A DNA stretch of 39,751 nucleotides from Streptomyces bohaiensis (GTDB lineage: Bacteria; Actinomycetota; Actinomycetes; Streptomycetales; Streptomycetaceae): contig NZ_JAAVJC010000002.1 of the NCBI RefSeq assembly GCF_012033785.1, forward strand, positions 22,812 through 62,562. Direction: 5' to 3'. The stretch's first letter is position 1. Every line of letters begins with the position of its first letter. The translations under genes and the position numbers were made by a program. Under the pieces are notes generated by a model. The model saw only the letters and a program-made list of their open reading frames with translations. It had not been told where the DNA came from and did no database searches. Below are positions 1 to 39,751 of the stretch, one piece after another.

Positions 1-495
1 GCTTCCAGTGCAGCCTGGCGAGGGAACTCGCCGGGGTCGGTGGTGGCGCGGTCGACCAGTAGTGCCCGAGTTTCCTCGTCCGCCCACCCCTGCGCCAACG
101 CTTCCAGTGCAGCCTGGCGAGGTCCGCCGCCGGGATGGGTGGTGGCGCGGTCGACCAGTAGTGCCCGAGTTTCCTCGTCCGCCCACCCCTGCGCCAACGC
201 TTCCAGTGCAGTCTGGCGAGGGAACTCGCCGGGGTCGGTGGTGGCGCGGTCGACCAGTAGTGCCCGAGTTTCCTCGTCCGCCCACCCCTGCGCCAACGCT
301 CTCAGTGCGACTTGGCGAGGTCCGTCGGCGGGGTCGGTGGTGGCGCGGTCGACCAGTAGTGCCCGAGTTTCCTCGTCCGCCCACCCCTGCGCCAACGCTC
401 TCAGTGCGACCTGGCGAGGTCCGCCGGCGGGGTGGGTGGTGGCGCGGTCGACCAGTAGTGCCCGAGTTTCCTCGTCCGCCCACCCCTGCGCCAAC
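1..495 (-). repeat. Five 99-bp tandem repeats inside the NACHT gene
   Basis: Units begin at 1, 100, 199, 298 and 397, exactly 99 bp apart, and a partial unit continues to about 520. Each encodes 33 residues. The core reads ALAQGWADEETRALLVDRAT in every copy and looks unchanged even at silent positions. Differences are confined to a short stretch after the Thr-Thr pair (DPGEFPRQ, HPGGGPRQ, DPADGPRQ, HPAGGPRQ) and to two nearby positions (V/T/A and R/E). The array continues past the left edge. Confidence 0.95.
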
Positions 496-2534
496 GCTTC
501 CAGGCTCTTCCGGCTGGCCGATGCTGGTGCGAAGGCTCCGGCTGTGTGGTGCCACCGACGTGAAGTGACGAACTGTGAGCCCAGGTCGGGCCAACTGTCG
601 AGTTGCCAGCCGTCGATGAAAGCGCCGTGGAGGCAGTACCAGCGCTGCAGCAGCGGGCGTCCCGTCCACGTCTCGGGCAGGGACCGTAGCGCTGGCATCG
701 CACCGCCGTAGCCGTCACTCAAACTGTCAAGGTAGGTGCCATCGCTGGTGGCGATGGCTGCCAGGCGTTTGCTCTGGTCCGCAAGTAGTCCGATTCGGCG
801 GACCTCCGTCAGTGCGCGTGCGGCCAGGATGAACCGCTTGGAGTGCCTGGAACGCAGATACTCGTCGAGGAAGAGGTCTACGACGCGGGCTGCATACTGG
901 GGTGGAAGCTGGCCGGTCGTTAGAAGCAGGACTTCGTGCCAGCTGTCGTCATGGACTCGGGTCCGGAAGACTTGACCGATGAGGTCGTCGGGAGTCAACT
1001 CGCGGTCTTGGAAGCGGTTGATGATGTCTGCGGCTGCGAGGTACTCGAGGAAGGCGCGGTGGACGAAGCCGTAGACGTTCCCGCCGTAGTAGCTGAGGAT
1101 GAAGTTACGTTCCTGGAGCTGCTGGACCAAGGTTCGGGCGGCTTTTCGGGCGGGTCCGGGGTCCGCGTCGTAGCTGTGGAGGAACGTGCGGAAGGCGGCT
1201 TCCAGTTCGTCGCCGTGGATGTGGTTGCCGGAGATCCCGCCTTCGCCCTCCTGCATACGGCGCGCCACCAGGCGGAGCATCTCTTCGCTGGCTTCGGCGT
1301 CGAGGAGCTCGAGTGCGCTAGCGATGTCGGGGCTGCAGTGGGGTTTGAGGTGTTTGACGTCTTGGTCGAGTCGGGCGACAAGGACGGTGACGGCGTGTTT
1401 GAAGACTCCGTGGCGGTCACGGGGGAGGGTTTGGCGGCGGCCGATGATCGCGAGGATCGTGAGGAGGAGTGGGTTGCCGGCGAGTTCCCGCACGGATGGC
1501 GTGTGTGTCACGGCGTCCAGGAGCCGGGTGCTGAGGAGGTCGGCTGCGGTGGTGTCGTCGGGGCAGGCGACGTGGTACCAGTCGCGGGTAAAGGCCTCGA
1601 TCTGTGGGTCGGTGAGGTTGTTCAGCATGTGGTGGGTGAAGCCGGCGGAGGCCAGGGCGGTGCGGCGGTAGCCGATCGGCCTGGAGGTGACCACGATCTG
1701 CACGTCGGGGTAGGCGGTGGCGAACTGGGCGATGCGCTGGGTGGCTCGTTCGCGGAACTCGGGGTCGAAGAGTTCGTCGAGGCCGTCGAAGATCACCAGT
1801 GCGCGGCCGGAGGCGAGGACGGTGCGTAGTGCTGCGGGAGGGAGGGAGAGGCCTTCGGTGTAGTGGAGGTGGGCGAGGAAGTCTTCGAAGGTGCTCTCGC
1901 GCCACTGGTCGTCGGCGTAGCGGCGTAGTTCGATGATGAGGGGTAGCCGGCCGGTGAGGTTGTCGCCCAGGTCTTCGTTGGTGATGAGTGTGAGTGCGAG
2001 CCAGCGGCCGAGGGTGGATTTGCCGGATCCTGGGTCTCCGAGGATCACTGTCTTGTGGTGTTGTGGGGTGCGGAGGACGGTGAGGAGGTCTTCGGTGGGG
2101 CGTCGTTGGGCTTCGCTGATGCGGGTGAGCTGGTTGCGGTCGACGCCCGGTGGTAGTTCGGTGTCGCTGAGTTCGCCGCGTTCGGTGAGCCGACGCAGTA
2201 GTTCTGGTGGGAGGTTCACTGGCGGGGGGTCGGCTCGGACGTCGGGGAGGACGAAGACGTCCCGTAGCGCAACGTGGGGGGTGTCGTCCTGGTCGGTGTG
2301 TGGCAGCAGCACCTCGAGGTCGAGCCGGCCGTACCGTTCGACGAGGCGCTGGCTGTAGCAGCGCAGCGCGTCTGCAAATTCTTCGTCGCTGAGTTCGGTC
2401 TCGTTGCCGCTGGCTTTGATCTCCAGTACCAGCTGCTCGATGAGGACGTTGCCGCTGATGGCGACGCTGCGGTCTGTTGCTGTGGCGTCGCCTGTGTCGG
2501 ACGCACGGACTTGTCGGTTGTTACCCCACGCCAT
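1..2534 (-). CDS. NACHT NTPase with C-terminal HEAT-like repeats (C-terminus beyond window)
   Basis: This is a STAND-class NTPase of the bacterial NLR-like (bNACHT) kind, a family known to sense phage infection; the role here is inferred. The minus frame is open from an ATG preceded by GGGGAGGGG to the window edge, giving about 844 residues with the end missing. Visible parts in order: a Gly/Ala/Thr motif at residues 9-28; Walker A GDPGSGKS at 166-173; NACHT-style Walker B FDGLDE with DGLDE at 250-254; TSRP at 283-286; the NPLLLTIL segment near 355; the VHRAFLEYLA segment near 490; and from about 671 onward 33-residue HEAT-like repeats that serve as the usual sensor region. It lies 44 bp downstream of the small membrane protein gene, probably in one operon. 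The repeats are nearly identical to each other, which is odd for HEAT repeats and suggests recent amplification. The C-terminal repeat number cannot be known from this window. Confidence 0.88.
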   Translation of the reverse strand, partial: MAWGNNRQVRASDTGDATATDRSVAISGNVLIEQLVLEIKASGNETELSDEEFADALRCYSQRLVERYGRLDLEVLLPHTDQDDTPHVALRDVFVLPDVRADPPPVNLPPELLRRLTERGELSDTELPPGVDRNQLTRISEAQRRPTEDLLTVLRTPQHHKTVILGDPGSGKSTLGRWLALTLITNEDLGDNLTGRLPLIIELRRYADDQWRESTFEDFLAHLHYTEGLSLPPAALRTVLASGRALVIFDGLDELFDPEFRERATQRIAQFATAYPDVQIVVTSRPIGYRRTALASAGFTHHMLNNLTDPQIEAFTRDWYHVACPDDTTAADLLSTRLLDAVTHTPSVRELAGNPLLLTILAIIGRRQTLPRDRHGVFKHAVTVLVARLDQDVKHLKPHCSPDIASALELLDAEASEEMLRLVARRMQEGEGGISGNHIHGDELEAAFRTFLHSYDADPGPARKAARTLVQQLQERNFILSYYGGNVYGFVHRAFLEYLAAADIINRFQDRELTPDDLIGQVFRTRVHDDSWHEVLLLTTGQLPPQYAARVVDLFLDEYLRSRHSKRFILAARALTEVRRIGLLADQSKRLAAIATSDGTYLDSLSDGYGGAMPALRSLPETWTGRPLLQRWYCLHGAFIDGWQLDSWPDLGSQFVTSRRWHHTAGAFAPASASRKSLEALAQGWADEETRALLVDRATTHPAGGPRQVALRALAQGWADEETRALLVDRATTDPADGPRQVALRALAQGWADEETRALLVDRATTDPGEFPRQTALEALAQGWADEETRALLVDRATTHPGGGPRQAALEALAQGWADEETRALLVDRATTDPGEFPRQAALE

Positions 2535-2578
2535 GCTCTGCCCCTCCCCTTGTCTCGTACCGGGTGCTTGTGCGGCTG

Positions 2579-2959
2579 TCAGTTCTGATCGATGCCGCTG
2601 GTGGCGGTGCTGCCACTGCCGGTTGCTGTTGCGGACCCGGTGTCCTCCGCGGTGACTATTCCGTCCTGGCCGGCGGTGGTGCTGATACCGGTGATCGCAG
2701 TTCCACCGCCCGACGCGCGGGCGTCACCGGTGTTCGACGCCCGCACCGCTCCCCCGCCGCCATTCGCGGAACCAGAAGACGTCAGCCAGCTGGCGCCGCC
2801 GAAGGTAACCGCGGCCACCAGTCCGGCCACACCGGCCATCCAGCTGGCCCGCTCCAACCCTCCGACCGCCCACGTCACCCCCACCGACACCACCAGCAGC
2901 GCCGAGACAATCCCTATGAGAACGCGGCCTCGCCCGCGTACACGCATCATGCCGCCCAT
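2579..2959 (-). CDS. Small two-helix membrane protein sharing a motif with the NACHT protein
   Basis: I do not recognise a named family. The 126-residue reading starts at an ATG followed by MGGMMRVRGRGR; the same frame stays open upstream to 3049, but those 30 extra residues look non-conserved. Two hydrophobic segments are visible, near residues 12-34 and 40-60, separated by a short loop, so an integral membrane protein is expected. The soluble C-terminal tail is rich in Gly, Ala, Ser and Thr and holds two related motifs at 72-91 and about 102-122. The first closely matches residues 9-28 of the NACHT protein encoded 44 bp downstream. The shared motif and probable co-transcription suggest that the two proteins work together, with this one as a membrane effector or anchor. 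That function is inference; the topology and the motif are read directly. Confidence 0.6.
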   Translation of the reverse strand: MGGMMRVRGRGRVLIGIVSALLVVSVGVTWAVGGLERASWMAGVAGLVAAVTFGGASWLTSSGSANGGGGAVRASNTGDARASGGGTAITGISTTAGQDGIVTAEDTGSATATGSGSTATSGIDQN

Positions 2960-3384
2960 TCTGGACGCCCCACCAAGCTCCAGGTGCAGGTTTCCCGACA
3001 ACCCATCAGCCGCTCCACCGCTCAACCTGCGCTGCCGGGACAAGCGCACACCCCCGCTGTGACCGCGGCGCCCTCTGGCCTGACCGCGAGCTCGCCCAGG
3101 TCGCCAACCTCCTCCCCGAGTGCCTCAAAGAGAAGCGCCCCACCGCGACAGAAGAGACCCTGGCTGGCGGCAGCAAGGAGACGGAGAGTGCGGCACTCCC
3201 TCGACAACCAACTCAATCCTGGCACTGACCAACCGACCCCCGTGCGGCGAAGCCGCGACCGGACTGTGTGGTGCCGGCGGCCGACGCCCGAGAAGCATCC
3301 GTCCCAGTGCCACCGATCCCCCCCCCGTTACCTTCTTCGTGGCTTCGCAATGGGGCCTCCGGCCTTCGGGTCCGGCATGACTTC
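2960..3384. other. Non-coding stretch with a possible decayed coding fragment
   Basis: No convincing gene. A plus-strand stretch from about 3059 to 3229 can be read as a short peptide with plausible codon use (it contains ELAQVANLLPECLKEKRPT) that ends in a stop and has no credible start. It may be the tail of a broken gene. The region upstream of the NACHT operon (about 2960-3060) should contain that operon's promoter, but I see no clear consensus boxes. Confidence 0.3.
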
Positions 3385-3561
3385 CCCCCTTGTTGTCGAT
3401 GATCCGGGGGTGGTGTCACCGGGTCCGGAGGCATCGACGGACCGCTGATGAGGGGCTTGAGCACCGGCTTCACCCAAGGCCGGAAGAGCTCTCCGTAACG
3501 TGGATGTGGCAGCTCGGTGCCCTGGCAAGGCCGGACGAAAGCGTGATGGAGGGGCCTGCAC
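3385..3561 (+). ncRNA. Candidate bridge RNA region of the IS110 element
   Basis: IS110-family elements are known to encode a structured bridge (seek) RNA in the non-coding end next to the recombinase, which pairs with target and donor DNA. This 177-bp leader lies in the right place, just upstream of the GTG start, and contains GC-rich segments that could pair, such as the tracts around 3417-3435 and 3475-3535. I have not folded it and cannot point to the guide loops. The call rests on position and family knowledge. Confidence 0.3.
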
Positions 3562-4757
3562 GTGATCGACACCGGCGACATCGACGTCTTCCTCGGCCTG
3601 GACGTCGGCAAGGGCGAACACCACGCCACCGCCGTCACACCGACCGGGAAGAAGGCGTTCGACAAGCGTCTGCCCAACACCGAACCCACGCTCCGCGAGC
3701 TGTTCGCGAAACTCCAGGCCAAGCACGGAACAGTGCTCGTCGTGGTCGACCAGCCGGCCTCGATCGGCGCCCTGCCACTGGCGGTCGCCCGCGACATGGG
3801 CTGTCCCGTCGCCTACCTGCCCGGCCTGACGATACGGCGGATTGCGGACCTCTACCCCGGCGAGGCGAAGACGGACGCGAAGGACGCGTTCATCATCGCC
3901 GACGCCGCCGGCGCGATGCCCCACACGCTGCGGGCGATCGACGGCGAGGATGAGACGATCGCCGAGCTGGAGATGATCGTGGGCTTCGACGACGACCTGG
4001 CCGGCGAGGCCACCCGGGTTGCGAACCAGCTCCATGGCCTGCTGACCCAGGTCCATCCGTCGCTGGAACGGGTGCTGGGACCGCGGTTGCAGCACCCGGC
4101 CGTCCTCACCCTGCTGGAACGGTTCGGGTCACCGGCCCAGATCCGCAAGGCCGGACGCCGGCGGTTGGTCACCCTTCTGCGGCCGAAGGCGCCCAGGATG
4201 GCCGAGCGGCTGGTCGAGGACCTCTTCACCGCCCTGGACGAGCAGACCGTCACCGTTCCCGGCACCGAGGCGGCCGCGTTGATCGTCCCAAGCCTGGCCG
4301 GCTCGCTGACGGCCGTGCTTGACCAGCGGAAACTCTTGGCCGGACGGATCGAGGAACTGCTGGAGGCGCACCCTCTTTCGAAGGTCCCGACGCCGATGCC
4401 GGGAGTCGGCGTCAGGACCGGCGCCCGCATCCTGATCGAGGTCGGCGACGGCAGCACCTTCCCGACCGCAGGCCACCTCGCCGCCTACGCCGGACTCGCC
4501 CCGGCGACCCGGAGCTCAGGTTCCTCGATCCGCGGTGAACAGCCCTCCAGAAGAGGAAACAAGCAGCTCAACCGGGCTCTCTTCCTCTCCGCGTTCGCCG
4601 CACTGGGCGACCCGGCATCGCGGGCCTACTACGACAAGAAGATCGCCCAGGGCAAGCACCAGACCCAGGCCCTGCTCTGCCTCGCCCGCCGCAGGGCCGA
4701 CGTCCTGTTCGCGATGCTCCGGGACGGGACCTTCTATGAACCGCAGCCGTCGGCCGC
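3385..4757 (+). mobile_element. IS110-family insertion sequence (ends uncertain)
   Basis: The core is a recognisable IS110-family recombinase preceded by about 180 bp without a gene, the usual layout of this family's left non-coding end. IS110 elements lack long terminal inverted repeats, so I cannot place the ends exactly. The right boundary is set near 4757, where the conserved recombinase sequence (FYEPQPSAA) stops and unrelated DNA begins. That DNA carries the end of an opposite-strand gene. The element may be cut short at its right end. Confidence 0.6.
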
Positions 4758-5295
4758 GCTCACCCGACCTGCGGGTCTGCGAGGAGGACGACTCGATCGG
4801 CCTCGACGTCGAAGCCGAGGACCGGATGGCCATAGCCGCCTTCCGGGTCCATCAGCACGGGCTTGCCCAGCCGCCGGCCGATCTCCCGGAGGAAGCCGCA
4901 GAACACATCAAGTCGCTCCTGGCCCTGCAACTCGCGCAGGTCGACGTCGAAGTCGACTTCATCCTCGGCATGAAAACGGAAGATCGCCAACACATCAGGC
5001 GTCGGCCAGACCCGCAGGTCCGGGCACTCGGCACCCGCCGGCCGGGACAGCACGGCCTCCGCGCGGGGCACTGGAAGCACCGTCTCTCCCCCGGAGTACT
5101 GGCAGCTCCAGTCCTTCTCCGCGACAAGATCGAGGACCGCCTGCCAGTCCTCCGCCGAGGCATCCGGGACACGCACGTCCGGCAACGCCCCCATCAAGTC
5201 CGGGCCGAAGAAGCACTTCACGTCATCCCACAGCAGATCAGCCACCCCGCCATGCTGCCCGGCCCACCGACCCGACGCACCCCCGTTTCCCTTGA
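3562..5295 (+). CDS. IS110-family transposase, reading through into flanking DNA
   Basis: DEDD-type recombinase of the IS110 family. The GTG start follows GATGGAGGGG. The N-terminal RuvC-like domain begins GLDVGKGEHHATAV (Asp14), followed by VVVDQPASIG near residue 62 and KTDAKDAFIIADAA near 107. The C-terminal Tnp20-like region includes PMPGVGVRTGARIL and the Ser-rich ATRSSGSSIRG segment expected to hold the catalytic serine. The family-typical end LCLARRRADVLFAMLRDGTF is present up to about residue 398. Members are usually about 400 residues, but here no stop follows and the frame runs 180 further residues of low-complexity Arg/Pro/Ser sequence, antisense to the next gene. The extension is probably not meaningful. 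The native stop appears lost by truncation or by the mode of insertion, so activity is uncertain. Confidence 0.85.
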   Translation: MIDTGDIDVFLGLDVGKGEHHATAVTPTGKKAFDKRLPNTEPTLRELFAKLQAKHGTVLVVVDQPASIGALPLAVARDMGCPVAYLPGLTIRRIADLYPGEAKTDAKDAFIIADAAGAMPHTLRAIDGEDETIAELEMIVGFDDDLAGEATRVANQLHGLLTQVHPSLERVLGPRLQHPAVLTLLERFGSPAQIRKAGRRRLVTLLRPKAPRMAERLVEDLFTALDEQTVTVPGTEAAALIVPSLAGSLTAVLDQRKLLAGRIEELLEAHPLSKVPTPMPGVGVRTGARILIEVGDGSTFPTAGHLAAYAGLAPATRSSGSSIRGEQPSRRGNKQLNRALFLSAFAALGDPASRAYYDKKIAQGKHQTQALLCLARRRADVLFAMLRDGTFYEPQPSAALTRPAGLRGGRLDRPRRRSRGPDGHSRLPGPSARACPAAGRSPGGSRRTHQVAPGPATRAGRRRSRLHPRHENGRSPTHQASARPAGPGTRHPPAGTARPPRGALEAPSLPRSTGSSSPSPRQDRGPPASPPPRHPGHARPATPPSSPGRRSTSRHPTADQPPRHAARPTDPTHPRFP

Positions 5296-5305
5296 CCAAA
5301 GACAT
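4760..5305 (-). CDS. Conserved-looking hypothetical protein
   Basis: Function not recognised. The 181-residue reading starts at MSLVKGNGG; the same frame extends upstream to 5506, but that part is low-complexity and overlaps the promoter side of the next operon. The protein is acidic with well-formed segments such as LLWDDVKCFFGPDLMG, DASAEDWQAVLDLV and VLAIFRFHAEDEVDFDVDLR, and ends in ADRVVLLADPQVG. It has no signal peptide or membrane segment, and the style is that of a small soluble domain protein. Its stop codon lies within a few bases of the presumed right end of the IS110 element, so the insertion may have trimmed or replaced its last residues. It diverges from the toxin/antitoxin pair to its right. 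Confidence 0.6.
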   Translation of the reverse strand: MSLVKGNGGASGRWAGQHGGVADLLWDDVKCFFGPDLMGALPDVRVPDASAEDWQAVLDLVAEKDWSCQYSGGETVLPVPRAEAVLSRPAGAECPDLRVWPTPDVLAIFRFHAEDEVDFDVDLRELQGQERLDVFCGFLREIGRRLGKPVLMDPEGGYGHPVLGFDVEADRVVLLADPQVG

Positions 5306-5438
5306 AGGGGCACCCCGCCGACCAGCACGACCGAGACTGTCGTCCATCCACCCGCCGAGCCGGCCTTCAGCGTTCTCGACACCACAGCCACCACCACCCC
5401 GTACCGTGACCTCAGTACGCGGCACACAGGGAGGACAC

Positions 5439-5714
5439 GTGCACCCCACTCTCAAAACCATGGTGAACGGAGAGCTGATCGAGCTGCCCGGCACCATTGC
5501 CACCATCCGGCCAACAGTCCCGCCCGAGCTCCGCGATCAGTTCGACACTGAGGTGGAGACCGCACCCGCCGCGCAGCTCCCGACTGTGCTGGTGCGTTGG
5601 GCACTGGCCGGGTCCGCGGCCAACCAGGAAGACGACGCACTCTTTGCACGGCTCGAGGCCGGCGAGGACATCGGCGCGGTGGAAGCCGACGACGACGCCA
5701 GGGGAGCCGCGTGA
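5439..5714 (+). CDS. Putative antitoxin of toxin/antitoxin pair 1
   Basis: A 91-residue acidic protein with a GTG start behind AGGGAGG. Its stop overlaps the next gene's start by four bases (GTGA), the classic coupling of type II toxin/antitoxin operons. It contains VNGELIELPGTIATIRPTVP, an AAQLPTVLVRWAL helix and a very acidic tail (EADDDARGAA). The order and the helix match the second pair at 8941-9231 (LPRVLARWAL), so the two are paralogues. The antitoxin role rests on this context and on its partner. It may correspond to the streptomycete DUF6247 group, which I recall but could not verify. Confidence 0.65.
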   Translation: MHPTLKTMVNGELIELPGTIATIRPTVPPELRDQFDTEVETAPAAQLPTVLVRWALAGSAANQEDDALFARLEAGEDIGAVEADDDARGAA

Positions 5715-5953
5715 GCTGCAGAGTGGTCTACGCGCCGCCGGCGGATGACGCCCGTCTGAAGATGGACGATTCGACGCGTCGCACCTTCGACACCGCGATG
5801 CGTGGCCTCGCGCAGGACCCCTACGGCGGAGACTCAGCGGCACTCGACGGGTCCCCGGACCGCAGAGAGGCAACCGTTGCGGGAGTGTTCGTGAGGTACT
5901 ACGTCTCCCGCGGCATTCTCACCGTCACCGTCGTGCGACTGGTCTGGATCTAG
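5711..5953 (+). CDS. RelE/ParE-like toxin of pair 1
   Basis: An 80-residue protein starting at the GTG that overlaps the antitoxin stop. It has the RelE-fold layout: an N-terminal strand (CRVVYAPPADDARLK), helices (STRRTFDTAMRGLAQDPYGG), and a C-terminal sheet with DRREATVAGVFVRYYVSRG followed by a hydrophobic strand ILTVTVVRLVWI. RelE-type toxins cut mRNA at the ribosome; target and activity are not shown here. It closely resembles the toxin at 8693-8944 in the DPYG and DRRE-x-TV-x-GVFV-x-YYVS segments. Confidence 0.7.
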   Translation: MSCRVVYAPPADDARLKMDDSTRRTFDTAMRGLAQDPYGGDSAALDGSPDRREATVAGVFVRYYVSRGILTVTVVRLVWI

Positions 5954-6138
5954 AGCCCTCCCGGCAAGCCTTCCCTCGACGCCCAACTGCGGCTCACACC
6001 ACTCACCCGTCGTACCGGCACCCTCTCAGCCCCACTGGCCACACCCATTTTTAGCACTTTCTTTTAGGCAGTTTGATTACTTTTGGTTCTAGAAATGTGA
6101 GACGGTCCGCATGCAGACGTCGACCATATGGAGACATA

Positions 6139-7119
6139 ATGGGCAATCGCGACCACCTCCGGATCGAAGACATGGCTTGTGTGCTGCTGCTGCGACTGAT
6201 GGACCACACATCCGGAGACGTCTCCTCCCCTGTCCTCCCAGCCGATATCAGCGCCGGCGATCCCTCACAGGACAGGAAAATAGAAATGATGGTCGCCATC
6301 GAGCTTCTTGCGGAGCGCGGTCTCGTCGAAGTGGTGCGGAAATACTACAGTGCGCCAGAAAGAATTCAGTTGACTTGGGCTGGAAAGCGGAGAGCAAAGG
6401 AGCTCGAAGCGGACCGCCAGGCCCCGGGGGCCCTGCTTGCTCACACAGTAGAACGAATGATCCGCGCCGCCTTTCGTGAAGAACTTGACTATTGGGGAAT
6501 TTCCAAATTCACCAAGGACTTATTGTTTCAGGGTAGTGATCTCGATAAGTCGAATTACTATAGCCCCATAGTGGAGCAAGCTGGTCAGTACCTCATGGGT
6601 CACGGATTGGCTGACTTTGTCGTAGTCAAGGAAACTATAGAAGTGCGTGATATCGGATACGCGTGGTGGAATAGGCGCATGCGGAACATGGAGATCACGA
6701 AGCTAAAGAAGTTGAAGCTCACGGTGCGCGGCATTGACTGCGTAATGGCGGGAGTTAGCGTGAGGGAGTACATGGCGATGCAGAATTCTGCCGGGGCGGG
6801 GCCAGTCTTCAATCAGAACGTATACGGAGGTGCTGCCGTGCAAGGCGTGCACGTGACGCAAAACGTTGGGATCCAGCCGGGTGAACTAGTTGACCTAGTT
6901 CACAAACTTCGCGACGTGGCTACCCAATTTCCGCCAGTCGAGCGGGAGAAATTTCTGAACGATGTCGAGGTGCTGGGGAACAATGGTCAGTCATCTAGGG
7001 ATCGCATTAGCGCTGGCCAACGCATCAAGGCGGCACTCGTCAGCGCCAGTAGTCGAATCGGAGGGCAGGCCATTATTGCAGCCGTGGAAAAGTTCACCAA
7101 CTGGGTGGCCGATCAGTGA
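6139..7119 (+). CDS. Winged-helix-like protein with Gly/Asn motif, low GC
   Basis: Family not recognised with certainty. The 326-residue reading starts at an ATG behind GGAG. Two segments look like winged-helix units: residues 48-91 (IELLAERGLVEVVRK, then IQLTWAGKRRAKELE) and about 145-200 (YLMGHGLADFVVVK, then LKKLKLTVRGIDCVMAG). A flexible stretch at 203-235 contains GPVFNQNVYGGAAVQGVHVT, followed by a helical C-terminal part. This tail recalls the middle-to-end layout of AbiTii-type abortive-infection proteins, a weak resemblance. The gene and its upstream 100 bp are clearly poorer in GC than the neighbours, with codons such as ATA, TTA and AAA, suggesting recent transfer. It converges on the Mrr-like nuclease gene. 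Confidence 0.6.
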   Translation: MGNRDHLRIEDMACVLLLRLMDHTSGDVSSPVLPADISAGDPSQDRKIEMMVAIELLAERGLVEVVRKYYSAPERIQLTWAGKRRAKELEADRQAPGALLAHTVERMIRAAFREELDYWGISKFTKDLLFQGSDLDKSNYYSPIVEQAGQYLMGHGLADFVVVKETIEVRDIGYAWWNRRMRNMEITKLKKLKLTVRGIDCVMAGVSVREYMAMQNSAGAGPVFNQNVYGGAAVQGVHVTQNVGIQPGELVDLVHKLRDVATQFPPVEREKFLNDVEVLGNNGQSSRDRISAGQRIKAALVSASSRIGGQAIIAAVEKFTNWVADQ

Positions 7120-7244
7120 GCCGCGTCGCCTTCGCCGGATTGGTGACCACTCCCCGGGGTGCAATCACAGATTTCCCACTCGCCAGTGCGCTTTTACGTA
7201 GAACTTCGAGATTCCCGCAGGAGTAATTCATGGGATGCGCGTGT

Positions 7245-8342
7245 TTAGGAGAGGTGCTCGTTTGCGATTCCCCATGGGGCGCGCAGCGATCCCTTGTCCC
7301 ACTGTTCGAGCTCTGCAGATTCGATTACCCGGATACCTGCGCTCTTTGCGTACGCCTTGGCTGGCTTTGTCAGCATGGAAGAAGTTACGAAGAGGGCGGT
7401 GTCGGCCTTGTGATGGTGAAAGACCGTGCCGGCGAACTTCTGCACTTCCGGGCTGCCGACTAGGCCGCTCGAGCTGTAGCGCTTGCATTGAACGACCAGG
7501 GTGGAGCCTTCTGGTGTGACGGCGATCACGTCTGCGCCGAGGTCGCCAGCGCCGCCGGGGGTTCTCACTTCAGTACAACCGTCGCGACGGCACAGATCAG
7601 CTATGGCGTGTTCGAACTCGGTCGGGCTCATTAGGAACCAGCGCGGGATCTTCGCGAGCTCCTCGGGTGTCAGGGGCTGAATTACCTGAGGTTCGAGCAT
7701 TTGGAGGCCTAGCTCCAGTGATGCGAGAAGGCTATTCAGCTGAAAGTAGTCCTTCCCCGGCTGGGCCGCTTCCTTCTGCTGGAGCCTATCGACGAGGCTA
7801 CGGTAGGCCCGATCCACGTCTGCAAGACGCTGGGCAAAGTTCTCGGGGCTGTAGGTATAGAGACGGTAGTCCCTGTCGGCCGGGGTGTAGTTGGCTGGCG
7901 CCGCGGAGGCTGGCTCAGTATCGGTGGCTACTGGTGCGGGAACGAAATCTGACACGAAGCCGCTGACGACAGTGATCTCACCCACAACTACGTTGTGGAA
8001 AAGCCGGCCACCACTTAGGTAGCTGCTGACTTCACAGATGGTGACAGTTGAGGCGAGTGCGTACTCAAGGACAGTCACGGTGACGACTCCGTCGTCTACC
8101 GAGCTCATTCCACTTCCGGCACCGGGTGGCATGTGCCACTCGTCCCGCTTCTTGCTGTAGGTGCCCTGGACCTTATCGATGGACAGCACGGTGCCCTCGT
8201 TGAGGATATCTTTATCCGCCTCGTCCATCGCCTTTTCCCAGGCGGCCCGGTGACCTGGAGGCATCGCATCTAGAACGCGCTCAGCTTTCAGCCGTATGCT
8301 CCGGCTGCCGACGTGTCCTGGGTCGGGGAATCTAGTGCTCAA
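7245..8342 (-). CDS. Mrr-like restriction endonuclease (type IV-like)
   Basis: A 365-residue protein whose last third is an Mrr-type PD-(D/E)XK domain: FEHAIADLCRRDGCTEV, then GGAGDLGADVIAV with the active-site Asp at 271, then LVVQCKRYSS with Gln285 and Lys287, then FVTSSMLTKPAKAYAKSAGI and VIESAELEQW. These domains cut DNA, often modified foreign DNA. The N-terminal two thirds are not recognised; residues 1-130 look like a beta-rich domain and 160-215 like a helical linker. The start is TTG, behind a weak purine stretch. Its position among toxin/antitoxin and NACHT genes fits a defence role. Modified-DNA specificity is an inference from the family. Confidence 0.82.
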   Translation of the reverse strand: MSTRFPDPGHVGSRSIRLKAERVLDAMPPGHRAAWEKAMDEADKDILNEGTVLSIDKVQGTYSKKRDEWHMPPGAGSGMSSVDDGVVTVTVLEYALASTVTICEVSSYLSGGRLFHNVVVGEITVVSGFVSDFVPAPVATDTEPASAAPANYTPADRDYRLYTYSPENFAQRLADVDRAYRSLVDRLQQKEAAQPGKDYFQLNSLLASLELGLQMLEPQVIQPLTPEELAKIPRWFLMSPTEFEHAIADLCRRDGCTEVRTPGGAGDLGADVIAVTPEGSTLVVQCKRYSSSGLVGSPEVQKFAGTVFHHHKADTALFVTSSMLTKPAKAYAKSAGIRVIESAELEQWDKGSLRAPWGIANEHLS

Positions 8343-8692
8343 AGGTCTCGCCTCGGATTCAAAATCGAGTCGTCCGGCGTCTGGCGGATGACGGCCACGG
8401 CCCGGGCCGCTATCTCCGCTATGACGCAGGCCGCCGCCGCGCAGTGACGGTCTTCAAACAGCCGCGCTTTCCCAACGGGGCCGCGGCAGTGGGCGAGGGA
8501 TATCGCTCGTCGAAGGTCGACACCGCACGGCAGTCACCGTCGATGCCACTAACAGGTCGGCGGAGCTCCGACGTGCAATTCGGAACAGGTACTCGGACCA
8601 GTCCCCAGCCGGTCCGCGCCTGCCGATGAGAGAGCGGTTCAGTGCGCCGCGAACGTTCGAGATGCCGCTTCAGCCCGATCCCACCGACGGAC
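8343..8692. other. Intergenic stretch without a clear gene
   Basis: About 350 bp between the start of the Mrr-like gene and the end of toxin 2. Short open frames exist but none has a good start, RBS or recognisable sequence. The promoter of the Mrr-like gene should lie in the first 100 bp. Confidence 0.4.
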
Positions 8693-8944
8693 TCAGTGGG
8701 GGTCGACGATCTGGACGGCGGTGACGACGAGGACGGCTTGGGAGACGTAGTAGCCGACGAAGACGCCCTTGACGGTGATCTCGCGCCGGTCCTTGTCAGA
8801 TCCGATGGGCGCCGAGCCGCTGCCGTAGGGGTCGGAGCCGAGTGCGCTGGTCATCGCGGACTCGAACTCCCCGCGGCGTTGCCGCGGCATGGCTTTGCGG
8901 GCGGCGTCGGCCTGCGGGGAGTACTGGATGCGGTATCGGCTCAC
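8693..8944 (-). CDS. RelE/ParE-like toxin of pair 2
   Basis: An 83-residue protein with a GTG start overlapping the antitoxin stop by four bases. It reads RYRIQYSPQADAARKAMPRQ, then DPYGSG, DRREITVKGVFVGYYVSQ and a C-terminal strand AVLVVTAVQIVDPH. This is the same layout as the toxin at 5711-5953, with several identical positions, so the two operons are diverged copies. The RelE-like call is by fold pattern and operon context; target RNA and activity are unknown. Confidence 0.72.
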   Translation of the reverse strand: MSRYRIQYSPQADAARKAMPRQRRGEFESAMTSALGSDPYGSGSAPIGSDKDRREITVKGVFVGYYVSQAVLVVTAVQIVDPH

Positions 8945-9231
8945 GCTGCGCCGGCCTCCGGGTCGTCCTGGGCGACGCAGTCGCTGAAGTCGCCGGCGGC
9001 GAGGCGGGCGTACTGCGCCTCCGCATCCTGGACCGCCTGCTGGTCGGTTCGTAGCGCCCAGCGGGCCAGGACCCGGGGCAGCTCGCCAGCCGGAGTCCGG
9101 CCGGCCTCCGCAGTGAACTCCTCCCGCTCGCTCTCGGGGAGTGCGGCGCGGATCCCGTCGATCGTCGCTGGCAGCTCGGTGCGGCCGGCGGTGGTGTAGG
9201 TGACCATCGTCGCCTCGTTGATGTCGTTCAT
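8941..9231 (-). CDS. Putative antitoxin of toxin/antitoxin pair 2
   Basis: A 96-residue acidic protein starting at an ATG behind GGAGAGGAG. It reads MVTYTTAGRTELPATIDGI, LPESEREEFTAEAGRT and ELPRVLARWAL, with an acidic tail (VAQDDPEAGAA). It is paralogous to the antitoxin at 5439-5714 in the ELPATID/ELPGTIA and LP-x-VL-x-RWAL segments. Antitoxin first, toxin second, with GTGA coupling in both pairs. Confidence 0.68.
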   Translation of the reverse strand: MNDINEATMVTYTTAGRTELPATIDGIRAALPESEREEFTAEAGRTPAGELPRVLARWALRTDQQAVQDAEAQYARLAAGDFSDCVAQDDPEAGAA

Positions 9232-9373
9232 CACGAATCTCCTCTCCGACGTCCTACGGTACGGCCCGCAAGCTCGATGCTGGGGCGCTTCACACAGAAT
9301 GCCCCGATGCTCGAGGACCGCGCGAAGGCCGCCTCGCGACAGGCGCGCAGGCGTGCTGTGAGAACCTCCGTAC

Positions 9374-9775
9374 GTGCCACACCACCTTCTTCGCCCCGCG
9401 CTGGACCAGGCCGCGTCCCCCGACTGGTCGACGCGCGTCCGCGCGGCGGAGGCACTGGCCTCGCACGCCGCAGACCCCCATGCCGCCGCCGCGCTGCACA
9501 CGCTCCTGCTGGACAGCATGGACACCGCGGTGCCGCGCAGGGCAGCAGCGGCTCTGTGGCAGGAGCACTCGACTGCGGCGCTGCGACTGGTTGCCGCCGC
9601 GCTCGCGGACGCGGACGAGACCACGGCAGACTGGATCCTCACCGGCGTACACGACGCCCTGGCTGACAACGACGGTGATCACGGGGAACTGACACGTCGC
9701 TGCGCCGGACTGCTCCGAGACAGCGACGCACGGGTGAGAGGCGGAGCTGCGGAACTGCTCAAGTGGTTGCGGTAG
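9374..9775 (+). CDS. Short HEAT-repeat-like protein
   Basis: A 133-residue all-helical protein starting at a GTG without a strong RBS. It consists of short helix pairs of HEAT/Armadillo style: WSTRVRAAEALASHAAD, PHAAAALHTLLLDSMDT, AVPRRAAAALWQEHS and ARVRGGAAELLKWLR. The mix of Ala, Leu and Arg resembles repeat-only proteins of streptomycetes. It probably mediates protein contacts; no catalytic motif is seen. It diverges from antitoxin 2 and converges on the 469-residue gene to its right. Confidence 0.6.
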   Translation: MPHHLLRPALDQAASPDWSTRVRAAEALASHAADPHAAAALHTLLLDSMDTAVPRRAAAALWQEHSTAALRLVAAALADADETTADWILTGVHDALADNDGDHGELTRRCAGLLRDSDARVRGGAAELLKWLR

Positions 9776-9890
9776 ACGACCGACCGCCGGTAGCAGGCAG
9801 CGCTGAGCACGGCTCCAGTCTGCCTCCTCCTGACCGGCCCGCGGCCGAGGCGTTCAGGTGCTGCTGCGAGCGGCTCGCCGGTGTTCGGGC

Positions 9891-11300
9891 TCAGCCTTCG
9901 TCGAGCCTCGGCTGACTCCAGCTCGCCTCCGGTGGTGAGCCTTGAGCTCCGAGAAGGGCTTCCACTGTGGAGCCTTCCTCGTCCGTCAGTTTGGTCTGGA
10001 GCCTGATGGTCGTTCCCACGAGTGCGTCGAGAGGCACCTGTGTCCGCGACCCGTGGGCGGAGGCTGTCCTGTTCCCGAACGTGCAGTTGAGGACGGCTCC
10101 GGATGAGACGCGGGCGTCTGTCTCGATGACGAGTTTCGCTTCGTTGATCGCGCCGCTGAGCTGGTCCAGCTTCTGGTCGTGTGAGATGTCGTCGCCGGCG
10201 CCCCCGTAGCCGATGTGCCGGTCGGTGACGCTCATGCGGAGTTGTGTGAGGGGGATGCCGAAGCGTTCCGCTCGTGCACGGATCTCCTCGAGGCTGGGCA
10301 GGTCGTACCGCTCTGCCGGGTTCAGGGCTTTGCGGGAGGTGCCGACGACGGCGTGGAAGCGGGGTGTCTGCAGGACGAGGTCCCCGTCGTGGAGCACCCA
10401 CTTCCACGGGCCGGCCTCGGGCCCTCGGGAACCCGGCACGACCATGCAAGCCCGGGCTGTCCACTGGCTGATGGCTTCGCGCATGAGGTGTTGCAGGTTC
10501 GCTGCTGCGGTGCTCGGGACTTGGAGGAGGGCAGCGAGGTTGAGCATGCCGACGATCCGGTTCCAGAAGGCGGCGTCGCTGATCTCTTCTGTTTCCAGGA
10601 GATACATCAGTGCGGTTACGTCGAGGCCTTCGGTGGTCCTCTGAGGGCCGGGGAAGTTCGCGAGTGTGTTGCCGCTGCCTTGCCAGAGGGCGGCGAGGAA
10701 CGAACTGAGTCGGCCGGCGACCTGCTGGTTGAGATGGTCGCTGGCGGTCTGGACGGCCCGCTGGGTGGGTCCGGGGGTGCCCGTGCGGGCTGCATCGGCG
10801 CCGTCGGCGACGGTGATGAGAAGGCCCGTGGTGGTCGAGCCGTCCAGGGTGCCGCGGCCGCCTTCCAGGACGGACCGAGAGACGAGCTGTGGGATGTCGG
10901 GTGCGCCGGCGGCCGGGCGGAGGCTGTCTACCGCTGCGGTGTCGAGCAGGAGCTTGTTGCCTGACGGCTCGGTGAGGCGCTCAGCGGCCTCGAGGTGGCC
11001 CAGCGTCAGGAGAACGGGGTTGTTCTCGCTGGGCAGGCGGTGCAGGTCGTCGTCGAGCTCTTGCTGGTTGGACGTGGTCCGCAGGTAGATGTGTCGGCTG
11101 GGCGTACTCGGTCGGCGGGGCCAGGTGACGACGAGATCAGGGACGTGCGTGTGGTTGAAGAACTCGGTGGTCGTGACGAGCGCCTGGGGGTCGGTCTCCT
11201 TGAGGCGCCGCGCGACGGTGTTCTTGATCCTGGAGAACATGGTCTGGTCGTCGGGCTCGTCCATAGCCTGGGCGACTCGTTGTGCGAGGTCGTTCACCAT
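9891..11300 (-). CDS. Unknown 469-residue partner of the nuclease-like gene
   Basis: No family recognised. It starts at an ATG inside the upstream gene's last codons (ATGGTGA), so the two are translationally coupled. The N-terminal 120 residues contain a hydrophobic strand VPDLVVTWP followed by HIYLRTTSN, which recalls a PD-(D/E)XK core in which the Lys is lost; this is a fold-level guess only. The middle is helical (ASDHLNQQVAGRLSSFLAAL, GLDVTALMYLLETEEI). The C-terminus is strand-rich and includes WKWVLHDGDLVLQTPRFHAV, RMSVTDRHIGYGG and TIRLQTKLTDEEG. There is no signal peptide or membrane segment. Together with the next gene it forms a compact two-gene unit of unknown role, possibly defensive given its surroundings. 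Confidence 0.55.
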   Translation of the reverse strand: MVNDLAQRVAQAMDEPDDQTMFSRIKNTVARRLKETDPQALVTTTEFFNHTHVPDLVVTWPRRPSTPSRHIYLRTTSNQQELDDDLHRLPSENNPVLLTLGHLEAAERLTEPSGNKLLLDTAAVDSLRPAAGAPDIPQLVSRSVLEGGRGTLDGSTTTGLLITVADGADAARTGTPGPTQRAVQTASDHLNQQVAGRLSSFLAALWQGSGNTLANFPGPQRTTEGLDVTALMYLLETEEISDAAFWNRIVGMLNLAALLQVPSTAAANLQHLMREAISQWTARACMVVPGSRGPEAGPWKWVLHDGDLVLQTPRFHAVVGTSRKALNPAERYDLPSLEEIRARAERFGIPLTQLRMSVTDRHIGYGGAGDDISHDQKLDQLSGAINEAKLVIETDARVSSGAVLNCTFGNRTASAHGSRTQVPLDALVGTTIRLQTKLTDEEGSTVEALLGAQGSPPEASWSQPRLDEG

Positions 11301-11950
11301 GATTCACCCCGGCGGACCAGCTCAGCGGCGACGATGGCTGCCCAGTCTTTGAGTGGCACAAGCGTCTCCTGCTTGTCGGATAGGACGAGGAGCCAGAGCC
11401 GTTGTGCGACAGCGTTGACCGTCTCCTCGTTGAGGAGCTCTCGGGCCTTGGCCTCGTCCGCGGTTCCGAGGACACGGTCGCTGTGGGCCAGCACTGACTT
11501 GGTCACCTGGTCGGGAGTGGAGAGGGTCGACCAGGTCGTCGCACGGAACGGAGACCAGGTGATCCACATGAAGTGGTCGCTGTGGTGGTGGTTCGCGGCG
11601 ACGGCGACGTAGCACTTCGCGAGGAACTCATCGAAATGTGTGCCCTGGTCACTGGGCTGGGTGTAGTTCTTGACCTCGGCGCAGAAGGTGTCGTGCTGGT
11701 AGGGCTCGCCGCGCATGCTGCCGCCGAGGTCGAACGAGAACGTCCGGCCGCCGTAGGGCCACGGCAGTGTCAGCCTGCGGCCGCACGACTCGGAGTCGGT
11801 GTTGGCGTAGGCGCCGAAGATCCGCATCGTGCCTTCGAGCCACTGCTTCGCTCGCCGGGCGCCTGAGAAACCTTTGAGTTGCGCGTCCTCTCCCACAGCC
11901 ACCATCTGAGAGTAGCCACGCCGGCGACCTCGCGATGGCAGTTCGCCCAA
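11294..11950 (-). CDS. Putative PD-(D/E)XK nuclease-like protein
   Basis: A 218-residue reading from TTG at 11950; an ATG at 11905 (MVAVGEDAQLKG) is an equally possible start. The segment RTFSFDLGGSMRGEPY, then DTFCAEVKNYT, has the Asp...Glu-x-Lys spacing of PD-(D/E)XK nucleases. It is followed by FDEFLAKCYVAVA and a His-rich NHHHSDHFMWITWSPF stretch. The C-terminal part is helical (LLNEETVNAVAQRLWLLVLS). It lies upstream of, and overlaps by seven bases, the 469-residue gene. A nuclease role is inferred from the motif only. Confidence 0.55.
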   Translation of the reverse strand: MGELPSRGRRRGYSQMVAVGEDAQLKGFSGARRAKQWLEGTMRIFGAYANTDSESCGRRLTLPWPYGGRTFSFDLGGSMRGEPYQHDTFCAEVKNYTQPSDQGTHFDEFLAKCYVAVAANHHHSDHFMWITWSPFRATTWSTLSTPDQVTKSVLAHSDRVLGTADEAKARELLNEETVNAVAQRLWLLVLSDKQETLVPLKDWAAIVAAELVRRGESW

Positions 11951-12000
11951 ACCACCCTCTTCCGGGGTGGGCCGCCGAAGCTACCCACCCCGATCTGTAC

Positions 12001-13380
12001 CTAGTGGTCCTGTGTCGTTGCTTTGGTGGGAGGCAGGGCCACTTCGAGATAGTCGTGGAGCTGCTCGTCGCTGAGCTTGCCATCCAGGGCCAGTGATGTG
12101 CGCAGGCAGCGCTCCATGCGGTGGCGGGGAATGCCGAGGCGCCGTTCTGCTTCACCCACGATGTCGCCAAGAACGCGATGGCCGTACTTGGGGTGATGGC
12201 GGATCAGCCAGTCCAGTGTCCGTGTGACACGAGGGGAAAGCCCGTAGGACTGGTCGGGCCGGCTGTCGTGCTGCAAGGCCAGTTCGTCGAGGACGGCATG
12301 CCGCACGGTGGCGGCCAGATCATCGGTGGGGATGATCTGGTCCAGCCCGTCCGCGACGTTGCGGGCCAGCTGGTCAGCGACCTTGCGGACCTCGTCCTCA
12401 CCACGCCAACGCAGGGCCCAACGCTTACGGATGTCGGGGCGGCTGAACAGAGAGGCGTGGAAGGCCCGGCCGAAGTGGTCCTGGACGTCCCTGATGCCGG
12501 GAGGCCGCGTGCTGGCATCACCGCCGGTGAGAGTGGCGACCACACTGTCGGCGGAGCGACGGCGAGCATGCGCCCAGTCCTGGGCGACCGGGCGGGACCA
12601 AGCGCTCCGCCCGGAGACTGTGGCCTGCGGGAGGGGGACGTCGCCTTCGCCGCGGGAGACGTAGGCGCGCAGGGTGGAGGCGGCGATCCCTGCGAGTTCG
12701 GCCATCTCCGGGATACCGACGAGTTGGTCGCCTGCGAGTTCGGGAGCGGAGGGCTTCACCACGCATTGTGTGAGCTGTATGGCGGTTGGGGCGTCGCTGC
12801 GGGTGGTGCGGTGTTCGGCCCATAGCGCCAGGTGATCTGTCCAGCGGTGAGGCGTTGGAGCGTCGGCGGCGGAGTCGAACGTGGCGATCTTCCTGATCTG
12901 TCCGGCGGTGGGTTCGGCGGTGTCGTCGAGGAGGTCGGCTGCACTTACGGTGATGGCCGACTTGGCGGGTGTGCGGAGGTAGTTCTCGCTGGCTGAGTCC
13001 CAGATCTGCGCCGGCCGGTACCAGGTGGCTCCGTCCCACCAGTATCCGCCTGCCCGGTACAGCAGGGGGGCGCCTTGAAGGGCGGAGTGCATTGAGGCGG
13101 CATCTTCGTCACGAATAAGGAGCACAGACCGGCCGAGGGCTGGGTGGTGGCGCACTACCCAGGCCAGGTCGTGCCTGATCGGGTCGGTGGTGTAGCCCCG
13201 CCAGCCCCTGCCTGGTTGCTCGGAGTCCCAGCGACCCCACATGCCGTCACCGGCGCCGCGGCCGATGGCTTCGAGCGCCTCGGGGTCGTCCAACGGTAGG
13301 TGTGCGTCATCGACGAAGGGCAGGCCGGGGACGGGGTGGTCAGTCCGCAGACCGTTCGCCAGAGACTGAAGCGTGTACAT
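12001..13380 (-). CDS. Helix-turn-helix protein of unknown function
   Basis: A 459-residue protein beginning MYTLQSLANGL, with AAGGGA 12 bases before the ATG. Residues 1-130 are rich in Trp and Tyr (GMWGRWDSEQPGRGWRGYTT, AGGYWWDGATWYRPAQIWDS) and may form a ligand- or nucleic-acid-binding domain. Residues 220-277 form an excisionase/MerR-style helix-turn-helix: LVGIPEMAELAGIAASTLRA, then ATVSGRSAWSRPVAQDWAHA. The rest is helical. No catalytic motif is recognised. A regulator of mobile or defence genes is a reasonable guess, no more. It ends about 50 bp before the nuclease-like gene, so the three minus-strand genes may share a transcript. Confidence 0.55.
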   Translation of the reverse strand: MYTLQSLANGLRTDHPVPGLPFVDDAHLPLDDPEALEAIGRGAGDGMWGRWDSEQPGRGWRGYTTDPIRHDLAWVVRHHPALGRSVLLIRDEDAASMHSALQGAPLLYRAGGYWWDGATWYRPAQIWDSASENYLRTPAKSAITVSAADLLDDTAEPTAGQIRKIATFDSAADAPTPHRWTDHLALWAEHRTTRSDAPTAIQLTQCVVKPSAPELAGDQLVGIPEMAELAGIAASTLRAYVSRGEGDVPLPQATVSGRSAWSRPVAQDWAHARRRSADSVVATLTGGDASTRPPGIRDVQDHFGRAFHASLFSRPDIRKRWALRWRGEDEVRKVADQLARNVADGLDQIIPTDDLAATVRHAVLDELALQHDSRPDQSYGLSPRVTRTLDWLIRHHPKYGHRVLGDIVGEAERRLGIPRHRMERCLRTSLALDGKLSDEQLHDYLEVALPPTKATTQDH

Positions 13381-13681
13381 GATGCGATGTATCCCTTCAA
13401 GCGTTGCGCTGTATCAGCTACAGCATTCCGCGTGGTGTCGTACAGCAAACATCGGCCGCCCGAGAGGCCGCACGCCTAACACCGTCCCGGTCGCACCCGG
13501 CCGAAACGAAGCACCGCGAGCCGGGGTGACCGGACAGCAGGCGCACGGCGGAAGCGCCGTGCGCTTGACTGACACTGCGGGGCAGTAGTGGTACCGCGCA
13601 AAGTCGGAGCATCCGCCTGCGGCCGCTGCAACACTCCCGGCATGTACACCAGCTCCGTCGATCTGCCCTGGCCCCTGGCCC
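13381..13681. other. Intergenic, upstream side of the helix-turn-helix gene
   Basis: Short open frames on the minus strand have no RBS or recognisable sequence. The promoter of the gene starting at 13380 should be here. I see no clear terminator, RNA gene or repeat. Confidence 0.35.
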
Positions 13682-13963
13682 TCACTGCGGCGGACGGTGC
13701 GGCGCAGGGCAGGCGACGGTGCCGTCATCGTGCCAGCGGCTGAAGTACCAGTACACCGTCTCCCAGGGTGGGAAGTCCCTCGGCAGGTACCTCCACGGAC
13801 AGCCGGTCCGGGTCACGTACAAGATCGCATCCACGATCCGCCGCCTCGGATGCTTCTCCGGCCGCCCCGCCCTCGGCCCCGCACCAGCCGGCGGAAGCAG
13901 CGCAGCGATCAACTCCCACTGCTCGTCAGTCAGATCAGACGGATACCCCGATGCTCGTCCCAC
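13682..13963 (-). pseudogene. Truncated IS5-family transposase (N-terminal fragment)
   Basis: Ninety-three residues remain, beginning GYPSDLTDEQWELIAALLPP and continuing RRRIVDAILYVTRTGCPWRY, LPRDFPPWETVYWYFSRWHD. This is the N-terminal domain typical of IS5-group transposases. After DDGTVA the sequence departs into CPAPHRPPQ and stops, so the DDE catalytic domain is missing. The outer end of the element probably lies near 14000-14030. It is a dead remnant that marks past insertion between the helix-turn-helix gene and the RNase III-like gene. Confidence 0.85.
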
Positions 13964-14158
13964 GCTCTACCCAACGAGCCGCCCCACCCACCGACACACC
14001 CCATCTCAAACACGCTCTGACACAGTCAGACACTCGGCCGCGGCCTGGAGGTCATCAGGCGCACCGACGCCATGGACGCCCTGGTCTGCGGTGGGCAAGG
14101 AGAGCGGTCGAGCACAGGATTCCTGGTGGGCTGGTGATGGGGCGTGAGGCCTGCGGCT

Positions 14159-17062
14159 TCAGAGAGTTTCCCTATACTCGGCCACCGGTTCCTGTTCACG
14201 TGCGTTCGCCAGAGGCGACGGAGCCCCGGCGCCGGACAAGTAGGCGTCGATCCCGGCCACGGCCAGCGGTGTCAATGACTCCGTGTCGAGTCGGCCGTGG
14301 AGTCGCAGCAGCACGTGGCCGTCGTCAACGAGACAGTCAGTGTGTGGCAGGGTGCGAGACAGCAGCCGTGCGAAGTCGTCGCAGGCCACCCTGGTGTTGA
14401 GCCCCTGCAGTCCGATCCAAGTGTGCAGGGTTCCGTCCTGAATGGTCAGTTCGACATCGATCGGGCTGCCCGCCGCCTCGGCAGCCTCTCCACACCAGGC
14501 CAGCGTCTCGTCTAGGGCCGCGAGCTGCGCAGGGAGCGGAAGGAAGGGCTCCTGCCGCATGTCATCGCGTACCGTGACGCTAGTCCGAAATGCCCGTTCA
14601 CGCCACCAACCCTGCACCACGTCGCGCACCGTAACCCCCCATAGCCCTCTTGCGGCGGCGCTTCCGACCACTTCGGCCGCGTTGCGACGGACCGTGCCAG
14701 CCGAGTCGTTCCCTTGCTCTGCTGCCATGCGACGCAGGAGAGAGCGCGGCCCGAAGCGGGTGTCGGCAAAGATCTGCCGATATAGCTCACCCAGTGGTGG
14801 TGGCACGGTGTCGTCCTCGGCGTGGAGCAGATCATGCACCCGGCGGGCCCAGGCGCAGAATGCATCGAGATCCCCCGTGGCCAGCAGATCCGTACCAAGC
14901 AGGCTGCCGCTGATAATTCGGATGCGCTGCCGCGCGGTCGTCGTCGCCAGCCCGTCGAGCTGGGCGCGAAGCAGGTACCGCAACAAGTCACGTTCAGCCA
15001 CGGTGAGGGCGTCCACGAGATCGTCGGCCGGGGCAGCGAGGACCTCCAGCACATCCTGAGCAGTCGTCTTGTCTGCGTCACTCTTGGAGGATGGCCCCTC
15101 GGGCGGCACGGCCCACCGGTGGACACGGCCACGTGCGTCGGACAGGACGAGCGTGGAGGTGAAGGTCTGCAGGTGGTCAAGGCCGGTGCGCTCGTACTCG
15201 TAATGCTGCGTCATCCCGAACAAGGTTGTCAGGAGGTTCAGGGCGGTCACCGGTTCGTGCTGGTACTGAAGTTCGGATAGCCAACCGTCAAGGACTGCGG
15301 GGCGCCTCCTCAGCAGGCGGGTACCGTGCAGGCGCCAGGCAGTGGCGGCGACCGACTGCGCGGCATCGGCAACCGTGCTCCGCCGCTGACTGTCTTCTCC
15401 CCGTCCAGTCCGCATCCCGTCGGCAAGGGCAAGAGCGGTACCGAGCCGGGCGGTGTCCTCGTTGGCGGGCGTATGCATACGGGCCTCGTCCTCGTCCGGG
15501 ACCAGGCCATGGGCGAGGATGCGACCGACTCTCGCGTGCTTGGCCAAGTGGTCGAGGACCAGGGAGCCGTGGTGGGCCAGCAACTGATTGTCCCGTTGGT
15601 GGTGCGCCGCCACGTCGGTCCGGTTCTCATAGACGTATGACGAGTGGGTAAGAGCCTGGGCGAGGAAGCCGGCGATCAGACGGTCGTCGAGTTCGAACAT
15701 CGCCACCAGGTCGCTGAGGGCATCCCGGTGCCCGCGAGGAGGGGCATTTCTGTACGGCTGCGGCGGCGCGGTAATGGGGGCGGTCTTCGCCGGGCGAGCC
15801 GCGGGCCGCCTAGTTGGCGGAAGGTTTCGCAGCAGGGCTCGTGCGGCAGCGACTCGTGCCGCCTTCTTGCTGCGGCCCTCGCCCCGTGCACTGCGGCCTC
15901 CACCGGTGCGGGCGATGGCTGTGTATCTCTTGTCGTGATCGGGCCCCTCCTCGGCGTACTCGTAGGAAAGCCCATCCTTCGCGAAAAGCGTCTGCGCCTC
16001 GGTCAGGGGGTCGGCGCCGCCGATCTGGTCGGTGCCGTGGTCGAGGCCGACACATATGACGTCGACCAGCCGGCGGGCGATCTCGTGGGCACCGGTGAGA
16101 CTGAGGAGGCCGAAGATCTGCCGGGCGACTCCCTCAGCGACTGAGGGCGCGGGGCGCTGCGCCTCACCGGCACCCATTTGGACAAGGCCCCGTTCCGTCG
16201 CCCACTGGCCGAGTAACCGTCGGGCCTCCGTGGAGCGTCGGTTGTGTTCGCTCGCCTGCGTTCCGACCTTCTCCGGCTGCCGCTGTGCGATCCACGCGTC
16301 GATGAGGATAACGTCGATCGTGCTGCGGCCCAACTGGTCGAGCATTCCCAGGACGTGCGAAGTCACCGTCGTTTCGGACAGGCCGCTCTCGTAAAGGCGG
16401 CTGATGTGCATCGACGCCAGCCCCATCCACGCAGTGGTCTGTTCGTCCACATCCCACTCGCCCGCTATATCCTGGATCGCTGTACGGACGGTCTCCCCGA
16501 AGGTGCCCACCAGGGCGGCGGGGGGCTGTGCCAGGGTCAGCGGGGGAACGTCACGGACGGCGAGCTGCCGTACGACGCGTACATACGGCCGCAGGGGATC
16601 GTCCGCCTTCCTATGAGCTGCCCGAGCGGAGCCGGATGCGTTCCGGGCCGGCGCGGAAGCCGCAGGTTTTCTCCGTCGAGAGGCACTTCCGCCACGGCTC
16701 TGCGCCCGCGCACCGCCCGACCTGTGCTGCCGAGCACGCTCGCTGGCTGAAGCTGCTGGCTTCCTGCCGAGTTCGGCCCGAAGATCGGTAGCGAGCCACT
16801 CGGGAAGACGGCCGACGAGTCCGCCGTCGAAGAAGTCGCCGGTCAAGTCGACGCAGTAAGTCCACTGACCCCACTCGGAGCGGGCCGCATACGTCTGCCC
16901 CAGCCTGCGCAAAGCGGCTCGCATCCGTTCGTAGGGCACTTGCCGTCCGTCCAAGCTGTAAGACGTACGTCGGCGCGCCGCCTCGATAGCGAGCGCGATC
17001 CTGTGCACGGGTGTCGGGGCCGCGGGTTCCCGCAGCGACACGATGCCAACCCAACGGTTCAT
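14159..17062 (-). CDS. Tandem degenerate RNase III / dsRNA-binding protein
   Basis: A 967-residue protein starting at an ATG behind GGGGGGAGAG; the frame opens 20 codons earlier without an RBS. I read two RNase III-like units. Unit A: residues about 187-345, with LDQLGRSTIDVILIDAW where RNase III has LEFLGD, and VARQIFGLLSLTGAHEIARR as the last helices; then a dsRBD at 352-413 (LSYEYAEEGPDHDKRYTAIA, then GEGRSKKAARVAAARALL). Unit B: 447-597, with FLAQALTHSSYVYENR, NQLLAHHGSLVLDHL and TGRGEDSQRRSTVADAAQSV; then a dsRBD-like part at 604-676 (TGLDHLQTFTSTLVL, SSKSDADKTTAQDVLEVL). The catalytic acids are mostly gone: in B the EFLGD motif reads AHHGS and the second Glu is Gln. It therefore probably binds dsRNA without cutting it. 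Residues 1-100 and 680-967 are not recognised. Role unknown. Confidence 0.75.
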   Translation of the reverse strand: MNRWVGIVSLREPAAPTPVHRIALAIEAARRRTSYSLDGRQVPYERMRAALRRLGQTYAARSEWGQWTYCVDLTGDFFDGGLVGRLPEWLATDLRAELGRKPAASASERARQHRSGGARAQSRGGSASRRRKPAASAPARNASGSARAAHRKADDPLRPYVRVVRQLAVRDVPPLTLAQPPAALVGTFGETVRTAIQDIAGEWDVDEQTTAWMGLASMHISRLYESGLSETTVTSHVLGMLDQLGRSTIDVILIDAWIAQRQPEKVGTQASEHNRRSTEARRLLGQWATERGLVQMGAGEAQRPAPSVAEGVARQIFGLLSLTGAHEIARRLVDVICVGLDHGTDQIGGADPLTEAQTLFAKDGLSYEYAEEGPDHDKRYTAIARTGGGRSARGEGRSKKAARVAAARALLRNLPPTRRPAARPAKTAPITAPPQPYRNAPPRGHRDALSDLVAMFELDDRLIAGFLAQALTHSSYVYENRTDVAAHHQRDNQLLAHHGSLVLDHLAKHARVGRILAHGLVPDEDEARMHTPANEDTARLGTALALADGMRTGRGEDSQRRSTVADAAQSVAATAWRLHGTRLLRRRPAVLDGWLSELQYQHEPVTALNLLTTLFGMTQHYEYERTGLDHLQTFTSTLVLSDARGRVHRWAVPPEGPSSKSDADKTTAQDVLEVLAAPADDLVDALTVAERDLLRYLLRAQLDGLATTTARQRIRIISGSLLGTDLLATGDLDAFCAWARRVHDLLHAEDDTVPPPLGELYRQIFADTRFGPRSLLRRMAAEQGNDSAGTVRRNAAEVVGSAAARGLWGVTVRDVVQGWWRERAFRTSVTVRDDMRQEPFLPLPAQLAALDETLAWCGEAAEAAGSPIDVELTIQDGTLHTWIGLQGLNTRVACDDFARLLSRTLPHTDCLVDDGHVLLRLHGRLDTESLTPLAVAGIDAYLSGAGAPSPLANAREQEPVAEYRETL

Positions 17063-17226
17063 GGCTCTCCCCCCACCGGGGTCAAGGCCGCCACGGCACC
17101 GGCGCACGTCGCCGCACTTCAATCCGGTGTCTGGTCGGTTCCTCGGCCCCCTCGTTCCTTCGCACGGTCACCGCACCGCCGAAACGATCGAACCTCCTGA
17201 TGACCTTGTGGTTAGCGTAATCGCTG

Positions 17227-17239
17227 CACGAGTCTCGTG
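17227..17239. promoter_or_regulatory. Perfect 6+6 palindrome upstream of the RNase III-like gene
   Basis: CACGAG-T-CTCGTG is a perfect inverted repeat about 165 bp before the start of the 967-residue protein. It could be an operator for a dimeric regulator. In GC-rich DNA such a palindrome can occur by chance and no second copy was noticed. Confidence 0.25.
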
Positions 17240-17409
17240 AAGGGTTTATGCACTTCGGATAGCAGGTCTCCTCCGGCGCGCGACGCAACGTCGGCAGTGG
17301 CCTCCCTGTCGTAGGGCGATTGCGGCATCCGCGTGGGGCAGCTCGGACCCAGAGCTAAGGCCTGTCCCGTAAGTGCAGGTCAGCGGTGGAATGATCTTGC
17401 GGTGGCTGG

Positions 17410-17619
17410 GTGTTTACGGCGTCGGAGCCGTCCTGGATAGTCCCGTTCGCTGCGCTGAGCCCGCGGCAGTTCGGCAGGCTGGTCACCGCGCTGCGACGCG
17501 AAGGGGCGGACCCGGTGCGCAGGGGCCGGCCGTGGAGCCTGCCGTTGGAGGACCGGGTGTTGCTGATCGCCGCCTACTGGCGGACCAACCTCACCCTGCG
17601 GCAGCTCGCCCCGTTGTAG
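17410..17619 (+). pseudogene. Truncated transposase fragment (IS112/IS5-like N-terminus)
   Basis: Sixty-nine residues including FAALSPRQFGRLVTALRREG, RRGRPWSLPLEDRVLLIAAY and WRTNLTLRQLAPL, then a stop. This is the helix-turn-helix start of a common streptomycete transposase that would normally continue for about 200 residues with a DDE domain. The upstream GGCCTGTCCCGTAA near 17356 looks like the outer end of the element. The rest is lost, so this is an inactive remnant near the trailer end of array 1. Confidence 0.75.
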
Positions 17620-17799
17620 AGACAGATGCCCAGCATCGAACCGAGCCCGATCAACTACGCCAGAATGCCGACCTCGCGCTTCGCGCTGGGCGGGGGACCG
17701 GGGAGGAGTTGGGCAAGATCGCGGTGGGCAGAGTTGGTCCCGGTGTGGCGCTGCTGCCTTGGGGGCAACCGTCTGCGGTACAGAGATGGTCCGCTTCGC

Positions 17800-17954
17800 G
17801 GGATGGGGTACGACGTGCGCGGTGATAGCGGCCGTGGTGGTGGGCGCTCAGCCCGGATTCGGTGGGCGGAACGGCCGCAGGTCTCCCGGCCGGTGGCCCG
17901 CCGGGGCGACGCGGACGCAATGCCCCAAAGGGTGTCCCCCGCGCGGACCATCCC
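17800..17954 (-). pseudogene. Possible LysM-domain gene remnant at the trailer of array 1
   Basis: On the minus strand the sequence just after the last repeat reads VRAGDTLWGIAS, an excellent match to the start of a LysM peptidoglycan-binding domain. Further on, ATGRETCGRS then AHRIRAERPP resembles the usual continuation around the NRHRIGADP segment. No start, no full domain and no continued frame are seen. It could be a decayed host gene, or the first part could be a terminal spacer taken from a LysM gene (see findings). Confidence 0.3.
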
Positions 17955-18018
17955 CGCGGGTGCGGGGGCGACGTCAGCGGCGGTATGGGCACCGGCAAGA
18001 CCAACGGACCATCCCCGC

Positions 18019-18096
18019 GGGTGCGGGTGCGGGTGCGGGTGCGGGTGCGGGTGCGGGTGCGGGTGCGGGTGCGGGTGCGGGTGCGGGTGCGGGTGC
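18019..18096 (+). repeat. (GGGTGC)13 expansion within a CRISPR repeat
   Basis: The repeat at 18006-18105 is 100 bp instead of 28. The outer parts are normal (GGACCATCCCCGC and GGGGGCGAC) and the extra 72 bp are twelve additional copies of the GGGTGC unit. Flanking spacers are of normal length. Confidence 0.97.
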
Positions 18097-18518
18097 GGGG
18101 GCGACAGCGGGGCGGCGGAGTCCGTGGCGACGGCTGCCGGACCATCCCCGCGGGTGCGGGGGCGACCTCGGGGCCATGCTCACCGCCCGCACCGACAGCG
18201 GACCATCCCCGCGGGCGGGGGCGACGCGCTGCTCGCGTTCAGCGGCGACCGCGTCGTCGGACCATCCCCGCGGGTGCGGGGGCGACCCCGCAACCACCAG
18301 CTCGCCCCGCACAGGCGGCGGGGACCATCCCCCGCGGGTGCGGGGGCGACATCACCAACCGGTGGGAGCGCGGCGCACTGTTCGGACCATCCCCGCGGGT
18401 GCGGGGGCGACGGCGGTGGGCCGGTCGTAGCCCTGCCGCTCCAGGGACCATCCCCGCGGGTGCGGGGGCGACCCGCCGTCGACCTTCTGCTCCCAGTAGT
18501 AGAGGGGACCATCCCCGC

Positions 18519-18572
18519 GGGTGCGGGTGCGGGTGCGGGTGCGGGTGCGGGTGCGGGTGCGGGTGCGGGTGC
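18519..18572 (+). repeat. (GGGTGC)9 expansion with altered repeat end
   Basis: The repeat at 18506-18575 is 70 bp. After nine GGGTGC units it ends directly in GAC, so the usual GGGGGC block has been replaced by a GGGTGC unit. On the crRNA strand this changes the 5' arm of the hairpin. Confidence 0.95.
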
Positions 18573-19804
18573 GACGTCCGACTCACCGGCCACTCGATGC
18601 GAGCCGGGGGACCATCCCCGCGGGTGCGGGGGCGACCCGGAGGAGGCGGGCGGCGATGTCAGCAACCCGGGACCATCCCCGCGGGTGCGGGGGCGACGTG
18701 TCCTGCCTGACGCACAGCACCGCGTGCGGGGGACCATCCCCGCGGGTGCGGGGGCGACTTCACCGGGGCCGACGCGGCGTTCCAGGAGTTCGGACCATCC
18801 CCGCGGGTGCGGGGGCGACCGGTCGACAGCACTTCGCTCACGGGTGCCGAGCGGACCATCCCCGCGGGTGCGGGGGCGACCGCTGCCAGGTCGGCCAGGT
18901 GGGGATCCACCCAGGACCATCCCCGCGGGTGCGGGGGCGACGACCGGCGCGGCCTGCAGGTCGGCATGGACATCGGACCATCCCCGCGGGTGCGGGGGCG
19001 ACCACTTCTCGGTGATCTCGTCGGGGAGTGGTTCCGGACCATCCCCGCGGGTGCGGGGGCGACCTCACTGCCGAACACGACGTCGCGTGCGGCTACGGAC
19101 CATCCCCGCGGGTGCGGGTGCGGGGGCGACGGGCGGTTGGGCACGGGTCCAGCTCCGGACCCGGGACCATCCCCGCGGGTGCGGGGGCGACATCAAGCGG
19201 GCGGCCCCGCTCAGCATGAACGCGGGACCATCCCCGCGGGTGCGGGGGCGACGAGCAGCTTCATCCGCCCGATGACCCAGTCGTAGGACCATCCCCGCGG
19301 GTGCGGGGGCGACAGCCCGAGCGTCTCCTCGCCGGTCGCGCCCAACGGACCATCCCCGCGGGTGCGGGGGCGACGTGCCGCCCTGCACACCGACCAGGAG
19401 CAGCGCCGGACCATCCCCGCGGGTGCGGGGGCGACAACGCGGCCGCCTGCGACGCGATGGCGGACGCCGGACCATCCCCGCGGGTGCGGGGGCGACGACA
19501 CGGTGGTCGCGTGCCGCAGGCGCCGCATCGGACCATCCCCGCGGGTGCGGGGGCGACGCCGCGCGCGACGGCGTGGTCGACCCAGGCGCTGGACCATCCC
19601 CGCGGGTGCGGGTGCGGGGGCGACAGGGTCTGCTCAGCGCGCTCGCTCCCATCGTCCGGACCATCCCCGCGGGTGCGGGGGCGACTTCGCGCTCGACGGC
19701 TTTCCCCTGGTCATGGCTGGACCATCCCCGCGGGTGCGGGTGCGGGTGCGGGGGCGACGCCGACCGCGGCACCGCCCACCAGGTCAACGCGGGACCATCC
19801 CCGC

Positions 19805-19852
19805 GGGTGCGGGTGCGGGTGCGGGTGCGGGTGCGGGTGCGGGTGCGGGTGC
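19805..19852 (+). repeat. (GGGTGC)8 expansion within a CRISPR repeat
   Basis: The repeat at 19792-19861 is 70 bp with eight GGGTGC units and a normal GGGGGCGAC end. The adjacent repeat at 19719 has three units, so two neighbouring repeats are enlarged. Confidence 0.96.
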
Positions 19853-20777
19853 GGGGGCGACGCGCCCGAGCGGGAGCAGGAGCGCGTCCCCGCCGGACCA
19901 TCCCCGCGGGTGCGGGGGCGACCTGCCCGGCACCCTCGTGTGGGCCATCACCGGGGGACCATCCCCGCGGGTGCGGGGGCGACCCCCTCCCCAGCAGCGC
20001 CATGAGCTCCTGGCGCGGACCATCCCCGCGGGTGCGGGGGCGACCCTGTTCGGTGTGATGACCGAATTGGCAATGAAGGACCATCCCCGCGGGTGCGGGG
20101 GGCGACCGGTCGGTGGACAACGGGGCCGGCAACCGGCAGGGACCATCCCCGCGGGTGCGGGGGCGACGTGCGCTGGATCTCGGGCATGTCGCCCTCCCTC
20201 GGACCATCCCCGCGGGTGCGGGGGCGACCACAAGACGCGGCTGCATGGCGTCGGCGATATCGGACCATCCCCGCGGGTGCGGGGGCGACCTGACCGGGCG
20301 ACTCGTTCCCTCCCCGCCCCGGGGACCATCCCCGCGGGTGCGGGGGCGACGGGTGGAACGCGACTGTGGCGGCGGCCCCCGGGGGACCATCCCCGCGGGT
20401 GCGGGGGCGACTCGTGGCCAGTGAAGAGATCGGGGTCGTTCCCGGGACCATCCCCGCGGGTGCGGGGGCGACGGGAGAAGCCGGTTGGCCGGGAGCGTCA
20501 TCCCCGGACCATCCCCGCGGGTGCGGGGGCGACTGCATGGGCCGCTGCCGCTTCCCGCGCTGGGTGGGACCATCCCCGCGGGTGCGGGGGCGACCCGTGG
20601 AGCTGGTGAACCGGGACGCGCTCGGAGGGACCATCCCCGCGGGTGCGGGGGCGACGCCTGCAACGACGTGTTGGTCTGGGTGATCGACGGACCATCCCCG
20701 CGGGTGCGGGGGCGACTCCGGCATCGTCGACCAGCACCCGCCGGAGACGGGACCATCCCCGCGGGTGCGGGGGCGAC

Positions 20778-20845
20778 ACTTGCTGACCTGCGGTGCTAGG
20801 GCGGGAAGGGCGTGTTCAGGGTCGGTTGGTTTTGGCGATGGTGCG
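20778..20845 (-). promoter_or_regulatory. Leader of CRISPR array 1
   Basis: Sixty-eight base pairs between the cas2 stop and the first repeat. Read on the minus strand it contains CCAACCGACCCTGAACACG and ends AGCACCGCAGGTCAGCAAGT against the repeat. Both blocks recur in the leader of array 2, which supports their being Cas1-Cas2 docking or promoter elements. No convincing -10/-35 pair was found. Confidence 0.75.
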
Positions 20846-21127
20846 TCATGGGTGACGGTTGCGGGCGGAGAGGATGAGGCCGTCGTAGTCGACAGGTCTC
20901 CAGCGGTCGCGGCCGGCGGTTCGGGTGGCCCATCCTTGTTCGTTGGCTGCGGGTTCGACCAGGACGGCTTGGCCATCGCCGATGCGGTCGGCGAGGAGTG
21001 CCCAGAGGCGGTCTCGGACTCGGCGGCTGGGGTTTCCTACAAAGACGCCGGCGTTGACTTCGACCATCCAGCGTGTGAGGTGGCCGCGGAGGCCCTCCGG
21101 GGCTGCGATGAGGACGATGACGGTCAC
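20846..21127 (-). CDS. cas2: Cas2 (type I-E), CRISPR adaptation
   Basis: A 93-residue protein of the Cas2e (ygbF-like) type: MTVIVLIAAPEGLRGHLTRW, then VEVNAGVFVGNPSRRVRDRL and ending near YDGLILSARNRHP. It forms the dimer that bridges two Cas1 dimers during spacer capture. The GTG start overlaps the cas1 stop by four bases. It is the last gene of the cas operon, and array 1 begins 68 bp after its stop. Confidence 0.95.
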   Translation of the reverse strand: MTVIVLIAAPEGLRGHLTRWMVEVNAGVFVGNPSRRVRDRLWALLADRIGDGQAVLVEPAANEQGWATRTAGRDRWRPVDYDGLILSARNRHP

Positions 21128-22149
21128 CGGGGTTGGTCCGGTGTCGGGGGCTGGTCGAGGTCCGGTCCGATGACGGCGATGTGCTGTTCTCCCATGTCTG
21201 CCTGGGTGGTGGGCGGGTCCATGGGGTGGGTGGCCCAGTTGACGCCGGCGGGGACGGAGCCGCTGCGTTCGTCCCAGAGTTCGCTGGTCTCTGGGGCTTC
21301 GTAGTCGGTGCCGTCGGGCGTGAGGAGTGCCTTGATGTCCTGGACGATACGCGAGAGGAGTTTGGTCTCGGCGATCTTGTCGCGTAGGCCGATGCGTGCG
21401 TCGCGTTCTTCGGTGAGGCCTTTGGCCGCCAGGTCGAAGGCGAGGGGGATGGTGTATTCGGCCTTGTAGAGGTCCGCTATGTCGAGGGTGAAGGAGATCG
21501 CCGATCCGGTGTGGACGACGCCGAGTCCCGGGCTGGCGCCCAGGCCCACGATGACGGCGTGGCAGATGCCGTAGAGGGCTGCGTTGGCGGCCGACAAGAG
21601 TCGGTTGAGGTCGTCGCCGGCGGCGAACGCGTCACCGGCTTTGTAGACGCGGCCGTCCCAGGGGACGCCGGTGCGCTGGGCGTGGTGCTGGTAGAGCTTG
21701 CGGATTCGGTAGCCTTCGCGGCCGCGGAGCTTTTGCATGGTGGCGGTGGAGACGTCTTCTCCGGGGAAGCGCATGCCGTACATGGCTCGGGCGACGTTGA
21801 GGCGTTCTTTGGGTCGGGTGACCAGCCAGGCTTGGCGGTGGAGGAGTCCTGAGCCGCGGCTGGGTCCGAGGCCGGCGGCGTACATGCGGACGCCTTGTTC
21901 GCCGACCCAGCACATGGCGGTGCCGGAGTCGGCGAGGAGGCGGACGGCGCCGTGGGTGACGCGTGTTCCGGGGCCCAGGAGGATGACGGCGATCATGGCG
22001 GCTGGGACGCGTACGGTTTCGCGTTTGTTGATGATGACGACCGCGTTGTCCTCGCGGTCGAGGTGGCTACGTTCGACGTGGACGCTGGAGACGCGGTCGA
22101 CGATGCGGTGGAGGTCGTGTGGGTCGGCTTTCCACCAGATGTCAGCCAT
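21124..22149 (-). CDS. cas1: Cas1 integrase (type I-E)
   Basis: A 341-residue metal-dependent integrase that inserts spacers at the leader end. Expected active-site residues are visible: Glu145 in GREGYRIRKLYQ, His213 in GVVHTGSAISF and the Asp223/Asp226 pair in TLDIADLYK. The N-terminal beta domain (VSSVHVERSHLDREDNAVVI) is complete. The C-terminus beyond about 300 is a Pro-rich tail. The start overlaps the cas6e stop by eight bases, consistent with one polycistronic message. Confidence 0.96.
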   Translation of the reverse strand: MADIWWKADPHDLHRIVDRVSSVHVERSHLDREDNAVVIINKRETVRVPAAMIAVILLGPGTRVTHGAVRLLADSGTAMCWVGEQGVRMYAAGLGPSRGSGLLHRQAWLVTRPKERLNVARAMYGMRFPGEDVSTATMQKLRGREGYRIRKLYQHHAQRTGVPWDGRVYKAGDAFAAGDDLNRLLSAANAALYGICHAVIVGLGASPGLGVVHTGSAISFTLDIADLYKAEYTIPLAFDLAAKGLTEERDARIGLRDKIAETKLLSRIVQDIKALLTPDGTDYEAPETSELWDERSGSVPAGVNWATHPMDPPTTQADMGEQHIAVIGPDLDQPPTPDQPR

Positions 22150-22987
22150 GGCTGTGGGCGGTTCGGGTGGGCAGCGGGGCGAGGGTGAGCAGGCCGCAGC
22201 CGTATGCCTTCTGGGGGCCGATGCCGTTGAGGAGGTGGGTGGTGAGCTGTGTGGGGTCGGTGATGCGGAGGTGGCCTTCGAAGGTCACGGTGTGGAAGGT
22301 GACGCGTCGGCCGCTGGGGTTCTTGGTGAAGGACTGTCGTTGGCGGGCGCGGATGCGGACTTCGCGGGCGGGGTTGGGGTCCGGGTGGTGGGGGTCTGGT
22401 GTGTTCTGGGGCGTGGCGTGCGGTGTGGTCGGTGCGGGGGTGAGTCCTGGGGCTGCGGGGTCGGTGAAGGAGGTGGGGATGTCGAAGCCCCACTTCTCGG
22501 CGCGGGTGAGGAGCCAGTGGAGTTGGTGGGCTGCGGTGCGGTGGCTGAGGCGGAACCCTCGCGGGCGTTTGCCCGGGTCTGTGTCCGCGCTTTCCAGGCG
22601 TGTGGTTTGTTCCGTGCTGGGTTTGATGGGGGTGTGGGTGTTCTGGACGGGGCTGGCGGTGAGGCGGAAGGCGAACTCGCGGCCGGTGGCGAGTTGGTTG
22701 AGGAGGGGGGTGTAGTCGCGGATGGCGGCGTGGTCGCCGTCGGCGTCGGGCCAGCCGGCGTTCTCCACCAGGTGGGTCCAGTCGGGTTTCGTCGGGGTCA
22801 GGACGAAGAGGTGCGGTCGGTGGGGGTTGTCTGCGTCCAGTCGCCACAGGGTGCGTTCACCGGTGGGTGTGCCGGGGATGCCGCCGGTGACGGCGGCGTG
22901 CATGGCGCGTGGGTTGGCCAGGAGTTTGCGGCTTTCGGCTCGCAGCGGGTTGATGCGGATGCGGGAGAGGTAGGTCATGGCGGTCAC
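22142..22987 (-). CDS. cas6e: Cas6e/CasE crRNA-processing endonuclease
   Basis: A 281-residue Cas6e that cuts the CRISPR transcript at the base of each repeat hairpin and stays bound as part of Cascade. The N-terminus TYLSRIRINPLRAESRKLL is typical. His30 in PRAMHAAV is the likely catalytic His by position, and the C-terminal Gly-rich loop reads GIGPQKAYGCGLLTL. An unusual Pro/Thr/His-rich stretch at about 178-204 (GLTPAPTTPHATPQNTP, then DPHHPDPNP) interrupts the second RRM-like domain. The start is GTG at 22987, overlapping the cas5 stop, or ATG three codons on. Confidence 0.94.
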   Translation of the reverse strand: MTAMTYLSRIRINPLRAESRKLLANPRAMHAAVTGGIPGTPTGERTLWRLDADNPHRPHLFVLTPTKPDWTHLVENAGWPDADGDHAAIRDYTPLLNQLATGREFAFRLTASPVQNTHTPIKPSTEQTTRLESADTDPGKRPRGFRLSHRTAAHQLHWLLTRAEKWGFDIPTSFTDPAAPGLTPAPTTPHATPQNTPDPHHPDPNPAREVRIRARQRQSFTKNPSGRRVTFHTVTFEGHLRITDPTQLTTHLLNGIGPQKAYGCGLLTLAPLPTRTAHSHG

Positions 22988-23823
22988 CAGCCCAGCAGGG
23001 CGAAGGGGTCGTGCCCGGCGTCGGCGTCGGGGAGGTGGTCGTCGGTGGTGTCCGGCCGGGGGAAGCCGGTGGGGGCGGACAGCCAGGTGTGGCGGACGCG
23101 CCGGGTTGTGAAGGTGCGGGCTTGGGGGTGGAAGGAGAGTGGGACGTCGTGGCGTACGTCGTCCCCGGCGGGGTCTTCGAGCGTTGCGGAGAGGTCGATG
23201 CGTGCCGGGTAGACCGGGCGGCCTCGGTTCTGGCGTCGTCCGAGCTGGGCTGCGTAGCGTTCGCGGGCTTGGTGGGTGGCTTGCCAGGGGGTCTCGCGCA
23301 GGGCATCTTCGAGGCTTGTGTGGTGGAGGCCGAGGGAGATGGGCTGGGTGGGTGGGCAGGAGCGGCGGCCGAGCGCCAGGGGGTACATCGGTGCGTGCAC
23401 TGCCTGGTTCAGCGTGGTCAGTAGGTCGGTGGGGCCGGTGACGGCGGCGAGGAAGACGGCGTCCTGGAGGTAGTAGCGGGTGGTGACGTGGGTGTGTTTG
23501 GCCGGCGAGGTCGGCTTCTGGATGCCTTTGGCGTTGACTCCGGCCTGGGGCAGGGGGCGGCCGCGGTAGTCGCTGACGGTGTGGTAGTCGCGCAGGAGGG
23601 TGCCGGCTTGGTCGACGCGGATGCCGAGTCGTAGTTGGTTCAGGTCGTCCAGTGGTTCTTCCCGGTCCTGGCCCATGGCGGCGGCGAGGAGTCCGATGAC
23701 GCCGGATTTGGTGGGTTCGGGGCGGGTGTCGCGGCGGTTGAAGGTGCTGCGGTCGCCCCAGGACTGGAGGGGGCCGGCCAGGCGGAGGAGGAGCACGGCG
23801 CGGTGGGCGGGGGTGTCGGTCAT
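22984..23823 (-). CDS. cas5: Cas5/CasD Cascade subunit
   Basis: A 279-residue type I-E Cas5 that caps the 5' handle of the crRNA. It begins AVLLLRLAGPLQSWGDRSTF, the hallmark Cas5 N-terminus, followed by RRDTRPEPTKSGVIGLLAAA. A later segment FLAAVTGPTDLLTTLNQAV, then MYPLALGRRSCPP, matches the family core. It lies 43 bp after cas7 and overlaps the cas6e start. Confidence 0.95.
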   Translation of the reverse strand: MTDTPAHRAVLLLRLAGPLQSWGDRSTFNRRDTRPEPTKSGVIGLLAAAMGQDREEPLDDLNQLRLGIRVDQAGTLLRDYHTVSDYRGRPLPQAGVNAKGIQKPTSPAKHTHVTTRYYLQDAVFLAAVTGPTDLLTTLNQAVHAPMYPLALGRRSCPPTQPISLGLHHTSLEDALRETPWQATHQARERYAAQLGRRQNRGRPVYPARIDLSATLEDPAGDDVRHDVPLSFHPQARTFTTRRVRHTWLSAPTGFPRPDTTDDHLPDADAGHDPFALLGW

Positions 23824-23866
23824 GGGCCGGCCTTCCGGTGGGGCAGGGCGGGGAAGGGCGGGTGGG

Positions 23867-25015
23867 TCACGGGGTGTCCTGCTGGTGGGTGCCGGTGAGG
23901 TGGGTGCGCAGGCGGGACTGGAGGGTGTCGAAGGTGACGGCGGTGCCGAAGGCTGCTTCCAGGTCTTTGGCGGTGGTGCCGGTTTCGGTGTCGAAGGTGT
24001 GGGAGACCGCGGTGAAGGTGGGTGTGTTGCCCCAGTTGCGGACGGCGGCGGTGTGCTCGCGGGCGAGGCGGCGCGCTGAGGCGGCGGCGATGCCGGAGGT
24101 TGCGGTGATGGGTTCTTCGAAGGCGGAGACGAGGTTGACGGGCTGGTCGGAGCGGACGACGACCGCGGCCATGCTCGGGAGTGTGCGGTGGGCGAAGGAG
24201 TTCTGGTAGCCGGTGGGGGCGGAGCGGGCGAAGGAGTTGATGAACTCGTCGACGGCTGCGATGGCTGCCTCTGAGTCGGAGAGGTTGTCGATGAGCTGGT
24301 GCAGGCCGACGGTGGCGTAGCGGTAGAGGGTGGCGGAGTTGAAGCCGATGGCGCCGATCATGCCGGCGCCGGTTTCTTCGGTTTCGTTCTCGTCGTCGAC
24401 TGCGGTGAAGTAGTCGAATTCGGCTTCGGTGGCGTGGGTGGACAGGGCGTGGGCGACCTGGGTGGCGGCGTCGACGTTGAGGGCGGGGATGTCGGCGACC
24501 ATGCGTCCGAAGAGGGCGACATCGATGGGGTGCCCGGTGCGGAAGGCTTCCTGGACGTCGAGGGTTTTGATGTGGTCGGCCAAGGCGGTGTCGTCCTTGG
24601 CGGCGAGGTCGGCGGCCTGGTCGGCGACGAGTGCGGCGACGGCGTTGAGCTGGCGGCGTCCGTAGAAGAAGAGGTAGGCGGTGTCGCCTGCTTTCTTGCC
24701 TGCGCTGATTTTCAGCGGGGCGAGGAGGGCGGCGGCCAGCCGGGCGGCGGCTTCGGCGTCAACGTCGGAGGTCTCGACGATGCGGTCGGTGAGCTTCCCG
24801 GCGATGCGCTTGGTGCGGGTGGCCAGGTCCTGTTCCGGGACGCGGCCGGCGAAGTGCAGGCGGGTGGCGCGCTTCCATGCCTGGGAGGAGACGCGGGATC
24901 GGCGCACTCCCCCGAAGTAGGCCTCCTTGGGGTTGCCCTGGTCATCGCGGTTGAGGTTGGCGGGGGGAACGGTCTGCAGGAGGTGGATGTCGATGTAGGT
25001 GGGTGCGTGGGGCAT
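23867..25015 (-). CDS. cas7: Cas7/CasC Cascade backbone subunit
   Basis: A 382-residue I-E Cas7 that polymerises along the spacer part of the crRNA. The N-terminus YIDIHLLQTVPPANLNRDDQ, then EAYFGGVRRSRVSSQAWKRA, is diagnostic. Also visible are ADIPALNVDAATQVAHALST and FINSFARSAPTGYQNSFAHR. It is separated from casB by an unusual 180-bp gap containing 16-bp tandem units, whereas most other junctions in this operon overlap. Confidence 0.95.
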   Translation of the reverse strand: MPHAPTYIDIHLLQTVPPANLNRDDQGNPKEAYFGGVRRSRVSSQAWKRATRLHFAGRVPEQDLATRTKRIAGKLTDRIVETSDVDAEAAARLAAALLAPLKISAGKKAGDTAYLFFYGRRQLNAVAALVADQAADLAAKDDTALADHIKTLDVQEAFRTGHPIDVALFGRMVADIPALNVDAATQVAHALSTHATEAEFDYFTAVDDENETEETGAGMIGAIGFNSATLYRYATVGLHQLIDNLSDSEAAIAAVDEFINSFARSAPTGYQNSFAHRTLPSMAAVVVRSDQPVNLVSAFEEPITATSGIAAASARRLAREHTAAVRNWGNTPTFTAVSHTFDTETGTTAKDLEAAFGTAVTFDTLQSRLRTHLTGTHQQDTP

Positions 25016-25105
25016 GTGGGTGTTCTCCGTGTTCTGGGTGGGGTCGCCGCCGGGCGGGCTTCAGCCGCGGGGCGAGTGCCGTCGGTGGCCGTGCTGTGCC
25101 CCGGA

Positions 25106-25201
25106 GCGGGCCGGGCCGGGTCCGGGGTGGTTCAGGTCAGGGGCTGGCCGGGTCCTGGGCGGTTCAGGTCCTGGGCGGTTCTGGTCAGGAGCGGTTCAGG
25201 C
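25106..25201 (-). repeat. Tandem 16-bp units between casB and cas7
   Basis: From 25106 to 25201 the sequence falls into a 16-bp register. The best copies on the plus strand are CCTGGGCGGTTCAGGT (25154), CCTGGGCGGTTCTGGT (25170) and CAGGAGCGGTTCAGGC (25186), with weaker copies at 25122, 25138 and 25106. The last overlaps the casB stop codon. Confidence 0.8.
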
Positions 25202-25804
25202 GTCCTGACTGGGGCGGGGGCCCCAGGCGTAGTAGGCCAGCCCCCAAGCCCTGCGCACGCGCTGCCGGGCCTGGGGGTGGCGCCAGTCGTTGATGTCCTG
25301 CGCGAGCCGGCTGTAGTCCAGCGGCTGGCCGATGCTGCGCAACTGGGTGATCAAGCCGCGCAGCCGGTACAGCAGGGTCGCGACGGAAGTGGCGTTGACC
25401 AGAGCGGCCACCCGTCGGTCGAGCGCGTCCTCGCTGACGCTGTCGTGGTGACGCAGGCCCCGCAGTGCGTCACCGAGGTTGGTGCCGGGCTTGTGCATGG
25501 GGGTCTGTCGGCTCTGCTGGTGCAGGCCGAACAGGGACAGAGCTGCGTGCTCGGCGTCCAGCTGTGCGGTGCGGCGGCCGTCGGTCGGGGTGACGTAGTA
25601 CGGCCACAGCGCGGGGACGGTGCCGGCGGTCTGGCCCAGGCCGGAGCGCATGGCCGCGAGGTCCTGCCCGGGAGGCACCAGCTTCGCGCCGTTGGTCTTG
25701 TCGATGCGCCAGGTCCCGTCGGCCCTGACGCGTTGCTCCCAGTAGGGGCGCGGAGCCGTGTCGTCGCTGCGGGTGGGGTCGGGGGCGGTGGGCATGGACG
25801 TCAT
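25196..25804 (-). CDS. casB: CasB/Cse2 (Cas11) Cascade small subunit
   Basis: A 202-residue helical small subunit; two copies usually line the Cascade belly and stabilise the R-loop. Recognisable stretches are RPYWEQRVRADGTW, LFGLHQQSRQTPMHKPGTNL, GDALRGL and DWRHPQARQRVRRAWGLAYY. The ATG overlaps the casA stop by four bases. Family assignment rests on these segments and on its place between casA and cas7. Confidence 0.92.
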   Translation of the reverse strand: MTSMPTAPDPTRSDDTAPRPYWEQRVRADGTWRIDKTNGAKLVPPGQDLAAMRSGLGQTAGTVPALWPYYVTPTDGRRTAQLDAEHAALSLFGLHQQSRQTPMHKPGTNLGDALRGLRHHDSVSEDALDRRVAALVNATSVATLLYRLRGLITQLRSIGQPLDYSRLAQDINDWRHPQARQRVRRAWGLAYYAWGPRPSQDA

Positions 25805-27588
25805 CCTTCGGTGGTCGCGGAGACAGAGGAGTGGTGTTCGTCCCGGTTCCCGCCGGCGGCCTCGGCGGCTTCCTTGCGGGCGGCGGCTCGGGTGGCGGCC
25901 CGGCGGACGAGGATCGCGTCCAGACGGGCGCGGAAGCTCCGTTCAGCGTTGCTGAGCCGGTAGACGCGTTCCTTGCCGTCCTTCTCCACCGTGCGTCCGG
26001 TGAAGACCGCCGGGCCGGCGCCTGCCAGGACGTGCTCGGCCACCTGCCATGCCGCGTGGGCTGCCCGCTGCTCCCATGCGAGGAGGCCGCGGTCGGCGGC
26101 GTCGAAGTCCTCGTCGATCGTCCGCAACCCGGCGAGGAGGCGGCGCATCACCGGGTCCAGGGCGTGGAGGAGGGTGTCGCCGGGGCGCTGGCCCTGGTCC
26201 CACGGGATCGGGTCGCCGCCCGCGGCGCGTCGAAGGTCGGCGGACAGGTTGTTGACTGCGGACGCGAGGTGTTCGGCCTGCTCGGCTGCGGTGAGGAGCG
26301 CCCCGTAGACGAGGCTGCCGGGGTTCAGCGCGGTGATCGGCAGGGGGATCTCGTCGAAGAAGGTGTCCTCGACGACCGCGGACTGGTTGCCGTACACGAC
26401 ACCGGTCAGCTGCAGCTGCAGGGGGTAGTTCTCCGGTGTGCTCGCGGCGGCGAGCTGCGCGAGGAGGACGCTGGTGGCGTAGCCGTCACGTGTGGCGCCG
26501 GCGTCGGTGGTGTCGCGGTCGGTGGTCAGGAGTGCTTCCATGCCGCGCCAGGCCGCTTTGCCGGGCTGGTGGCGGCGGGGCCGGGCGGCAGGTGCGGGTC
26601 GGCGGTTCGCGGTCTGCTTCTTGGCTCGTGCGGCCGCGGAGTCCAACCGCCAGGTGGTGTGGGGCTCGTCCTGCGGGGTGCCGTCGAGGCGGTCGCCGGC
26701 AGCCACGATCACCTGGGTGACCCGTACCCCGGACGGCGTGTCCTGCGGGAGGAGCCGGACACGCCTGGCCTGCCAGGTCCACAGGTCGAGCAGCCCCCGC
26801 GCGGCACGGGTCTGCCACTGCGCTGTCGCACACGACAGGGCGTCCGCTGCCCGGCTGCCGGTGGAACGGCGGCGCCACTGCGGCAGGTCACCGGTCGACA
26901 CCGCCCTGTCGTAGGGAATGTTCAGCAGGAGCGTCTCGTAGACGGTCCTGCCCATGGGCATCACCACACCCAGCTGACCCAAGGGGCCCGTCGGGTTCCC
27001 CGTGGTCTTCCCGGCCTTGGCCTTGGGATCCCCCACAGCGCCGGTCTTGATGGCGGCGGTGTCCCAGCAATGGGTGTGCAGCAGCCAGCGGGCCGCCTGC
27101 GCAGGCGTCAGCTCCAGCACGTCCGCTTCGCTCCTTGAGGAGAACAGCGGCACGTTGTTCCCGGTCGCGGCACTCGCCACCAGCAACGCCGAGCCCTTCG
27201 TCTCTCCCTTGGCCGTCCGCAGGTCGCCGACCTGCGCAAACGGGTCGTCAGCAGCGAACAGGTCGAAGCGGCCGTAGTGCTCGTCGAGGTACGACTCCAG
27301 CGCTGCCCGCTGCCGGGGCGGGAACGCCCCTGCGTGGAACCACTCGGCCCACTGCTGCCGACTCGGGTACCCCAGGGCGTCGACAACGATCGGCAGCAGC
27401 ACCTGGCGGAACATCGCGGGCCGCAGGGTCGGTACCTCGACGGCCACCTCGGCGAAGAGATGAGCGTCCAGCAGCAGCTCCCTGGCCCCGACCTCCCGCC
27501 CCTCGCTAACGCCGCCCCGGCCGGCATCACCAGAGGTGGCGACCGGTGTCGCCAAGGCCCAGGGCTGACTGAGCAGGTTGAAGCTCAC
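25801..27588 (-). CDS. casA: CasA/Cse1 (Cas8e) Cascade large subunit
   Basis: A 595-residue large subunit that reads the PAM and recruits Cas3. I chose the GTG at 27588 because it follows CAGGGAGAG and gives the typical start SFNLLSQPWAL; the open frame upstream to 27825 is not family-like. Family landmarks include DLFAADDPFAQVGDLRTAKG, LLHTHCWDTAAIKTGAVGDP and GVVMPMGRTVYETLLLNIPY. It starts 233 bp after cas3, the widest gap in the operon. Confidence 0.95.
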   Translation of the reverse strand: MSFNLLSQPWALATPVATSGDAGRGGVSEGREVGARELLLDAHLFAEVAVEVPTLRPAMFRQVLLPIVVDALGYPSRQQWAEWFHAGAFPPRQRAALESYLDEHYGRFDLFAADDPFAQVGDLRTAKGETKGSALLVASAATGNNVPLFSSRSEADVLELTPAQAARWLLHTHCWDTAAIKTGAVGDPKAKAGKTTGNPTGPLGQLGVVMPMGRTVYETLLLNIPYDRAVSTGDLPQWRRRSTGSRAADALSCATAQWQTRAARGLLDLWTWQARRVRLLPQDTPSGVRVTQVIVAAGDRLDGTPQDEPHTTWRLDSAAARAKKQTANRRPAPAARPRRHQPGKAAWRGMEALLTTDRDTTDAGATRDGYATSVLLAQLAAASTPENYPLQLQLTGVVYGNQSAVVEDTFFDEIPLPITALNPGSLVYGALLTAAEQAEHLASAVNNLSADLRRAAGGDPIPWDQGQRPGDTLLHALDPVMRRLLAGLRTIDEDFDAADRGLLAWEQRAAHAAWQVAEHVLAGAGPAVFTGRTVEKDGKERVYRLSNAERSFRARLDAILVRRAATRAAARKEAAEAAGGNRDEHHSSVSATTEG

Positions 27589-27821
27589 AACTCTCCCTGA
27601 ATTTCGGAGTCTTAAGCATTTGGCAGTGTTGCAGCTCACCTCGCACCCGCGCGGCGAAAGTGCGAAACTCGACCAGCCCCCGCACCAACCGGAAAGAAGC
27701 CCTCCGGAAGAAGGCGGGGATGATCCCTTCGGCGTCTTGACCCGAACGGTCGCCCCCGCCCACCGCGGGGACCCCGGGCGGGTGCACACCACGGCACCCG
27801 CCCGGAGAAACGCCCGACGCA
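27589..27821. other. Gap between cas3 and casA
   Basis: The 233-bp interval has no gene of its own. In other I-E loci a promoter for the Cascade genes lies between cas3 and casA, so one is plausible here. The stretch around 27690-27720 has related purine-rich copies (CCGGAAAGAAG and CCGGAAGAAGG) but no clear promoter boxes. Confidence 0.4.
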
Positions 27822-30794
27822 TCAACGCCGCGCCGCGCCCGCCGCCTCCAGCACCAAGCCGAGGTCGGCGTCATAGCGCACCGACCGATCACCGAGCTCT
27901 GCTCTGCCGTCCGTATCGAGAACCAGCGCCGGGCTGTAACGCAACCGCGCATCCCCCCGCCACCCGGGCAGCGGCAACAGCTCCTGCGCCACCGCCTTCG
28001 TGCAGGACGGCGGCAAACGCACAGTGCCCGCCAGCACATCATCGAGCAGCCCCTCGGCCACGTCCCCGTTCACGGTCAAGGCACGCCCCGACAGCGTCCG
28101 GTAACCTCCCTCAGCCCCCACCACGAGGATGACCTCCACGCTGGGATCCCCGTCACGGACCACCGCCTGCAGGACACCCGCGTCGTCCGAAGGGGGCAGC
28201 GCCGCACGGTGCAGACCCGCCAACGTCGCGCTCTCCCGATCACCCCGCCGGGACAACAGAAACTTGACGGCCGCATCCGCGCGCTCACCGAGCTCACGCA
28301 CATACACCTCGCGGGCCGACTCCATGTCATCCGCCCAGGCCGCCGGCACCCCGCCACCTGCGCCCTCGTAGCCGGCCGCAACCAGCGACGGAACCTCACC
28401 CGGAACCGACCAACCCCGCCCCCCTCCGCCCGCCGCCCCCACCAGCGCAGCAGCCCGCAACAGCAGGTACCGCCCGTAGATGCCCTCCGAAGCCCCCAGA
28501 AACCGCGGCACCGCCCCAGACCCCTCACCCCCCGGGGAAGCAGCATCGAAGCCGGTCACCACCACCCGCGGTTCCCGAAGCCGCGCCGGACGAGCAACAC
28601 CGTCATGGCGATGCAGCCGCCCGATCCGCTGCAGCAACAGATCGATCGGCGCCAAGTCGGTCACCAACACATCCGCATCCACATCGAACGACTGCTCAGC
28701 CACCTGAGTGGCCACCACCACCAACCGTCCCCCCTCACCCAAACTGCCGTCATCGGGCCGCAACGCACTCAACAACCGCAACACCTCAACGGTCCGGTCC
28801 GCACGCGGCCCCACAGCGATACGCCCGTGCAACAACACAACCCGCCCATCGACCCGCCCACGCAACTCCTCGTACAGACTCTGCGCCCGGCCCACCGTGT
28901 TGCGAATGACCAGCGCCCGACCCCCCTCCGCCAGCGCATGCTCCAGAAAGTCGCCCACCCCACGATCCGCCGCCTCCTGCACCGCGACCTGGCGCTCACG
29001 CGTCGCCCCCGGCCCAGCAACAGCCTCCGGCAGCAGCTCCACCCGCACCCTCAGATCCGCCCGCCAACTCCCACAGTCCTCGACAAGAAACCCTGGTTCA
29101 CCCCCCGGCCCCATCCACGCCGCGGTCACCGACGGATACCCCGCCGGCTCCGGCAAGCCCGGCACCTCGTACTCCTCCCGCGACGCCGCCCCCGCCACAT
29201 ACGCACCGACCAACGCCCGCCGCTGACCCGGCGGCAACGTCGCCGACAACAACACCACCGGCACCCCCGCCTGCCCCAACCACCGCAACCCCTCCCCCAG
29301 GAACTGCGACATGTAGACATCCGCCGCATGCACCTCATCCAGCACCACAACCTTGCCCACCAAACCCGCCATCCGCAGCATCACGTGCTTCGTACGAGTC
29401 GCCGCAAACAACAACTGATCAATAGTGCCGACCACAAACGGACACAGCAGCCCCCGCTTCGCCCCCAAAAACCACTGCGCCGGACCCCGCGCCGCCACCT
29501 CTCCCCCAACCCCCCCGACCGCCGCACCAGCCCCGTACGGATCGTCCTCACAACAATCGCCATACTCATCCACACCACCGAACTGGGCCTCAGCATCACG
29601 CCGCGCCCCATCCACCAGCCCCCGCCACTCCCTGTTGAACATGCGCTTCCCATGCAGCAACGCCACCCGGGAAGCCAACCCACCATCAACCCCACCCACC
29701 CACCCCCGCACACTCTCGAACATCGGATCGCACGTCGCCTGCGTCGGCATCCCCACAAACACCCCATCCGCCCCGAACCGCGCAGCCAACACCTCAGCCG
29801 CCAACAACGCAGCCTTCGTCTTCCCCTCACCCATCGGAGCCTCGACCACCAACAACCCCGGACACTCCATCCGCCCAGCAGCCTCCACAACCATCACCTG
29901 CGACGACCTAGGAACCTCCCCAAACCGCACCCTGAAAGCCCCCGGCCCCGGCTCAGCCAACACCCCCCACCCACCACACAAACCCAACGCCCCCCACGCC
30001 CGCTCCGCCCGAAGCCGCGCACCCCCCAGCGTCACCCGACGCACATCATCAACCCCACCGAAATGCTGCTCATCGCTGGCGATCCAGTCCGCCATCACGA
30101 TCAGCCCACTCATATGCAGCTGGAAGGCCCGCGAGGGCACGACGACCGGCGCAACAGCAGCCAGCCCACCGAAGCCGAGCTCCCGCGAGAAACGCTCCAC
30201 CAGCGCCCGCTGCACCTGCGCCCACCGAGCACCACCCTCCAACTGCCCCATCGCCCTACGCGACGGCGTCAGCTGACCCTCCTCCGGGAAACGCCCGTGG
30301 TGCCCCGCGACCAGCGGCCACACCCAACCAACATGCCGCTCATCCCACCCCGCGGCCGGTAGCAGCCGCCGCACCACGAAGCCACCGGCGCAGTCGTGCC
30401 TCCACCGGGACCTCGCCACCGCAGCCTCGTTCCAGCTGAGTCCGGCAGCGCGAACCTCCGCCGCGCCCTTCGGCCATAACCGCTGGAAAGCCGGAGTCGC
30501 TTTCCCGCAGTCGTGGACTCCACAGAGCCAAGCGAAGAACAGCCTGCCCTTACCCGCTCCGCCGGCGACCTCATCCAGCATCTGTTTCGTGGACGGCGCC
30601 AGGAACCCGTCCCACATCCGCTCGGCAACCGCCGCCGTGTCCAGAAGGTGCGACAACAACAAGTTCTTCCGGCCGCCGCCCTTCTCCTCAGACTTCCCCC
30701 ACAACACACCAAGCAACAGATCGACATCCCCGCCCCCTAGCGGCTGCTCTCGCCCCACCCCGCCACACTCCCGCCTCCGGCTAACCTGAGCCAC
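27822..30794 (-). CDS. cas3: Cas3 helicase-nuclease (type I-E)
   Basis: A 990-residue HD nuclease fused to an SF2 helicase that degrades the target after Cascade binding. HD-domain residues seen: His49 (LSHLLD), His94-Asp95 (GVHDCGKATPAFQ), His133, the His-His pair in VAGHHGRFP near 164, and Asp236 (ADWIASDE). Helicase motifs: EAPMGEGKTKAALLA near 318, LDEVHAADVYMSQFL with DEVH at 486-489, LLSATLPPGQ near 515, and QRIGRLHRHDG near 755. All appear intact. The start is GTG without a strong RBS; a start slightly downstream, before LLLGVLWGKS, is possible. It is the first gene of the cas operon and diverges from array 2. Confidence 0.96.
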   Translation of the reverse strand: MAQVSRRRECGGVGREQPLGGGDVDLLLGVLWGKSEEKGGGRKNLLLSHLLDTAAVAERMWDGFLAPSTKQMLDEVAGGAGKGRLFFAWLCGVHDCGKATPAFQRLWPKGAAEVRAAGLSWNEAAVARSRWRHDCAGGFVVRRLLPAAGWDERHVGWVWPLVAGHHGRFPEEGQLTPSRRAMGQLEGGARWAQVQRALVERFSRELGFGGLAAVAPVVVPSRAFQLHMSGLIVMADWIASDEQHFGGVDDVRRVTLGGARLRAERAWGALGLCGGWGVLAEPGPGAFRVRFGEVPRSSQVMVVEAAGRMECPGLLVVEAPMGEGKTKAALLAAEVLAARFGADGVFVGMPTQATCDPMFESVRGWVGGVDGGLASRVALLHGKRMFNREWRGLVDGARRDAEAQFGGVDEYGDCCEDDPYGAGAAVGGVGGEVAARGPAQWFLGAKRGLLCPFVVGTIDQLLFAATRTKHVMLRMAGLVGKVVVLDEVHAADVYMSQFLGEGLRWLGQAGVPVVLLSATLPPGQRRALVGAYVAGAASREEYEVPGLPEPAGYPSVTAAWMGPGGEPGFLVEDCGSWRADLRVRVELLPEAVAGPGATRERQVAVQEAADRGVGDFLEHALAEGGRALVIRNTVGRAQSLYEELRGRVDGRVVLLHGRIAVGPRADRTVEVLRLLSALRPDDGSLGEGGRLVVVATQVAEQSFDVDADVLVTDLAPIDLLLQRIGRLHRHDGVARPARLREPRVVVTGFDAASPGGEGSGAVPRFLGASEGIYGRYLLLRAAALVGAAGGGGRGWSVPGEVPSLVAAGYEGAGGGVPAAWADDMESAREVYVRELGERADAAVKFLLSRRGDRESATLAGLHRAALPPSDDAGVLQAVVRDGDPSVEVILVVGAEGGYRTLSGRALTVNGDVAEGLLDDVLAGTVRLPPSCTKAVAQELLPLPGWRGDARLRYSPALVLDTDGRAELGDRSVRYDADLGLVLEAAGAARR

Positions 30795-30932
30795 ACACTA
30801 GAACCCGGCACTGACAACGAGCACTCGCCAACAGCCCCGCCCGACCCAGCCACACCCGGGACCCCGATGCAGCACCAAAGCCAACCGACTCTGAACACGA
30901 CCAAGCCGCTCTAAAGCACCAGGTCAGGAAGT
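30795..30932 (+). promoter_or_regulatory. Leader of CRISPR array 2 and divergent cas3 upstream region
   Basis: The 138 bp separate the cas3 start from the first repeat of array 2. The right half contains CCAACCGACTCTGAACACG (from 30881) and ends AGCACCAGGTCAGGAAGT against the repeat, closely matching the leader of array 1. The left half must also drive cas3. No certain promoter boxes were identified. Confidence 0.75.
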
Positions 30933-33900
30933 GTCGACCCCGCACCCGCGGGGATGGTCCGTTGGTGATGCGGCTGCGGTTTTCGGTCCGCTTGTCGACC
31001 CCGCACCCGCGGGGATGGTCCGTGGTTGTCTGCGTTCGGATCGGACTTGCCGTGGTCGACCCCGCACCCGCGGGGATGGTCCCCGACGTGACCACCCCGA
31101 CCGACCCGACCACCCGTCGACCCCGCACCCGCGGGGATGGTCCGCGGGAGAACTTCCACACCCAGATCTCGCCGACGTCGACCCCGCACCCGCGGGGATG
31201 GTCCGAGTGGCAGCCCACCGGGCCGCCGGCAGGCGACGTCGACCCCGCACCCGCGGGGATGGTCCGGTGCCGGTGATGAAGCTCTGCTCGATGTCCCTGT
31301 CGACCCCGCACCCGCGGGGATGGTCCTGCACGTGGCAGCGACATCGTGGAGGCCATGGTGTCGACCCCGCACCCGCGGGGATGGTCCCGTCTACCGGCCG
31401 CTCCAGGCGATGGTGCGGCGGTCGACCCCGCACCCGCGGGGATGGTCCCTCGCCGGGGTTCTCGCCGTCGGCGTCCCCGCGGTCGACCCCGCACCCGCGG
31501 GGATGGTCCGTCGAGGAGCTCCATCAGATCACCTCCAGGTAGGTCGACCCCGCACCCGCGGGGATGGTCCGCGACCCAGCGCCGACCGGTCGACCGCGGC
31601 CTGGTCGACCCCGCACCCGCGGGGATGGTCCGATCCATCAGGTCGTCTACGCGGGCTCCTCCCAGTCGACCCCGCACCCGCGGGGATGGTCCCTCGGGGT
31701 GCCCGACGGGCTGTCGGGCCCGGAGGTCGACCCCGCACCCGCGGGGATGGTCCGGAGGTCCGAAATGGACGACGAACTGACCGCGCGTCGACCCCGCACC
31801 CGCGGGGATGGTCCGTCGGCCAGCTCGGACCGGCGGGCGGCGGCCGAGTCGACCCCGCACCCGCGGGGATGGTCCGAGCGGCGCCTGATGGAGCGGCTTG
31901 CGCCGGAGGTCGACCCCGCACCCGCGGGGATGGTCCACCGCACGTGGCGCGCTGGCACAGCTCAAGGCCGTCGACCCCGCACCCGCGGGGATGGTCCGGC
32001 CGATCTGCCACAGCGCATCACCGACCGCGCGTCGACCCCGCACCCGCGGGGATGGTCCGTCGATGGCGCAGGTCCAGGCCGTCACGCAGGCGTCGACCCC
32101 GCACCCGCGGGGATGGTCCGTCGATGGCGCAGGTCCAGGCCGTCACGCAGGCGTCGACCCCGCACCCGCGGGGATGGTCCGGACAAAGGAGCGCTCGCCC
32201 GCGAGGTCCGCATGTCGACCCCGCACCCGCGGGGATGGTCCCCGGCGCTCTGCACTGCTCATTCGCCCTCCTGGGTCGACCCCGCACCCGCGGGGATGGT
32301 CCGTTTGAGGCCGAGGGCTGGCTCCCGATGGGCCTGTCGACCCCGCACCCGCGGGGATGGTCCGGCCCCTGGAGCGCGGCCATCGTGCTGGCGGAGGTCG
32401 ACCCCGCACCCGCGGGGATGGTCCCAACCAGGGCGTCGTCGTCGGCCACCGACCGGTGTCGACCCCGCACCCGCGGGGATGGTCCGCCATCCGGGTTGTT
32501 CTCCGGCAAGGAGTTCAGGTCGACCCCGCACCCGCGGGGATGGTCCTCGCCATGCGGGCGACGCGCCGGGCGTCCCGCTGTCGACCCCGCACCCGCGGGG
32601 ATGGTCCGCGCGCGGGCAGGTGGTCCTCGATGAGATCACCGTCGACCCCGCACCCGCGGGGATGGTCCCACGGTGGCGTCCTTGGTGACCAGGCTGATGC
32701 CGTCGACCCCGCACCCGCGGGGATGGCCCCTCCGCGCCGCTCCAACTCCGCGAAGGTGAAGAGTCGACCCCGCACCCGCGGGGATGGCCCCTCCGCGCCG
32801 CTCCAACTCCGCGAAGGTGAAGAGTCGACCCCGCACCCGCGGGGATGGTCCCCCGATGCCGCCGCCCAGCAGCTCCCCGATGCTGTCGACCCCGCACCCG
32901 CGGGGATGGTCCGTGGCCGCTACCGATGAGGCGCCTCACCGCGCGGTCGACCCCGCACCCGCGGGGATGGTCCCCAGCGGTACGACGCCACATACGTGAT
33001 CGACCGGTCGACCCCGCACCCGCACCCGCACCCGCACCCGCACCCGCACCCGCGGGGATGGTCCCGGCATGTCGTCGGCGCCGTCGCCCCAGATGCCGTC
33101 GACCCCGCACCCGCGGGGATGGTCCAGAGGCGGGGGCGGTGTTTCCAGCGACGGTGAAGTCGACCCCGCACCCGCGGGGATGGTCCGGGGGTGATCCTCG
33201 CCCTTGACGCTGGTCTGGTGTCGACCCCGCACCCGCGGGGATGGTCCGTGGAAGCTCCGACTCACCTCTCCGCCACCCGCGTCGACCCCGCACCCGCGGG
33301 GATGGTCCCCCCGCCGAGTTCGGCGGTCAGGTCCCGCGCGGGTCGACCCCGCACCCGCGGGGATGGTCCGTCGATCCGCACGGTCATGGTCTGTTCGGTA
33401 GGGTCGACCCCGCACCCGCGGGGATGGTCCGTCGATCCGCACGGTCATGGTCTGTTCGGTAGGGTCGACCCCGCACCCGCGGGGATGGTCCGCTGGGACG
33501 AGTGGGAAGGCCAGCTCGCGCTCCGTCGACCCCGCACCCGCGGGGGTGGTCCGACCCGCTCACTCGTCCGCTGGTCGAGGCGCTCGTCGACCCCGCACCC
33601 GCGGGGATGGTCCCTCCCTGCGCGGCAAGGGCCGCCCGCGCCGAGCGTCGACCCCGCACCCGCGGGGTGGTCCCCTGCTGTCGATCCTCGCCCCCCGCCC
33701 CACGGCGTCGACCCCGCACCCGCGGGGATGGTCCTTTTCCGGTGACGCGGGCACCCGCGGCTACCGTGTCGACCCCGCACCCGCGGGGATGGTCCCTCCG
33801 GTCAAGGCGCCCCCGCGCCAGCAGCAGCGTCGACCCCGCACCCGCGGGGATGGTCCCGTGGGCGGGATGGGCAGGATCTCGGTGCCGGCGTCGACCCCGC

Positions 33901-35385
33901 ACCCGCGGGGATGGTCCGTAGCTCACCCGCGATACGCGCGTACTTGGGTCGTCGACCCCGCACCCGCGGGGATGGTCCCGCTTTGACGTGCGCGCTTTTG
34001 CCGGAGCCGGGGTCGACCCCGCACCCGCGGGGATGGTCCCTGACCCCGGAGCGGCAGGAGATGCTGCTGCGGGTCGACCCCGCACCCGCGGGGATGGTCC
34101 GCAAGATGGGAATGGGGCGCACGGCCCGCCGACGTCGACCCCGCACCCGCGGGGATGGTCCCCGCGCCTGCCATTCGAGGATCAGGCACGTGGCGTCGAC
34201 CCCGCACCCGCGGGGATGGTCCGGGCTTCGAGAACGGTGCGGACCGCGCGCTGGGGTCGACCCCGCACCTGCGGGGATGGTCCGATCGGCGGCGCGACCA
34301 TCAGCACGCCCAATGTGTCGACCCCGCACCTGCGGGGATGGTCCGTCGTTGCCTCCGGGGGTGCGCCGCTCGCCGCGGTCGACCCCGCACCTGCGGGGAT
34401 GGTCCGACCGAGTTCGCAAGGTTCCTCACACAGCTCACGTCGACCCCGCACCTGCGGGGATGGTCCGCCTGAGCCCGACAGGTCCCCCAGTTCCACGCGG
34501 TCGACCCCGCACCTGCGGGGATGGTCCGACCGAGGCCCTCCGGGGCGGGGCGCGAGACGAGTCGACCCCGCACCTGCGGGGATGGTCCCTCGGCCGGGGG
34601 GCCGTCGGTCGCTCGCAGGGCGTCGCCCCCGCACCTGCGGGGATGGTCTCCCGCAGGGTCGGCAGCCCCCGGTATCCCCGGCGTCGCCCCCGCACCTGCG
34701 GGGATGGTCCGGGCGGTCGGTCGCCGTGGCCTACCACCCGGAGGTCGACCCCGCACCTGCGGGGATGGTCCCGCGGGTCCAGGGCCTTACCATCCACCCC
34801 TGAAGTCGACCCCGCACCTGCGGGGATGGTCCCTCGACAAGGACGTGCGGGCGGAGACGGACGGCGTCGACCCCGCACCTGCGGGGATGGTCCCGCCATC
34901 AGCCTCGGCTCCTTGATCAAGAGCACGTCGACCCCGCACGCGTGGGGATGGTCCCTCGAGCAGGTTGCCCAGTGCGCCCTGGCGGCGGTGTCGACCCCGC
35001 ACCCGCGGGGATGGTCCGTGCTGCCGTCTCCGGTACGCCCTTACGCGGTAGTCGACCCCGCACCCGCGGGGATGGCCCCCCCCCGGGCGAAACCGGGTAC
35101 GAAACCTGCGGCGGTCGACCCCGCACTCGCGGGGATGGTCCCCCGGCACGGCGGCCGGGTCGGGTGGTGCGGACGTCGACCCCGCACCTGCGGGGATGGT
35201 CCGAGGATCGGCATCAACCCGTGCGCGACGGCCTGGTCGACCCCGCACCCGCGGGGATGGTCCGCGGCGCCGCCGCAGCCCGGCCGACACCACAAAGGCG
35301 ACCCCGCACCTGCGGGGATGGCCCCCGCCTCGTGCCGGTGCACCAGCCGCGGGAGACGTCGCCCCGCACCCGCGACCCTGCGGGT
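30933..35385 (+). CRISPR. CRISPR array 2, type I-E, 73 repeats including a degenerate last one
   Basis: The 28-bp repeat begins GTCGACCCCGCACCC and ends GCGGGGATGGTCC on the plus strand, the crRNA strand. It differs from array 1 only at the fifth base (A here, C there). The period is 61 bp with 33-bp spacers; two distal spacers are 35 bp. Thirty-five repeats run from 30933 to the enlarged one at 33007, then others at 33098 and on to 35297. The last, at 35358, is badly degraded. The repeat at 33647 lacks one A, and that at 33525 reads GGGGGTGG. From 34256 to 34866 eleven repeats carry ACCTGC instead of ACCCGC, and two of these (34622, 34683) have the array-1-like fifth base. Leader-distal repeats are the most variable. 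Three spacers occur twice in adjacent positions. Confidence 0.98.
33018..33053 (+). repeat. (ACCCGC)6 expansion within a CRISPR repeat of array 2
   Basis: The repeat at 33007-33064 is 58 bp. It has six ACCCGC units where one is normal, with intact ends GTCGACCCCGC and GGGGATGGTCC. This is the same unit as in array 1, read on the other strand. Confidence 0.97.
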
Positions 35386-35414
35386 CTGGGGACAACTTCC
35401 ATCATTCGCCGCTC

Positions 35415-38153
35415 TCAAAGGAACGGCACTTCAATCTCCCGCACGTGGGCGGTGTGGCAGCGGCGGCAGTACGGGCCGGTTCGGAGCGCGGGTCGCCCGC
35501 ACTCGTCCGTGCACCGGTCGTCGGCGGCAACCGCCGGGCGGGGCGCGGCGGATCGGCGGGCGGTGCCGGATCGGGCGACGAGGTGCCGTCCGCAGAGCCC
35601 GGCTGCGGTGACGGGCTCGGAGTCGCAGTCGTCGGCCGCGCACGTCCACGCCTCCTCCTCCGGCTCGGTGTTCGGCGCGGCGGCGGCGGTTGCCGGGTCG
35701 GAGTCGAGGTCGGCGATCGCCCGGTCCAGGAGGTCGACGGCGGCGGCGCGCCCGGCGCGAACCGCTGCGTCCCACGGCGAGAGGTCGCCGCAGCGGCGCC
35801 GGGAGGCCGCCTCCCCGGCGCGCCGGGCCTCCGCTGCGACGACCTCCAGCCTCTCCACAGAGCGCAGGGCGTCGCGACGGATGCCGTCGGCGAGGTCCTG
35901 CGCGGTCAGCCGGCGGGAGGCGGCCAGCGCCACGCCGGTCAGGCCGGAGCCGCGCAGCGGTTCGGTGGCGGCGTCGACCTCGTCGGCCAGGCGCTTCCGG
36001 GCCGCGTCGGCGGAGACGTCCAGGCCCTCCAGGGTGGCCGTGCCGTACTGGTCGCGGTGGACCAGCACCGCGGCGGCCAGGAGGTGCCGCACGGCGGTCT
36101 CCAGCGTCTGGGTGGCGCGGCGGCCCTCGTGGCAAGTGCCGCACAGCCCCGCCGACTCGGGGGCGCCGCAGTCCGCGCACGGCAGCGCCTGCCGGGCGGC
36201 CTCCCGCACGGCGCGCTCGGCATCGAGCACGACCTGCCGCGCCGCCCGCTCAGCGGCAACCACGGCGTGCCGCTCGGCACGTTCGGCGGCGAGCAGCTGC
36301 TCCCGCGCGGACAGGTCGGCCAGACGGCGCTGGTAGGCGGCGATCTGGTCGGCGGACGACTCCGTGCCGGGCCGGAGCTCTCCGATGGTCTCCGTCCACG
36401 CCTGGTGGCGCAGGGCGCGGCCGTCGTCGGTACGGGAGGCGCAGCCGGGGCAGGCGTCGCCGGTGGTCACGGAGTACCCGTCGTCGCACGACGCGATCGA
36501 GCAGCCGGGGCGCTGGGGCAGGAGGCGGCCGGTCAGCCACGCCAGGGGCTTGCGGGCGGCGGGGATGCCGCCGGACTCCGCAGCCCGCCGCGTCATCCGG
36601 TCGAACAGGATGCGGGCCGCGAGGTCGGCCGGCTGCGCTTCGGTGTGGGCGAGTTGGCCGCGGATGCGGGTGAGGGCGGCGCGGATGCGGGTGGCGGCGA
36701 CGTGCTGCTGCCCGGGGCCGGGCAGGGCGTCCCACAGGCCCGGGACACCGTTGATGATCCGCGCGATGTCCGTCGGGGCCGGCCCCCCGCTCGCAGCCCG
36801 CCACACGCCCGCTGACGCGCCCTCAGCGGCCTTGCCGGTGGTCTCCGGGCCGTCGGTCGCCGTGCCACCGGCCGGGCGCTCCTCGCGCTCCTGGAGCCGG
36901 TCGGTGTCGTGGTTCTCGCCCGTCTCGGGCTGCTCCTGCTCCTGGTCGTCGTCGTTGGTGCTGGGGAGATCCTGCTTGTCCCCGCGCAGCGGGCCGCGGG
37001 CAGCCTCGTCGTCGCCGGGCGCGGTTGCCGGGCCGTCGGTGTCGGCGGCGGTCGGTCCCTCCTCGCGTGCGCGCTCCGGCAGACGGCAGTCGTCCAGGCG
37101 GCCTTCGCCGGAAAAGCACATACCAGGGTCAGCAGACATACAGAGGTGAGCTACAGGTGCGTGGAGAGCGTGAGGGCCTGCAAAACTCGCAGGGTCCTGG
37201 AGGGGGGTCTTGTAGGGGCTGACCTGCATGAACTCGCTCGGGATGACGATTTGATCCCGCCAAGCAGTTTCCTGGTCCTCCTCGGGGGCCTCAGCGGGGC
37301 GGGGAGCGGGCAGCACCGGCCGCCCCGCAGCACGGGCCTGACGTGCGATCAGAGCGTGCGCGGCGGCCACTGCCGGCACCGTGATCCGACCGGCGGACAC
37401 CGAGATGACGCCCTCACCGACGAGGCGATCGAGGATGCGCCCGGCCTCCTCCGGCGACCAGGAACCGAGCCGCGCCAGCGTCGCGACCGTGCGGTCGACG
37501 GAGCCGGTGGCGCCGCCGCACAGTCGCACACGGCCGTCGGCGCGGGTCTCCAGTGCCAAGAGCAGCAGCGCGAGGCGGTCGGTGGCGGCGTGGTGGCCGG
37601 TGCGGCGGGCCAGGAGCCCGGGGGGAGTGTCCGTCCAGCCCGGAGCGCACAGGCCCTCAACGAACCGGAGCAGCACGGCGAAGTCGCCCTTGACCAGCCG
37701 CAGCGGGTCGCCTGCCGCGCCCTCGCGCCGGGCCCGCACGAGGGGGAGGAGCTGCCAGTCGATGCCCAGTACCCACTCCGACTCGCCGGGCGGGGTGGTG
37801 TTGCGCGTGCGCGTCAGACCGCGGTGCAGGCTGGGGCGGACGATGTGGGAGACGGTCGACCCGCTGACGCCCAGCCAGCGGCCCATCTCCTCAGCGGTCA
37901 GCCGGGAGACTTCGAGGTCCGCGGCGGACGTCTTGGCCATCAGCACCGCGGCGGCGCAGCGGACGGCGTCCTGCGCACCGGTGAGCGACCCGTCTGCGAG
38001 GAGGGCGTGCACGGCGGCGCGGAGGCGGCGGCGCATCGCGTCCGACAGGGCGAGCGCGGGGCCGGCCGACCACGAGGGCGGGAGCTCCGGGCTGGCCGGT
38101 GAAACCGACTGCGAAACCCGGCGCGAAACCGGTGGCGAAACCGTCTGCGGCAC
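35415..38153 (-). CDS. Large helix-turn-helix and cysteine-rich protein
   Basis: Function not recognised. The 912-residue reading starts at a GTG with AGGAG eight bases upstream; the frame opens 27 codons earlier without an RBS. Residues 84-105 (RLTAEEMGRWLGVSGSTVSH) are a clear helix-turn-helix, and 150-280 look like further winged-helix domains (LLLLALETRADGRVRLCGG, EEAGRILDRLVGEGVISVS). A disordered acidic region follows (about 340-440). The C-terminal part has Cys clusters that could bind zinc: CPGC, CADCGAPESAGLCGTCH, CAADDCDSEPVTAAGLCGRH and CTDECGRPAL...YCRRCH. An Arg/Glu/Ala coiled-coil-like stretch lies near 640-690. Such proteins occur on streptomycete plasmids and integrative elements as replication or regulatory factors, a tentative parallel. 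The stop lies about 30 bp from the end of array 2. Confidence 0.6.
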   Translation of the reverse strand: MPQTVSPPVSRRVSQSVSPASPELPPSWSAGPALALSDAMRRRLRAAVHALLADGSLTGAQDAVRCAAAVLMAKTSAADLEVSRLTAEEMGRWLGVSGSTVSHIVRPSLHRGLTRTRNTTPPGESEWVLGIDWQLLPLVRARREGAAGDPLRLVKGDFAVLLRFVEGLCAPGWTDTPPGLLARRTGHHAATDRLALLLLALETRADGRVRLCGGATGSVDRTVATLARLGSWSPEEAGRILDRLVGEGVISVSAGRITVPAVAAAHALIARQARAAGRPVLPAPRPAEAPEEDQETAWRDQIVIPSEFMQVSPYKTPLQDPASFAGPHALHAPVAHLCMSADPGMCFSGEGRLDDCRLPERAREEGPTAADTDGPATAPGDDEAARGPLRGDKQDLPSTNDDDQEQEQPETGENHDTDRLQEREERPAGGTATDGPETTGKAAEGASAGVWRAASGGPAPTDIARIINGVPGLWDALPGPGQQHVAATRIRAALTRIRGQLAHTEAQPADLAARILFDRMTRRAAESGGIPAARKPLAWLTGRLLPQRPGCSIASCDDGYSVTTGDACPGCASRTDDGRALRHQAWTETIGELRPGTESSADQIAAYQRRLADLSAREQLLAAERAERHAVVAAERAARQVVLDAERAVREAARQALPCADCGAPESAGLCGTCHEGRRATQTLETAVRHLLAAAVLVHRDQYGTATLEGLDVSADAARKRLADEVDAATEPLRGSGLTGVALAASRRLTAQDLADGIRRDALRSVERLEVVAAEARRAGEAASRRRCGDLSPWDAAVRAGRAAAVDLLDRAIADLDSDPATAAAAPNTEPEEEAWTCAADDCDSEPVTAAGLCGRHLVARSGTARRSAAPRPAVAADDRCTDECGRPALRTGPYCRRCHTAHVREIEVPFL
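38101..38148 (-). repeat. Four 12-bp units at the start of the large gene
   Basis: GAAACC recurs on the plus strand at 38101, 38113, 38125 and 38137, exactly 12 bp apart; in the coding direction this is GGTTTCGC repeated. It encodes a Val-Ser tetrapeptide repeat (VSPPVSRRVSQSVSP). The pattern is iteron-like, but coding repetition explains it equally well. Confidence 0.7.
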
Positions 38154-38517
38154 TGCGACTGCTCCTAACGGAGCCGCGCGCACGTGGCCTGACCAGGTAA
38201 AACGCCGTTGGCGGCGGCGCCCAGTAGCCATCAAGCGATGGACTGGCTATCCTGGCTACCGGCACGAGCCCCTGGCAGGGCCGCGTCGGACAACCACATA
38301 CGAGCAAACTCCCACTCCTGGGGGAACGACTCACGATCGACGCTTGCAGGCAGGGGATCGCGAGTCACGGAAAACCAAGTAGGGCTGTTTCGGTTGGCGC
38401 CGGACGGCCCTTTTTGGCGTTTGCACTTCTGTTCAGTTGTGATGTGTCTGTGGCTGCGAGTGACCATATCCCAGCGCCGCTCGTAACCGCCACCACAAGG
38501 GTGCTGCTGACAGGGAG
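38154..38517. other. Intergenic region with one doubtful small ORF
   Basis: Upstream region of the large gene and downstream of the acetyltransferase gene. A slightly AT-richer patch around 38370-38470 may hold the promoter for the large gene. Apart from the small ORF listed separately I see no RNA gene or repeat. Confidence 0.4.
38231..38467 (-). CDS. Doubtful small ORF, 78 residues
   Basis: Begins MVTRSHRHITTEQKCKRQKG and continues WFSVTRDPLPASVDRESFPQ, EWEFARMWLSDAALPGARAG. The later part reads like real protein, with Trp, Phe and balanced charge, but there is no good RBS and no family is recognised. It lies just upstream of the large helix-turn-helix gene on the same strand, so it could be a short leading gene or chance. 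Confidence 0.3.
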   Translation of the reverse strand: MVTRSHRHITTEQKCKRQKGPSGANRNSPTWFSVTRDPLPASVDRESFPQEWEFARMWLSDAALPGARAGSQDSQSIA

Positions 38518-39108
38518 TCAGGCAGTGCCTCGGAAGTCGGCGTCAACGCTCGGATGCTCGATGTCGTGGAGCAGCGGGCCCTTGTACGACCTCACGGCGG
38601 TCGGTCGCTCGAAGAGTTCCCCTGAACGACGGTGCGCGAGCCGCACCGTTCGAACGCGTCGGAACCCCTGCCCGGTGTAGTACGCATGAAGAGCCTCATT
38701 GGTCTTCCAGGCGTCCAGCCGAAGAACGGGCAGGGGGTCTGGCTGGAGCAGCGCCCGCCCTGCGGCCCAGTCGATGAGCGCCGACCCCAGGTCGTGCCCG
38801 CGTGCAGCTGGGGCTGTGATCATGCGGCGCACATAGAGCGCGCCACCATCGGCGTCTTCCCAGAACTCCGGATCGGGTGACACGTCCAGAGTGATGGTCC
38901 CAAATAGTTCGCTATCTGAAGCCATGAAATTTGGAACGGCAACGAATACTTTCCCGTTCTCGATGTCGTCGGTGATCCGGTTCTCGTTCGCCGGATACTG
39001 CCACTGGTCCGAGCCGTGGCTAGCAAGCCACTTCGAGGCGGAGGCCCAGAGCTGTGAAATTCCGGTGACATCGTTGGGGACTGCACGCCGAACAGCTGCC
39101 CACTTCAC
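38518..39108 (-). CDS. GNAT-family N-acetyltransferase
   Basis: A 196-residue GNAT enzyme that would transfer an acetyl group from acetyl-CoA to an unknown substrate. The core shows ALYVRRMITAPAARGHDLGS, then ALIDWAAGRALL (acetyl-CoA loop and following helix), and LRLDAWKTNEALHAYYTGQG, then FRRVRTVRL, the usual C-terminal half. The ATG overlaps the stop of the GntR-type regulator by four bases, so the regulator probably controls its own operon including this enzyme. Confidence 0.85.
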   Translation of the reverse strand: MKWAAVRRAVPNDVTGISQLWASASKWLASHGSDQWQYPANENRITDDIENGKVFVAVPNFMASDSELFGTITLDVSPDPEFWEDADGGALYVRRMITAPAARGHDLGSALIDWAAGRALLQPDPLPVLRLDAWKTNEALHAYYTGQGFRRVRTVRLAHRRSGELFERPTAVRSYKGPLLHDIEHPSVDADFRGTA

Positions 39109-39751
39109 TTCGGGTCCTCCTCTGCGCGCCTGGTGCGCTCGTAGATGATGACGTGCCGGTCCCCGGGCAATACGTTCCGGCTCACCTGCACCGGGTCTCC
39201 CTTAGCGGTGTGACCAGTCGCCAGATGCTCCGCGACAGGGGTCCCCGGGCCCAGGCCGAGGCGGTCGACCTCGTCAGGAGTCGGCATCCGAACCGAGATC
39301 TCATCTAGGATCTGGACGATTTCATAGCCCAACTCACTCAGTACCTTGTTGGTGCCTCGCGCCACGTCCTCTGGCGTCATCCATTCAGTTCCCTGGACGA
39401 TACTGAGAGGAACGTAAGAATCTTGGATGTTGTACGCCTCGTCGCCAATTGTGCGTGTGCGGCGGCGTACGGCAACGAGGTCGCCGTCCTTGGTCGCCAG
39501 GCGTGTGCGAATTTGCGGTGGCGGGGCAACAATTGCCACCTCGATAGCTTGCGACGCCTCGCGTCCGTCTCCTTCTTCGGCTACTCGCTGTCGGAAAATA
39601 TCCAAATTCGGTTCCGGCTTGCGAAACTCCCGCTGCGGCCGATAGATCATCGGCTCCCAGCGCCGGACGAAGTAACCGCGCGGGCGGTCGGCCACGATCA
39701 GCCCCTCGTGAACGAGGACTCGTAGCCCTGCCACGGCGGTCGACCGGGTGG
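39105..39751 (-). CDS. GntR-family regulator with UTRA domain (N-terminus beyond window)
   Basis: The frame is open to the right edge. Its first visible residues, TRSTAVAGLRVLVHEGLIVA, are the second half of a GntR winged helix, and DRPRGYFVRR is the wing. After a linker comes a UTRA ligand-binding domain (DSYVPLSIVQGTEW, EISVRMPTPDEVDRLGLGPG, VQVSRNVLPGDRHVIIYE). These regulators repress nearby genes until a small ligand binds. About 40-60 N-terminal residues are missing from the window. It is translationally coupled to the acetyltransferase gene. Confidence 0.88.
   Translation of the reverse strand, partial: TRSTAVAGLRVLVHEGLIVADRPRGYFVRRWEPMIYRPQREFRKPEPNLDIFRQRVAEEGDGREASQAIEVAIVAPPPQIRTRLATKDGDLVAVRRRTRTIGDEAYNIQDSYVPLSIVQGTEWMTPEDVARGTNKVLSELGYEIVQILDEISVRMPTPDEVDRLGLGPGTPVAEHLATGHTAKGDPVQVSRNVLPGDRHVIIYERTRRAEEDPK

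What the first reader, a model, noticed from the sequence alone, without database searches (positions are those of the whole stretch)
17945..19861. Hexanucleotide (GGGTGC)n expansions inside CRISPR repeats of array 1
Six of 44 repeats contain extra GGGTGC units (13, 9, 2, 2, 3 and 8 copies instead of 1), while the flanking spacers keep their 33-bp length. The unit lies exactly at the hairpin loop, so most enlarged repeats keep their stem and gain loop length. CRISPR repeats are normally length-invariant, so microsatellite-like growth within them is striking. The leader-proximal repeats are all regular, suggesting that expansions arise after acquisition by slippage.
Basis: seen in the sequence. 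Interest (0 to 1): 0.82.

Follow-up and report, generated by a model that had tools for sequence, protein, structure and literature searches.

The report
Stretching repeats in a CRISPR array
In this bacterium (probably a Streptomyces) several CRISPR repeats, which normally all have the same length, have grown an internal six-letter stutter of up to 13 copies, most likely by DNA copying slips at a motif that stutters elsewhere in such genomes too; it is rare in CRISPR arrays and its effect on immunity is untested.

Summary
Array 1 (17945-20777) has 44 repeats; six carry 13, 9, 2, 2, 3 and 8 GCGGGT units instead of 1, each followed by a 33-nt spacer. The arrays flank a complete type I-E cas operon.

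Best explanation: ordinary replication slippage. The hairpin's loop and 3' stem form a two-unit seed, GCGGGT|GCGGGG. The same hexamer forms tracts of at least 4 units in 82 of 120 other genomes of the genus, so it is a common microsatellite. Inside CRISPR it is rare: 0 expanded beside 406 copies of the same repeat core in sampled congeners. One exact-pattern scan of 84,980 species found one more record, a two-repeat relic in Streptomyces zagrosensis that shares array 1's unusual repeat end (GGGGGCGAC). That end lengthens the 6-nt self-similarity and may explain why array 1 is the outlier (6 of 43 seeds; array 2, 1 of 58). The arrays' opposite orientation is a confounder.

Folding predicts that each enlarged repeat keeps a hairpin and its 5' handle, so processing is probably tolerated. 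The leader-distal trend is not significant. Assembly error is unlikely but not excluded without reads.

The parts
17945..20777 (-). CRISPR array 1, 44 repeats / 43 spacers, transcribed on the - strand (leader at the right end; inferred)
   Evidence: orientation inferred from the repeat's reading, the cas2-adjacent flank and the flank shared with array 2
18006..18105 (-). expanded repeat, 13 GCGGGT units (100 nt)
18506..18575 (-). expanded repeat, 9 units, ends GCGGGTGCGAC
19097..19130 (-). expanded repeat, 2 units
19591..19624 (-). expanded repeat, 2 units
19719..19758 (-). expanded repeat, 3 units
19792..19861 (-). expanded repeat, 8 units
18200..18225 (-). contracted repeat (-2, loop of 2 nt)
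18322..18350 (-). repeat with +1 C in the C run
20078..20106 (-). repeat with +1 G in the G run (in the leader-proximal third)
20778..20845 (-). short leader between cas2 and array 1
   Evidence: aligns with the flank of array 2 over about 58 bases
20846..21127 (-). cas2e
   Evidence: TIGR01873 above cut-off
21124..22149 (-). cas1e
   Evidence: TIGR03638 above cut-off
22142..22987 (-). cas6e (pre-crRNA endoribonuclease)
   Evidence: TIGR01907 above cut-off
22984..23823 (-). cas5e
   Evidence: TIGR01868 above cut-off
23867..25015 (-). cas7e
   Evidence: TIGR01869 above cut-off
25196..25804 (-). cse2 (cas11)
   Evidence: TIGR02548 above cut-off
25801..27825 (-). cse1 (cas8e)
   Evidence: TIGR02547 above cut-off
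27822..30794 (-). cas3
   Evidence: TIGR01587 and TIGR01596 above cut-off (the full-length model NF007248 is below its own)
30933..35324 (+). CRISPR array 2, 72 repeats (mainly GGACCATCCCCGCGGGTGCGGGGTCGAC in - strand reading), transcribed on the + strand (inferred)
33007..33064 (+). expanded repeat of array 2, 6 units, not in the finding

Best explanation
These are microsatellite expansions inside type I-E CRISPR repeats, made by replication slippage after the repeats were laid down. The repeat's hairpin (CCCCGC-GGGT-GCGGGG) happens to give a near-tandem pair GCGGGT|GCGGGG with a perfect 5-nt offset-6 match; a nascent strand that slips by one unit adds a GCGGGT, and each added unit makes the next slip easier. 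In array 1 the following GCGAC adds a third partial unit and raises the offset-6 similarity to 8 matches around one mismatch, which may be why that array is the hot one. Expanded tracts also carry a quadruplex motif on the G-rich strand, which could add instability (inferred). The enlarged repeats stay because a CCCGC unit always remains to pair with the 3' stem strand and the 5' handle after the Cas6e cut is untouched, so spacers on both sides probably still give crRNAs (inferred from folding, not measured).
For: Anatomy: the 7 expansions insert whole GCGGGT units at one site and the following spacers are 33 nt; the other three array 1 deviations are -2, +1 and +1 indels. General microsatellite unit: (GCGGGT)4 or longer in 82 of 120 other congeners, reversed-pattern control in 11 of 120; in five congeners 21 of 769 seed sites outside the counted arrays carry 3 or more GCGGG. 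No gross genome-wide excess: 84 vs 78 TRF arrays and 3 vs 4 hexamer tracts in 281 vs 280 kb, own vs control. Variant effect: array 1 6 of 43 seeds, array 2 1 of 58 (p 0.04), own genome elsewhere 1 of 102 (p 0.003 against array 1); offset-6 matches 8 for array 1 and the S. zagrosensis repeat, 5 or fewer for the other five forms tested. Independent case: S. zagrosensis relic, neighbour repeat ending GGGGGCGAC, 33-nt spacer, then a repeat of six units, two of them GCGGGC. Hairpin kept: the five GCGGG bases pair with probability 1.0 in all 6 expanded array 1 repeats; array 2's MFE also keeps five pairs. Replication misalignment is already proposed for spacer-repeat units (PMC8047081, passages).
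Against: No reads or second isolate; one strain. The variant explanation rests on one array plus one relic and is confounded by orientation: the G-rich strand is + in array 1 and - in array 2, and orientation to the origin matters for GGGGCC tracts in bacteria (PMC4661408, abstract and section headings). The first slip from a perfect 5-nt match is equally open to the common ...GAGCAG repeats, yet none is expanded beside 406 normal copies in congeners, fewer than at sites outside arrays (p 0.0002), so age, homogenisation or selection also act. Array 2 alone does not differ from other arrays (p 0.125). Tri- and tetranucleotide runs are somewhat commoner in the own genome (479 vs 374; 21 vs 10), so a mild genome-wide tendency is not excluded. 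Leader-distal bias not significant. The sixth G of the 3' stem strand pairs less in expanded repeats (0.28-0.72 against 0.99).
Confidence: 0.8

Rival explanations
1. Assembly or sequencing artefact: the draft (547 contigs) mis-assembled or stuttered at GC-rich repeats, and homopolymer +1 changes are base-calling errors.
For: Draft genome in 547 contigs; two single-base homopolymer gains in the same array; one non-CRISPR GCGGGT tract lies at a contig end.
Against: Seven sites with different neighbouring spacers and mostly different copy numbers; the four tracts that TRF lists are under 90 nt; eight cas ORFs uninterrupted; equal tracts occur in congeners including one held as a 9.17 Mb contig (G013); independent case with point changes in S. 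zagrosensis on a 0.86 Mb contig.
Confidence: 0.08
2. One expansion arose once and spread between repeats of the array by gene conversion or unequal recombination.
For: Two neighbouring repeats (19719, 19792) are both expanded; array 2 shows three tandem spacer-repeat duplications, so misalignment between repeats happens here.
Against: Copy numbers differ (13, 9, 2, 2, 3, 8), normal repeats lie between expanded ones, and the 9-unit repeat has a different 3' border.
Confidence: 0.1
3. The expansions are selected: longer loops tune crRNA processing or abundance of particular spacers, a contingency-type switch within the array.
For: Long tracts persist (up to 13 units) and the changes are confined to the loop region with the 5' handle and spacers kept.
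Against: None expanded in sampled congeners with the same repeat core (406 normal copies); the same unit expands outside CRISPR; no data on crRNA levels.
Confidence: 0.05

Closest known systems
Type I-E CRISPR-Cas (cas3-cse1-cse2-cas7e-cas5e-cas6e-cas1-cas2) with 28-nt repeats
   Same: gene set, 28/33 repeat-spacer periodicity, hairpin repeat
   Different: 7 of 116 repeats (44 + 72) carry internal hexanucleotide tracts
Indel-bearing or degenerate CRISPR repeats as annotated by CRISPRDetect (PMC4869251, passages)
   Same: insertions and deletions in single repeats are a known class
   Different: here the insertion is one exact unit repeated up to 13 times at one site in seven repeats; the passages seen do not describe this
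Bacterial microsatellites / slipped-strand mispairing; C9orf72 GGGGCC tracts as a G-rich hexamer analogue (PMC4661408, abstract and headings; quadruplex comparison recalled)
   Same: tandem growth of a short G-rich unit
   Different: located inside CRISPR repeats, where the palindrome itself supplies the seed
Duplication and loss of whole spacer-repeat units (review PMC8047081, passages)
   Same: replication misalignment between direct repeats in an array
   Different: acts within one repeat, leaves spacers untouched

Membership tests
type I-E CRISPR-Cas locus | cas3, cse1, cse2, cas7e, cas5e, cas6e, cas1e and cas2e in one operon | tested here: met
   8 of 8 proteins have a NCBIfam Cas model above its curated cut-off (cas3 through its two domain models)
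type I-E CRISPR-Cas locus | regular array of palindromic 28-nt repeats with unique spacers | tested here: met
   array 1: 35 of 44 repeats perfect, 42 of 43 spacers 33 nt, one 35; array 2: 70 of 72 repeats 28 nt, three spacers duplicated
type I-E CRISPR-Cas locus | crRNA production from the array | not testable with these tools
   no RNA data
microsatellite (simple sequence repeat) expansion | perfect head-to-tail copies of a 1-6 nt unit with variable copy number between sites | tested here: met
   TRF period 6, 98-100% matches for the four long tracts, the 2- and 3-unit ones not listed by it as period 6; copy numbers 2-13
microsatellite (simple sequence repeat) expansion | length polymorphism between isolates | not testable with these tools
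   one genome per species is held
microsatellite (simple sequence repeat) expansion | same unit expands at unrelated places | tested here: met
   82 of 120 other congeners have tracts of at least 4 units; own genome has one outside the arrays

The most novel reading that the evidence does not exclude
The 6-nt step is functional by accident: Cas7 packs on crRNA in 6-nt steps, so crRNAs upstream of enlarged repeats, when Cas6e takes the nearest CCCGC unit as the stem, carry extra 6-nt segments before the 3' hairpin and could assemble lengthened Cascades, giving one array a graded set of effector sizes that changes by slippage. A milder form: the loop of an I-E repeat is a neutral site where arrays accumulate a slippage clock. 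Cas7f 6-nt packing and the statement that I-E complexes accept other spacer lengths are from PMC7296934 (passages); the rest is inference.
Probability: 0.07. Interest if true: 0.8.

Novelty: new variant of a known kind. Interest (0 to 1): 0.5.

Why it matters
CRISPR repeats are usually treated as fixed-length. These arrays show that a palindromic repeat can contain its own microsatellite seed, give a natural series of loop lengths (4, 10, 16, 34, 46 and 76 nt) on which to test how much loop Cas6e and Cascade tolerate, and offer a within-array marker of replication slippage. Finders that expect constant repeat length could misjudge such repeats (inference).

Tried and rejected
Strong mutator genome: not supported; TRF density in 281 kb of own non-array DNA is like that in 280 kb of seven congeners (84 vs 78 arrays), and hexamer tracts are 3 vs 4, though tri- and tetranucleotide runs are commoner in the own genome (479 vs 374, 21 vs 10). 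CRISPR-only motif: rejected; the unit is a common microsatellite of the genus. More CRISPR cases: an exact 25-base scan of genome contigs found one record (contigs under 3 kb and genomes near the own one may be missing); viral contigs gave 1 and 28 records, none with neighbouring repeats of an array; a loop-agnostic search for one extra unit gave 5 hits in 393 other class genomes, none a tandem hexamer by sequence. The array 1 repeat form had no exact match in plasmids or viral contigs, and was not among the listed places of 391 other genus genomes (13 places of G217 and G378 not listed); 393 class genomes, partly the same ones, gave one related form with another loop. Phage targets: no convincing spacer match for array 1, best E 0.07; array 2 was not searched. 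Leader gradient: not significant. Literature: the listings showed no title or abstract on tandem hexamers within CRISPR repeats; these are top rows only, of open-access PMC only. Weak points: the five genomes behind the background rate were picked among genomes with a tract, so 21 of 769 is an upper estimate, and arrays other than those counted were not removed from it; some of the 406 core copies are single hits, perhaps not in arrays; array 2 was counted as 73 instead of 72 in the test; the 307 regex control matches include two spurious long ones.

Full report
What is there. Two CRISPR arrays flank a type I-E operon in which all eight Cas proteins match NCBIfam models above cut-off. Array 1 has 44 repeats, array 2 has 72. 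Six array 1 repeats hold 13, 9, 2, 2, 3 and 8 GCGGGT units and one array 2 repeat holds 6. Of 43 spacers in array 1, 42 are 33 nt and one is 35. The flanks at the presumed leader ends of both arrays align over about 58 bases, so the arrays are read outward from the operon (inference).

More than chance? The core CATCCCCGCGGGTGCGGGG occurs 90 times in this genome, all in the two arrays, and 406 times in 35 of 198 other genomes of the genus (sum). The one-step-expanded form occurs 7 times here and in 0 of those 198 genomes. In 20 stretches taken from 14 other genomes, 300 of 307 regex matches have the normal 4-nt loop, five differ by 1 to 3 nt and two are spurious.

Is it special to CRISPR? No and yes. 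The same hexamer forms tracts of 4 or more units in 82 of 120 other congeners, against 11 of 120 for the reversed pattern. In five congeners 21 of 769 seed sites outside the counted arrays have 3 or more GCGGG (genomes chosen among those with a tract, so an upper estimate). In this genome 1 of 102 sites outside the window is expanded (none of the window's seed sites lies outside its arrays), 1 of 58 in array 2 and 6 of 43 in array 1. So array 2 is at background, array 1 is above it (p 0.002 against the five genomes; p 0.003 against the own genome), and the sampled congeners' arrays are below it (0 of 406, p 0.0002), perhaps because repeats are young, homogenised or under selection.

Why array 1? 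Its repeat ends GGGGGCGAC, a form not seen among the listed places of 391 other genus genomes and, with this loop, absent from 393 class genomes. It gives GCGGGT|GCGGGG|GCGAC, with 8 offset-6 matches against 5 in array 2 and in the GAGCAG and GAGCAC repeats. The one other record found in an exact scan of 84,980 species, Streptomyces zagrosensis, has a two-repeat relic: the first repeat ends GGGGGCGAC, a 33-nt spacer follows, and the second repeat has six units, two of them GCGGGC. This pairing of repeat form and expansion is suggestive. It is confounded: the two arrays face opposite ways, and the orientation of GGGGCC tracts to the origin matters in bacteria (PMC4661408, abstract and headings only). 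The array difference is p 0.04 by seed sites and p 0.01 by all repeats.

Mechanism. Shown: unit, site, copy numbers, intact spacers, background microsatellite. Inferred: slippage by one unit on the seed, faster growth with length, possible help from quadruplexes. All 7 expanded repeats contain a quadruplex motif or form one with the first bases of the next spacer; one other such motif lies in the arrays (31105-31130). The 9-unit repeat, which ends GCGGGTGCGAC, is what a forward slip through GCGGGTGCG/GCGGGGGCG would leave, or else a G to T change.

Consequence. In the RNA (C-rich strand) the five GCGGG bases of the hairpin's 3' strand stay paired with probability 1.0 in each expanded array 1 repeat; the sixth G falls from 0.99 to 0.28-0.72. 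The partner slides among CCCGC units, so either the normal stem with a large loop or a near stem with a longer 5' arm forms. [quoted passage not shown] coli system (PMC5965380, passages); cut site and handle lie 3' of the insert. Processing of the downstream crRNA should be near normal; the upstream crRNA gains 3' sequence. Not measured.

Age. The leader-proximal 15 repeats have no hexamer growth, but with 6 events this is P 0.067, and the mean-rank test gives 0.22.

Artefact. Different spacer contexts, mostly different unit counts, short tracts, uninterrupted cas ORFs and an independent case with point changes argue against it; single-base homopolymer gains in the same array and the lack of reads keep it open.

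Verdict. Probably real, unusual, mechanistically ordinary: a common hexamer microsatellite that the palindrome of one repeat form seeds inside a CRISPR array. Functional meaning is unknown and probably small.

Noticed in passing
window 32058-32180, 32729-32851, 33369-33491: Array 2 holds three tandem duplications of a spacer-repeat unit (identical neighbouring spacers); none seen among the array 1 spacers printed.
   Followed up: partly
window 34256-35324: The leader-distal 18 repeats of array 2 include the 13 with another loop (GCAGGT); two of these (starting at 34649 and 34710 on the - strand) have the GGGGGCGAC end of array 1. A further degenerate repeat-like stretch lies by eye near 35355-35385.
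   Followed up: partly
window 25119-25200: A 16-nt tandem repeat (about 5 copies) lies mostly in the gap between cse2 and cas7e.
   Followed up: no
window 1-503: A 99-bp tandem repeat, 5.1 copies, 92% matches, at the window's left end.
   Followed up: no
L021 7-52 (G000:C182): A (CCCGCA)n tract outside CRISPR at a contig end, upstream of a stretch that looked by eye like an A-factor-type (hotdog) gene; recalled resemblance, not searched.
   Followed up: partly
L062 about 12147: A congener repeat with a +3 loop insertion (GGGCGGC), a small loop-length change in another array.
   Followed up: no
L095 183-206: A viral-collection contig holds an isolated CATCCCCGCGGGTGCGGGTGCGGGG stretch without an array.
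   Followed up: partly
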